This document shows positions 1 to 64,000 of a stretch of DNA of 64,000 bases, piece by piece. The number at the start of each line of letters is the position of its first letter. Position 1 is the first letter of the stretch. The stretch is taken from contig NC_087391.1 in assembly GCF_963675165.1 (NCBI RefSeq), forward strand, positions 5,302,126-5,366,125, given 5' to 3'. The notes under the pieces were generated by a model that was not told the origin of the DNA, ran no database searches, and worked only from the letters and a program-made list of their open reading frames with translations. Made by a program: the position numbers and the translations under genes. This stretch comes from Halichondria panicea. Its lineage: Eukaryota; Porifera; Demospongiae; Suberitida; Halichondriidae.

Positions 1-40
1 AACGAATTTTTTTACCCCACGAAAATTACCTGCTATATAA
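1..40. mobile_element. Truncated end of a small inverted-repeat element
   Basis: The first ~40 bases (TTTTTTTACCCCACGAAAA, then TTACCTGCTATATA) match the right end of the complete element at 12611-12821. Only the right terminus lies in the window, so the other end and any target duplication cannot be seen. Confidence 0.55.
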
Positions 41-271
41 TATACTGTAGTTGAAATAGGACCTAACCCTTGGTTCTACAATATGAATTTGCCATTAGTC
101 AGATGCCAGTGTGTGTGTTGGTTAGCAAAAAAAGTTTGAGAAGTTTGATGAACACTTTGTTTGACTTTGCAAGTAAGGCTTTGTGGTTTTATAGGGTTGT
201 GAAAACTTTTTATTCAGCCCATACAAGCAACATAATTATGTGTTTTCCAAAGCTACTCGAAACCTTCCCAA

Positions 272-3200
272 CTAGAGCACTAAAGTGCAAACCCTCGGCT
301 GGTGACATGATTATAAAGAAACCAGAAATATAATGCAGTCCATAATTATAGTGATGTTGTTATCATGTATGACTTGCACAGCAACTCAGGAGCAATAAAA
401 CTAAACCAGACTGGAGGCATGCTGAAACATTTGAGAACAGGTAGTGGTACTATAGATATATGCACTGTGGATTAGGATCACAGTAAAGAAGCCTGGAGTC
501 TCAGAGAAGTCTGGCTCCAGGTTATGCATGGAGTAGGATCCCAGCCAGCAGCAGGAGCTATAATTTAAGCTTCTACTTTAGTGACCCTGTTCCATTGTTC
601 CTGGTATATACAGCTTTCTACTTTAGTGACCCTGTTCCATCGTTCTTGGTACAGGATCACTTCAGTTATAAGTAACGCATGTGCAAGTTCTGTTCAAGCT
701 ACATTTTGCTCGCTTTTATTAGACAAAGAAGCTTTAACACCGAAAGCTGCCACTATCAAAAGTACTAACTTGTTGTGTGGAGGCTACTCATGCTGTAAAC
801 GCAGTGCTAGAACATCCAGGTAAGCAGACCTAGTCACAAGCTTATTTAAGCTTCTTAGCTTTTGCTCGACAAAGAAGCTTTAACATCAAAATCTGCCACT
901 ATTTAAACCAAGATATTGTTATGTGAAGGCTACCTATGCTGCAAACGCAGCGCTATGGCATCCAGGTGAGTAGATATACTCGTGACAAACAGACAAACAA
1001 ACAAACAAACAAACTAGAGCACTAAAGTGCAAACCCTCGGCTAGCTGGTGACATGATTATAATGCAGTGCATACGGTGATGTTGTTATCACGTATGACTT
1101 GCACAGCAACTAAGGAGCAATACATCTAAACCAGACTGGAGGGATGCTGAAAATTTGAGAACAGGTAGTGGTACTATAGATATATGCACTGTGGATTAGG
1201 ATCACAGCAAAGAAGCTTGGAGTCTCAGAGAAGTATGGCTCCAGGTCCTGCATGGAATAGGATCCCAGTCAGCTAAGCAGCAGGAGCTATAATTCAAGCT
1301 TTCTACTTTAGTGACCCTGTTCCATTGTTCCTGGTATATACAGCTTTCTACTTTAGTGACCCTGTTCCATCGTTCTTGGTACAGGATCACTTCAGTTATA
1401 AGTAACGCATGTGCAAGTTCTGTTCAAGCTACATTTTGCTCGCTTTTATTAGACAATGAAGCTTTAACACCGAAAGCTGCCACTATCCAAAGTACTAACT
1501 TGTTGTGTGGAGGCTACTCATGCTGTAAACGCAGTGCTAGAACATCCAGGTAAGCAGACCTAGTCACAAGCTTGTTCAAGCTTCTTAGCTTTTGCTCGAC
1601 AAAGAAGCTTTAACATCAAAATCTGCCACTACTTAAAGCAAGATATTGTTGTGTGAAGGCTATCCATGCTGTAAACGCAGTGCTGTGGTACCAAGGTGAG
1701 TAGATATACCTGTGACAAACAAACAGACAAACAAACAAACAAACCAACAGACTACTATACCCGTGGCCGCCCACGCGCCTCGGGTAACTAGAGCACTAAA
1801 GTGCAAACCCTCGGCTGGTGACATGATTAAAAAGAAACCAGAAATATAATGCAGTGCATAATATAGTGATGTTGTTATCATGTATGACTTGCACAGCAAC
1901 TCAGGAGCAATAAAACTAAACCAGACTGGAGGCATGCTGAAACATTTGAGAACAGGTAGTGGTACTGTAGATATAATTATGCACTGTGGATTAGGATCAC
2001 AGTAAAGAAGCCTGGAGTCTCAGAAAAGTATGGCTCCAGGTTCTGCATGGAGTAGGATCCCAGTCAGCAGCAGGAGCTATAATTCAAGCTTCTACTTTAG
2101 TGACCCTGTTCCATTGTTCCTGGTATATACAGCTTTCTACTTTAGTGACCCTGTTCCATTGTTCTTGGTACAGGATCACTTCAGTTATAAGTAACGCATG
2201 TGCAAGTTCTGTTCAAGCTACATTTTGCTCGCTTTTATTAGACAAAGGAGCTTTAACACCGAAAGCTGCCACTATCCAAAGTACTAACTTGTTGTGTGGA
2301 GGCTACTCATGCTGTAAACGCAGTGCTAGAGCATCCAGGTAAGCAGACCTAGTCACAAGCTTATTCAAGCTTCTTAGCTTTTGCTTGACAAAGAAGCTTT
2401 AACATCAAAATCTGCCACTACTTAAACCAAGATATTGTTGTGTGAAGGCTATCCATGCTGTAAACGCAGTGCTGTGGCATCCAGGTGAGTAGATATACCT
2501 GTGACAAACAAACAAACAGACAAACAAACTAGAGCACTAAAGTGCAAACCTAGCCTCGTTCCCAGGCCTTACTTTTTCTTGCTGTTGTCACTGTTCATCC
2601 ATAAACATAAGAAAGACATAGTGAGGCAGCAAAGAAAGAAATGGGCGTACAGTTAAGAAAACGTAAGGCCTGGTTTGGGAAATCGCGTGATCCACAAGGA
2701 TTTTTATGAACGTGGGCGATATGTAGCCCACAATCGTGACGTAAGGTATTCTCCCACGCATTCAGAGTAAGACTGTACTGTACTGCACTGAGACAACCAC
2801 CAAGCTGTGCTGCAAGTCAGATCAGAGAACCAGCGTGGCCAGCTCTGGTGGCAGTAGCTACCTGCTATATGATAATGATGACTAAGCTATTCTACTATAG
2901 CATGTAGAAAGACACAAGAAAAGGTAATAGTGATAGAATCTAAACACACAATCTAGACTAGTAGATCATCTAGCAAATCCTAAGGTATAGCTAGCTATAG
3001 TGCTTGCAAACTTCCAGTTCCAAGTCCATGTCCAGCTTGCTGCAGGCAAAGTTTTACTAGTCGTAGACCTCTGCGTGGGCAGTCCAACATCTCTAGCTCA
3101 GTATGCCCACACTCATTTTCACCCTTCTACCACCCTTCTACCCTCACGCGACTTCCCGATACAGGCTCTCCTTTTTCCTAACTTTACGTCTATTTCTTTC

Positions 3201-4110
3201 TTTATTCCTCCAATTAATACCGTATTTTATCTCATTGAACGAATAATACAGTATTTTATCTTATTGAACGATTGTGATAAAGAACAGAAAAAGGAGAGCC
3301 TGTGTAGAGGCTAGTGCAAACCCTCGGCTGGTGACATGATTATAGAAACCAGAAATATAATGCAGTGCATATAGTATCACGTATGACTTGCACAGCAACT
3401 AAGGAACAATAAAACTAAACCAGACTGGAGGCATGCTAAAACATTGAGAACAGGTAGTGGTACTATATGCACTGTGGATTAGGATCACAGCAAAGAAGCC
3501 TGGAGTCTCAGAGAAGTATGGCTCCAGGTCCTAGATCCCAGTCAGCTAAAAGCAGGAGCTATAATTCAAGCTTTCTGCTTTAGTGACCCTGTTCCATTGT
3601 TCTTGGTATATACAGCTTTCTACTTTAGTGACCCTGTTCCATCGTTCTTGGTACAGGATCACTTCAGTTATAAGTAACACATGTGCAAGTTCTGTTCAAG
3701 CTACATTTTGCTCGCTTTTATTAGACAAAGAAGCTTTAACACCGAAAGCTGCCACTATCCAAAGTACTAACTTGTTGTGTGGAGGCTGCTCATGCTGTAA
3801 ACGCAGTGCTAGAACATCCAGGTAAGCAGACCTAGTCACAAGCTTGTTTAAGCTTCTTAGCTTTTGCTTGACAAAGAAGCTTTAACATCAAAATCTGCCA
3901 CTACTTAAACCAAGATATTGTTGTGTGAAGGCTATCCATGCTGTAAACGCAGTGCTGTGGCATCCAGGTGAGTAGATATACCTGTGACAAACAAACAGAC
4001 AAACAAACAAACAAACCAACAGACTACTATACCCGTGGCCGCCCACGCGCGCCTCGGGTAACAAACCAACAGACTACTATACCCGCTGGCCGCGGCACGG
4101 CCTCGGGTAA
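272..4110. repeat. Four tandem copies of a ~0.75 kb unit
   Basis: Units begin at CTAGAGCACTAAAGTGCAAA near 272, 1014, 1788 and 2529, with periods of about 742, 774 and 741 bp; the fourth is longer because a 763-bp element is inserted in it. Each unit contains two copies of a ~36-bp subrepeat (ACTTTAGTGACCCTGTTCC core) and two diverged ~110-bp blocks starting near TAGACAAAGAAGCTTTAAC and ending TCCAGGTRAG. Most units end in a CAAA/CAGA-rich tract. An 80-codon open frame recurs in each unit, but the differences I see between copies in that frame change residues, so I do not call it a gene. From 41 to 271 I see no gene. Confidence 0.85.
2551..3313. mobile_element. Non-autonomous DNA transposon, 763 bp, 9-bp TSD
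   Basis: The ends are TAGCCTC...GAGGCTA, with imperfect inverted repeats of about 40 bp (CAGGC and CTTTTTCT blocks shared). It is flanked by the 9-bp direct repeat GTGCAAACC at 2542-2550 and 3314-3322. Other units of the host tandem repeat preserve the empty site, so insertion boundaries are exact. Subterminal copies of the end sequence lie near 2650-2690 and 3150-3190. No transposase is visible. A 9-bp duplication suggests a Mutator-like or hAT-related element; the superfamily is not settled. Confidence 0.85.
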
Positions 4111-4257
4111 AAATGTCTTTGCAACGTGCAATAGGAGTCTGAGGGTATTAATAATAGCTATTTTGATGTATGTATACACAGATGAATAGTCAATCAGCTA
4201 TAATAAACAATTGTTTGTTTACTGTATATACACTGTAACCGTATAGTCTGTACTTAC

Positions 4258-5395
4258 CCATGTGAGGAAACATTTGGTTGTCCTTATCCTGCATGTCCTG
4301 ATGCAGAGGTGTACTATTTCCATGCTGATTACAATACTCAATTGGAGTGGAAAAATACCTCCTATAATCACTCTGATATATGAATTAAGAGGGTTCAATG
4401 AAAACTCATTAGGTGTGATGTAAGCCTGACCAGCAGATACATATAGCCCCATCAGTAGAAATGCCAGCTGCATTGGTGACGTGTGTGTGTTTCTGTGTTA
4501 ACATTGTTTTCTTTTATTGTGTGAATTGAATGTATTGCAGAGGAAAGCTAGTCAGGGTCTGGGTCTAGGTCTTACTGCTTCCGGAGACTTTAATTGCATT
4601 GCTAATCTTGTTTTAGTACCTCCAACCCTTGTAAACTTCACTGTGGGTGGAGGTAACAACAAAGAAAGAGTAGATGATCGGAATGCAAATAAAGTCCTCC
4701 GTTAATTGACCCCGACTATCCTTCTCTGCATACACAGCTATCGTATGAGCTGTATGGCATAATTTTTAGACACTCTAGTTGTGAGTTGTAGTGTTAGTTA
4801 TGTTCTACAGTTACCTTACCACTAGGATAGTTATTCTGACAGCCACTTCCACTTTGCCTTGCCAGGTTCTACAGATAGCCTTCAATGGCGAAAAAGATGT
4901 TGATACTTTCCTAGGGGCTTGTGTTGATACTTCCCCAGGGACTTGTGTCAAATGGTTTTGTTGCTCTTCATAAAATTGCTTGGTTATATTTTCTGAGATC
5001 TCCTCATAACTACGATCAGATGCAGTATCACCTTGCTGTGTAGTAATAATGTTATTAGCCTGGTTTTGTTGGACAATTACATTTGCAGGTGACTCCGTAG
5101 GGATGATTAATTCGTACTCGCTAACTTTGTCCAACCGCCTGGTGCTGTGCACCTTGTAGGCAGGGTTTGGCTCGATCGGGATTTTTGTAAAGTTGTACAT
5201 AACGTTTTCGTACTCTCCCCCATCCCCACACTCAACACTCGCATTGGTAGCTATGAAATTGTATGCAGGATTTTCTTGGATGTCAACATTTGTTTCTGTA
5301 ACAGCATCTTCAACAATCTTCTCATTCTCTCTGCCTGTTCCACTGATTTGTCTTTGTGTGCCGACATCGTAGGAACAGTTGTTAACTAGCTCCAT
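4258..5395 (-). CDS. Predicted type II membrane protein with tyrosine-motif tail, copy 1 (partial)
   Basis: Not a family I recognise. Exon 1 is 5395-4820 (192 codons) and exon 2 is 4467-4258 (70 codons); both junctions are canonical and join in phase 0. Splicing creates one hydrophobic segment, residues ~185-207 (ITILV then LAFLLMGLYVSAG), preceded by K/R residues, so the N-terminal ~180 residues should be cytoplasmic. That tail has repeated tyrosine motifs: ENPAYNF, YENVMYNF, PNPAYKV, SYEEI, FYEEQ. Such NPxY/YxxI-like sites can recruit PTB or SH2 adaptors (family knowledge; the role here is inference). Exon 2 ends in a good donor (GTAAGTAC), so the protein continues, but I find no third exon before the tandem repeat, which may have cut the gene off. 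A paralogue lies at 6868-8068. Confidence 0.6.
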
Positions 5396-5944
5396 GGCTT
5401 CTATTTGTGATTCTTAACTTGTTATGATTGCTACAGTAACTTAGATGGGTGTGGCCCGCCTCCCAACAAAAACGGGCCACGCCCGTCTAATAATAAAACT
5501 GTGCTTCCTATAATGATTGTAATTATGTGTGTAATAGTTTCCTTTTGAGCTGTTGTCTATGGTTTTGGCCATAATTATATGGCAGTTGTGAAATATGTGA
5601 TGATATTTAATCGTAACTACGTATGAATTTATTGCGCTTAATGTTAATGTTTTAGTTTAAGGCAGTTTGCTGGCTATTCTTGCTGTTTTATATTTCCATT
5701 CTTGAATCCCACTTCATACTAATGGTTGCTCTAATCCAGCAAACCTTGAGCATGTACAGAGCCATGAAGATGAAGCACAGTACCTGTGTAGGAATTACAG
5801 CCATTTATTGAGGGATATATAATTTATAGTAGTTTAAATATGTGAGTGTGTCTGATATTAGTTTATGTATAGGGTTTGAATCACTGAGCAAATCTATAAT
5901 AGTTATTTTCAGGCTAGGAGATGTTATGTACATAATACATGTAA
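5396..5944. other. 5' flank of the membrane-protein gene; no gene seen
   Basis: The part next to the start (5440-5505) carries an inverted motif, GGCCCG...CGGGCC, around CTCCCAACAAAAA. The same motif occurs at 8136-8175 upstream of the second copy, so the proximal promoter was duplicated with the gene. Nothing else is recognisable. Confidence 0.4.
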
Positions 5945-6330
5945 CGTATGTGCTTGATCAGAAGTCGCGGCTACTAAATGTTTCATTTTGCTGGCAGAGG
6001 ACGCTACAATTCAAGAGAGGCCACTGTTCAAGAGCGGCGTTTAATTATTAGCCCCAGCTAATTCAACAAGCTTTAGTTTATCATCAAAAGTTCTTTTGAC
6101 CTGCACAAACTCGAACTAGAAAAGTCTTTCAAAAGCACTAACAAGCTGCTACCTACCGTCTATAGATACCAGTATCAATATGGCTGCCACGTGCAGAGAC
6201 ATAGCCTCAAAATTCACTGAGGCTACTATTTGAGAGCGGTTCTATTGCACTGAAGATGGGCTGTAGCCTATAGGGAGGCTACTATATTTGAGTGTGGCCT
6301 CAAGAGCGGCCTCTGATCAAGCATATACGG
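5945..6330. mobile_element. Small inverted-repeat element (MITE-like)
   Basis: The left end CGTATGTGCTTGATCAGA and right end TCTGATCAAGCATATACG are near-perfect inverted repeats. The ~385-bp interior has repeated AAGAGCGGC / GAGGCTAC blocks in both orientations. No open frame of interest. Confidence 0.5.
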
Positions 6331-6867
6331 TACATGTATTAATTTAGTAGCTTTGTGTAGGACCTACTTGGGGTAAGGTTATTAACTTACCGTGATTAGA
6401 ATGAAGAGGGCATATTCTACCAGATTACTTGTTGTAGACCATAGTACAGTTTGCCAGGTTGATATTCCGAGGAACACCAGTGAGAAGAAGCTTATCATGC
6501 AACAGTATAAAATGTCCTGTGTGTGTGTGTGTGTGTTTGGAAGGGGGTAGTAAGCACAAGGCTAACTGGGTTGGATGGAACCGCACCAGCTGAAGCATGT
6601 CATTTTGACTCAAACGGAATGCACATTTATTTATGAAGGCCATTCAATTATATTTTTCTCGGTCTTCAGATATTTTGTGGCTTATAGGAGTGCTATTCAT
6701 GCACTCCTGCTTGTAGCGGAGTCTGAAGATATTAATAATAGCTATTTTGATGTATGTATACACAGATGAATAGTCAATCACTCAATGAATAGTATATAAT
6801 GAACTATTGATAAAATGTATAGCTTTGTTTACTGTATATACGCTGTAACCGTATAGTCTGTACTTAC

Positions 6868-8068
6868 CCATGTGAGGAAACATTTGGTTGTCCTTATCCT
6901 GCATGTCCTGATGCAGAGGTGTACTATTTCCATGCTGATTACAATACTCAATTGGAGTGGAAAAATACCTCCTACAATCACTCTGATATATGAATTAAGA
7001 GGATTCAATGAAAACTCATTAGGTGTGATGTAAGCCTGACCAGCAGATACATATAGCCCCATCAGTAGAAATGCCAGCTGCATTGGTAGACGTGTGTGCA
7101 TTTCTGGGTTAACATTGTTTTCTGTGAATTAAAAGTATTGCGGAGGAAGATAGTCAGGGTCAAGGGTCAAAAGGTCTAGGTATTCTGCTTCCAGAAGACT
7201 TTAATTCTGATCGTCTTAATCTTATTTAGTAACCTCCAAGTCTTCGTAAATTTCATTGTGGTTGGAGGTAACAAAAAATAGATGATCGGAATTAAAGTTA
7301 TCTGTAAACTGGTTTTAATTAAAACCTTTACACCCCAACTATCCTCATCTGCATACAGCTAATATAATCTGATTGGCTAGAGACACGGTTCCATTTAATG
7401 ATCTAGACACTATTTAGGAAGTTTCTAGAAGACATCAGGGCTAGCAGAACCCTCACTACTTTCGGTACGTATACTACTAATTTGTAGAACACTCTAGTTG
7501 TGAGACGTAGTGTTAGATTGGTTATAAGCATGTTCTAAAATCAGTGCAATTATCTCACCACAAGGATGTTTATTCTGACAGCCACTTCCACTTTGCCTTG
7601 CCAGGTTCTACAGATAGCCTTCAATGGCGAAATAGGTGTTGATACTTTCTTAGGGGCTTGTGTTGATACTTCCCCAGGGGCTTGTGTCAAATGGTTTTGT
7701 TGCTCTTCATAAATTTGCTCATTCGCATTTTCTGGGATATTCTCGTAGCAACGATCAGTTGTTGGCTGTGTAGTAATGATGTTGTAAGCCTGGTTTTGTT
7801 GGACAATCACATTTGCAGCTGACTCCGTAGGGATGATTAATTCGACGTACTCACTGACCTCGTCCAACCGTCCAGTACTGTGCACATTGTAGGCGTGGTT
7901 TTGCTCGATCGGGATATTAGTGAAGTTGTACTCAACATTTTCGTACACTCCTTCATCCCTATGGTCAACACTAACTCTGAGATTGTCAACAGTCTTACTC
8001 TCTCTGCCTGTTCCACTGATCTGTCTTTGTGTGATGACACCGTAGGAACAGTTGTTAACTATCTCCAT
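6868..8068 (-). CDS. Predicted type II membrane protein with tyrosine-motif tail, copy 2 (partial)
   Basis: Paralogue of 4258-5395. Exon 1 is 8068-7559 (170 codons) and exon 2 is 7077-6868 (70 codons), again joined in phase 0 to form the membrane segment. Exon 2 is nearly identical to copy 1; the two differences I see inside it are one synonymous change and one I-to-V change, which supports the reading frame. The tail has diverged more but keeps the motif rhythm: YENVEYNF, QNHAYNV, QNQAYNI, CYENI, IYEEQ. A stretch of copy 1's tail (including ENPAYNF) is absent. Homology between copies extends into introns and flanks (4141-5505 versus 6728-8190). The 3' end beyond the donor at 6868 is not found; 6331-6867 holds a GT tract at 6519-6537 and nothing else I can name. 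Confidence 0.6.
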
Positions 8069-8345
8069 GGCTTAGTTTAGCTTGTCTCTGTGAGTCTATT
8101 AACTTGTATGATAGCTACAGTAACTGAGATAGGTGTGGCCCGGCCACCTCCCAACAAAAAAACGGGCCACCCCCCATCTAATAATAACTGCGATAGCCTA
8201 TTATAACTGCTCAAATGAAAGTGAATCTCCTTTATTATGCTTCGTAATGCTATTCAGAGAAATGTTGCTGTGTTGTGGTTTTGTCAGCGTGTAACTTGTT
8301 GTTGCTACACCCAGCTATTCTGAGTAAGATACTCCTTCCCTTTTC

Positions 8346-8387
8346 ATGTGTTTGCTAACACAAATCATCCTATGTTAGCAAACACAT
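8346..8387. repeat. 15-bp perfect inverted repeat, 12-nt loop
   Basis: Arms 8346-8360 (ATGTGTTTGCTAACA) and 8373-8387. One of five unrelated perfect hairpins in the window. The surrounding 8069-8719 has no other recognised gene. Confidence 0.7.
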
Positions 8388-8719
8388 ATTGACTCGTGTC
8401 AATGAGTCTCTGTGTGTCAATAAGGTACCGGTAATGCATGTGTGTGCCCTAGGGCCTGTTTAATTTCCAAGCTAGGAGATGTTATGCAGTATAATACATG
8501 TAATACTTAATTTGTGTAGGACCTGCTTGGGGTCAGGTTATTAACTTGCCGTGATTAGTTGATTACTCGTTATAGTATCTGTTTATAATATATATACCAA
8601 GGGCTGTATTTGAATGGTAAAGATCACCAGTATAAATTGTGCTTTAACTACGAGATTTGAAACGGTTAATAGTTGTCATACAAGCTGTCTATTATTATTT
8701 TGCTCTGTTTATTGTGTAG

Positions 8720-8928
8720 CTGTGAAGGAGAGTAAACCGCTGGACATCACATTCTCTGCTGGGGTGGAGCTACTGGAGGAGGACGAGAAAGAGGTATCTA
8801 ATACAGTATGTGATACACTGCACCTCCTCCCCAAGCTATAATACAAGTCATGAATTTTAACTATATATTATGTGATTTAATGCAGTTTTTATATTATTAC
8901 CCTCACAAGATTTCACCTCTTACATTCA

Positions 8929-8959
<31 letters not shown>

Positions 8960-9162
8960 ACACACACACACAGCTGTGCTCCTCCACTCGTATCCAGCCA
9001 ATGCCATACCTTCAGTACAAGAAGACCGTGTTGGCGGAGTATGAGAAGCACTCGAGACTAACTCTAGCAGAGTGTAGGAAGCTGCTCAAGATTGACGTGA
9101 ACAAAACTAGAAAGATATTCAATCTCTTTGTCAGTAGAGGTTGGATTGTACACATCAGCTAG
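8720..9162 (+). CDS. TADA2A: TADA2A (ADA2a), last two exons
   Basis: TADA2A is an adaptor in SAGA/ATAC-type histone acetyltransferase complexes and ends in a SWIRM domain. Exons 8720-8793 and 8974-9162 (stop TAG) encode a run through KPLDITFSAGVELLEEDEKE and then the SWIRM core: YLQYKKTVL, LTLAECRKLLKIDVNKTRK, FVSRGWI. KIDVNKTRK is characteristic of ADA2 C termini. The last intron holds a C tract and a CA repeat that runs straight into the acceptor AG. Upstream exons are not seen; they may lie before the window or be lost, so this could be a fragment. A frameshifted copy lies at 23005-23432. The gene is convergent with WASHC1. Confidence 0.75.
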
Positions 9163-9953
9163 TGCATAAAACTTTTAATTTTACTTGTATAATATCCTGT
9201 TTTCTCATCATTTATAGTGTGTTTGTCTAATATTTTATTGTAATTAATTTTGACATGTTATCTGAATTCAAATCATTACTTAATTGAGTGTCGCAAGCTG
9301 CGCCTGTGCTAATTTCCTCTCACTATGTTATGTTTTCGCTCAAAAAGTATTAGATATAGTAGAAGGAATAAGCTATAAAATCATTACAGTCACTGACTCA
9401 TGCATGCATACAAGGCAAGGCCTCATCTTCAGTGCGGCCTTGGATCGAGGCTAAAACATCCCCTTCCTCCTACGTTTTTGACTTGTTGCAGTTCACCCAT
9501 GTAGCGTGTGGGTTATAAACCGGGGCTCCGGAGCTGTAGTGGGTGGCCGGGAAACCGGCCGTCCCCACTTTCCTGTAGTCTTTCATTAGATCACAGCCCT
9601 GTAGTCTTTCATTGTGATAGTCGACAGCCCTCCTGTAGTCTTTCATTAGCCTGTAGTCTTTCATTAGATCACAGCCTCCTGTAGTCTTTCATTAGATCAC
9701 AGCCCTCCTGTTTGATGTCATGTGACCAAATATTCCAACAGCCTGCGATCACAGAACAAGAAGCAATACCCACACACACACGCACCCACACACACCCACA
9801 CCCACACACACACACACACACGCCTCGAGGCATAATAAGTATGTACATTCAACACTGCAATGCTGCACACAACCAATAATTATAAATGACGGACATGAAA
9901 TGTAACAATTAATAATCATAACAGTAATAACAGTTTAAACTAAATAAACTACA
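9163..9953. repeat. Intergenic; ~29-bp minisatellite and CA tract
   Basis: 9570-9715 holds about five imperfect copies of CTGTAGTCTTTCATTAGATC followed by ACAGCCCTC. A (CA)n/(CCCACA)n tract lies at 9770-9822. No gene seen between the TADA2A stop and the WASHC1 stop. Confidence 0.7.
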
Positions 9954-12182
9954 CTATGCAGTCCAACCTTCTCCATCATCATCATCACTGTCGTCTTTGT
10001 CCTTTGTACCCTCTGCTAGGGTGGGTATCATACGAGACATCTTGTCCAACATGGAGCCACCTCCCAGACTGTGCTCTTCTTTCTTTTCTTTACGACTTTC
10101 CTTGTCCTTTCCACTCATAGCCTTGCGTCGACGGCCGAGGGCGGCTGAGAGGTCACCCAAGAGGTCACCTCCTCCTCCACCAGAGTCTGTTATGTCTTCT
10201 TTCTTGGCTTTCCGCTCCATCTTTCGGTCTTTGGAGTTCTTTAGATTAGCTTTGGAGGCACCACCTGCAGATACATACGAGCATCAGAACGAGGAATACT
10301 GTGTCACAAGCTGTCATGTGTTATACCTGTCTCTATTGTGGTCACCCTCTAAATTAAGCAGAGTTATACCATAATGGCAGGGACACAATCTTTCCATAGC
10401 ATGTGTTTTTCTCAAATCCAAACACAATCACTATTATAGGCTTTTCAAAGGGCTACAAAATACATCTCTGAATTGTGAAATTGTACCATCCTAACTTCAA
10501 AGCTTACAATTCCTGATGTGTTAGCAGGCCATCACTTTATTAGACATGTACGCTACACTGTGTACCCATCAATGAACAGCATACATTACAACTAACAGCC
10601 TTCACAGATTCTCACACATAATTATGATATTCCTACTGTTAACAGATTATACAACTCACCTGCTTTCCTGATGGCATCCATGAGGTTGGACCTGTCACCA
10701 TCACCATCACCATCGCCAGGGGGTGTGCCAGCTTCATCATCCGAGCTGTCCTCTTCAGCGTCCTCTCGTACTGTGGGAAGGGGTGGAGCTGCAACAGGAG
10801 CAGGTGGTGGAGGTGGTGGAGGCGGGGGTGGTCCGCTAGCATCCTCTACGGGGGGTGGTAGTTTGGGTGTGTCTTGTGCCGCGGGTGCGCCAGGATCAGC
10901 TAGGCTAGGTAGTTCAGGAATGAGGCTAGCCACGGAGGGTGCAATGGAGGCCCCAGCGTCTCCTTGGTAATACATATCTGAGGCTACATACTGCAACGAG
11001 GGGAGCATATCGGGGACATCCAATTCGGGAAGTTCAGGCATGAGAGGTACATACATCAAACTGTCCTTATGGCCACGCTCCATTTGTTCTCCGTGGGTAA
11101 TCGTCTCGGGAGCATCGTGAAGTTTCTCCTCTTCTTCGGCCATATTGTCTCTTGTCTTTGTCTTTGCTCCCTCTAGAGGGTCACGGAGGACATACTTCTT
11201 GTATGGGTTCTCCGTGGTGTTGAAGAGAAGGAGAGAGCTAACAGAGGGGAGGTTCTTAGGGAGACTGCCCAAACCCTCGCCCCTTTCCGGGTCATCCATT
11301 ATCGCTCTCTCTTGTCGAGATTTCTGTCGCCTGAGGTTGAGTCGATACGGCTTGTTCTTGTTTTTGAGCACCTCCATGGATACCTCGATGAGGCGAGACT
11401 CTATTGGGTCCTTAATCTTGCGAACCTGGATATAGAGGATTGATACGGCTGATATGAAAATTGATATGAATGAATTGGTCCATTATCGTACATACATGTA
11501 TACTTATTGTTTTTAGCCTAGCAATTTTAGTCCAGGAATTATCTAAAGTACAATCAAAAGATACAAGGGAAAACACTCTATTGTAGTCAACGAAATGGAC
11601 AAGCTCAGCAAACAATTATTACTTATCAGAGCATGATATTTTTATAGCATGTTATCTGTGGTAGCTAAGGAGAGAGACCGTACCTTGAGCAGAGCTGGGT
11701 CCACCTCATGGAAGATGGTGTGATAGTCAGGCACGTGCTCTGGGGCAGGGTACTTGGGGGAGGAGAACACTTGTGTGGCTTTGGTGCTCGTACTGCGTAG
11801 CTTGTCTATCTTGGCCTGAGCAGTGAAGATACGACCATTAAGGGACACCAGCTGCTCACGGTTCTCAACAATCCTGGGGAATAAACCATGGATTGAACAC
11901 TCAGAGCTATGGCGTCTAGTCTATGATCTAGACTGTCAAATATTTTTATGAGCACGTTAAGAACTGTAATGTACATTCTAACTGACTAAACTTATCTATT
12001 CATAATTATAGTGAATGTGTCATCTTCAATGTTGTGCACTTAAGCTACCTGCATGTTATTCTGTTGAAAATGTCATTGGAGACAGCATCCAAGTACTCCA
12101 AGGCATCGACGATCTGCCTGTAGGACTCCTCTTTCCTGAGGTCTGACAGAATCACTGGGACGTTGTAAGCGTGGCCAGCCAT
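9954..12182 (-). CDS. WASHC1: WASHC1 (WASH complex subunit 1), complete
   Basis: WASHC1 activates Arp2/3 on endosomes to drive retromer-linked sorting. Four exons: 12182-12049, 11873-11684, 11425-10660 and 10264-9954, all in frame, giving 466 aa against ~465 in human. The N-terminal WHD1 starts MAGHAYNVPVILSDLRKEES and includes QVFSSPKYPAPE. Exon 3 holds LPSVSSLLLFNTTENPYKKY, the acidic-spaced middle and a run of ten prolines. The V/WH2 region (LMDAIRKAG joined across the intron to GASKANLKN) and acidic tail DDDDGEGWTA form the Arp2/3-activating end. The start follows from the match to the conserved N terminus. It is divergent from the RPAP1 remnant on the other strand; exon 1 survives as a remnant at 23457-23510 in the second copy of the block. 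Confidence 0.95.
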
Positions 12183-12391
12183 TGCATGCTACAGTACAGT
12201 ACTTTATACTTACACAGAAAAGACGTCTTTGACAGACATGTGATTACCACCTACGAGGTACGCCCCCCTTAGCTTAACCACACCCCTACAGTACAGATGA
12301 CAGCCTGACTTTTTTCTTTTTCAACCTATACACGTAGGAACACCAGCCCCACCCCTCTTTCACGCTCCTTACCAAAAACCACGTGGAATGA
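12183..12391. promoter_or_regulatory. Shared WASHC1/RPAP1 divergent promoter with E-box
   Basis: Between the WASHC1 start and the RPAP1 remnant. 12330-12390 matches the sequence just upstream of intact RPAP1 (23531-23586): CACCAGCCCCACC, CTTTCACGCT, CTTACCAAAA and CCACGTGG. The CACGTG E-box (12380-12385; 23579-23584) is kept in both copies and would suit USF/MYC/TFE-type factors. Promoter function is inferred from position and conservation. Confidence 0.5.
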
Positions 12392-12610
12392 TGAGCTCTG
12401 TGATGTTTGCAACTTGTATTATTAGTCACTTGCAGAAAATGTAAGTTATTTTATAATTATGTTCATTATTTTCCATTCTCGATCTCTTGCATGCAGATAT
12501 TGTGTTGGATGAATTACATGCTCTGAGATCACATGATGAACAAACTAGAGGAGGGTGAAAACGAAACAGATATTATGTCGGGACATTACATTGCCTGGTA
12601 AGATATAATT

Positions 12611-12821
12611 CCGTATAGCGCGCGGGTAATTTTTGTGGGGTAAAATATTGGTTATTTTTGTGGGCAAGCTGACCTCTACGAAAATTTCTCCCACGAAAAC
12701 ATAGGCGTGGCTACATGCAGTGCAGTGCAGGCAATAAGTCCAACGAAATTTTTACTCACAAAAATCACCGTTTTCGAGTTGCACGATTTTTTTACCCCAC
12801 GAAATTACCTGCTATATACGG
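12611..12821. mobile_element. Small inverted-repeat element, 211 bp
   Basis: Left end CCGTATAGCG, then GGGTAATTTTTGTGGGGTAA; right end is its imperfect reverse complement (TTACCCCACGAAATTACC ... TATACGG). Related ends occur at 1-40 and near 18938-18965. 12822-13075 shows nothing further. Confidence 0.6.
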
Positions 12822-13075
12822 TATAAAATATATCAGGTAATAGAAATCATAATAGTTAATTGGAACACCCTAAATTAAATGAGTTAATATAATTAGCTAT
12901 TTCACGTATATAGCAACTTTATTAATGTGTTCATTTATCACGCCAATAAAATGAGAAGGAGATTCCACGTTGAGATTGTAGAGTTTGCAGGAGGTACATG
13001 TGAGCATGATAACTACAGCCGTACAGCAGAGGAGGTTGGCACAATTAAAATCTGTTTGTTTCACCACGGTTTTTT

Positions 13076-13144
13076 CAGCAGGTTGAAGACGAATTCGAGG
13101 CAAACAGTTTTTGTGTTGTCCTCGAATTCGTCTTCAACCTGCTG
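13076..13144. repeat. 25-bp perfect inverted repeat, 19-nt loop
   Basis: Arms 13076-13100 (CAGCAGGTTGAAGACGAATT...) and 13120-13144 are exact reverse complements. No transposon-like ends or target duplication are apparent. 13145-13656 has no recognised gene. Confidence 0.85.
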
Positions 13145-13656
13145 ATCTCACTCTTGCTATTCTTGAGTATTTATCTCTCTTGTATACATCTCCTGTTAGT
13201 TTATAAATCATAAACCCATGATTGCTATACCTGCTACATTAAGACAGGAGTCAAAAAACCAAGGAAAGTGCAGCAACAACTCGAAAATTGAGTTTCTGGC
13301 TCATTGCTTCAAGTATGACTATGCTTTCTAGCATGACTGGGTTGTTAGCATCATTTACTGCTAGTAAGTATAGAAGGCTATAATATACGATCGTTTGAAT
13401 CCTTAGCTAGAATAGCTACTTTTCTCTGTACGTTTCCTTCTTTTTTCTCTCTGTGCATGCACATTCCTCCGTTGATATGTGACCAACCTCCTCTGGCTGT
13501 GCAGTGAATGCCTAAATAACGTGGGTGTGGTCTCGTTAATGACGTACACTATTTAACTTTGCATCTTCAATGAATGTGAATAATTAATGAATGCACTAAA
13601 AATGAAATGTAACATAAATTTTGAAACGAACGACCACTGTGAAGTAAGGCCATCTG

Positions 13657-14910
13657 TTAGCTAAGATACTTTTGTGCTATTTTATTAGCTATACTTGTAT
13701 TCATTATCGGGTAAAGCGTCACTGCTAGAATTACGTCTTCCCAAGTGGCCTCTCCAGTGTTCACATAAGCTTCGATGCATCTAAGCTTCAAGACAGACAC
13801 TTCCAAGCGAGAGTGTCTTAACTCATCGATTAGCCCAGTTTTGATACCCAGGTTTACACACAGTGCCTCCCAGTTACCAATATCCTCCAACATCGAGTAC
13901 AGCTCTTTGACACTTGTAATGGGATGTACGTGCTGATGGGTGGATACATTGCTAAGGCGATGATCTCGCTGTGCTGGCCAAATTCCTTCATTGTCAGGCA
14001 TGTCCTTTGCGCCATATTTTCTAAGCGTTTTCTCACACTGTACGTCATTCTTTCGGACTGCTGCATGAAGCATCCTCGTTCCTCTTTGAAGGTCCAGAAG
14101 AAGGTCATTCGTATCAATGTCGTACTTCTGGCACAGGGACAGCACACTTTCAATCTCATGGTGCTTGTTCCTGTTCATCAGATAGTGCCATGGCGTGTTG
14201 CCTCGACTGTCTGGGATCAAGAGCACAGGTAGAATTTGCACATTTAGTTTTTCACAGACTTTTAGTAAAATTCTGAAGAAGTTAACGTGACCTCGCTGGA
14301 ACGCTTTGTGTAAAAGCGTGGTGCCAGCGAGTGCATGGACCCCCGTCAAGTGTGCTAGTACCCCATAGCTGATCGACAATTCTAATAGCACCTCTGCTGC
14401 TTCAAAGTGGCCTAACTCAAATGCTAATTCGAGCGGGACTTCTTCTTTGTTATTCTTCGCAAGGAGAATATTCTTGGTGTACTTAGGGTACGTATTAGCA
14501 AAAACTGTCACATAGTGTTTATCAGCCATTCCTTTAATGGCCGAGTGTAGTGGTATGTCTCCATCATTGTCCATCCAAATGATGTAGATGTCATAACTTT
14601 CATCTTCCAGGTAGAGCAGAATCTTCTCAATGAGATCGATCGGGAAGACACTGTAAGACCTGGCAATCTGATTGAGTATAGTCCCCCCAAAGAGACTATC
14701 TCTCGTTTCCAGGATACATTTCCTGAAGACTTGCTTTAGGTCGGATGATGTAGTCATGCCTAGCCAGTGGTGCTGAAGCCACTTTGACAGTAAAGTCTGG
14801 CTAGACTCAAAAATTATTTCCACTCCAGTCATGCAATTTTGGTCTTGTTTTCCAACGACCAACGACACGACGCTGAGCAGTACAAAGGAGAAGATGTTTG
14901 TGATGTTCAT
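13657..14910 (-). CDS. Signal peptide / ankyrin / Death-domain protein, copy A
   Basis: A single uninterrupted frame of 417 aa. Residues 1-20 are a clear signal peptide (IFSFVLLSVVSLVVG). A conserved N-terminal region (DSLFGGTILNQIARS) is followed by about five ankyrin-type repeats (DNDGDIPLHSAIKGM, VPLELAFELGHFEAAEVLLE, TTLLHKAFQRGHVNFFRILL, DSRGNTPWHYLMNR, MLHAAVRKNDVQCEK). The last ~85 residues (WEALCVNLGI, IDELRHSRLE, LKLRCIEAY, TWEDVILAV) fit a Death domain. Death and ankyrin domains normally act in the cytosol, so the secretory signal is odd. It has no introns, lies antisense in a remnant of RPAP1 and is roughly 60% identical to 26095-27357. An open frame of this length among decayed exons implies selection. 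I do not know its function; an immune or cell-death role is inference. Confidence 0.8.
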   Translation of the reverse strand: MNITNIFSFVLLSVVSLVVGKQDQNCMTGVEIIFESSQTLLSKWLQHHWLGMTTSSDLKQVFRKCILETRDSLFGGTILNQIARSYSVFPIDLIEKILLYLEDESYDIYIIWMDNDGDIPLHSAIKGMADKHYVTVFANTYPKYTKNILLAKNNKEEVPLELAFELGHFEAAEVLLELSISYGVLAHLTGVHALAGTTLLHKAFQRGHVNFFRILLKVCEKLNVQILPVLLIPDSRGNTPWHYLMNRNKHHEIESVLSLCQKYDIDTNDLLLDLQRGTRMLHAAVRKNDVQCEKTLRKYGAKDMPDNEGIWPAQRDHRLSNVSTHQHVHPITSVKELYSMLEDIGNWEALCVNLGIKTGLIDELRHSRLEVSVLKLRCIEAYVNTGEATWEDVILAVTLYPIMNTSIANKIAQKYLS

Positions 14911-14994
14911 CCTGCTGGGTCTGTAGAAAAGAACTCTATATTACTTAGATTCCAAACTAATTATGTTAACTTACTAGCCGTAGTAGTTGTTTTC

Positions 14995-15130
14995 TAAGAT
15001 ATTGTATAGTGGGAAATTTCGTTAGGAGTAAAATTTTGTGTTTTTCGAGGGAAAAGTAGTAATGCGAAAATTAAAACAATAAACTCCCACACACCGGTAT
15101 TTCACATGCAAAGCTCTTGGTGGGTGTGGA
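14995..15130. repeat. Dispersed repeat, also near 20650-20830 inverted
   Basis: CACATGCAAAGCTCTTGGTG near 15104 recurs in reverse complement near 20664-20694, together with flanking AT-rich sequence. Probably a transposon fragment; ends not defined. Confidence 0.4.
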
Positions 15131-15709
15131 GAGCTATTATATAATAATAGCTTTGTGAATCCATACTAGCTGGAGTCCTGATACTAGTACATGTGGTACT
15201 TGTCATAGTGTGTGTTTTTTTATGCAGGGATATTTGAATATGAAGTTGCTTCACCGTCTCCGCTACATCCTGGAGGTGTGTGCCCCGCCCACTCCACTAC
15301 CCTCACACCTGTTGGATGTGGTCACCATGGTAGCAAGACACTCTGTCTACGCAGCCACTGAGGTATAAGCCATGTTGGTATGGTAAGTATATTCTTGATA
15401 ATTAATTTGTTGTGTGTAGTATTTTAAATGAATGCAATCTCTTCAGGTGTACAGCTGCCCACGTCTGATGGATTATTGTTTTTGGTCAGTTTCTACCACT
15501 TGATTGGTCGACTGGGAGAGGGGATGTGGTTGATGGGCCTGCATGTGTGTCTGCACTAAAGCTAGTGTGTGCACTGGTGTCAGCTAGTAGGAATATCACA
15601 ACTGCTTTGGTGAGTAAACATACACTGTGTTTGAGAGCAAATTATTGCTTATTGATACACGCTGTGTCAATATTTATACCTTGGTGCGCATGTGCAAGTG
15701 AGGCGTACG

Positions 15710-15710
15710 G

Positions 15711-15754
<44 letters not shown>
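15710..15754. repeat. GT microsatellite
   Basis: An uninterrupted (GT)n tract just downstream of the exon-10 remnant. 15760-16350 has no recognised gene. Confidence 0.9.
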
Positions 15755-15757
<3 letters not shown>

Positions 15758-16352
15758 ATTGAAGTGTATACAAAAGGTATTGGGGTGGGCAGGGATTGTC
15801 AGTCGCACACCCTCCCAATCAAACGGAAAGCTTCTAATAAAAATATATATACGATGGTTGGAATCCAGCCTTCATTCATTATTTTGTCTATAATTACTTA
15901 GCATATGGTTTGTTTACCTCCTTCTAGGTTGCAAATGGGTATTCACACATGTATATGTCTGTCATAATATGTGTCACTAAAGGTAAATAAGTGTACGTGT
16001 GAAACACACATATAGAATAGAAAGAAATCAAACAGGAACAAAAAAAGCAAACAGATGCCCGGCCTTGAGAGCCGAGAATGATGGGTTAAAGAGTCTTTAA
16101 CGGTGCACCAACCCTCCCCATTCATCTGTTGCATTCAGAATAACTAGTATACTGAATAATTTTTGTAAGCTATTCACTTGGGGCCATGCTGATATTGTAA
16201 GCTATATTTATATTTGAGGTAATGCTGACATAAAGTATAGAACTTATCTTAGACTTGATAATTGGCTGCTGTAATACTTCAACTTAGCTTGCATGGCTGT
16301 GTGCTTTGTGTGAAATAATATGACCTTGCAAGGGAGGCTTAATTTATAAGTA

Positions 16353-16660
16353 CAGTAGAACCTCGATTATCCGGCCCTCGATTATCCGGAACCTCGATTA
16401 TCCGGCTTGACTTTTTTTATTTTATCAGATTACATAATTCATAAAATGGGCGTGTCCCTCAAATGCGCATGCGCGTTGCAGTTGTTACCATGGAGACATA
16501 CCTGCTTTTCTTTTGCGCATGCGCAGACAACCATGTGACACTGCTGTTCATCAATAAAGTGGGTGGATCAAGGAGTGGTTTATCTATTCGATTATCCGGC
16601 ATATTCACTTATCCGGCCTGCTTCTGGAACCAAGGTGTCCGGATAATCGAGGTTCTACTG
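16353..16660. mobile_element. pogo/Tigger-like MITE, TA target duplication
   Basis: Ends CAGTAGAACCTCGATTATCC and its reverse complement, flanked by TA on both sides. Such ends are typical of pogo/Tigger-type Tc1-mariner elements. The CCTCGATTATCCGG end motif is repeated three times at the left end. Two further copies lie at 50513-50793 and 50838-51105. No transposase. Confidence 0.8.
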
Positions 16661-16821
16661 TACAGGCCTGTATTGTCTGAGCCAGGTTTTGTGGTGATAG
16701 TATCTGATAATGGGATGCATATGGATCTATGTGGTTCTTCTAGGTGGCAAGCACAAACAAGCATTAACCTCAAATGTTGGTTCTTAGAATTAGCGTTAGG
16801 CATTAGTAAAAAAAAAAGATA

Positions 16822-16952
<131 letters not shown>

Positions 16953-17053
16953 GGAGTGTTGCTACTCTACTTAGTAGTTAGCTCTGCTATTGGTAGCTGA
17001 GAGAGGGAGAAGAAAGCTGCAATTAATACTCTGCTGATATGATGCAAAAATGT

Positions 17054-17872
17054 ATAATGTGTGTATAAAAGCTATTGCTATAATAGCTAGTAGCTTTAGT
17101 TTTGACACCTCCATCGAGGCATCAGCACCCGCGGTGCTTTCATTAGTTACAGATTTTGATGTTAAAGCTTTGTTGTTGAATAAAAACAAGGAAGTTTAAC
17201 TTGCACGTTGGTTGCATGGCAAGCTAGCTACACGTGGCCTTTATTCGAGGCACTTACATGTAATTACACAATGTATATGATTTTTTGTTTTGAAAGTACT
17301 TATTTGCTGACTCTAGGACCAGGACTCCAGAAGCCATACTTCTTAAGTCTCCAGGCTTTTTGCTCCTAGTCCACAGCTAATGCATGTCTATGTACCACTA
17401 AAATTTCGGTCTCTTAATTAATTAGTACTTTAGAAAAGATGGGACTTTCCCAGGGAAAATCCCTGAGACTATATGTAATTAAAATAAAATACCAGTATAC
17501 CATGTACCAACCACAAATTACTTTGATGTGCATGTGTGCATATCAATATGAAAGCACCGCAGGTGCTGATGCCTCGGTGGAGGTGTCAAAAGTACACAAC
17601 ATAAAGCTACTAAAGTCTATTTGTGCTAAGTTTGACCTTCATAACTTTGTCATACTTTACTGAAATTCAAAGTTACATATACCATTGGATTCCTTGTTAA
17701 AAAGCGCTTCTATCTATATGCTGTAGAGCTGGTAAGCTCCAACCAGCTAAAAGTTAGTATTTTCCATAGAAGTCCCAGGCATACTTGTCCACATAAATGA
17801 AGCCATAATTGACCACATAATTTCCGGGGTCGAACTCAACACAAAATAGCAATAGCTTTTATACACACATTA
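17054..17872. mobile_element. ~820-bp inverted-repeat element
   Basis: Outer ends TAATGTGTGTATAAAAGCTA and reverse complement near 17846-17872. An inner inverted pair (GACACCTCC..GAGGCATCAGCACC.. at 17104-17145 and its complement at 17548-17592) lies in the same orientation as the outer pair. The interior is AT-rich with no convincing frame. 17873-18417 shows no recognised gene. Confidence 0.55.
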
Positions 17873-18665
17873 TGAAGAATTCAGAATCACAGAGAAACAG
17901 CCCCACCCCACTACTCAGTGTAACTGCTGCTCGAACAGCGCTCCACGGTGGTCTATCCTCGGCATCACAACCAAGCCAAGAAGCTCGCCTCTACACTGCT
18001 GCAAAACAGCTCAAGCCCCCAGCAAAAAGAGCCGCTTCTAGTGCTATGGTGAAACAGAATTGACATGCATCACGAGGTCGAGGACTAGGTCTAGGAACAC
18101 AGAATCTTCACAAAATGAACCTGACAATTTTAAAACCTGCATGGTTGCAAAGAAGAAACTCCAGCAGTGTTGAACATTCCTGCATGGCTGGACTTACTTT
18201 GATACTTGTTATTTCTCATGGTAATTATTAGCAAAGGGGCGGTTTGCGGTCAGTGCATTATAACTTTCAGCAGTGCATTATGCTGCATATTGCACTTCGC
18301 AACAATGTAGCAACGGGATATAACCATAATTATATAGCTTGAGCTTTTGCTTGAATCTCAAATTGTGTCATTTGTTCATATAGATGTTCTGCGAGAATGA
18401 CTTTCATATAGGGACACGTTTCCCGAGTTGCTGAAGTGGCCACTACACCTGAGCAGCTCAAGATTGAGGGAACCACTGGTATGTCATGATGACGTTGACT
18501 ACATTAATTAGTGCATAACATTTAATTTATTTTGTACTCAATAGCCTACCCACCCCCCCTGCCGTGGACCGGAGTCACTCTCTCGGGCTCCACTGCTCAG
18601 TCTATAGCTAACACTCTAACACAATAACTTTCTAAGACTACTGAGGTGAGTGAGGTCTCAGTGTG

Positions 18666-18748
18666 CACTGTCCCCATAGCTCGTGTCTACTAACTTTTAG
18701 TAGACACGAGCTATGGAAAGTTAGTAGACACGAGCTATGGGGACAGTG
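18666..18748. repeat. 31-bp perfect inverted repeat with a third copy in the spacer
   Basis: Arms 18666-18696 and 18718-18748 are exact reverse complements (CACTGTCCCCATAGCTCGTG...). The spacer holds an extra direct copy of 19 bases of the right arm (TTAGTAGACACGAGCTATGG region, 18698-18716). Confidence 0.85.
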
Positions 18749-19016
18749 TACGTACACGGAGATTTTTAGATCAAAGCTTACCTATAGCTAGTCTAATTAA
18801 GTCCACGAAAATTGTTCTTTAATTAGAATTATCTGCTATAACGTGCAAAGATTAAAGGCGTGGCTTCCGGTAAGCAATCATTCCATGAACATTGTGCAAC
18901 GAAAGGCTTTTACAGGCCATTTTACGAAATATAAGTGCCTCTAAAATTTCGCGCTATACGGTATATCAACAGTGAAACTTACACTATCCATTCTTACAGT
19001 ATAAGAAATTGGCAAT

Positions 19017-19084
19017 CACAACAGCTGCACTATACTGATCGATACAATCAGTATAGTGCAGCTGTTGTGTGCAGCTGTTGTGAT
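19017..19084. repeat. 23-bp perfect inverted repeat with extra partial arm
   Basis: Arms 19017-19039 (CACAACAGCTGCACTATACT...) and 19047-19069 are exact complements with a 7-nt spacer. 19070-19084 repeats 15 bases of the right arm (TGCAGCTGTTGTGAT). Confidence 0.85.
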
Positions 19085-19329
19085 GTGCGATTTTCTGAAA
19101 GCTTATCAATGCATGTTATTTGGCCACAAATTCTGTCATCATCCATAGTACCTTTTGACTAATCTTCCTTTCAGAAAATAGTGCAACTGCCCTGACCTTA
19201 TTAGGTATTCTTTTACATGCCGTTATCTATCCTTTTACTTGCATGTACATGTATACATTGTAAATACTGTCTTGCCACGTACTCTCCCCTCCCAATGTAA
19301 GCTCATGCACACACACAAACTCTATCTAC

Positions 19330-21158
19330 ATCCACTCCCCTCACACCTGTTGGACGTGATCACCATAGTAGCAAGACACTCCGTATACGCAGCCACTGAG
19401 GTAAGCCAAGCTGGTATGGTAGATATAATATTCTAGATCATTAATTGTGAGTATGTACTTATGTATTTTATATTTGCTAAATGGAATCTTCAGGTATCTT
19501 CAGATGTACAGCTGCCCTTGTCTGATGGATGTTGTCTTCAGCCAGTTCCTACACTTGATTGGTTAACTGAGAGAGGGGGTGTGGTTGATGGGCCTGCATT
19601 TGCATCTGCATTGAAGCTAGTGTGATGATTAAGCTTGATCCTAGGCCGCACTATCTCCTTTGTTTAAAGGCCTGTGAAGGAAGCTATGTTGTTATATGCA
19701 CAGATTTTGTACTGTCAAGGTTTCAGTTGACTTAGCTTGAAGTTTTATAATACATTGTACAATGTACTTACACCTGTTTATACCCTCCCTTGCAGTTATC
19801 TTGTCACCACCTATCCTCTGTGCTTGTCCGGTACACTATCCCCCCTGCCCTCTGAACTGGGACTACCTCTAGACCACTCCCTCCCCCTCTCTACCACGGC
19901 TCTGCTCACATGGGCACTGGCACTAGGCTACGGACTAGCCTCTCACGCAGTCAGGTGAGAGTGTGCATAAGCATTAGCTACAGTTGTACATAGCTAGTAC
20001 ATTGCGTAAGACCCAGTGTTTAGTATAACATTGTTGAATGGCCATAACTTTAAGTTCTGGAAGCCTGGGAAGATGTCATAATTCGTGTCATTTTCGGCTT
20101 AGCACAATGTGTGACTTTTTTAATGTTAGGGACACGTTTCCAGAGTTACTGAAGCAGTTGCACTGTGTTTCCCTGGACAACGGTAGCTCTCCCCTGCAAG
20201 CTAACAGAGACAAGGCTCTACTGTGTCTAGTGGAGGCAGTTCTCAGACTAGTGGCTATTACACCTGAGCAGCTCAAGATTGAGGGAACTACTGGTATGTC
20301 ATGATGACGTTGACTAGTGCATAGCCCTAATATTTGATTTCTGTTGTACTCACTAGCTACCCCCCCTACCCCAGACACCCACCCTCCCCCTGCCGTGGAC
20401 TGGAGTCATCCTCGGGCTCTGTTGGCTCCACTACTTAGTCTAACACAATGGCTGACTGAGACTACTGAGGTGAGAGGAGGTATCAGCTAGTACACTGGCT
20501 AGGCAGGGGGGCTACAATCAGAAATCCTACTACATGTGCTTGCGCAATGCATATGCATATGTAATTATAGCCACATTGTTTTGAGTGCGTGATCGAGGAA
20601 AATTATTGCTAAATGGTTTGAAAGCCCTCAGAAGAATGTTCGTATTCGCATTTCAATGCCAGGAAACCACACCCACCAAGAGCTTTGCATGTGCAAATAT
20701 ATAAATATCGGTGTGTGGGAGTTTATCCACGTTTTAATATTCGCCTGCTCTATCCTAATAAACACAAAAATTAACACTGCACATAATTTCCCGCATACGG
20801 TATCACAATACTTGTACCGTCGCGGGAAATTTAGTTTTGCGATTTAATTTTTGTAAAGTGATCAAAGTTTGCAAGTGATTATGCTCGCATAACATTCTAT
20901 AGTAATACGGTAGTTCTTAGAATTACGTACTTTTCCAATGGTGTGCTCTAATATAACTTTTGTCAATCAGTCGCGAAGCCAATAGCATTCAAAGTTCTGC
21001 GAAAATTAATAATTCGCAAAATATTTTACATGTGATACTATAAATACTGTGTACATTTCACTATTATGCAGTTTTCTGCTTGTACAGGACGCACCGTGTG
21101 CTGGCAATGTGCTGCACTGTCTTGCCACATACTACCATCTCTCCCCTCCCAATGTAAG

Positions 21159-21224
<66 letters not shown>

Positions 21225-22480
21225 ACACACACACACACTTTGTTGTAAGTCTATCTACACACAAATGCTCACCTTAACAGCAGTAGATCCTTTAGGCCAT
21301 AATTATAGAAATGGCAGAATCAATGGATACAGTAGAATCAATAAATCTCTCAGAGCAACTGGCCTCACTGTTACAACTGTGTGTAACCATGTGACCATAA
21401 TGTTTATGTTTGTTTTTCCTGGCACATGCACACTTTTAGTTTTACAAGTTTGAAAGTGTGAATGCTCTTCCTCTCTCTTTGTATAAGACATCTGGTTGTG
21501 TGGGTTTATAGCAGTGCCCTCTAATTACGATGACTTCAATATTATTTTTTCCCATAATAATTTTAGCACCATTTTTTCAGTGCACATACATGTAGTCTCT
21601 CAAAATAATTTGTTTGCTGCCGCTGTTATTACATCAACTACGATGATATACCATATTAAAACTTTGTGAATATTCCCCCACAGAGATACGTCTGGTATTG
21701 CCACTCCCCTCGACACTCCGGGCACACCTCCACCACCCTCCCTACCCTCACACTTCACACTCCCCACACCCAACAAGCCTGCACTGTACGGCCGCCCCAC
21801 GATGCAGTCAGGTGACTACCACAGTCTAGTGCAGCCTCGACTCTCGCTACTGACAGCCACCAACCTGACCTGGGGGTACATCAGACTAGTGGCACTACAC
21901 AGCAACAAGGCCACAGGTTGAAACCTTGCTGTGAGTGAGTACATTGATACTTATTTTATGATATGGTTTGTAAGTAGCTGGAGCATATATATAATTATAG
22001 TGGCTGCAATAGCATATTCACACCTGCACAATTATTATTTTTACTTTGTCTTTTTATGCTGATGCTCTTCCTCTCTTTGTAGGTGGCTGCGATAGTTTGC
22101 AACCCAGTGTATATTGAGTATCTCAATAAAGTGTCACAATCTGATGGTTCAAAGGTGAGTTGTCTCCAACTCGACGCTAGCTAGTACACATGCTTGAAGT
22201 ATCTCTCTCCATGCACTCAGGCGTCATCAACAATTGACCTTATTGAACTGTACATGCTCTATGAATCTGTACTGATGCTTCAGTCTCTTATAAGTTACCT
22301 CATTGTCTGATTATGTTTATGTGTTTAGGTGGAGTTGGGTTCATCCGTCCCAGAGGGGTGTGGTCAATTGACGTTTGATCTTGGACATAGGTTACTTAAA
22401 CTCCTCCCACCTGAACCAGAGAGTATCGTATGTATTGAGTCTCCACTGTTGTATTGCACCCCTCGCTTATCAGGTAGTGT
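19330..22480 (+). pseudogene. RPAP1: RPAP1 pseudogene, segment 2 (exons 9-19)
   Basis: A second decayed run of RPAP1 exons, starting again at exon 9 right after the exon-14 piece of segment 1. Approximate matches: exon 9 3' half 19330-19401, exon 10 19497-19630 (truncated), exon 11 19797-19953 (one inserted G in a C-rich run), exon 12 20130-20294, exon 13 20370-20466, exon 14 21089-21156, a trace of exon 15 near 21330-21370, exon 16 21684-21915, exon 17 22082-22154, exon 18 22221-22289 and exon 19 22330-22472. Exon 18 has lost its donor (GTAAGT is ATAAGT). Exon 19 is frameshifted near its end. It could not encode RPAP1. Confidence 0.85.
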
Positions 22481-22496
22481 AATTATACAGCCTGCA

Positions 22497-22850
22497 CACG
22501 CACACACACCCACCACCCTCTACACACACCCACTACCCTCTACACACACACCCACCACCCTCTACACACACCCACCACCCTCTACACACACCCACCACCC
22601 TCTACACACACACCCACCACCCTCTACACACACCCACCACCCTCTACACACACACCCACCACCCTCTACACACACCCACTACCCTCTACACACACACACC
22701 ACCCTCTACACACACACCCACCACCCTCTACACACACACACACCACCCTCTACACACACACCCACCACCCTCTACACACACACCCACCACCCTCTACACA
22801 CACACCCACTACCCTCTACACACACACCCACCCACTACTCTTCACACACA
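22497..22850. repeat. Minisatellite, ~20-24-bp unit
   Basis: Many copies of ACACACCCACCACCCTCTAC with variable CA length, directly after the exon-19 remnant. The intact gene has a related but different expansion at the same place (32396-32725). The GT/CA-rich strand makes long but meaningless open frames. Confidence 0.9.
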
Positions 22851-23004
22851 CTCATGTTAGCAGTAGAGATCGACATACCATCATTCTCCAAGCTTCTAAA
22901 GACACCCTTGTATAAATCTACCAGATTGAAAGGGTAATGAATTGTTATAATTTCTTGCTGGCTTTGATAGTGGCCTCGTTACTTTTGCTGTGTTCATTAT
23001 GTAG

Positions 23005-23198
23005 CTGTGAAGGAGAGTAAACCGCTGGACATCACATTCTCTGCTGGGGTGGAGCTACTGGAGGAGGACGAGAAGGAGGTACCTTAACCCCCCCCCCAAG
23101 CTATAACACAAGTCATGACTACATGTCCATTTTTTAAAGCTCATAAAATGTATTTCTTTCATCTACCTTTACAAGATTTACCACACACTCATAATTCA

Positions 23199-23229
<31 letters not shown>

Positions 23230-23432
23230 ACACACACACACAGCTGTACTCCTCCACTCGTATCCAGCCAATGCCGTACCTTCAGTACAAGAAGACCGTG
23301 CTGGCAGAGTATGAGAAGCAATCGAGACTAACTCTAGCAGAGTGTCGGAAGCTGCTCAAGATTGACGTGAACAAAACTAGAATTTCTTTGTCAGTAGAGG
23401 TTGGATTGAACACATCAGCTAGTGTTATTTTG
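23005..23432 (+). pseudogene. TADA2A: TADA2A C-terminal exons, dead second copy
   Basis: Exons 23005-23078 and 23244-~23432 closely match 8720-9162, including the C tract and CA repeat at the acceptor. A net deletion of 10 bases after KIDVNKTR shifts the frame and destroys the end of the SWIRM domain. It marks the left edge of the second copy of the duplicated block. Confidence 0.85.
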
Positions 23433-23456
23433 TTGCTCATTAATTAAAGTGTGTCT

Positions 23457-23510
23457 GTCATGTTTATTTTGTTGAGAATGTCATTGAGGACAACATCACA
23501 AAGTACTCCA
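23457..23510 (-). pseudogene. WASHC1: Remnant of WASHC1 exon 1
   Basis: 23457-23507 aligns with 12051-12101 (TTGAAAATGTCATTG versus TTGAGAATGTCATTG, AAGTACTCCA shared), the end of WASHC1 exon 1 on the minus strand. The rest of WASHC1 is deleted here, so the TADA2A remnant sits next to RPAP1. Confidence 0.7.
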
Positions 23511-23515
23511 CTGTG

Positions 23516-23631
23516 GGAACAAGGCTGCAAAACACCAGCCCCACCCCCCAGCCTATCTTTCACGCTTCTTACCAAAACCACGTGGAGCCAACTTAGTTGA
23601 TGTCAAGGTTGCATTAATTAATAAAAGAAGA
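23516..23631 (+). promoter_or_regulatory. RPAP1 proximal promoter/5' UTR with E-box
   Basis: 116 bp between the WASHC1 remnant and the RPAP1 start. It contains CACGTG at 23579-23584, conserved with 12380-12385. Function inferred from conservation. Confidence 0.45.
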
Positions 23632-26600
23632 ATGATTCGGAGGCCTACAGCTACTGACACAGAAGATGACCTACTCGCCTTCCAGGAGAAGTTCATGTCC
23701 TCTGGGGAGAAGCCCTCTGCCTCGGTGGATTCTCACAGAAAGATTAAAGTAGGCTCCAAGAGGGATCAGCATGACGACAGTAGTAAGGAAGGTCCTGCTC
23801 AAGCAAGAGATGTGGTGGATATTAAGAAGGTGGAGGGTAAGATAAATGAACTCCTATCAAATGGCACGGGATGTGGAAATGCAACTACAAGCCTACATAC
23901 GCTGAATGCACACACACTTGCTCGTATATTATAATTATGACATGTATGCAGGTGGTATGGCGAAACCTCCTGCCAAGAGATCAAAGTTCAAGGAGGAAAG
24001 AATGAAGAAGAAGAGGTCAGCTGCTCCGGACCAGCATGAACTAATGGAGGGTAAGAGAAAAGAGAAGATTTTAATACCACTGTGTATGTGTGAGTACACG
24101 TTCGTACAGATCAGGATACGCACGTCACCAAGATACTCTCTGAAATACAGGTGATGTTTGTTACCTAATATATTTAAAATTAGTAATGGTTTTGTATTCC
24201 CACTTGCAGGAACGTGATACGATAAAGTTCACAATGTCCATGCCTAGATATACCACCAGAGGGGGTTTCCCCTCCGCCCACACCCTGGACACCACTACCA
24301 TGGTTACGTCAACGGCAGAGGGTCAGGCGAAGAAGAGTTTGTTTGCTCAGGCATTTGAGGCTCATGGATCAAGTTTCTTTGGACTGGAGGAGATGGTTGG
24401 TCAAGATGAGCAGATGGTTGAAGGTGGTGGGGGTGTGCCCTCTGGAGGAAGCAAAGGAGGAGAGGAAGTTGCTGCAGATACTATAGAAAGGTTAGTATAA
24501 TAATTTATTTACAGATTACAAATACACTATATAGTTTGTAACTGATAATGTTTCCCAGGCTTGATTTTTCGTCTCTTATTTCTGGAGAGGGTCTCATGTC
24601 CGTGGGCGCATCCAAGGAGGCAGCAAAAGAGGAAGTGATGAAGATCCATGAGGAGAATGTGCAACGACTGTCGTCCCTATCAGAGGAGGAAAGAAAGAAA
24701 GAAAGAGAGAACATAGTGCAGCAGCTAGGTAAGAAATACAAAATTGTAAAATTTGTGTCATAATAAACTCGTTTCTACAGATCCTAATCTCCTCTCGTTT
24801 CTCAAGTCTAGACACCTTCAGAAACAGCCGCTTCAACCATCTACTGGTGATCACATGACTATGGATCACACCCCTCAACCTCCTGTATTGGCAGACACAG
24901 CCTCTGATACGACCACACCCACTTCCTGGGTCCACATGGACGTGGTGGAGAGAGACAAGATGGAGTGGATGACGGACGTACCATCTCACGGGACTGCCCC
25001 TCTCGTCAGGAGCAGTAACGAGATCAGGTTCTCATTGGAGGGGCTGGTCATCCCACGCTCGATAGTAATACCCGCCCACCTTGGGTTACATCACCATGGT
25101 GACGAACCCCAGGTAGAGCTCAGTACACATAATGTCTTCTAGTGTGCATACAACTATTTCATTATTTCATTATTTTTACCTAGTTATTATTGTTAATTTT
25201 TGCCCCCAGGCTGCTGGCTACACTTTGAACGAGTTGTTGTCCCTGTGTAGAAGTACAGTGCTACAACAGCGAACCTTTAGTCTGCAACTGCTAGCTAAGG
25301 TCATTCAGAGAGCGAGGCATAACGAATACTCTAGTGTGAAGAGTGGATCTCGTGACAAGTGTGAGGATGGTGACTCTGTTCTCGAGCAGTTGCTTGCCTC
25401 TGATGTCCCGCTGTTGCTAAGATACTCTTTAGACGAGAATGTGAGCTCTGTGATGTTTGCAGCAGCTGCTGGTCTGCACTCGCTGTTAGTCATCCCTCCA
25501 GAAAATGTCAGTTACTTAGGTTGGTGCAATATTGAGATATTTTCTATTCTCTTGCATGCAGGTATTGTTGGAGGAATACATGCTCTCTTATTTTGGATGT
25601 GTTTTGCCGGCTTTGAGGTCACATGACAAACGAACTGTGGAGGAGGGGGAAAACGAAACTGAGATATTACATCACGACATTATATTGGTAAGAAATCTAT
25701 ATTATTACTCATGCTCTCGTTCTGCACTGCTAATAATTATGCTACTGCTAGTATGCAACTTGAGCCTGAGGGCAAGAGTTGTGTATTAACAGTACAGCGC
25801 AGCACAAGGAAATGACCTACTTATTGCTGATTACATAGTCCTGCGTCATGCTGTTTCCAAGTATCAGCCCTATGCTCATAACTGGTTACCGCGGTTATAA
25901 TGATTAGAATTGGTTCGCCATGCACGCATCCACAATGTTCACACTCAGAAAAGCTTATTTGAGGATACAGTTTTCTACAAAGAGCTACTAACAAAAGCAT
26001 TGGAAGTATATATATACATCTAATGCTCTAAAATGTTTGAGTGATTCTAGCTGCTACGTTATAATTCTAGTGGTGTCCGTGTGATAATTATCTATCAATT
26101 TTGCAAATGTTCCTGGGTGATCTTGCGGACAATATCTAATTTATGAATGGGATACAGGGTCACAGCTAGGATCACTTCTTCCCACGTGGGGTTGCCATTG
26201 TCGAAATATGCCTCAGCACACCGAAGCTTTTGGACCGATACTTCAAGTCGAGAATGTCTTAGCTCGTCGATAAAACCACTTCTGATACCCAAATGTACAC
26301 ATAGTGCCTCCCAATTTCCCACGTCTTCGAGCATTATGTACAGATCCTTGATCCTGGTAATGGGATGAGAATCCTTATTTTCTGCAAGGCCATTTGAGCT
26401 GAATCGGTGGTTTCGTTGTTGTGGCCAGAGTCCCTTGTTGTCAGGCTGGTCTGTCACTCCCCACTTTCTTAGTATCTTCTCGCATTGTCGATCGTTCCTG
26501 CGGACAGCTTCGTGCAACATCGTTGTTTTCTTCTGAGGGTCTGAATATAGTTTATTGACATCAATTCCGTATTTGTTGCACAAGTACATCACCTGCTCAA

Positions 26601-29600
26601 TCTCATGGTACTTATGTCGGTTTATGAGATAATACCATGGCGTGTTACCTTGACTATCCGGAACCAATAACACTGGTAGTATGGATATATTGAGCTTCAT
26701 ACAAACTGTTAACACGATTTGGAAGTATTCAAGGTGTCCACGTTTGAACGCCTTGTGTAGCAGAGTTGTGCTACTGAGTGTATCAACGCCTGTTAAATGT
26801 TCTAACACTCGATGTTGTACCGATAATTCCAGTAGCACTTCCACCGCTTCAAAGTTTCCTAACTCAAAGGCCAAATCCAGTGGAACGTTACCCTTATTGT
26901 TCATAGCCTTCAAACATTGGTCGGTGTACTTTGGGAAAATGTCAGCGAAGATTTTGATGTAAGATTGATTGGCCATTCCTTTGATTGCTGAGTGTAGGGG
27001 TATATCGCCATCATTGTCCATGATTGATAGATAAACTGCATATCCTTCATCTTTCAAATAGTTCAAAATTTTCACAATCAGGGGAATTGGAAACACATCA
27101 TACGATCGGGCGAGTTGATTGAGGATGGTTCCTCCGAATAGACTGTCTCTCTGTTCCAGTATGCAGCCCCTGAAGACGTCCTGCAGGTCACTTGAAGTGA
27201 TGTTCACCCAATTGTGTTCGAGCCATCTAGACAACAGGACCTGGCTACAATTTTCGTTGAAGAGTTCCTCGACACCAGTCGTGCAGAAAATCTTGCTTTC
27301 AGTTGTCCATACAAAAAGAAGGACTACTACAATAACTTGATGCAGGTGAGACTTCATTGCAAAGCTTTAACCATGAGAACTATGTATATATCCAGCACAG
27401 CTGAGAGTTTTTATACTAGTAGAAACCGGATGAATACATGTACATTTTTGTGGCTGGGTTTCATCTTGTGGGAGGGGGGGCAGGGGTAAATATTCCCCCT
27501 CCCCCCAAATGTTGAAGAATAGTACTGTTTATGATATCTACTGTGATGCATTAGCATGTAATAGGGGGTGTGGTCAACACATGTGGGAGTGGTCAGCTAT
27601 TTTGGGGCGTGCGTAAACCTTCCCCCCCATACGAGTAACTGCCTAACATTACGCTATGTTTATAGTTATAATTATGTCTGCCATTTGCTATGTTTATGGA
27701 ACATTTCTTGTGTAGGATTGCTAATAAATGTATATATACTGCATACCTTAAGGTGACATTATTTTCGCGAGTATTAATTTCTGCTATTTCTGCGAATGAG
27801 AGTAAAATCGCAAAAATTAGTACTCGCAAATAATTGGCGGCGGCGCCCTCTTGTTTAATGTATCCAGATCTCGAAAAATTATACCAGCAAAATATACAAA
27901 ACTGTAAAAACGCAAACAAATCTACCTGTGAAAATATGTCACCTTAAGGTAATTGCAGGGATATTTGAATATCGTTCACTGGTAAACTTTACTTGGCAAT
28001 TTGATAAAATTTTCCAAATTAAAATGCTCGCCAAATTTTCTCGTTATATGTAGTTATTTTCTAAGACAGCTGTTGGGGAATTTATGTATAATATTATGTG
28101 GTTTTTAGAATGTTGTGGTTTATTATTAGTGTACTGTCATATTGTGTGCATTTATGCAGGGATATTTGAATATGAAGTTGCTTCACCGTCTCCGCTACAT
28201 TCTGGAGGTGTGTGCCCCGCCCACTCCACTCCCCTCACACCTGTTGGACGTGGTAACCATGGTAGCAAGACACTCAGTCTACGCAGCCACTGAGGTAAGC
28301 CAAGTTGGAAATCACATTAATTGGTATTTTATACTTGCTTGCTAAAATGAATGCAATGTTCATCAGGTGTACAGCTGCCCACGTCTGATGGATGTTGTCT
28401 TTAGTCAGTTCCTGCCACTTGATTGGTCGACTGAGAGAGGGGGTGTGGTTGATGGGCCTGCGTGTGTGTCTGCACTGAAGCTGGTGTGTGCACTGGTCTC
28501 AGCTAGTAGGAACATCACTACTGCTTTGGTGAGTAAACACATATCAAAGTAGGTCTAAAATTTGGTTTTTAAACATTTGGAAAATTGTCCCAGGATTTTT
28601 CCCTGGAAAAGCCCCATCACTTTGGTTTTAAACATTTGGAAACTTGCCCCCCCCCCCCCCCCCGGATTTTTCCTGGGATTTTCCCTGGAATTTTCCCTGG
28701 GAAAGTCCATCACTTATCTACACTCTTGGTTTGGCTTCTTCCCAGAATACCTGAGCTTAGCAACAATCATTGTAGCCTCGATCCCAGGCCGCTCTTCCTC
28801 AAAGAAAGGGCCTTGTATCGACTGCTTGCGCATGCGCCACATAATCCCAGAAACTGGGGACTCCGGATATCATCGTATATTGCTCAGTAAAACCATGACG
28901 TTACAACGAACGGAAGTGGATTGAAGTCAGTGGAGAAGTGCGATTGTGAAGGTTTTTAGCCCGTGTGATAGCATTCTAATAGCTGCCCTTAGCCTGCTAT
29001 GTTAACAAAGGACTCACAGCCTGCAACAGTGTGGATGGCAATCGTCTGAAAGGAGGGAAGGCTGACAATGCTTATATGGACAGGCCACGCCCATCTGACA
29101 CTAACCTCAAGTGGTGAAAGTCTACATGTAGACTATCAGAAGAAATAGCATGCTGTACCCAAACATACAGCTCTGTCTCTAGCTAGCTAGCTATATAGTT
29201 CTGTGTATGTAGTGTTCTTTGTGTGTATATGTCATTCAGGATATTAATGGGAAACATTACGGGGAAATTATCCAATAATTTTGCGCGTCAGTAGCAGGCC
29301 TCCTTTTTGTGAAGGAGGCTACAATCATTGTTGTTATTGCAGTACTTGTCAGCAACGTTTTAATTACACCATTGTGTATGTGGGTTGTGCTTGAGTATTA
29401 CATTGTACAATGTACTTAATTTAACCCTCCCGTGCAGTTATCTTGTCACCACCTCTCCTCTGTGCTTGTACGGTACACTATCCCCCCTCCCTCTGAACTG
29501 GGACTGCCTCTAGACCACTCCCTCCCCCTCTCTACCACGGCTCTGCTCACATGGGCACTGGCACTGGGCTATGGACTAGCCTCTCACGCAGTCAGGTGAG

Positions 29601-31203
29601 AGTGTGCGTAAGCATTAGCTAGCTACATGTACATAGCTAGATTGCGTAAAACTTAGATATTGAATGGCTACGTTCTAGAGATTGTAAGCCTGGGAAGATA
29701 TAATTATACCTAAATCTATATTTCAATATCATAGAAGCTCTGTATTACCATAGATAGAGTAGAGAGGGATTGGAAACGAAAGTACCCTTGAAGTACCATC
29801 CGTGTATCTCCGCGGTTTTAATCGAGGCTTACTTTTTAACACGAGGGCTAAACATGAATAATTCATGAGAATTGTTTGCTCTCTGTAAGAAGTCCACGAG
29901 CAGTTCTGCTGCTAAACATCAACTTTTATCTAATACTTGAGGCCATTTAGGACACTATTTAGTTACACAACCTTAGCTATATCATAGGTTCTATAGGAAC
30001 ACAAGCATGAAAAGCGCTGTGTACCTCTAGCTACTTCACGACAATCGAGATTATATTTTCTTCGTTTCCAATTGATACCTACTATCAGGGGGCATGTGAT
30101 TCAGTAATGGGGGTAGCTCTGAGATGTATGCATTGGACACAATAAGTTTCCCGGGCTTTTGCGGGAGTTATGAGGAGATACACGGATGGTCCCAGAGCCA
30201 CTACGTAGACTTCATTGTAAAACATCACGTGAATCACTTCCGTTTCTACTCGGTATATCACTAATTTAAGTGTGTGCACTGTATAACTTTTCATGTAGGG
30301 ACACGTTTCCAGAGTTACTGAAGCAGCTGCACTGTGTCTCCCTGGACAACGGTAGCTCTCCCCTGCAAGCTAACAGGGACAAGGCTCTACTGTGTCTAGT
30401 GGAGGCAGTTCTCAGACTTGTGGCCATTACACCTGAGCAGCTCAAGATTGAGGGAACCACTGGTATGTCATGATGACGTTGACTAGTGCATAGCCCTAAT
30501 ATTTGATTTCTGTTGTACTCACTAGCCTACCACACCCACCCACCCCACCCCCAGACACCCATCCTCCCCCTGCCGTGGACTGGAGCCACTCTCGTGCTCT
30601 GTTGGCTCCACTGCTCAGTCTTACACAACAGCTGACTGAGACTACTGAGGTGAGCCATTGATTAACAGGAGTGGTGGTGTAGCCATAGTTTACCTTAAGG
30701 TTGGTATTATTGGCGGGTACTAATTTTAGCGAGTTGAAATGACTAGACTGGCGACGCGACAATATTACTCTCTAATTGTACGTAATGCTGACGTGTTTGT
30801 ATTATTAGCGAGTGGTTGATTTAGCGGAAAAAATGTCAATTCGCTAAATTCGCTAAAATAACAACCCGTTAATAATACCGACCTTAAGGTAGTTCTGATA
30901 ATCCAATTTTCAAAGAAATGTTATGATTCTCTGAAAGCTTAGAGAAAGACCTTTCAAACGATGCCCTAAATGAGTAATGCATTTCCTAGACGTGTTTACT
31001 AACATGCGGTTCCTTCGTTTACGTGTGTAGGCTAGGCGTGTAGATGTGTACTGTTTCAATCATGACAATTTACCATCATATAATTCATGCAGTTTTCTGC
31101 TTGTATACAGGATTCACCGTGTGCTGGCAATGTGCTGCACTGTCTTGCCACATACTATCATCTCTCCCCTCCCAATGTAAGCACACACACACACACACAC
31201 ACA

Positions 31204-31263
<60 letters not shown>

Positions 31264-32595
31264 TGCACGCACTGTGTTGTAAGTCAATCGTTTTAAACAT
31301 ATTTAACAGGTATCTTCAGTGGATCTCTCAGAGCAGCTAGCCTCACTGTTTAAAGGGCCCTTCTTGTGTTTGGCCAGTTCACCTCTCTTTACAAATTCTC
31401 TGCTGACTATCCGGCAAGTCTGTTTAAATGTGCATGCTAAAATGTCATGTTATGTAAAACTCGTACTTGTGCTACAGTGTAGGAAGCTTAGGCAGGGTTA
31501 CTAAGTCTCCTCCCCCCAAAAAATATATGGCGTTGTAATCACATCACTACATTACTCCCCATCCCCGCAGAGATACATCTGGTATTGCCACTCCCCTCGA
31601 CACTCCGGGCACACCTCCACCACCCTCCCTACCCTCACACTTCACACTCCCCACACCCAACAAGCCTGCACTGTACGGCCGTCCCACGATGCAGTCAGGT
31701 GACTACCACAGTCTAGTACAGCCTCGACTATCGCTACTGACAGCTACCAACCTGACCTGGGGGTACATCAGACTAGTCAGAGTGGCACTACACAGTAACA
31801 AGGCCACAACCACTAAGGTGAGGGAAGATGTTGTTGAAACTATAGCAATGAGTTAATTAGTAGAACATAGATATACAAAGCGGGTTTGATATCGTGTGTA
31901 CAAGTTGCTAGAACTGAGTATTCATATTGAATTTCTGCCTCTGCATGATATTATAGGTGGCTGCGATAGTTTGCAACCCAGTGTATATTGAGTATCTCAA
32001 GAAAGTGGCACAGTCGGAGGGTTCAAAGGTGGGTTGTCCCCAACACGATGCTAGCTAGTACACATGCTTGAAGTATCTCTCTCCATGCACTCAGGCGTCG
32101 TCAACAATTGACCTTGTTGAACTGTACATGCTCTACGAATCTGTGCTGATGCTTCAGTCTCTCGTAAGTTACCTCATTGTCTGTATAATTATATGATTAT
32201 GTTTATGTATTCAGGTGGAGCTAGGTTCGTCCGTCCCAGAGGGGTGTGGTCAATTGACGTTTGATCTTGGACACAGGTTACTCAAACTCCTCCCACCTGG
32301 ACTGGAGAGTATCGTATGGGATCTAGTCTCCACTGTTGTATTACACCCCTCGCTTATCAGGTAGTGTAGTTATATAGCCATGCAAGACAACACTCACACC
32401 CACCCCCTCCACACACACACACACACACGTACCCACCCCCTCTACACACACACCACACACGTACCCACCCCCTCTACACACACACACACACGTACCCACC
32501 CCCTCTACACACACACACGTACCCACCCCCTCTACACACACACACACACACACACGTACCCACCCCCTCTACACACACACACGTACCCACCCCCT

Positions 32596-32639
<44 letters not shown>

Positions 32640-35191
32640 ACCCACCCCCTCTACACACACACACACACACGTACCCACCCCCTCCACACACACACACACA
32701 CACACGTACCCACCCCCTCTACACACAAACAGGACAAGAAATCAATCTCTGTTTCTGGAACAAGACGTCATCAGCTTGTCACTAAGAGACCAGCCTCAAC
32801 CAATCACAGTTCAGGATAGATCTACCATCACCAAGACCACCAGTCAACTGCTGACAGACTCACTTGCCCACCTCCCCACCATCAGAACCACCTACCAGCT
32901 GGCATTGAGGGAGAGCGGTGTCTGCTCTCGTGCAAAGATACTCCGCTCTGAGTAAGTTTATCAATCAGCCGAAATCCTTGAAGTGGTATCATGAATATAA
33001 TTATAACATTCCGGGCGCTTACCACAAAATGTTGTAAACGTACTTGTGTATAAAAGGGGGCAGCTGATGCTATAGAGTCAGCTTTGCGCAGTGGCAGTAC
33101 CATAACCAATGAGGTTTTACCGAGGTGTGGTTATTGCTAGTTGAAAACTTATCCCAATATCCCGCAATGACGACGTGAAATACCGTCGGCATTTGCAATT
33201 TTTGGAGACCACTACGGTGGTCGAATCACACAAACAATAATTTAATGATTAGTGCTGCGAAGAAGGCTAGCTGCTTGATTGTGCTCTGCCCTGTCTTGTC
33301 ACATTGGTTTAGGGCACTCTTTCAGTTGCCATAACTTGAATTCTGTGGACCCAAATTCAACAATTTTCTGATTTTCTGAGAGCTTACAATGAGATGTTTC
33401 AAATGGTATCACATCAATATTCATTTTTAACAGATTACAAAATTTGCCAATTTCAGCCAAATACCATGGATTATATATAGCCCATGGTCCAAGGCCGAAA
33501 AATGACAAATTACGACTCCAACCAAATTTTGGATTGAAATATATCATTTGAAAGGTCTCTTTCTAAGCTTTCAGAAAATCATAAAATTGGTGAAATTGGA
33601 TCAGCGATACTAAAGTTATGGCTGTTGAAAGATGTTTTCGGCACATTGTAGTGTGTCTTTACATGTTTCATTTCTCAGGGCTATATTTAACGGACATCCC
33701 TTCCAAACACCTTCAAAGCTCCTCCCACCTTGCCACGCCCCCATCATGCCAGAGGACTGGATCATGCTACCCATTATGCTTGAGTATAGCAAAACAACAA
33801 CTGAAACTCAAAAAAAGTTTGTGATTCTGTTGAATTTGAAATAATGTCTTTTTTTTATTATTAGAGTTTCAGACGCAACTGATAGTTTGGAGAGAGTTGT
33901 ATCCATGGTAACATGCTCCCTCCAATTGCTCTTGTTATTGGAACACCTTCATCCGCACTTGTTGAGGAAACTGCCGACGTCGGCAAAGATCGCCCGACTC
34001 ATGTGCATCTTTCTAATTGGTAAGCATGCATATAGAAACTGCCAGTGTGTGTGCTGTGCATAAAATTAAATTATCTTCTTATTTTGACAGATAGTGAGCT
34101 GTTTCTGGAGAGGGTGGTTCATGATCTGCTGGCTTCTCTGCTGAGCCTCTACTGTAGAGGTGGTAGCCAGCTGGACTTCACAACTCCTATCCCCGGGCTG
34201 ACATCTTTTGTGGACCTGTAAGTGGGTTTAGTACATGTGTATGACAATAATTATCCTTATGGTACTCGCTTAATGTTTTTCTCGTTGAGGGCTTTTATAG
34301 TTCTCAGAATTTAATTTTCTCCTTTAGATACACTACTTTGTTGGAGCAGTTCTCGGCTGTATCCTATGGCGACCACCTGTTCTCCTGTTTCCTGCTCCTG
34401 CCTCTACAGCAGCTGTTCTCCTCTCACCTGAAGAAGCTGGTGTGGGGGGAGAACCCTACAATCATTAGAGTCTTCTCCCTACCACTTACTGAGGTGAGGG
34501 ATTCTTTCCTCATACATATTTTTAGTTCTTTAATTTCCACACCCACCACTTAATAATTTGTTCATTTGGCTCTACAGGTGCCAGTACCTTTGGACAGTTT
34601 TCTCGTTCCTATAGAGACTGACATGCAACTGATTGATATGTACATGTCTGCATTATCAGCGGAGACAGTCAGGTATGCATGTACATAACCACACCCCCTA
34701 GTTACCTGTGTCCATACAGGCGTGTGTGGAGTCCATTGTTTTACCTGGTGGCGGTCCATCACGTGCACAGCTGTATCTTCAGTGATGGCTCCCCTGAGGG
34801 GCAGAGGAGGCAACTGTTGCAGAGAGTGGTCAACCTGTCTAATCAGGTGAGCTAGAGGGGATCCCTGTCTGTCTAGCATAGCACATGTAATGACGTGTAC
34901 TTCTCCTATACCCTAGATGTGTGTTGCGTTACCTTTGCCTTTACTGTAATATTTTTGGATGCCTGCTTTAATTTGCTTGTATAATTTACATGTTGTAAGT
35001 AATTTGTCTTTTGAGTATATGCACATTGATCCACGTACTGCCCCACCTCTCAGGAGACAAAGAGATGTGTGCTACTGTATGTTGGTGTGGACACGAGCTC
35101 ACCAGCTGGTGTGAAACTAAGAGAACAGTTGGACGAGAGACAATTAACAATTATTAAATCATTGCTAGGGACAACCATTAATGTGCTGTAA
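23632..35191 (+). CDS. RPAP1: RPAP1 (RNA polymerase II-associated protein 1), complete
   Basis: RPAP1 helps assemble/import RNA polymerase II and links it to Mediator. 27 exons join in frame to ~1377 aa (human ~1393): 23632-23836, 23952-24050, 24110-24150, 24210-24490, 24559-24728, 24781-25112, 25210-25506, 25562-25687, 28160-28294, 28367-28528, 29438-29595, 30299-30462, 30555-30649, 31111-31176, 31310-31413, 31571-31817, 31957-32028, 32095-32163, 32215-32360, 32733-32951, 33679-33816, 33865-34019, 34091-34217, 34328-34493, 34578-34672, 34720-34846, 35054-35191. N-terminal signature DDLLAFQEKF, RPAP1_N block IHEENVQRLSSL, then WVHMDVVERDKMEWM and IPAHLGLHHHGDEP; C-terminal PGLTSFVDLY and FSAVSYGDHLFS. 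Intron 15 is GC-AG (GCAAGT). Intron 8 holds an antisense gene and a 549-bp transposon lies in intron 10. Intron 20 holds U4. The AKR gene starts 115 bp downstream. Confidence 0.95.
26095..27357 (-). CDS. Signal peptide / ankyrin / Death-domain protein, copy B
   Basis: 420 aa in a single exon, antisense within RPAP1 intron 8 (25688-28159). Signal peptide at residues 1-21 (VIVVVLLFVWTTES). The region DSLFGGTILNQLARS is shared with copy A. Ankyrin-type repeats: DNDGDIPLHSAIKGMANQ (~113), GNVPLDLAFELGNFEAVEVL (~155), TTLLHKAFKRGHLEYF (~197), DSQGNTPWYYLINRHK (~237), TTMLHEAVRRNDRQCEKIL (~279). A Death domain occupies ~335-418 (WEALCVHLGI, IDELRHSRLE, TWEEVILAV). Neighbouring RPAP1 exon 9 is ~96% identical between the two block copies while these proteins are only ~60% identical, so this family has changed much faster than its host exons, or the host exons were homogenised. 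Function unknown; an intracellular Death adaptor with a secretory signal is unexpected. Confidence 0.8.
   Translation of the reverse strand: MKSHLHQVIVVVLLFVWTTESKIFCTTGVEELFNENCSQVLLSRWLEHNWVNITSSDLQDVFRGCILEQRDSLFGGTILNQLARSYDVFPIPLIVKILNYLKDEGYAVYLSIMDNDGDIPLHSAIKGMANQSYIKIFADIFPKYTDQCLKAMNNKGNVPLDLAFELGNFEAVEVLLELSVQHRVLEHLTGVDTLSSTTLLHKAFKRGHLEYFQIVLTVCMKLNISILPVLLVPDSQGNTPWYYLINRHKYHEIEQVMYLCNKYGIDVNKLYSDPQKKTTMLHEAVRRNDRQCEKILRKWGVTDQPDNKGLWPQQRNHRFSSNGLAENKDSHPITRIKDLYIMLEDVGNWEALCVHLGIRSGFIDELRHSRLEVSVQKLRCAEAYFDNGNPTWEEVILAVTLYPIHKLDIVRKITQEHLQN
27746..27949. mobile_element. CCTTAAGG-ended MITE, 204 bp
   Basis: TIRs CCTTAAGGTGACAT and complement, flanked by TA. In RPAP1 intron 8. 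The interior holds TTTTCGCGAGT-type inverted blocks. A relative lies at 30693-30889. Confidence 0.7.
28773..29321. mobile_element. Second TAGCCTC-family transposon, 549 bp
   Basis: Ends TAGCCTCGATCCCAGGCC and GCAGGCCTCC...GGAGGCTA, flanked by the exact 9-bp duplication CAATCATTG (28764-28772 and 29322-29330). Same ends and duplication length as 2551-3313, so they are one family. Located in RPAP1 intron 10. No transposase visible. Confidence 0.85.
29750..30255. repeat. Imperfect inverted-repeat element in RPAP1 intron 11
   Basis: CCATCCGTGTATCTCC (29797-29812) is complemented at 30173-30188, and GATTGGAAACGAA (29768-29780) is imperfectly complemented near 30060-30075. Probably a degraded transposon; ends uncertain. 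Confidence 0.4.
30693..30889. mobile_element. CCTTAAGG-ended MITE, 197 bp
   Basis: TIRs CCTTAAGGTTGGTATTATT and near-complement (AATAATACCGACCTTAAGG), flanked by TA. In RPAP1 intron 13. Shares the terminal palindrome with 27746-27949 but a different interior. Confidence 0.75.
31182..31262. repeat. CA microsatellite after the exon-14 donor
   Basis: (CA)n begins within 6 nt of the donor of RPAP1 exon 14. The pseudogene copy has a tract at the same place (21164-21237), so the repeat predates the duplication. Confidence 0.9.
32396..32725. repeat. Minisatellite ACGTACCCACCCCCTCTACA with CA runs
   Basis: About nine units of GTACCCACCCCCTCTACAC separated by CA runs of varying length, filling RPAP1 intron 19 up to the acceptor of exon 20. 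Related to 22497-22850. Confidence 0.9.
33080..33223 (+). ncRNA. RNU4: U4 spliceosomal snRNA
   Basis: Starts AGCTTTGCGCAGTGGCAGTA exactly as animal U4, followed by the U6-pairing stem II region, the 5' stem-loop with its kink-turn (CAATGAGG ... CCGAGGTG), stem I (TTGCTAGTTGAAAACTT), the central hairpin (GACGACGTG ... CGTCGGCA), the Sm site AATTTTTGG and a terminal hairpin (GACCACTACGGTGGTC). Length ~144 nt, the usual size. It lies in sense orientation in RPAP1 intron 20 (32952-33678). The Sm site and both hairpins are intact, so it may be functional; upstream snRNA promoter elements were not identified and a pseudogene cannot be ruled out. Confidence 0.9.
33319..33631. mobile_element. Foldback MITE (GCCATAACTT ends)
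   Basis: Ends resemble CTTTCAACAGCCATAACTT and its complement. Each half continues with GATTTTCTGA(A/G)AGCTT and TTTCAAATG blocks in opposite orientation, so most of the element pairs with itself. Related full element 48533-48837; fragments near 30905-30960 and 43085-43160. Confidence 0.65.
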
Positions 35192-35306
35192 TGCTTTGTG
35201 TACAAAGAATATCTTCAAAGACCCCACAAAAACATTTGGAAAAATGGTGTGATTTTGAAGGGTGTGTCAATTAGAGGTGTACAGTGTGAGTGTAGCCAGT
35301 AATTAA

Positions 35307-38300
35307 ATGGATGCTGCTGATGCTGTGAAGTTGAGAGACAGCTACCAGATGCCCAGGCTGGGGTTGGGGACCTACATGGTGGGCAAGGAGAGTGTGTGTA
35401 ATGCTCTCAAGAGTGGCTACAGACTCATAGACACAGCCAGCTTGTATGGGTAGGTATAGGTGTTCATTCTCTATATAGCTGAGTTCAGGGAGAGGTAATG
35501 CATGAAGATCTACTTATTTGTGCAAAATATAATTATGTTCATGCATTATACCCATCTCCTTGAAAGAGTTTTGGTTGTGATGGTTGTGAGGCCATGCGCC
35601 AGTACATGGTGCGCTTAGCGAACTCTCAATAAATTTCTCACACTCGAAAAATTGATCTTTGATTATTGAGCTCTCCGACTCCAAAGATATAATATAGGAG
35701 GGAGCCAAGGTGGTCCAATTTGTACATGAAATGAATCATTACAATGAATGGAAAAAATATATCAGGGCCTATTCTGGAGATATATAAAAGAATGTAAGAT
35801 ACAAACATAAAAAGGTTAACCATGGTTCTTCGAAAGAGCGGTGGCCTGTTCTTCGAGGTTAGGGCGCAGTTGCCTGGACTACTCATAATGTAAACTATTA
35901 CACCAGCAGTGCACTACAAGTACAAATAGCTTAACGATGCACGTAGCTCTGACAAAAGATTATTTTGCCAATTATCGATGCCGGGAAGGGATGGCTTTTT
36001 GTAGTGACCTGCAGGTACGATCTTTATTCTATCTACCACCTCCTTTGGGAGATGAATATCTTCAAGAAGTCTCACTCGTATTACTTCCCTCAATTTTTCC
36101 AATTGTTTTATATATTTTTCATCATCTTCATGTAAATCATCATCTTCATATAAATCATCGATCGTAGCCTTTAGAACGTTTGCAAGTGTGAGCACGATCA
36201 CAGTGCTTTTCCACAACTCGACTCCAAATGTTACTGTTAGCTTTTTCATTGCAATAATATCTGGGTTATCGTCACCTGGCACAAATCTTGATTGATTGCA
36301 ATTAATACAGAAGAGCGTAAAGTCGTACTTAGAGTAGATTAGCGATAATATTCTAAGATATTCTTTGTCCCTTGTGCCATCTTGCAGACCTGGAGTATCA
36401 CACAAAGCTATGCTTATGCCATGTTTTGTTGTATGGTACTCGTAAACACATACTGTTTTACGCTTTAAAAAATGTCCTTCAATTTCTGGAAGCTTTTCTT
36501 TCAGAAAAGAATTCACCAGCGTAGATTTTCCGACCCCTGGCCTTCCACAGATTAAGAGCTTCATTTGGCCAATATAAGTAGCTTTCACTGTTTTTATAGA
36601 ATGTTTCGTCCAGGGCCCTTCTTTTTCTAGTAGCTTGATAAACTTGTAGTAGGAGCGTGGATTTGCTTTCACATAATCCGTCATCGTATTGACAAGTATC
36701 TGAGCCTTCTCTACATCAGCTTTGTTGCCTGTTGGTCCAGTGAGATCTCTAATGTATTCAGATATAAATTCTTCAGCAAACATGGCAGTGCCAATGGTAA
36801 TAGGTGACTGTTTCACTACATCCAGGAGTACTGAGGCACTCTTACGCATGGTGATGTATTCTCTAGAGGTTGCTTCTTCAGAATCCTTTTCGCTGGATGG
36901 CTTGGTAGCCATTGGTTCATTTGTCTGGCTCATTTTAGATGTGATACCAGCCTCACCTCCAAATTTTGATAGAGACGACCACATCCACATATCATGTCAT
37001 GTCATGTGACATGAATGTTATTGCCAAGCCCTTTTAGTCCCTTTGATCTATCACTATGTCTGGCCCATTTTGAATGTGACACCAGCTAGCCTCACCAGCC
37101 GGAAAAACTGCAAGAGCAAGACATGCAGTGTTCAAAATTGCTTCTGGTTATTTAACTTCCCCCCCCTGACTGTACCTTTGATTCCTTTACACTTGCAGGA
37201 ATGAAGAGGGTGTTGGTGAAGCTATCCAGGAGTCAGGTATTCCCAGAGAGGAGCTATTCGTGGTCACCAAGGTGAGTGCATGTGACTGAGTGTGAGGTGG
37301 TGGTGGTGTGACTGAGTGTGAGGTGTGTGTGTGACTGAGTGTTGCCTCTGCCTGCAGGCATGGAACAATGAGCACGGGAGAGAGGAGATCAACGAAGCAT
37401 TTCAGAGGAGTCTAAAGAAGTGAGTTGAATTTATATCACTGATACATGATTGATAATTATACTAATGCAATGCTGATGCATAAATATCTCATACATGAAT
37501 GCCGATGTAGATAAGTTTTATTAGCTGCATGTCTTCATTCTGTTTTCTATAATGTACATGTATCCATACATGCATGCATGTAGACTGGGACTGGACTATG
37601 TGGACCTGTATCTCATGCACTCCCCAGCTGGGGGGAGACTACTGGAGACCTGGGACACTATGTGCCAGCTGCAAGCAAAGGGTCTCATCAGGTCAACCTC
37701 AAATACAGGCCTACAACATTTATAATTTCTAGGCACTTTCAAAATCTGTTGACGCAGAATTTATATACTGTGAATGGTGTATTTTTGTGCATAGGTCAGT
37801 GGGTGTGGCTAATTTTAACGCCAGTCACCTGACAGAACTGAAGAAGGCGAGACCAGACAATATTCCAATGGGTGAGTGTTACTACTTCAGCATCTCTAGT
37901 GATGATTTCAAACGTCTTACATATACCTTCTTCTTCAGTGAATCAGATTGAGATCCATCCATTTGTGAGCTGGAACGAGTGTCTGGAGGTGTGTCAGAGG
38001 GAGGGTATTACAGTGATGGCCTATTCCCCACTGGCTCAGGCTGGGAAACTCACTGACCCCACTCTTGTGGGTATCGCTGGAAAGTGAGAGCATGCAAGCA
38101 TACAATACTGTTTACAACCTTCGCAGACAAAGTTTGGGTTGTTTAATTAATACACGGACGGCCTTTATTGAGGGGTTGCAGTTAGTGTACTAACTGATTT
38201 GGGACTCATAGTTGGGCTTTTTTTCAGGAGTGGCCGTTAAGAAGAGTTCTACTGTAAACTTCTGTTTGTTGACTTTGACTCGTAATACTATTCTAAGGAA

Positions 38301-38779
38301 TTAATAATCCAGGCTATGGTTTGATTCACATGCAGGTACGATCGATCACCTGCACAGGTCATGATACGCTGGAGCCTGCAACGAGGGTTTGTGTGCATCC
38401 CTCGATCGAGCAAAGACAGTAGGATCAAAGAGAATGCTAGTGTGTTTGATTTTACTCTGTCTCAAGAGGATATGGCAACACTAGTAAGTGATCTCTAACC
38501 TATTGTAGCATTGGTAAATTAACCTCTTCTTTGAGCTAACTTATTGCCAGATAGGATTGTCTCTTAAATTTAGTAGCTAGCTAGCAAATTATTAGTTCTA
38601 CTATAATAATAATATTAAAATTATAATCAGTTTTACTAGTTTCTGATTTTGCTCAGCTGTTTAATTAAACTGCCCCTCCTTAATCCCGCTATCTCACTCC
38701 CTCCTCTCTACAGAACGGAATGGACGTTGGCTACATTGCTGACTGGCCTGGGATCATGCAAAGTCCATGGGACCCGTGA
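35307..38779 (+). CDS. Aldo-keto reductase, complete
   Basis: An NAD(P)H-dependent aldehyde/ketone reductase of the AKR superfamily. Eight exons: 35307-35449, 37199-37271, 37358-37419, 37584-37691, 37795-37871, 37939-38083, 38336-38483, 38714-38779, in frame throughout, 273 aa, which is the compact AKR size. The catalytic tetrad is present: D42 and Y47 (GYRLIDTASLYG), K72 (FVVTK) and H105 (DYVDLYLMHSP). GVANFN, the QIEIHPF strand and the cofactor-binding IPRSSKDSRIKEN loop follow the family order. Substrate cannot be told. The first intron (35450-37198) holds an antisense GTPase gene. The downstream neighbour on the minus strand is convergent. Confidence 0.93.
35914..36990 (-). CDS. Intronless P-loop GTPase with helical N-terminal domain
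   Basis: A single frame of 358 aa (338 if the second in-frame ATG at ~36933 is used). A G1/Walker A motif GRPGVGKST, a G3 DTPG (IALCDTPGLQDG) and a switch-like T region put it among TRAFAC-type GTPases resembling AIG1/GIMAP. The expected G4 NKxD is not obvious (LTLANVL stands near its place), so nucleotide specificity is uncertain. Residues ~50-145 (ILVNTMTDYVKANPRSYYKF, IKLLEKEGPW) look helical and CARD-like by eye. The gene lies antisense in AKR intron 1 and has no introns. A direct repeat (CTGGCYCATTTT..ATGTGAYACCAG) covers the start region and 37055-37088. Possible innate-immune GTPase; this is inference. Confidence 0.75.
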   Translation of the reverse strand: MWMWSSLSKFGGEAGITSKMSQTNEPMATKPSSEKDSEEATSREYITMRKSASVLLDVVKQSPITIGTAMFAEEFISEYIRDLTGPTGNKADVEKAQILVNTMTDYVKANPRSYYKFIKLLEKEGPWTKHSIKTVKATYIGQMKLLICGRPGVGKSTLVNSFLKEKLPEIEGHFLKRKTVCVYEYHTTKHGISIALCDTPGLQDGTRDKEYLRILSLIYSKYDFTLFCINCNQSRFVPGDDNPDIIAMKKLTVTFGVELWKSTVIVLTLANVLKATIDDLYEDDDLHEDDEKYIKQLEKLREVIRVRLLEDIHLPKEVVDRIKIVPAGHYKKPSLPGIDNWQNNLLSELRASLSYLYL

Positions 38780-38974
38780 TATTCGTGATATTGAGGATAT
38801 TGAGGATAATCGAACTTTTGATAATATTTATTCTTGTAAACAATATAAATTACAAAAATGAAATGCATGTATAATAATGGAGAAATTGCAATGAAAGAAA
38901 ATTGTCTGGTGTACAGTACGTGTTGTTCTAATTATCTGTGGTCTTGAAAACATTCCTGTGTTGGGGAGGGGCAT

Positions 38975-40329
38975 TTAAAATGTTGACATTATGAGCAGAA
39001 TAAAAGTTCTTACTTGTAATCTCAGGACGGTTGTCTCTAATTCACTGAGAAAATGGTCGACAGCTTCGTTGTGTTTGCTCTGCTCAGCCTGTGTGTGTGT
39101 GTGTGTGTGGGGGGGGGTGGGGTTTATAGACATACAGTATAATATGAAAGAACGGCATTCAAAAAAAGTATTGCTTAGTTTTGATGTATTTTTCACCTTT
39201 CTATTGGGATTAGGGAACGAGGGTGTCACAGTTGACTTGCTACCAGTGTGTGCAGAATGACAACTAGCCTCGTCACCACATGTTAATTTTTCTCCCATTC
39301 CCTCGAGGCCTGCGGAGAAGGCTAAATGACAACATGGCACACTGCTAGACACACCCACCTTTACCATCACCATGGCACAACTTCAACAATACAGCCATTC
39401 TCTCACTGCAAGTGGAGAGAGAAAGAGAAATATAGTGAAATAGGAGTTTGTAAGGTAGGCTGTCCGGGGCACGAGCGTCAGATGTCCCCCCCCCTGTCTT
39501 ACATGGTCTATTAACTCACTTTTCAACTTTGATGTCCTCCAGTCTACTATTGAGGGCGTCCAGTGCCAGTCTCTTGGACTTGATCACCCCTGGATAGGTC
39601 ATAGTGGTGAGGGGGGTCAGTTACTATGGGTAACTATCACACCACCATCTTACCTTGGTAAGTCTGTAACTCTTTCTTCATAACAGCGTTAGTTTCCTAA
39701 AGCAATGGAAACAAACATTGACAGAGGAAGGTAGCTGAAAGCAAACTTGCAAAATATCACTAGCAATTTCTGCTAAATTTCAACCACAAAACCACATTCT
39801 CTCTAACAGCTTACCTAATTCCACTTCAAACTACTAAACCTAAACTCAGCTATAGGCTCCACATTTAGTTGATAGGAAAAGCAGAAAGAAGTATCAACAG
39901 CTATCAAGTAATCTCTACAAGCAGTTAGACACATTGTACAGTCATGTAGGTCTGAACCTTTGAGTTCCTTAGCTCCAGCAGAAGGCTCTCCACCTCATCC
40001 AGCTGTTGTAGTTCCTTAGAACACCCCTCCATTACTCTCTGCTGTCCAGGCAACCCTGGCTGGTGGCCGCTTCTCACGTCCTTATAACCCATCACTATAA
40101 CGAAAGTGAAACCATAATTATTACACAACTGTTTAGCTTGGCCAAAAATAAGCATTGCATGTCATAAATTAGATACATGCACGGTTGCAGGAACATAAGA
40201 CAACTGTACACACAACTACATGATATGGCTGCTTGCATACCTACTGCAGCAGGAGGATATGATTGCAGGCTGTCTTGATCAATCAAGTGTCTGTTGTCAC
40301 CAGGTATTAAATTGTCTGATATCTCTTTT
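38975..40329 (-). CDS. Unidentified coiled-coil protein (partial model)
   Basis: I do not recognise this gene. In-frame exons 40329-40241, 40094-39958, 39696-39654 and 39589-39520 have matching splice phases and encode LIPGDNRHLIDQDSLQSYPP, then GYKDVRSGHQPGLPGQQ, then helical sequence rich in E/L/K (ELQQLDEVESLLLELRNSK, NAVMKKELQTYQG, SKRLALDALNSRLEDIKVE). A further likely exon, 39088-38975 (HNEAVDHFLSELETTVLRLQ), has the wrong phase for a direct join, so one exon between 39520 and 39088 is missing from my model. The first exon was not found. It is convergent with the AKR gene and upstream of nothing it clearly works with. Probably an adaptor or complex subunit acting through coiled coils. 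Confidence 0.55.
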
Positions 40330-40540
40330 CTGTGGAGGACTTGAAAATAGGTTCAGTTGCTCAGCAGTGGAGTGCAGGATGCTCATAACTCTCAGACATT
40401 AATAGCAACGTACCTACACACACACATGGTACAGTGACATCTCTTCCAATCTTGCATCATTTGAAGTTTACTTGGTACTGCCCACGCCTCATCAATAAGT
40501 TCAAGGTTCAAAGTTCAATTAATTACATATAGCATGTTAC

Positions 40541-40586
40541 ATGGTAAAGGTCGTATTTACATGCCATGAGATACGACCTTTACCAT
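40541..40586. repeat. 16-bp perfect inverted repeat, 14-nt loop
   Basis: Arms ATGGTAAAGGTCGTAT (40541-40556) and its exact complement at 40571-40586, ending four bases before the tRNA-like sequence. Confidence 0.7.
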
Positions 40587-40589
40587 TTA

Positions 40590-40660
40590 TTCATTCTAGT
40601 GTAATGGTAGGGTGCTTGACTAGTAAGCAGGAGGTTTTGGGTTCGAGCCCGAACAATGTA
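40590..40660 (+). tRNA. Degenerate tRNA-Thr(AGU)-like sequence, probable SINE head
   Basis: A 71-nt cloverleaf can be drawn. The D-arm TAGTGTAATGG resembles an A box and the T-arm GGGTTCGAGCCC a B box. The anticodon loop CTAGTAA has U33 and anticodon AGT, as in tRNA-Thr(AGU). Mismatches occur in the acceptor stem (2 of 7), anticodon stem (1) and T stem (1), so it is more likely a pseudogene or SINE promoter than a working tRNA. A second head near 40725 has a good A box (TAGCCCAGTGGG) and a poor B box. Confidence 0.35.
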
Positions 40661-41388
40661 CTTTCTTTTCTAATTAACAAAAAATGACTATGTAAGCGTA
40701 AATTAATCCTTTACTCCTCGACGAGGCTATTAGCCCAGTGGGTAAGCTACTTGACCAAGTGAACCTCTCTGTAGTCGTCCCGGGTTCTATTGTTTATTCA
40801 ATTGAGTGGTTAACCTACATCATGTGGTGAGAATCCCGTGGTGGCCAGTGTGCCTAGTGTGTCGAAGGTTAGTCTCACTTCCTGCAGCGGGTCCGGATTG
40901 GCGAATGAGAGGGACTTGGATGCTTACTATTAGTACTTGTACTATTTGTTCCCCCCCTGTTCATATTTTTTTATTTTATGAAACTAACAGCTTTTATAAG
41001 CTTTTAGCTGCATTCTCTTGTGATTTGCAAACTAATGTCTCCTCAGAATCTTTTGTACCTTTGAAGCATCGTCTATTTGACCAACTGCTGTATTGATTGT
41101 TATTCAGAGTAATATTGTGTCAATTGTTAACCTACATCACAAGAATCAAGGTTAACTAACCTACATCACATGGTGGCCAGTCTCCAACAGATAGAGCTGG
41201 GGCCTAGTGTGTCAAGCTTGGCTTACAAGTACAGTAGTCCCCTCGTTTTTAATTTTCAAGAGTAGTGATTGAAAACTAATCCATGGGTATGCAAACTGTA
41301 GTTAAATACAGTGAAGCTTATTAATTATATAAAGTGCGAATGAAATTACAGAGCAATTCATAATTATTATTGTCTGTACATACAGTCC

Positions 41389-43749
41389 TCAGTAGTGACA
41401 CTGTGCTGGTGGTACTCCCTCCCCTGTGTCCAGTCGCTGTCTCTTCCTCGCCTGCATCTCCTCGAAGAATCCCTCTATGTCTCTCTTGGACACCACCTGC
41501 ACACACACATAAGCAAGGGATCAGTTAGGACTAGGGTTGCTAACCGATACAGCTTCGCAAAATGTACCAGCACATGTGGGTGCAAAGATCAACTGTGAAT
41601 ACATAAACAATCTACACTACAACCATAGTTTCTTAACTTATTCTCACCTGTCCTTGCCGTGCAAAGTCTCTGAGGAAGTCGGACAACTCAGTCTTGAGTT
41701 CATTGTACTCTGTGGGCAAACAACCGACACAGTTATACACGTAGACCACTTGCTTCAAAGCAATCACTAAACACAGTAAAGTACAGTAGGAATCTACATG
41801 ACAATCACATTGTACTGAGGTAGTAGCTACTGCTTAGTTTTTATTGCATCTTCAATTGATAGGTTTCTAAAGCTGTACCAAATACAAACCTAAAAATGCT
41901 AAGGTCCATGTAGCTACACACACACACACACACACACACTCACGATGAAAGACCTCCCCCTGCTGCACTCTATCCAGTGTGCTGCCTAGTGCCTCCATCC
42001 CAGCATCATGGGAACTGAGTCTGACCACACCCCTCTTCTCGTACGCCCCCACACTGTCCCCTTCGTCCAGTAAGAACAACACATCCTCACGAGAGTACAT
42101 CTCCTGTGTGTGTGTATGTGGGGGGGGGGGTTAAAAATGGTATAATACATTCATGTAGGCATTTAACGCCAATAAAGCACAGCTGTACTACGCTCACCTT
42201 ACATGAATCACAAGTGCACAATTGACTTCTCCAGTTCTCCTCAAAGAAACCAGCTTCTGTCTTCCTGTCACCGCCCTCACAGTTGCTTAGCAACCTCCGT
42301 CTCCGTACCAATTCACAAACGTTTATACCGGTACCGTCTTTGTCATCTGATTTGAAGCTATCACTTTTAGTCTCAGCAGCAGAAGAGGTACCAGTTTCAC
42401 ATGTAGTTGTTGGAGGTGTGTCAGTCACATTTACTGCTGCTCCATTTTCTTCTTTGGTTATTGTCACAGGGTTTGTACGGAGTTGGTACGTTGATAGGAA
42501 GTCATGTGACTTCATACAGGTATCACATGACATCTCAGAGAATGAGGTGGGAGTCTCTCCAGTGAGGTGCTGCGTAGCAAAACACAAAAAGCACATGATT
42601 AATTGATACACTGACTATCAACCCTACGTGCAAGCAAAATCTAAAGCCACAGGCAGTCTGAGACAGATACTATGTGCTTTACACAAAAATCTATTTATAG
42701 AAGTCTACTTTTAGTTTGTATTTTCATTGCCCACTTTGTTTTTTTGCTCGCAAGCTGTTGCATGCCCTAGCTAGCTCTTTCTTTTATACGCTCTTGGGCT
42801 CACTATAACCTGATTTTACTACATTTGGAATGGAACCAGGCCACACACACACACAGAGTAACTAGCCACTCACTCTGGAATGGAACCAATCCTCGCAGAC
42901 ACAGCACTGTATCATATCATCCTCCACCTAATGACAGTACAGTGAGACCACACCTCCTGACACACAAGCCACACCTACCTCATCCTCAGGGTCAGGGTAC
43001 GGCCGATGACAGGTGCAGTAGAGTCCACTAAAGTTCTGATTGTACTTATTCTTCACATTCTCTCCCTCTTTCTCCTACACAAAAAAAAATGAAAGTGTTA
43101 AAATTCACGAAATTATTTGGATCACTTTCGACGGTAAGTTATGGCTGTTGCAAAGATGCTACATTGTATACAAGACGCTGAGAATAGTGTACAGAAGTGC
43201 TGACCGGGCATATTGAGCACTTGAAATTGCTGAATTTACCGTTCCCACAATCACAGCGGAAATGCCTGCAATAATGAAGGAACATGTGAATACCCAACAG
43301 GCCACAGCGTACCTCTTAGTGTAGAGCTCGTGAAGTGTGTGGCCCTCGTGGCAACCCAGACTGCAGGCCAGACACACGCCAGCTGGAGGTACGCCCTCAG
43401 GGGTGCATGTATCACACGCATACAGAGCCTGCCGGTACACATAGCCCTGAGAAACAAACCTCACATAATTCCTTTATACATGGCTACTAATTACGCCCTG
43501 GACATTTTGCCATATTATCCATTTTCTCATTTCGCATACAGTAGCCTTGCAGATGCACACCATTTGGGAGGGGAGGACCTTATTTTGAAGAAGTATGGTA
43601 CATGTAAGTACCTTTGGGTATGTGCATTGTGTGTCATCAGAGTCCCCTAGTACAGCATTGGCAGTGTCCTCCAAGTGTTGGTCCTCCTCTAGCACTTCCT
43701 GCAGGGACACCACTCCATCCGTGTCTCCTTCAGACATCACAGCTGCCAA
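41389..43749 (-). CDS. UBR7: UBR7 (UBR-box / PHD-type E3 ligase), complete
   Basis: UBR7 is a nuclear UBR-box protein with a PHD-like finger that modifies histone H2B in vertebrates. Nine exons: 43749-43612, 43446-43313, 43265-43205, 43074-42979, 42927-42874, 42569-42198, 42103-41944, 41709-41648, 41496-41389; all phases agree, 394 aa (human 425). VSLQEVLEEDQHLEDTANAV at the N terminus is the family signature. The UBR box has YACDTCTPEGVPPAG, CLACSLGCHEGH and FRCDCGN. The PHD-like finger runs through LYCTCHRPYPDPEDE, CCVCEDWFH and CDTCMKSH. The C-terminal domain includes WRSQLCTCDSCK and REDVLFLLDE. The start is 226 bp from the cyclin K start on the other strand. Confidence 0.94.
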
Positions 43750-43974
43750 GACAAGAGAAGGAGTTAGTTGGTAAGCTTTATTTGGAAAAATATGGTGCTC
43801 ATTAATTAGAACTTGCCCACTTCACAGCATGGCCGATCTTCAAGTTAGATTTAGATACTGATCTGAAGGAATGAAATGACAACCTACACGCTCTAGGTAA
43901 GTATGAGGCGGTACTGTACATGTTACTCACCCCTACACCTTTTGATACAGACCTCTTCACAGTTTCCTGGGTCT
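43750..43974. promoter_or_regulatory. Bidirectional UBR7/cyclin K promoter region
   Basis: 225 bp separate the two divergent start codons, so both genes must draw on this interval or on introns. No specific factor site is certain. An extra 5' exon of cyclin K could reduce the overlap. Confidence 0.45.
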
Positions 43975-46701
43975 ATGGCTTTCAATTGGTTCTTCCCTCA
44001 AGATGTGGTGGATCACAAGACCCCCTCCAGGGTGAATGGGATACCACTCGCCATGGAGTTGCGTTATCGTAAGGAAGGAGCGAAAATCGTCATCAATGCT
44101 GCCAACAATCTCAATCTGTATCCGCCCATACACTGTGATAATATTGGCCAGAGTACGGTAGCTAGCTGTGTATACTTTAAGCAGACCATGCTTATTAGGA
44201 TTACTACTGGTGAACTGCTGTGATTGCCTCAAACTTATATCTTGATGGTTAGAACAATTGTGTTTCCGTACATGCTGCATATTCCTGTTGTCCCCTTAAC
44301 CGTGTTGTTCCCCAGTCGCTATGACACAGTGGCCACAGGTGTGGTGTTCTACCATCGTTTCTTCATGATGCAGAGCTTTCAGGAGTTCAACCGCTGGATA
44401 GTGGCAGCTGCCTGTCTCCTTCTAGCAGGCAAGGTCGAGGAGACTCCCAAACAGTGCAAGGTGAGGTCATAGGTCATAGGTCATAGGGTGGAGCTTTAGC
44501 CAATAGCGATTGCGTATTTCACAGATTACTCAAATTTTTTTTTTTTGACAGGTGATACTCAAGGAGATGCGCTCGCTACTCAACAACCAACAGTGGGCGG
44601 GGTTTGGGACCAACCCGAAGGAGGAGCTTATCACTCACGAGAAAATACTCCTCCAGACGATTAAGTTTGACCTACAAATTGAACATCCTTATTCGTATAT
44701 TCTCAAGTTTGCAAAGGAGCTCAAAGGCAGCGGTACGTTCTTACATGGCAACGGGCTTGTTGCTCATAAAAGTTATTGTTTGACAAGTACCACTTCCTTG
44801 AGGGTATCATGAAAGTGAAATTGAGGGGTTGAATTTTAACAATACTTATAAGGCTTAATTGTTCATTGTGTGAAGTATGTTGTTTAGTTTCTGTTGCTGC
44901 AGGAGACAAGGCTGAGATAGAGAAGATAGTGCAAGCTGCTTGGACCTTCGTCAATGACAGGTACACACACTCACTAGCTAACTGTACAAGCTAACTACAC
45001 GAGTCAGTATAGCACGAAATGGTATTGACTTATTCCAAAATTACCCGAAAATATTTGATAGATGATTACTTTTAGGCCATTTTCCACAATTAGAAGTGAG
45101 AATGTATAATAATACCAAATTAAGGCATATTAATATTAATGTACTAGCCAATTATTACTAAGTACCTGTGCTCGATGTGCTGCCCCCCCCCCCCTCCCTC
45201 AGTCTTGTGACCACGCTGAGTATCCAGTGGGAGCCCCAGGCTGTGGCAGTCGCCTTCATCTATCTGGCAGCCAAACTGAGCAAGTATGACATTCAGAGCA
45301 AATATGGCTCCAAGAGTCGGTCGTGGTGGAGACAGTTTGTGGGGACACTGGACAGTCATGACCTGGATTGTAAGAAAGGGGGGGAGAGAGTATGATATGG
45401 CTTGTACTACGTTGGGTCCAGGAAATTACATAATTTTAACAAAGAAAGCGTGTTAATTTACCATTGCAATGAGCTCATTGAGAGATCTTAGTTATTGTTT
45501 GAATACGTACATGACTGATGTACATGCACACTTGTATAATTATTCTTGCAGGTATCTGTCACCAAGTGCTGGACATCTACCAGGAGTCGGGCAAAGACAC
45601 TAGTGATGATCAGGTAAGATTGTCTGACACCTTCAGTTCATTGCATACTTAGAGAGGGAATTTACACGTGCAATGTTTTACAGTGTATGTACATGTATGT
45701 ACAGATTTTTTTTAACAAATTTTTTTCCCCACCTCCAGCAATCTGATGAAGAGCAATCATCTTCACAATCAAACAAGTCCTCTCAACCGCTCGCTCTACC
45801 CAACCCACCTCCCTCTGGGGGGCCCAACGGTCAGGTCCCCATTGTCCCCCCGGCTGTAACTACCCTCTCCACTCAACCCACAACCTGGAACACACTATCG
45901 ACAACCGTTGCAAGTCTTATGGGGCAAATGCAGTCAGCCTTTCCCAACAATCAGCAGTTCCCTCAAACTCAAACCTCGTTTCAGCCTCAACAGCCTAGTG
46001 TCGGAATGACAACGTTCACGCTGGCCGATCCCCTTCAAGCTCTACAGAAAATACGAGCAGCAACTGCTGTCCAACCTCTCCAAACTCAGTACACAACTAC
46101 ATCGCAACAACAGCTGTACAGCGCTACCACGCTACAAAACCCCTCCCAGACGATGATACCTCGTATGGTTCAACCTGGAGCTCAATTAATAGGAGGAGTC
46201 TACCCACAACCACAATACACATCGGCACAGCCCAACTATCAGTCACAAGTTAAAGCTCAACAACCTTACTCTCTCCTCGGACAAACAGGAGTAGTCCAGC
46301 AAACTGCTGGTGGTCAAGGATATGCCGTCAACCCAGGGCAAGTGGCCTACCCCCCCTCGTTATTACCCAGGGTAGGGGGTACTCAGCCGAACAACGTATT
46401 GAGTCAGAATACCTACACCACGCCTTATCACCAATCTACGATACCCCAAGGCACCAAGGCTCAGCTGGTAGCACTACCTCAACAGCAAATACACCAGAAC
46501 ACTTCGTATACAAACTATGGCACACAGACGGCTTCGTACCTACCTCCTGGAGGGGTTGGAGTTCAAGGTTCAGCTCAGCCTCCACCACAAGTGGGCGGAG
46601 TTTCAGGACAATTGATGCCGGGAAGAACTCCAGTATACCCTCCGACGGCACGAGGCCACACCCCCAACAAACCCGGCTCTGGGAGGTGGGGCATGAGATG
46701 A
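43975..46701 (+). CDS. CCNK: Cyclin K, complete
   Basis: Partner of CDK12/CDK13, which phosphorylate the RNA polymerase II C-terminal domain. Seven exons: 43975-44117, 44316-44460, 44552-44732, 44903-44960, 45203-45369, 45552-45613, 45739-46701; in frame, 572 aa. The N-terminal [37 protein letters not shown] and [16 protein letters not shown] blocks form the first cyclin box; [28 protein letters not shown] and [20 protein letters not shown] follow. After ICHQVLDIY the protein turns into a ~320-residue Gln/Pro/Ser/Thr-rich tail in one exon, as in cyclin K rather than cyclin T (no His-rich stretch). It ends GSGRWGMR, like the AAWMR end of vertebrate cyclin K. The ATG chosen is the last before the conserved block; an upstream exon is possible. 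Confidence 0.9.
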
Positions 46702-47129
46702 TGTTGAAACTTGTCTAGGGCAATCAATAATTTAATTTTTGTTAATTCAATTAAACAATGGCTAGTTTTTGTTATATAAGTATATATATGGACTGGCTTT
46801 TTGTATCAAAATCAAACTCCGTGCGTTACCACGTATTTAATATGTATTGTATATTATTTATGCACTTATATTGAATATCAATCATATATTGCATGGTGGC
46901 ACTTTTTTGTGGCATGCATATAATTCGTACGTTTAATATAGATAATAATATAGACTATCCATTAGAAACTATATTTTAGTGATTAATACTAGTAAGTCTT
47001 CTGGTACATATCGTACAATCATACTTCATTAGTAACCATGCCAATCAATTTTAGCAGTTTATTCTTGTTATTAGATGTCAAATAGAGTACAAAAAATGAT
47101 TAATATGAATACATGTGACAATCACATGA

Positions 47130-47350
47130 CTATGAAACAGGTGTTCTCAATTTATAAGCAATGAATCTACTGCTAGGCTGATAGGCAGAGCCTGGAGTTG
47201 TGCATTGCACTGAGTTCTTATCTAGTGTCCATTGCAGCTTTATCTCTTGAGGTCTCTCACTGTCTTCAATCATTGTGGACTTGCCGTTGATCACTGTGAA
47301 AAGGGCGTACTTCTCGGGAGTGGGTATCCGTCGGCGACTGGCTATCGTCT

Positions 47351-47416
<66 letters not shown>

Positions 47417-50400
47417 AGGGGGAGGGGCATGTGTGTCAAAGTTACTAGCTAAACGCAAAACTCCACTGTGCCATTATCTGTACTCAATGCAAGTGATAAC
47501 AATTATTTATGGTATGCTTTTTGAAAACATTTTCTCAGCCAAAATAAAAACTACACAATAGAGGGAAACTTGTAGCTATAAAATGATACACAACACATGT
47601 AAATGGGGATTGACGTACTGTACATAAAGACACACAACACACACACTCACATATCTCTGCAGCTGGCATGGTGGGCACTATAGGGAGGTAGAAGGCGGAG
47701 GAGTACTGTCCAGTATGCTCGTCCTCACAGTACACCTTCAGCTCTGTCTGCATCTCGTTCATTGTGGGTAACTACAGACAGAGGGGAGGGTAATATGATG
47801 AAGTGCTCGGGAAAAACAGCTACATAGTTACGAGTAATCTACAACACATGCATTTACCACAAAGCTCTCTACCTAACAATTTTATTCTATCTCTAGAAAG
47901 AATTGTTGACTGCTCAGGAATCAAACTACATTGCACATGTGTTGAGTGGCCACTAACATACTGGTACAGTACACAGAATATACAGTGTACACACTTTGAA
48001 CATTAATAGCATAAAGATCACAAAATAACAAATTCCATGCAGCATCTCTGCCATACACACAGGTACCTACCTGTGCTTGCGCTGTGGTTTGTGCAGGAGG
48101 TTGGGAGACCTCCTTGAGCACGTTGACAGCACTAGTGAGAGTGGTAAGATAATAGCCTCCCTCCCCGTTGAACAGACTGGGGTGAGCCAGTCCCCACATG
48201 TACTCCGCCTCTATCTCCGCCCGATGGAACCCACACTGCACCAACACCCACACAAACAGTGGCAGGAAGTCTGTAGAGAGAGGGGACAGGGAGCGATGGT
48301 TATTTCGTACAATATCACTCACTCTATTCCCCCCAGTGTATAGCACACAATATAAATATGGCTCGATTAACAATTATCTAATATTTAAAAGGGAAAATCT
48401 AATCTAGTTCAAGTTTCCATGAAATCCGATCACACAAAAGACTTACAGAAATCCATTGTGACAAATTAAGCTGTCAATCAATACCCTAACAAACACTATA
48501 CATGTACACATCACCCAATCTCTCTCTTGACTCTTTCAACAGCCATAACTTGAATTCTGTGCATCCAATTTCAACGATTTTAGGATTTTCTGAAAGCTTA
48601 GAAAGAGACCTTTCAAATGGTACCATCAATGTTCATCTTTGAGAGATCAAATAATTTGCTAATTTCAGCCCAATACCATGGATTATAGCCCATGGTCCAA
48701 AGGCGAAAAATGCCAAATCATGGTCCCAACCAAATTTTGGATTTTAACACATCATTTGAAAGATATCGTTCCAAGCTTTCAGAAAATCCTAAAATTGTTA
48801 AAATTGGATCACAGAACTAAAGTATGGCTGTTGAAAGATGATCAACTACATCCCACTAAACAAACACCACTCTCTATAATTATAGCACTGACCATCGGCT
48901 CCCAGATCATTCATAGATTTCTTCGGGGCTTTAGAATCTCGTACATTCTCATATGTGAGACGCACCGCTTCCAGTAGGTACTCCAGTTTAGAGATGGCGC
49001 AAGGTGTCTTCATCATGCGAGAGAACACTTCAGTCAGTTCAGCCACTGCCTTGTCCCCAGGCACCAGCAGGTTCTTCTGTACAGGGGAGAGGGTAGTGAA
49101 ATAGCTAGAGTATGGTATGTACATTGTACATGCAGCACTTCATGGATGCATTTTTATTAGAAGTATACTTTGAAATTGAACTAAGTATCAGGTGGTTATT
49201 ATCAACTATCAATGTACTAGCTCTCAGAGCTGAATGGATCAAGTATCACTATTCCTGTTGATACAGAAACCAGGTTTACATACGTGTAAGCAATAGCCCA
49301 CACTATCCCTCAGCTCACACAACACATTGCAACAAAACTATAGCCAAATACTACTAGTGAGAAAACCAGCCTATAGAGTAAGTCTCCATATTGCAACAGT
49401 GTACTCACCCTGATACCCATCTCCTCCGGTTGTTTCAGCTTTCCCTGGTGGATTGACCTTTGAACCTGGAACAGGAACCCATTCTGAGAGTAATACTCTT
49501 CTATACGGAGGTAGATGTAGTGAGAGAGTGGGTGGAGGATCACTTGCTGGAGGGTCGTCTCCATCACATGCCCAAAGTTGTCACATGACTCCATGCCACA
49601 GTTTATAAGTCCGGATTTATGCTCGCTCAGCAGAAACTCGTGCATTTGAGTGATAAAGGTGCGAATCTGCAGTGGGAGGGAGTTCAAAGCAAATCATAAC
49701 AGCCTGAGGGAGAGAGAACACAATATACAGTAACATCTACACAATATCACAATCACAGTCACAGTCACGTACCTCACTGAGCATCTTCTGATGTGGCTCC
49801 ATGCTGTGTGCTTTCATCTCAGCAATGAACTCGCTGATCCTCCGCCCAAACTCCGCCCCCTGGTCTTCAGACAACGCTATGATGAACTTACGAATCTTCT
49901 TACGAGGTTTTCGAGGTAGTTTCACTACAGATGGGGGGGGAGTATTAAATTCACTTTAAATAACGACGCATTAACGTACATTTCTTTGCCCAAGCTGGGA
50001 GTGCCCCCCATCGCGAACCCTTGGGGTCAGGGGTCACTGATCCACCTCCCTCCGCTGGTTCCCTGTGTATAAAATAATTAGCAGAGTGAAATTTGCCAAC
50101 ACAATGTAGAGCACATGCATAAACTCCAGTACATGTACCAGTTACTGTGGACAAAGAAGCTTCTATGCATGTACTACATCAAAACAGCTTCTGTTTTTGT
50201 ATATACAATGTGCATATCTATTTAGAGCAGACAACCGAACACTACTTATAATATTACACTCACTCGTGAGGTGAAGTTGAGCTGCTGGCTGGGTCACGCC
50301 CCTCCCTCTCATTCTGATTGGTCGCCAGCTTGTCGTCAGATCTGCCCCCTCCTCCCACGAACTCGATTGGCTCGTACAAGTGCTCGGATCGTCGTGATGT

Positions 50401-53400
50401 GGGCATGGCGGGGACATCATCTCCTCGCTCATACCTGTGCATGGGTGAGAGTACAATATCATATAATCAAGTAACAGCTGTACACACACACACTCATAAT
50501 TAATTATTGGTACAGTAGAACCTCGATTATCCGGACACCTTGGTTCCAGAAGCAGGCCGGATAAGTGAATATGCCGGATAATCGAATAGATAAACCACGC
50601 CTTGATCCACCCACTTTATTGATAAACAGCAGTGCCACATGGTTGTCTGCGCATGCACAGAAGATAAGCAGGCATGTCTCCATGGTAACAGCTGCAACGC
50701 ATGCGCGTTTGAGGGACACGCCCATTTTCTAATCTGATAACAAGAAAACTGCTAAGCCGGATAATGAAGGGCCGGATAATGGAGGTTCTACTGTACAGAA
50801 GTAACGAGCCTTGCTAACATGTACTTTCATGCATATACAGTAGAACCTCGATTATCCGGCTTGGCAGTTTTCTTGTTATCGGATCAGAAAATGGGCGTGT
50901 CTCTAAAATGCGCATGCACGTTGCAGCTGTTACCATGGAGACATGCCTGCTTATCTTCTGCGCATGCGCAGACAACCATGTGGCACTGCTGTTTATGAAT
51001 AAAGTGGGTGGATCAAGGCGTGGTTTATCTATTCGATTATCCGGCATATTCACTTATCCGGCCTGCTTCAGGAACCAAGGTGTCCGGATAATCGAGGTTC
51101 TACTGTAATTATTTGATCCTTCAAGATTAGCTACTTCTTGTATTTCTAACAGAACTACATGCAAGTTAGTGTGTACATATAGATTCAAACTCACTTTGTT
51201 GCAGTTCTTGACGACACCGCTGGTCTTTTTGTTCGTGAGTCTGACTGTGATCTCTGAAGTGAGTGTTTGCGGAGATTCGTGAATCCCTGGGGTTTGGGGG
51301 GTATAATTGGGGCCGGTGTGCGAGGGGGCCGCATTGGGGTGCCCCCTTCCGTGGGTAGCAGCGGCTTAGGGGGGACGGGTGGTGGTTGTGGTCTGGGGGG
51401 TAGCGTAGGCGCATTGCTAGGCTGTTTGGTGGAGAGTTTTCTCAGTATGTGTGGGCTCTTCCTTGGTTTAGTTGCTTTAATTGGAGGGCTTCGCTTCGCT
51501 GGCGGAGAAGTGGAGGGAGATTTAGTTTCAAACATTTCAACCAGAGAGAGCACTTTGGGGGAATCAGGAGGTGTGTTCACCGCACTGTCCGCAGATCGGC
51601 CCAGGGCTTGGTCTTCGACTCGACGATTAACTACACTGGGGGCAGGTACTGGGCCTGTAGGGGGCGGCAGATACGTGCTGTTGTGTTGGGGGGACGCAGG
51701 CCAGTGGTTGGATTCTGAAAAGGCTGGGGCCGGTGGTTTCCTGTCGAGCATGTACAGCTGTGATAGGTCCATATCGACGAGGCTGCTCACTCTTCTTGCA
51801 GATTGGAAGAGGCGCACTTGCTCCTCTTCGTACTCTATGGGTTCATAGTCCAATGGAACGTCTGTTCTTGGGGGTTTGGGGGGTGGGATTCGCTTCTTAA
51901 TCGCTTTAGGCGACCCCCCAACACTTCTACTCTCACCTTTAGCTTCTTTAGGTGGAGACAATCTCGTCTTCTCTAGCCTGCCATTTAAATAGCTCTCGTG
52001 TTTGATGCCATTTATGAATATCTCTTCCAATCTTTGTTTTTGTTTATCGCCACTGGTGATAATTCTCGGGCTCTTGGGGGGTATTTTAGGGGGTGTGGTC
52101 TTGGGGAGGGGGATGGAGTAGGGCTGGGGTTCATCAGGGTCACTGTCCGACGAATCTGGAGTGGATAGAATCATAGTCAATGAAGAGATACTAGCACACA
52201 ACAAATTAATTATAACTATCACTGTCAGAATTAAATACTTACATTGTACATGAACGGTAGTCCACAGAAACATCTACATGCATGCTGCCATCAGTGTGTA
52301 TATGTATAATTATGCCTGGGGCTACACAGTTACCACATCACTGCTAATCGTCACATGCTAGTCCATAATCACTATACACTGTTTGCAAATATAGAATCAA
52401 CAAACTAGTGCGCTCTGCCAGAAGCAAAATTTATACAGTGGGAAAGACCTACAATGCACACACAGTTTCCGTAACAACTGCCTCGGGGAAGGAGCTAGGC
52501 TAGAACATTAGCAGAAAGATAAAAGATAATGGCTAATAATAAACAAGTGACTTAAGACATAATAACTATATCATGATCCTCATATTATCTCGCTGACTTA
52601 ATAGCAACTGCATGTACATGTAACAATATACACACACAGCTGCAGGAAAACAGCATCTAAATCAACTATAATTATTAATAGTGTATATACATCAAAGAAT
52701 GGTAAAGTCCCACTAGGTTTCAACCGGAAGACAATAACGTGCTTCACTATATAATTTAGCTCTCACCACTTGAGTCTTCTTGAATCTGACTGACAGGTGG
52801 CTTTAGACAACATGGCATTCCGCCACTGGAGGAGACAAAGAGAAAGGAAGGTGAGTGCGTGAGACGTATATACAAAGAGGGTACGCTCACTGACCTTTGA
52901 TGGAAGCAGAAATAGGCGAGGAGGTCGTAAATAGAGAGAAAAGGAAGGTTGGACCCTTGAATAGTGAGAAAATCTGCACAGGAATGAATAAGAAATGATC
53001 AGAATCAGATCTGCAATGATCATACAAGCTACCGTCTCTACTGGGAGGGGGGTTACTGATGATTAGGGGCTTACCCTACTGATTGGTCTGTATGATAATT
53101 GCTAGGGGCTTACTCTGCTGATTAGTCTGTATGAGAAAGTGGCTGACAGCTGGGTCATCCACGGGCATACGCAGTGTCAGAGCATAGCGAGCCTTCTGAG
53201 AGTTGCGAACCACAAAGGTCTGCAAGGAGAGAGACGAACAACCACCATGCAATGATGTAAGATGACAGAGTCACTAAATGCATTATCACTGCCAAGAGAA
53301 TTAAAGTGCACGTTCATGCCATAAAGAAATACCATGGTTACTACATTGACAGACAAGCAATGCTCTATAAGGTACACCGTGAAACAATTGATCTACTTGT

Positions 53401-55068
53401 ATATATAGCCAGCTAGCTGTAGAGAGGGGGTTTTAGTAATTAAATACTATGGCTTTTAGTTTACACAGGTTCTTAAGCAAATAAACTCTACACACTCGCT
53501 AAATAATAAACATATTCATTCATATTCTTATATGCACTGTGTTCAGTGTGTTTAATGGGCAAAAATATCTCGTTGAAGTAAAAATAAACACTTCTAACAT
53601 TTACGCAGAAAGTGATGCACATCCTACACATCCTACGTATACATCGCTCTATAAATAAAAGAGGAGAAATGTAAGGCATCAGACCCCCTGTAGATAGCCC
53701 CCCATGTAGACAGACCCCCCAGGCCTGTAGACACAACTCACCCCTGTTGGCTTGTTGAACAGTAGCTTAGCAGCTGTAAGTGGAAAGAGTGATATCAACA
53801 TAACTGCCAAGAATTTAGTTCCAGAACTACAAAGAAACTGCAATGCACTCTTTCAATTACTACACAATGAGCTAACATGACACACCTCAGTGCCTCGGAA
53901 AAACTGCATTTATTGTTTTTCCATAATTATACAAACCAGGATAGCTATTGTCTTAGCAACCATACACATGTACAAATCATGTAAGTATATATATATATAT
54001 ATATATATATACAGGGGTTCCTCTAGGCCTGGAAGTTTACCTTTGCCTCTGTCTTTGCCTAAAGAAACTGAGTAATATCGTATGCCATTGATAGAAGGTG
54101 GTCTATTGTTATAACTATAATGGACCTGTTATACCGGTTGTTTGTTTGCAGGCAACACCTGTCACTGAGGATATGACACCAGGCTATAGTCGGTACAGAG
54201 CACCTTTAAATAGGCTGTCAAATGGATCACTTTCAAATGCCAAGCTCGACAGTAAACACACTCAGGTAGCAGGAGCATTTACCCTTAAAATTTAACTTAA
54301 ATATAATACTCACCGTCTTGTCTTGAGAGGTTGGGCATGAGCCACTGGGTCTCCGTCTGTCTGAGGTACGTGGCGGCTGTGTTCTTGTCAAATACCACCA
54401 GGTGGGGTCTTGACGCTCTCCGGGGGGCCAGGGCAAACATCTCATAGCGAAGATTCCTGGAGGGCATTAATATAGTTGTGCATATTAAACTCAAGGGAGA
54501 GAGTTCACCATTAACAATTATAATATTTTAGACCATGCAAATGAAACACTTAATCAGTGATAGTGGCCAGAGCATTCGTTTGTTTATTGAAGCAGCTCTG
54601 AGATATCTAAACATGTCAGACATACTAATATACCCCGTTGTGATGATCGCACTTGAGGCACTAAAGAGAGCAGCAAAAATAACACCCTAGCTATTTAAGA
54701 TATGATAAGGCCCACAGAGTCAGTGATGCAATACACAACAGAAGTACGCACAATATTTGCATCATTTGTAATATCAGCTCCTAAACTTTAAGCTAAAGTC
54801 AGAAATGTGCTTATTTCATGATCATAATTATTACGAACAGACTGCACTGATGTTATCCAGTGTACAGTAATGTCTCACTCTGCAATGGGGACGATGCTCT
54901 TCCTAAAGTGGACCTGCTCATAGTCTCCCAGTTTCTTCTTGTGGCTCTCCAACACCTGCAGCAGACACACTCACTTATAAATATATATCTATCTCTCACA
55001 GACTTGATTCAAACTTGGTCTACCTTGAAATAATCCCCTTGAGATTTCTGCACATGAGCAGCTGCCAT
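47130..55068 (-). CDS. RIN-family Ras effector / Rab5 exchange factor, complete
   Basis: RIN proteins bind active Ras and activate Rab5 on early endosomes. Sixteen exons: 55068-55024, 54955-54879, 54456-54314, 53773-53742, 53219-53114, 52973-52895, 52825-52767, 52155-51195, 50434-50264, 50062-49980, 49924-49773, 49666-49409, 49076-48893, 48270-48071, 47771-47651, 47353-47130; in frame, ~964 aa. An SH2 domain spans ~80-165 (WLMPNLSRQDAAKLL, GTFVVRNS, LPFLSIYDLLAYFC). A proline-rich region with SH3-type ligands (KKRIPPPKPPR, LPPRPQPPPVPPKPLLP) fills ~165-500. RIN-homology and VPS9 catalytic regions cover ~590-850 (DDFLPLFVWVLVQCG, HPSLFNGEGGYYLT). A Ras-association-like segment ends the protein (ALFTVINGKSTM). 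The N-terminal ~80 residues are less familiar. Which vertebrate RIN it matches cannot be said. Introns carry inverted MITEs. Confidence 0.9.
47354..47413. repeat. GT microsatellite at a 3' splice site
   Basis: On the minus strand this (CA)n tract runs directly into the AG of the last RIN exon acceptor, replacing a pyrimidine tract. Confidence 0.9.
48533..48837. mobile_element. Foldback MITE, 305 bp
   Basis: Ends CTTTCAACAGCCATAACTT and near-complement. The two ~90-base arms (TTTTCTGAAAGCTTAGAAAG.. and complement) pair almost along their whole length. It lies in a RIN intron (between exons 49076-48893 and 48270-48071). Confidence 0.75.
50513..50793. mobile_element. pogo/Tigger-like MITE, left member of inverted pair
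   Basis: CAGTAGAACCTCGATTATCC ends with TA on both sides. Orientation is opposite to 50838-51105, 44 bp away. Located in the RIN intron between exons 52155-51195 and 50434-50264. Confidence 0.8.
50838..51105. mobile_element. pogo/Tigger-like MITE, right member of inverted pair
   Basis: Same family as 16353-16660 and 50513-50793, TA-flanked. With its neighbour it forms a ~270-bp imperfect hairpin in the RIN transcript. Confidence 0.8.
53987..54012. repeat. TA microsatellite
   Basis: (TA)n in a RIN intron. Confidence 0.8.
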
Positions 55069-55711
55069 ACTGAATCTTTAGCTTGAGAACTGTTTTGTGT
55101 ACTATATTTTCTTTATGTGCCTTCTCACTATAAAATAGATTGGCTTTTGATCAATCATGCATGTCAACAAACTTCTAATTAGGCGAATTATTAAATTCAA
55201 TTTCCCCCACGTGGAGATTATACAGCTTCTTCCTATGACGACCTTTCCCCTAGTCCCAGCAACCGTTCCATTAAAGAAAAAACGGCTTGGTAACGAGGCT
55301 GCTATATGGCTTCGTGCATTCTGCTGTTTTGACAACGTGCACCGCAGAGGTTTCACTAAAGACCCATGATCAAAGCACCTCAAGCAATTTCTGCAGTGTT
55401 CAAGCTCTCAAGCTCTCAAGCAAAGATCTGCAGTGCTGCTGTATTTATAATTGTGAGCATTTTGTAACCTATGCACTGAAAGAGTGCAAGCTAGTTCTGT
55501 TCCTTTAGATACGTGCAGGTGGCTAGCTAGTAAATACCTAGGTACATTTTTGGCCATTTTTGGCACAGGTACAGGTACAGGTAGCTATCTATTTTGATTG
55601 ATTTAGGCATGGATCATAGTTGCAGAAATTGTTTGTCAATGCAAGTCACTGATTGCTGATACACACACACACACAGCTCTACATACATACTTATTATCAA
55701 GTGAGCTAGCT
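55069..55711. promoter_or_regulatory. Divergent RIN/RhoGEF intergenic region
   Basis: 643 bp between the two head-to-head start codons. Contains GTACAGGTACAGGTA repeats near 55568 and a short CA tract near 55660. No clear TATA box or factor site. Promoter role is positional inference. Confidence 0.4.
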
Positions 55712-57575
55712 ATGTCTTTATACAAGAGACGACGCTCTAAAGAGAGGCCAGTTTCAGTGTATACTGGCAGGAGTAGTCCTGTCCTGGTCAGCTACAAGAA
55801 CCAGTACTCCACCTCTCAGCCTACTAGCCCCTTCTCTGATGAGTCTCTGAGCATGTTGCTGACGAACGCATACAGTATGGCTGACAATACCTGTATCAGT
55901 GAGGAGTCTGGCTGTGCACTGGACACCACTCTCACCAGCAGCTGCAACACACAGTCAGAGAACCTCGACGTAGAGGTGAGTCACTGGGTCCTAATACTGC
56001 AGCATACAGCTAGACTAGACGTAGCTAAGATATTATCTGCTCACCATCACGTATCTACCACACATGGTTGCGCACCTCAATTAGTTCTGGTTTATGTACC
56101 GTAACCATTACTATAATAATAGCTATGTTTTCTTTGCTGAAGTCGAGTCTTGTTATAATCACCTATGTAATTTTCAGCTTGCTATTTAGTAGCTAGCTGT
56201 TAATGAAGTGGTACTTGAGATGGTGCGTGCTCTGGCTTAGTTGGCGTGTCGATGGCTCTAGGTGGGTGGTCTAAGTGTGGATGACCTTACATGCCAACTG
56301 AATAGCTTATAAAAGGAACACTAGAGCAACTCTAGCTCAGTGTTTGGTTCTGTTTAGTTAGTGTACACAAGTGCAATCTGATCTTAGACTAGTGTAGCTA
56401 GAGCTAACCTAACCCGAGGATTCATTCTCTCTACTATTTAAAGTGTTGGACAATGACTCGAAGATTACTGCTCAAGAAGCGTGCTTTAAGACAGGTGACC
56501 ATTCAATACAGCATTGTGGGAGAGCTGCATCAATTAGCTCAGAGTAATGGAAATCATGGCTCTTGCAATAAACAAACAGCTTGCGATATAGGTGTAACAT
56601 GATCCCCCAGCTACTCAATCAACTGTATATTTAGACCCAGTATTACTGGCTACGCTCAAGCTGATTCATAGCTCCAGACAGAGCATTCATGACCTTGAAT
56701 CTAGTTAGCTAACTGCGATAATGGGCCTAGCCCTCCACTGTGTCTCTGCATGGGATGCTGTAGGCAAGGCTGTTACTGACAGCACCATGTTTAACGTTAT
56801 AGCTTCACACTTAATTGGTCAGTCGGTGTGCTGCTTTGCTGGAGACATTAGAACTGTGTCTCTGTGTGAGCATTGGTGTAACTTAAAGAGTGGTTTTAAA
56901 GCCATGATTATCCTCCCCTGCAGATTGCAGAACTCCAGCATTCTCCTACACGCGATGGAAAGAAGGTTTGGACCTTTGACAGTCCAGATGTCTCACCCGT
57001 TTCCATTCCAAGATCTGAAGGCCTATCAGGTACAGTAACCACCACCTTGTATTATATATGTACGTACGCAGCTAAGCCACAATAATTATAGCTGTTAGGG
57101 AGTTCTGGCCAACAATAATAATTATATTATTTTATGGGTGGAATTGTATTTTAAACTTGACTTCCCCAAAAGGGTGCAGTTGTGTTTCAGATGGTTATCT
57201 ACATGGCCAGAACAACAGCTTGTTAGTCTGAGCCTTGTGCCCGGGGCTACTCCCTGTCTTATAAGGTGGAACTGTTAGTAGTGGTTACAACACCGTTGCC
57301 ATAGTTAAGTGGATATGATTTTATTAGTTACATGCCGGGTTAGTTGAATGATCGAACTACACATCCTGTGACTCACTCAGACAGCTAGGTGTAGGTGGTC
57401 CAGGGAGTGATGAGACTGAAACATGACACCACTCTAGTTCTGTAGGGCACTTAATTCTCTACTAGTTATAAGTGGAGCTATGGAAACACTTTTTAGAACA
57501 TGTTTATTTAGACCTACCCAACCGTATCGCAGCGTGTGTTGCTCATTAAGGTGTATCATGTTACAATTACAAACA

Positions 57576-57617
<42 letters not shown>

Positions 57618-60600
57618 CACACACACACACCGCAGGGTCCCCCTCTCCGGACGTCACTCCGATAGCCCTGAGGGAGCGTAATGGACAGCTGACTGACAGC
57701 ATCCCCCCGTCCCCTGCCTGCAGCACAGTCAGCTCCACCCTCCACCAGCTGGCCTCACGACTGAGGGGCACGCAATCCACCGCAGCTATTGAATACCCAG
57801 GAAATGGTGAGCAGAAACAAATTTTTACAGTTTTAGACTAAATTAATATAATGTCTCCTACACACTGTACAAGGAGGTACTAGCATGTCGTAGTAATGGC
57901 TATAATTATGTTGTAATTCTTGTCAATGGATGCTAAGAAAAATATAATGTGTTGAAATTAAGTATATCCAGCTCTAGTTACCCATCCATTGATGTAAATA
58001 TCTCCTGTTACTGTTTTCTCACCACTGCTGTGGGTTTGTCTGGTTCACTGTCTACCAGCTTACATAATAAGTTATTATGAGAATCGAAAACAACCTTGTT
58101 TTTGCTCAAGCCTACACAACCACTGACCTCACGTATAGATTTCCATTCTTGTTATGGCCTTGAGACAGTTCGCAAAGCTCAAAGCGACCCAACCCCAGAG
58201 TGTCTTGTCTATAGCTGTAGTTTGGATAACAGTGAAATAAGAGATGCTATTGGAAGAGCTGGCCCACCCACCAGTTATATAAGTCACACTTCTTGTATTG
58301 TCTAGGTTCCCTTGATTATGTACCGTACATGTAGACATACAAGACAAGACAAATACTTTGTAGGTAGTTTGTTCGTTTGGATTCTCTTATTCAAACTACT
58401 GACTAGATCTTCAGCTACATGTATCATAGTTTGTTAGTTGTTGTTGCTAAGCTGCTAGTCCAAGATTGTTAACCATCAGGGCACGTACGTAGTCAATGTT
58501 GTTATTCACTCATTAATGGACACGTGTGTATACAACCACTTTTAGTATCACCATTTGGCAAAGCTTCACTAGTGCACAGCTTAAGAGCTGTCCATTCTCA
58601 GCTAGTCCACATAGCTATGCCTATTGAGGCATGAGATAATTAAAGAGCACCTTTGAACATTCAGTGAGAGCATTAAAAGGACACTCTTTGAACTTGGAGT
58701 CCTCTCATGCAGTGTTGTTAAGGAAGTGCTGTATTGCTGATGGTAACCCGATGACTAGGCTAGGCCTACCCTACTAGTTCATGCAAATCCTCCCACTCAC
58801 TGTGCTTTAATCCACAAATGGCTCAAGTTACCCGGGCCCTTTAGAGGTAGCCCCACATGTGTACCGGCTGTTTGTGTTCAGGCGTGTGAAATGTGTTTTA
58901 ATTTGTATAGAGAGGCCTTTGGATTACATTAGCTGTATTGTACAGCAATTAAGTGTCTGGGGGGGGGGTTAGGGTCAAAGTGCAATAAACACGATTAAAG
59001 TACTTCAATGCGATCTCAATGTACTTTGAACGTAATTATTTTGACCTGATTTTCCATGAATAATGTTAAAAGGTGATTTTCTTTGTTATTGATCATGATA
59101 ACAGCTAGTACATGTACACACACGCCTCCCCCTTGCAGAGCGTCGCTACATGATCATCAGTGAGATCATAGACACTGAGCGACGTTACATAGCCAGTCTG
59201 GAGATTCTCCTCAGCACTTACCTCCCCGCCCTGGAGAACGTCGTGGCCGCTAGAGACCTGCGTCTGTTGTTCCCTGCTCAACTGGAGCCGCTGGTTGAGA
59301 GACACAGCAATCTCCTCGTAAAGCTGGAGGAGAGGATGAGCGACAACACGCTCTTCCCTGGCATCGTGGGCGATATATTTGCCCGGCTACTCAAAGAGAG
59401 CAATGTGAGTGCATGGTGTGGTAGCCAGACTAATTTTCAACAAAGTATATCCCACGGGACTATTATAATATTATAGTGATTAACTGTGCCCCGTTGCCAG
59501 GCAGCAAGTCAATGATTTCAGTCTGATGTAATTTAACAAAGTTTAAGCTTTTAAATTTAACATGCTTTTCTTGGCAGTGCTGATATAGTCTGGTGTGTAC
59601 GTGAGGGGATGCATTCTTGAATGATATTCAGTGTCTCACTTTATTAGTGCCAATTATGAGGTGTGTGCATGTGAACAAGAAATCCTAGCCTTGGAGCTAC
59701 AGTAATTGATACAGCTACAATGGAACTATAGCTCTAGCCGGGCACGTGCATATCCGTGGGCCTTGTTCTACGTGTAGATTCCATGTAGCTGTAATGCTTG
59801 CCCTGTAGTGACGTCCATGCTCTTATATCATCCTGGGTCAATTTGATATTTACATTCCTACGTCATGTAGCTAGCTATATGAGCTGTCAGTATAATTACA
59901 TGATCAGTTGTACGTGTTTGCAATATATCATATCCATTACGTTTTACTAGTGTGTATATATTGGCTTCTAATTCCAGCCAGCTAGCATGAACCTTCATGT
60001 ACCCTGAACCTTCACGTACCCTGACTGTATTATGACCTCAATATACCGATATCCTGTATACTCAGTGAATTATGGAATCACCTGATCACCGCCTTGCATG
60101 CAATATACACCCACCCACTCTCCGTACTGCCTTTTACTAAATCCCACCCTAGCCTGCAAACGAGGAGGGAAGCTTTAGTGTGTAACGTCTGTCTGTCTGT
60201 CTGACATTATAACCCCTACATGATGCATAGTGACAATAGGTCATATCCTCCCCAGCTAGTTAGTGTATCCGGCCTCCATTAGTGATAATGACTTGTTTGG
60301 GTCAACTCAGTTAACAAAGTATTTGCAGAATTGTTGTGACAGACATCGATATGGTCAAAGAAGCCACAGTGTTGAGGATGCAAATTGGAACAAATATTAT
60401 CATGACCATTAAACAACACAAACAGAATCAGACGCGCTACAAAATTGGTAGAATATTCAGTCCCTTCTCTAAGATTGAATTTCATTACCAAATTTGAATC
60501 CTTTTATCCATGCACAGACTGACATCCTGAACATGTACAGTGCGTACATGAATGAGTTCAAGGTTGCCATGGCTACACTGGCCCGCTACGAGCAGGACTC

Positions 60601-60872
60601 GGTGGAGTTCCATAACTTGTTATTGCTGTGTCAGCACAGTCCATCCTGCGAGGGCCTCAGTCTCGCCTCGTATCTCCTCACACCCATCCAGAGGTTACCA
60701 AGATACGAACTACTCTTAAAGGTACGAACTAGCCAAATGGTTAAATCTTTGCAAATGGTATTTCTCTCTGATAAGCAATTGAAGTCATATCGATGTAGTC
60801 TTTCATGAATTGTTTTATGGTCCCTCATATACGAGCACGATGTCATGTTCTGATGTACATGTACAGTACCCC

Positions 60873-60908
<36 letters not shown>

Positions 60909-61744
60909 GTCTTCCTGTGATAGCCTCCACATTCAATGTGTCATTTCATAGTGCTAATAAATAAAATCTTCTTCTTCCATAATTGCAGGAGCTCTTGCGA
61001 CAGACTCCAATGGACCATCCAGACAACTTCTACGTGAGTGATGCTATCGACCTCATCCACCATGAGCTACTCCGCTTGAACCAGTCCATCAAGTCCTGTC
61101 AGCAGGCTTGCTCTGTGAGGCGTGTGAGTGTGCGCAGCAAAGCCTCGTTCAGAGCAAGGACAGAGAAAGCCATTGCTAAACTCAAGAGGTGAGCAATCAT
61201 TATAAGCATTTATATGTAGGTACTAGCTACTACTAATCGTTAGTTATGTCTGCATGTACATGTAGGTATTTGTTCCACCTTACTATGAAATGGATTAGAT
61301 ATACATTCATGGCAGCCTGGCTTTAATTCGTAGTTACACACTGTATATTGATGCACTATACATTAAGCTGCATGTGTATCATTCGTCCCACCCTAGTTTG
61401 GAATTGCTCACTATAGGACTAGACAAAGCACTGTTACAGTGGTAATGTATGCATGTACTGTGCATTTGAAGAGGGTTTGCTGTATTTAGGCAGAGCAAGC
61501 GTATGAGAATGTGCATTGTTTGAATTCCAATGAAGTGCAGACAGACAGTAGCCTCTTTGATTCTCGCTTAATCAGCTGTATAAACTGACTAATTAAAATG
61601 TACATGTACATGTACAGCTATTGAAATGGCCTGCAAGACAATTGTCTCATGGTCTCATGGGTGTGTTGTGCGGAAAATTTTCCACACATTTCAAGCATGA
61701 CATTGCCTGCTTTAAAAATGTCAATACCCCACACAACTACACAC

Positions 61745-61787
<43 letters not shown>

Positions 61788-62895
61788 CATGTTTCTATTG
61801 GCAACATAGACGGCTACTCCTCTGGAGATTCGAGCAATGGTCAAGAAGTGCGTCGATCAAGAACTGTACGAAGACGTCGCAACCTCAAACCCTCCCCATA
61901 CCGCTCTGAAGAGAACCTAGTATTCTCCCTGGAAGATGATCCAAGGACTCCGCTGAGAGTGAAGAGCATGTACAATATCAATAATATGAGAGCCGGGAGT
62001 CTTGTTGACCTCATGTCCAGCTATAATGGAGAGGATGCTATGAAGAGAAAGGTGAGAACAGCTGCAATGTCCAGCACTTAGTTTTAAATAACAATTAATA
62101 CACTGAATGAAGGTAATACCGTACATGGTGATGTTAACTACAGGTACTCTCTCCCACCCACTCACAGCCGAGCACGCTGACTCCATTGGCCAGTCTCCCA
62201 ACGACCCCTGAACCCTCCCCTCGTCCCACCAGCCCCAGCGTGACCTCCATGAACCCTGTGACCAGCGAGGATGGGTCTAGAGCACGATCACGCGTCTCCG
62301 TCTATTCTACGACTTCGAGCACATCTGGTATCGGATCGATTGAAAACTTCAGTCAATTGGATCTTCGGATAGGAGCTTCAACACCCACACAGTTCAACTC
62401 TGACCCCACTCGTGCTTCAACGCCAGTGAGGAACAGAGTCTCGTTTCAACTGGACAGCCCCCCACTGAAGGCCAACGAGGTTCATATCGGAGGGGCTAGT
62501 GTAGTCGCAAGAAAGCACAAGAAAGATCCGTCTAAACAGAAGAAGAGAGCCTCCTGGGGGGCCAAGGCATTCAAGCTACTCAGTCGGAAAAAGAGGTAAG
62601 CCTACAAAAACATTATTGATATACATGTAGTTTTATGACACAGCTACATTATAATTTTACGCTGTAAAAATAAGAGAAGTTGAACCTATGCTTATCTATA
62701 GGGTTTTTAATTATGTGTCTTGTTCCCTCTCTCTGCAGTTTCTCTGCTAGTCGAGTGTTAGACATTGGCGCTCCCAAGGACTTCAGACATGTGCAGCACG
62801 GGTTCCCCACGACCGTCCCTGAGGGGACTGAGGCTCACAACCTGTCCCGGAGCAACACCGGCTCGAGTAACACTCTCACTGCAGCCAATTTATAG
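55712..62895 (+). CDS. RhoGEF: DH domain without PH, C-terminal CRIB-like motif
   Basis: A Dbl-family exchange factor for Rho-type GTPases. Ten exons join in frame to ~686 aa: 55712-55975, 56924-57029, 57636-57806, 59139-59404, 60518-60721, 60989-61188, 61787-62051, 62168-62595, 62739-62895; an additional short 5' exon is possible. The DH domain covers ~181-385: CR1 IISEIIDTERRYIASLEILL, then FPAQLEPLVERHSNLL, and the diagnostic CR3 YLLTPIQRLPRYELLLKELL. No PH domain follows; instead there is a basic linker (TVRRRRNLKPSP), a Ser/Thr/Pro-rich region and a lysine-rich stretch. Near the end, IGAPKDFRHVQHGFP (644-658) matches the CRIB pattern I-x-x-P-x-x-F-x-H-x-x-H, one residue short before the glycine. 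Long introns 55976-56923, 57807-59138 and 59405-60517 show no other gene. Two exons use CA-repeat acceptors. (Nine exons are listed; I count these as the supported model.). Confidence 0.85.
61744..61786. repeat. CA microsatellite forming a 3' splice site
   Basis: (CA)n runs into the AG acceptor at 61785-61786 of the RhoGEF gene. Using this AG keeps frame with the preceding exon (phase 2); the alternative AG at 61816-61817 leads to a stop soon after. Confidence 0.75.
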
Positions 62896-63169
62896 CATGT
62901 CTCTGCATGGACACCTTTGGCACTGAATTTCATATCTCACTGTTTGTATAATTATTATCTGATTTTTTGTATTCACTCACACGTTTATGGTCCATAAAAT
63001 TTGATATGTCCAATTAATTATTGTATCACTCAACACAATGTCAAAGGAGGTTATGTAATTAATATTTGTCAAAACAACCACTGCATGTTGTGATGGTGCC
63101 ATCAATAAAAGCATGTTGACAAGTATTAATTATGAGCAAATGTGACAAACATAATTATCATGAATACAT

Positions 63170-63862
63170 TTAGAGCCATGCTGACTGTATACCTACAAAG
63201 CCTAGACCACTCCTACTATTGTGTCTCCGATAACTTGCACACAGTCCCTTGCTAATAGTTGGATTTGTTTGTGGCAATCTTCTTTCTCGTCTGTCTCTTT
63301 TCTTATGCTTGGCTTCTCTCGACTTTTGCTCTAGCACATTTCCACTTACAGGCATCTTTGTTTTGGGTACAGTCAAGGTCCAGCTGTTTCTCTTGGGTGG
63401 ATGCAATGGAGTAGCTAACGGCAGCTCCACTTTGAAAGATTTGAATCCCTCTTCGCTTAGGAAAGCCAACAGTGAAGGGCTTGTGTGTGAGTTCCTTTTG
63501 TGGGTGAGATCCAATGGTGGGGGTGAATTAGAGGCTTGAGGGGGGGCCATAAATTGAGGTAGAGCCGACAAACGAAGTAACAAGCTTTCACCAAATAATT
63601 CTATGAGCTGATCGTACAGGGAGGGAGTCTTTTGCTCGTTCTTTATTTCCAATTGTGCTGAGTCAGTTTGTGTACTGCTATGTTCTATTTCCATATCTGT
63701 AGGCTCTGAACTTAGTTCAAAACTGGTGTTAGCAAAGAGGTTTCCCGGCTCTTTAGGGGGCGAGGTTAGGGTTGGCTTTGGTTCAGGAGGAGGTGGTGGG
63801 GTGGGAGGAGTTTGCTGTTGTTCCAGTTGATATCCACTAGTCAGCAATAGCTCAGCACAAAG
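63170..63862 (-). CDS. Unidentified proline-rich basic protein, last exon (partial)
   Basis: I do not recognise the family. The exon begins after an acceptor at 63863-63864 (TCTGTCTGCAG) and reads LCAELLLTSGYQLEQQQ, then PPTPPPPPEPKPTLTSPP, an acidic Ser/Thr-rich part, a helical block (SLYDQLIELFGESLLLRLSA), short motifs PPPLDLTHKRNS and PPKRNSWTLTVPK, and a strongly basic stretch (KKRDRRERRLP) before the stop at 63170. Composition suggests a nuclear regulator. Upstream exons lie beyond the window. It is convergent with the RhoGEF gene, 274 bp apart. Confidence 0.6.
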   Translation of the reverse strand, partial: LCAELLLTSGYQLEQQQTPPTPPPPPEPKPTLTSPPKEPGNLFANTSFELSSEPTDMEIEHSSTQTDSAQLEIKNEQKTPSLYDQLIELFGESLLLRLSALPQFMAPPQASNSPPPLDLTHKRNSHTSPSLLAFLSEEGFKSFKVELPLATPLHPPKRNSWTLTVPKTKMPVSGNVLEQKSREAKHKKRDRRERRLPQTNPTISKGLCASYRRHNSRSGLGFVGIQSAWL

Positions 63863-64000
63863 CTGCAGACAGAGAACATTGGGTAATAATGTATCGCATG
63901 TAGTAATGGAGATTGGATGGTTTAACTGACATATATACGAGGTTCAAAATGGACTAGAGTGGAATTTCTAGAGAACTGGATGGCCTCCTATGTGAGCTTA

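Follow-up and report, generated by a model that had tools for sequence, protein, structure and literature searches.

We analyzed a 64,000-nucleotide stretch of Halichondria panicea DNA (the window) that carries two related genes on its minus strand. Gene A (26095..27357) comprises a single coding exon of 420 aa, and its paralogue, gene B (13657..14910), encodes 417 aa. Both start at an ATG, and in each a single frame runs from a signal-peptide-like N-terminus through ankyrin repeats to a C-terminal Death domain. The first-pass annotation had described two single-frame genes here, and this description was borne out; it was right that A and B are paralogues, but its count was too low, as a third copy, C (L010/L039), lies 1.4 Mb from both in the same genome. 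The frames of all three copies are uninterrupted and span 417–453 codons.

Genes A and B run antisense beside exons encoding the RPAP1_C domain, and the host gene around A is RPAP1, which is RNA-polymerase-II-associated. Near A, the first and second halves of RPAP1_C (PF08620) were detected in plus-strand open frames at 24750..25142 (E = 8.6e-7) and 25117..25626 (E = 1.1e-12). On the far side of A, a conserved coding-like plus-strand stretch (28142..28297) matches 15210–15365 beside B with 96% agreement at the amino acid level; we take it to be the next host exon from its position and conservation rather than from a family match. All three copies are taken to sit antisense in a presumed intron of RPAP1 or of decayed RPAP1 copies. 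The earlier term "antisense nested" is correct as to orientation beside RPAP1_C exons, but an intact RPAP1_C is detected around A only; the copy near C is broken, and none turned up near B.

The copies are old and under constraint. Between A and C, dN is 0.18 against a dS of 1.75; dN is 0.22 for B and C and 0.28 for A and B, with dS saturated for both of these pairs. Strong purifying selection acts on all three copies, which are anciently diverged paralogues that are still constrained. At such synonymous divergence, the genes are too old for the target-site duplication or poly(A) tract of a processed retrogene to be expected.

The start of the coding sequence could be placed at the annotated methionine by two features. 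In A, an in-frame TAA (27367..27369, minus strand) 9 nt 5' of the ATG rules out an in-frame upstream extension across it; a candidate TATA-box-like TATAAAA (27409..27415, minus strand) lies 52–58 nt 5' of the start codon. In B, an acceptor-like AG (14921..14922, minus strand) marks a site, shared with C, at which TTCTACAG is followed by ACCCAGCAG. The stretch following this site begins 10 nt 5' of the ATG in B and 45 nt 5' of it in C, which makes a 5' UTR intron likely in both. Because the acceptor-to-ATG phases differ between the two copies, the exon upstream of it is in all likelihood untranslated. The label "intronless" thus fits the coding sequence, while B and C probably carry a UTR intron.

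The N-terminus of A (residues 1–21; 27295..27357, minus strand) has the hydrophobic core VIVVVLLFVW and a candidate cleavage site between TES and KI, and that of B (residues 1–20; 14851..14910, minus strand) has a candidate site between VVG and KQ. The signal-peptide call combines three criteria: a hydrophobic core, the (−3,−1) rule, and conservation among the copies. The N-terminus is hydrophobic from the first codon onward in A, B, and C; by a simple n-/h-/c-region rule that asks for small residues at −3 and −1, A and B are clear and C is weak, the sole listed cleavage site in C (VRT followed by VQ) also being weak. Among the 233 ORFs of the window that start with ATG and have at least 40 aa, the N-terminal hydrophobic core of A ranks 1st and that of B 7th, and 5 of the 231 other ORFs reach this level (h of at least 3.0 with a cleavage site). 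We also simulated random substitution up to the observed divergence with the start codon protected (20,000 trials per pair). The frame stayed open, with a core no less hydrophobic than that of B, in 0.55% of the trials from A to a B-like divergence, in 2.3% from C to B-like, and in 5.2% from A to C-like. Neither A nor B has a KDEL-like end. Two N-glycosylation sequons are common to A and C (A 52/C 56 and A 223/C 227), and no sequon common to all three copies was found. Cysteines C65, C219, and C292 recur, by eye, in some relatives whose frame includes no signal peptide and so give no sign of disulfides.

The ankyrin repeats of A occupy residues 113–300 or so (26458..27021, minus strand). Pfam Ank_2 matches far beyond chance in A (E = 5.4e-13) and B (E = 1.4e-12), and Ank_2, Ank_4, and Ank all score above cut-off in both proteins, identifying tandem repeats that number about six in each by eye. 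The SLFGGTILNQ block upstream of them (27046..27144, minus strand) had been noted as having no known name; we read it as a divergent, degenerate first ankyrin repeat. This reading draws on the relative L042, in which the equivalent stretch (residues 37–61) is the best Pfam Ank stretch of a protein scoring 23.2 bits (cut-off 21.1). In a low-confidence model, the block of A forms a helix at residues 74–84, with the next helix starting at 91. The full-length AlphaFold2 model, built from three sequences, is poor (mean pLDDT 62), and nearly all of its best 50 Foldseek matches are DARPin or other ankyrin-repeat chains (best E = 0.0086).

The C-terminal domain was assigned to residues 331–420 in A (26098..26367, minus strand) and to 13660..13926 (minus strand) in B. 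Pfam Death (PF00531) matches neither protein over its full length at E ≤ 1 nor the isolated domain of either at E ≤ 10, and the curated cut-off is not reached. Searches with a five-sequence domain alignment also counted against a Death assignment: hhalign against six strong Death domains returned nothing (probability 0.5%), and a PDB profile search gave no Death match. These negative results were overtaken by bridging homologues and a 17-row alignment. Pfam Death matches two of the five aligned members (best E = 0.04), both relatives on C1 rather than A, B, or C, and 6 of 10 relatives scanned exceed its cut-off. When the B domain was searched against the genome, 11 of 49 non-self matches landed on Pfam Death places, where 0.025 would be expected (the reference being 148 such places from 150 scored of 503 candidates). 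Of the solved chains matched at E ≤ 1, 30 of 31 belong to proteins with Death domains, with a best E of 0.0046. The first-pass annotation had let its Death assignment stand or fall with structure prediction, and it stands: the model of the A domain (pLDDT 94) is a six-helix Greek-key bundle whose structural matches include the Death domains of FADD, RIPK1, and ankyrins, with 8–19% identity to the 22 best structure-match rows. The C-terminal domain of A and B is thus homologous to Death domains and is predicted to adopt their fold. The architecture originally claimed, with a signal-peptide-like N-terminus, ankyrin repeats, and a Death domain, is supported.

Relatives of the ankyrin portion point to how this architecture may have arisen. 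In all 13 relatives inspected, the ankyrin frame opens at a phase-0 acceptor-like AG aligned to A codons 38–40, a position through which A, B, and C read in an open frame, as they might after the intron loss of a processed retrogene; four of the relatives (L013, L016, L019, and L021) have an ATG almost directly 3' of the AG and could start there. A search upstream of eight relatives with a limited list of donor words gave no signal-peptide exon that we believe; its one hit, a weak one 1.3 kb upstream of g3_C17, was set aside. The 6–10 kb loci of eight relatives yielded no convincing Death domain, and apart from the C1 locus and A, B, and C, the sole Death match in relatives' loci is a weak one in L040 (E = 0.31). 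Judged by these relatives, neither the signal peptide nor the Death domain seems to be a general feature of the ankyrin family, and the opening of the relatives at the acceptor-like AG, without a signal peptide, suggests that the form combining signal peptide and Death domain may be fused and derived.

In ANKDD1A and ANKDD1B, too, a Death domain stands C-terminal to the ankyrin repeats, and ANKDD1 is not known to have a signal peptide. A and B differ from ANKDD1 in their signal-peptide-like N-terminus, single coding frame, divergent N-terminal cap, and degenerate first repeat, and the predicted N-terminus speaks against plain ANKDD1-type membership. Relative to the Death superfamily (FADD, RIPK1, PIDD, and ankyrin-1/G), the domain has 8–19% identity, lies below Pfam detection, and is predicted to act in a non-cytosolic context. 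Death domains are abundant across the 131-Mb genome. One of them, in the Death-NACHT (NLR-like) protein L057 on C6, is related to that of B (E = 4.3e-4), but in L057 the Death domain is followed by NACHT (E = 1e-26), and a scan of 585 aa gave no ankyrin match. Spider latrotoxins are secreted ankyrin proteins that act outside the cell; they resemble A and B in the extracellular ankyrin repeats proposed here but are far larger and lack a Death domain. Among the matches listed in the open-licence literature (titles and abstract openings), no protein combining signal peptide, ankyrin repeats, and Death domain is described. The observed combination is real. Our preferred reading, which we consider slightly more likely than not, is that the three copies are paralogous, protein-coding versions of one fused ankyrin-Death gene, whose single coding exon begins with a signal peptide and whose product is secreted.

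A competing explanation, somewhat unlikely in our judgment, is that these are ordinary cytosolic ANKDD1-type adaptors whose hydrophobic N-terminus goes unused because of an alternative first exon, a downstream acceptor or relict intron end, or a downstream start. The cytosol is the normal site of Death-domain action, a pyrimidine tract, when translated, tends to yield valine, leucine, and phenylalanine, and the frame-opening AG of all 13 relatives finds a counterpart in A and B, which retain AGCCAG at that position; B also has a pyrimidine-rich TCAG at +38. C, however, reads CCAA with no AG at the site, pyrimidines make up just 33% of the tract preceding it in A, and A has no YAG between +34 and +113. 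No acceptor-like site within the first 90 nt is common to all three copies; the TAGTAG that A and C have in common (+31/+34 and +40/+43) offers a mediocre pyrimidine tract, and the acceptor-like site that B and C share stands 5' of the ATG. Codons 25–45, which extend upstream of the relatives' AG, show a coding pattern of substitution, with 13, 14, and 27 differences at codon positions 1, 2, and 3 summed over the three pairs, and B has a gap of 6 nt within them when the DNA is aligned; the corresponding sums for codons 1–24 are 31, 25, and 41. We regard as quite unlikely a membrane-held protein with an uncleaved signal anchor, its ankyrin and Death domains in the lumen (type II) or, reversed, in the cytosol, the latter orientation being one that would dissolve the paradox of Death-domain location. 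The cores of B and C, as we delimited them, are 14–16 residues long, but that of A has just 10, with polar residues directly behind. Charges flanking the core are +2/−2 in A and +1/−1 in B, which would favor an N-terminus inside and a C-terminus in the lumen, whereas the balanced +2/+2 of C leaves its orientation ambiguous. C alone is hydrophobic again near its C-terminus (residues 428–446, 19-residue mean 2.03); the absence of this stretch from A and B means that it may be chance. In A, the N-terminus is surpassed by the top 19-residue hydrophobic window (residues 214–232, mean 2.27; equivalents 1.66 in B and 1.68 in C). This window lies inside the repeats of all three copies and is read as ankyrin helices, a membrane segment there being less likely.

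Two further origins appear much less plausible. An origin as processed pseudogenes lodged in an intron would fit the one coding frame of A, B, and C where relatives appear split, their position beside another gene's exons, and the broken or missing RPAP1_C around C and B. We consider this very improbable, as the three uninterrupted frames and the dN far below dS run contrary to it, barring a very recent relaxation of selection. A bacterial or viral origin, as a symbiont-type secreted ankyrin protein, seems barely credible. The ankyrins of A and C score 21.1 and 15.9 bits, and those of B do not match, against an NCBIfam bacterial ankyrin effector family, which is weak beside its cut-off of 1400, and ankyrin proteins are described in sponge symbionts (PMC12345144). 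One short-pattern scan each of genome contigs and of viral contigs, which detect fairly close relatives only, confirmed no such relative; many relatives lie within the animal's own genome, and B and C share their acceptor-like site.

If A, B, and C are indeed secreted, the N-terminus would route the protein into the secretory pathway and, given its short hydrophobic core and small residues at −1 and −3, would probably be cleaved. Release from the cell would be consistent with A and B having no KDEL-like end and, apart from the ankyrin helices, no candidate membrane segment. Outside the cell, a partner molecule or a microbial ligand might attach to the ankyrin surface, and the Death domains might assemble like with like, so that the protein would be a humoral binder or cross-linker rather than a cytosolic adaptor. 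That the exported Death domain oligomerizes there, or in a secretory or phagocytic lumen, and cross-links or tags microbes or dying cells is a speculative proposal that we judge unlikely as it stands.

Death domains are known as cytosolic assembly modules. If the proposal were true, the assembly principle of the death fold would serve as a humoral factor. The broken RPAP1_C around C and the failure to find one around B, beside intact inner genes, suggest that a nested gene may outlive its host. As constrained paralogues that join a signal-peptide-like start, ankyrin repeats, and a Death domain, these genes make an extra-cytosolic function of Death domains directly testable.

Both open reading frames proposed in the first-pass annotation were confirmed on the minus strand, gene A at window 26095-27357 (420 aa) and gene B at window 13657-14910 (417 aa). 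A whole-genome search with A recovered a third full-length paralogue, copy C, 72% identical to A and 1.4 Mb away on their own contig (C15:3910278-3911525). At 13 more loci most of the ankyrin block is present, with 34-40% identity; one further match is partial, and two adjacent loci on contig C1 match residues 230-417, chiefly the C-terminal part. The search gave 62 matches in all, the others being weaker ankyrin hits on C12 and C6. Among A, B, and C, dS is 1.75 or saturated and dN is 0.18-0.28. The suggested architecture holds: these are three intact, constrained genes with a signal-peptide-like start, ankyrin repeats, and a predicted Death fold.

N-termini were scored by a simple hydrophobic-core and (-3,-1) rule across the 233 ATG ORFs of at least 40 aa in the window. 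Gene A ranks first and gene B seventh, with 5 of the 231 others scoring equally high. The hydrophobic core is kept in all three copies despite their synonymous divergence. Under simulated random substitution, with the start codon protected, 0.55-5.2% of trials retained an open frame and a core no less hydrophobic than that of B; the two B-like trials applied a lower number of changes per site than the real divergence, a setting that makes survival easier. Differences at codon positions 1/2/3, summed over the three pairs of A, B, and C, are 31/25/41 for codons 1-24; for codons 25-45 the sums are 13/14/27. An in-frame TAA lies 9 nt upstream of the ATG of A.

The most serious counter-argument to a real signal-peptide start comes from the ankyrin relatives: all 13 that were inspected open their ankyrin frame at a phase-0 acceptor-like AG aligned with codons 38-40 of A, and both A and B retain AGCCAG at the aligned site. 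Were this AG an active splice acceptor, the stretch encoding the signal peptide would belong to an intron. However, codons 25-45 show a coding substitution pattern, C has no AG at the site, and the pyrimidine tract in A is poor (33%), which together argue that the exons are fused. From their sequences, A, B, and C look like an intron-less form, either fused or retroposed. Searches of 6-10 kb loci around eight of the relatives gave no believable signal-peptide exon upstream and no convincing Death domain nearby.

An acceptor-like site (TTCTACAG/ACCCAGCAG) is common to B and C, preceding the ATG by 10 nt in B and by 45 nt in C. Because the phases differ, a translated upstream exon would need different frames in the two genes, so that this exon would most likely be 5' UTR. 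The description of the genes as intronless thus stands for the coding part only. A short upstream reading frame in A (window 27354-27374, minus strand) and in C (locus L039) ends in a TGA overlapping the main ATG (ATGA), possibly indicating translational control.

The relatives have GTATHGLARS or TATHAFAAS aligned with the N-terminal block SLFGGTILNQLARS, previously regarded as unnamed, and these sequences resemble the ankyrin signature TPLHxAA. In the ankyrin relative L042, residues 37-61, which by count occupy the position of this block, are the best Pfam Ank stretch in the whole protein (23.2 bits, cut-off 21.1), and a low-confidence full-length model gives the block as a helix pair. The most plausible reading of the block is a degenerate first ankyrin repeat, preceded by a helical cap.

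Ankyrin repeats with a C-terminal Death domain are a known arrangement, found in ANKDD1, DAPK1, ankyrins, and NF-kB precursors; A, B, and C share it but differ in the signal-peptide-like sequence in front. No ankyrin-Death protein with a signal peptide was found in the open-licence literature searched, which leaves out most subscription papers. In the proposed mechanism, the N-terminus would direct the product into the secretory pathway, the signal peptide would be cleaved and the product secreted, the ankyrin repeats would bind a ligand, and the Death domain would assemble outside the cytosol. Charges flanking the core favour a luminal C-terminus in A and B and are balanced in C. Two glycosylation sequons are common to A and C, and none occurs in all three. 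Several features weigh against secretion: residues 214-232 of A, within the ankyrin repeats, are its most hydrophobic 19-residue window (mean 2.27; 1.66 in B and 1.68 in C), C has a hydrophobic tail, and some cysteines recur in relatives that have no in-frame signal peptide. The tail, absent from A and B, lies beyond the Death domain (L039:4189-4275, minus strand; residues 428-446, 19-residue mean 2.03) and is either a membrane anchor or chance. On balance, we slightly favour secretory entry that would place the domain outside the cytosol, while a function in Death-driven assembly outside the cell seems unlikely.

Gene A is antisense to RPAP1_C frames (PF08620) at window 24750-25142 and 25117-25626 on one flank; on the other, a conserved coding-like stretch at 28142-28297 is taken as the next host exon. 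The downstream-side neighbours match around C and B, and RPAP1_C frames additionally around C. RPAP1_C is intact only in the A copy, carries an in-frame TGA in the C copy, and has no match in the B copy, and the nested genes therefore seem to have outlasted two of their three hosts. Across window 12339-21915 and 23531-31808, host DNA of A and B is 86-95% identical on the right (downstream) and 70-82% on the left, with the nested genes themselves synonymously saturated. Either gene conversion affecting the right-hand part or duplications that differ in age could account for this contrast. Elsewhere in the window lies an AIG1/GIMAP-like GTPase ORF (35914-36996, minus strand, 360 aa), in which Pfam leaves roughly the first 90 residues unassigned at E ≤ 0.01. 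A pair of ORFs, similar in sequence as judged by eye, is tandemly duplicated (4811-5413 and 7550-8071, minus strand, with 4219-4497 and 6829-7128); ORF 4811-5413, the one checked, has no Pfam match.

The animal genome holding the window (131 Mb, 39 contigs, probably sponge-like) is rich in Death domains, with at least 148 Pfam places from 150 of 503 candidates scored. By eye, 31 of the 148 listed places fall in C12:1.04-2.08 Mb, amid ankyrin frames of up to 4555 aa; this region is a large ankyrin-Death gene cluster. Two long open frames, L057 (C6:5619362, 1663 aa) and L054 (C6:5641541, 1092 aa), have Death domains related to those of A and B and are NLR-like proteins; L057 carries a NACHT domain (E 1e-26) behind its Death domain. 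Tandem Death-domain frames with closely similar sequences occupy C1:3.92-3.98 Mb (L055, L058-L061, L063, and L066), and all four of the seven that were scanned score above the Pfam cut-off. In two sponges, ankyrin-repeat and Death-domain genes are upregulated after microbial cues (PMC6208332), an induction that would fit an immune role for A, B, and C.
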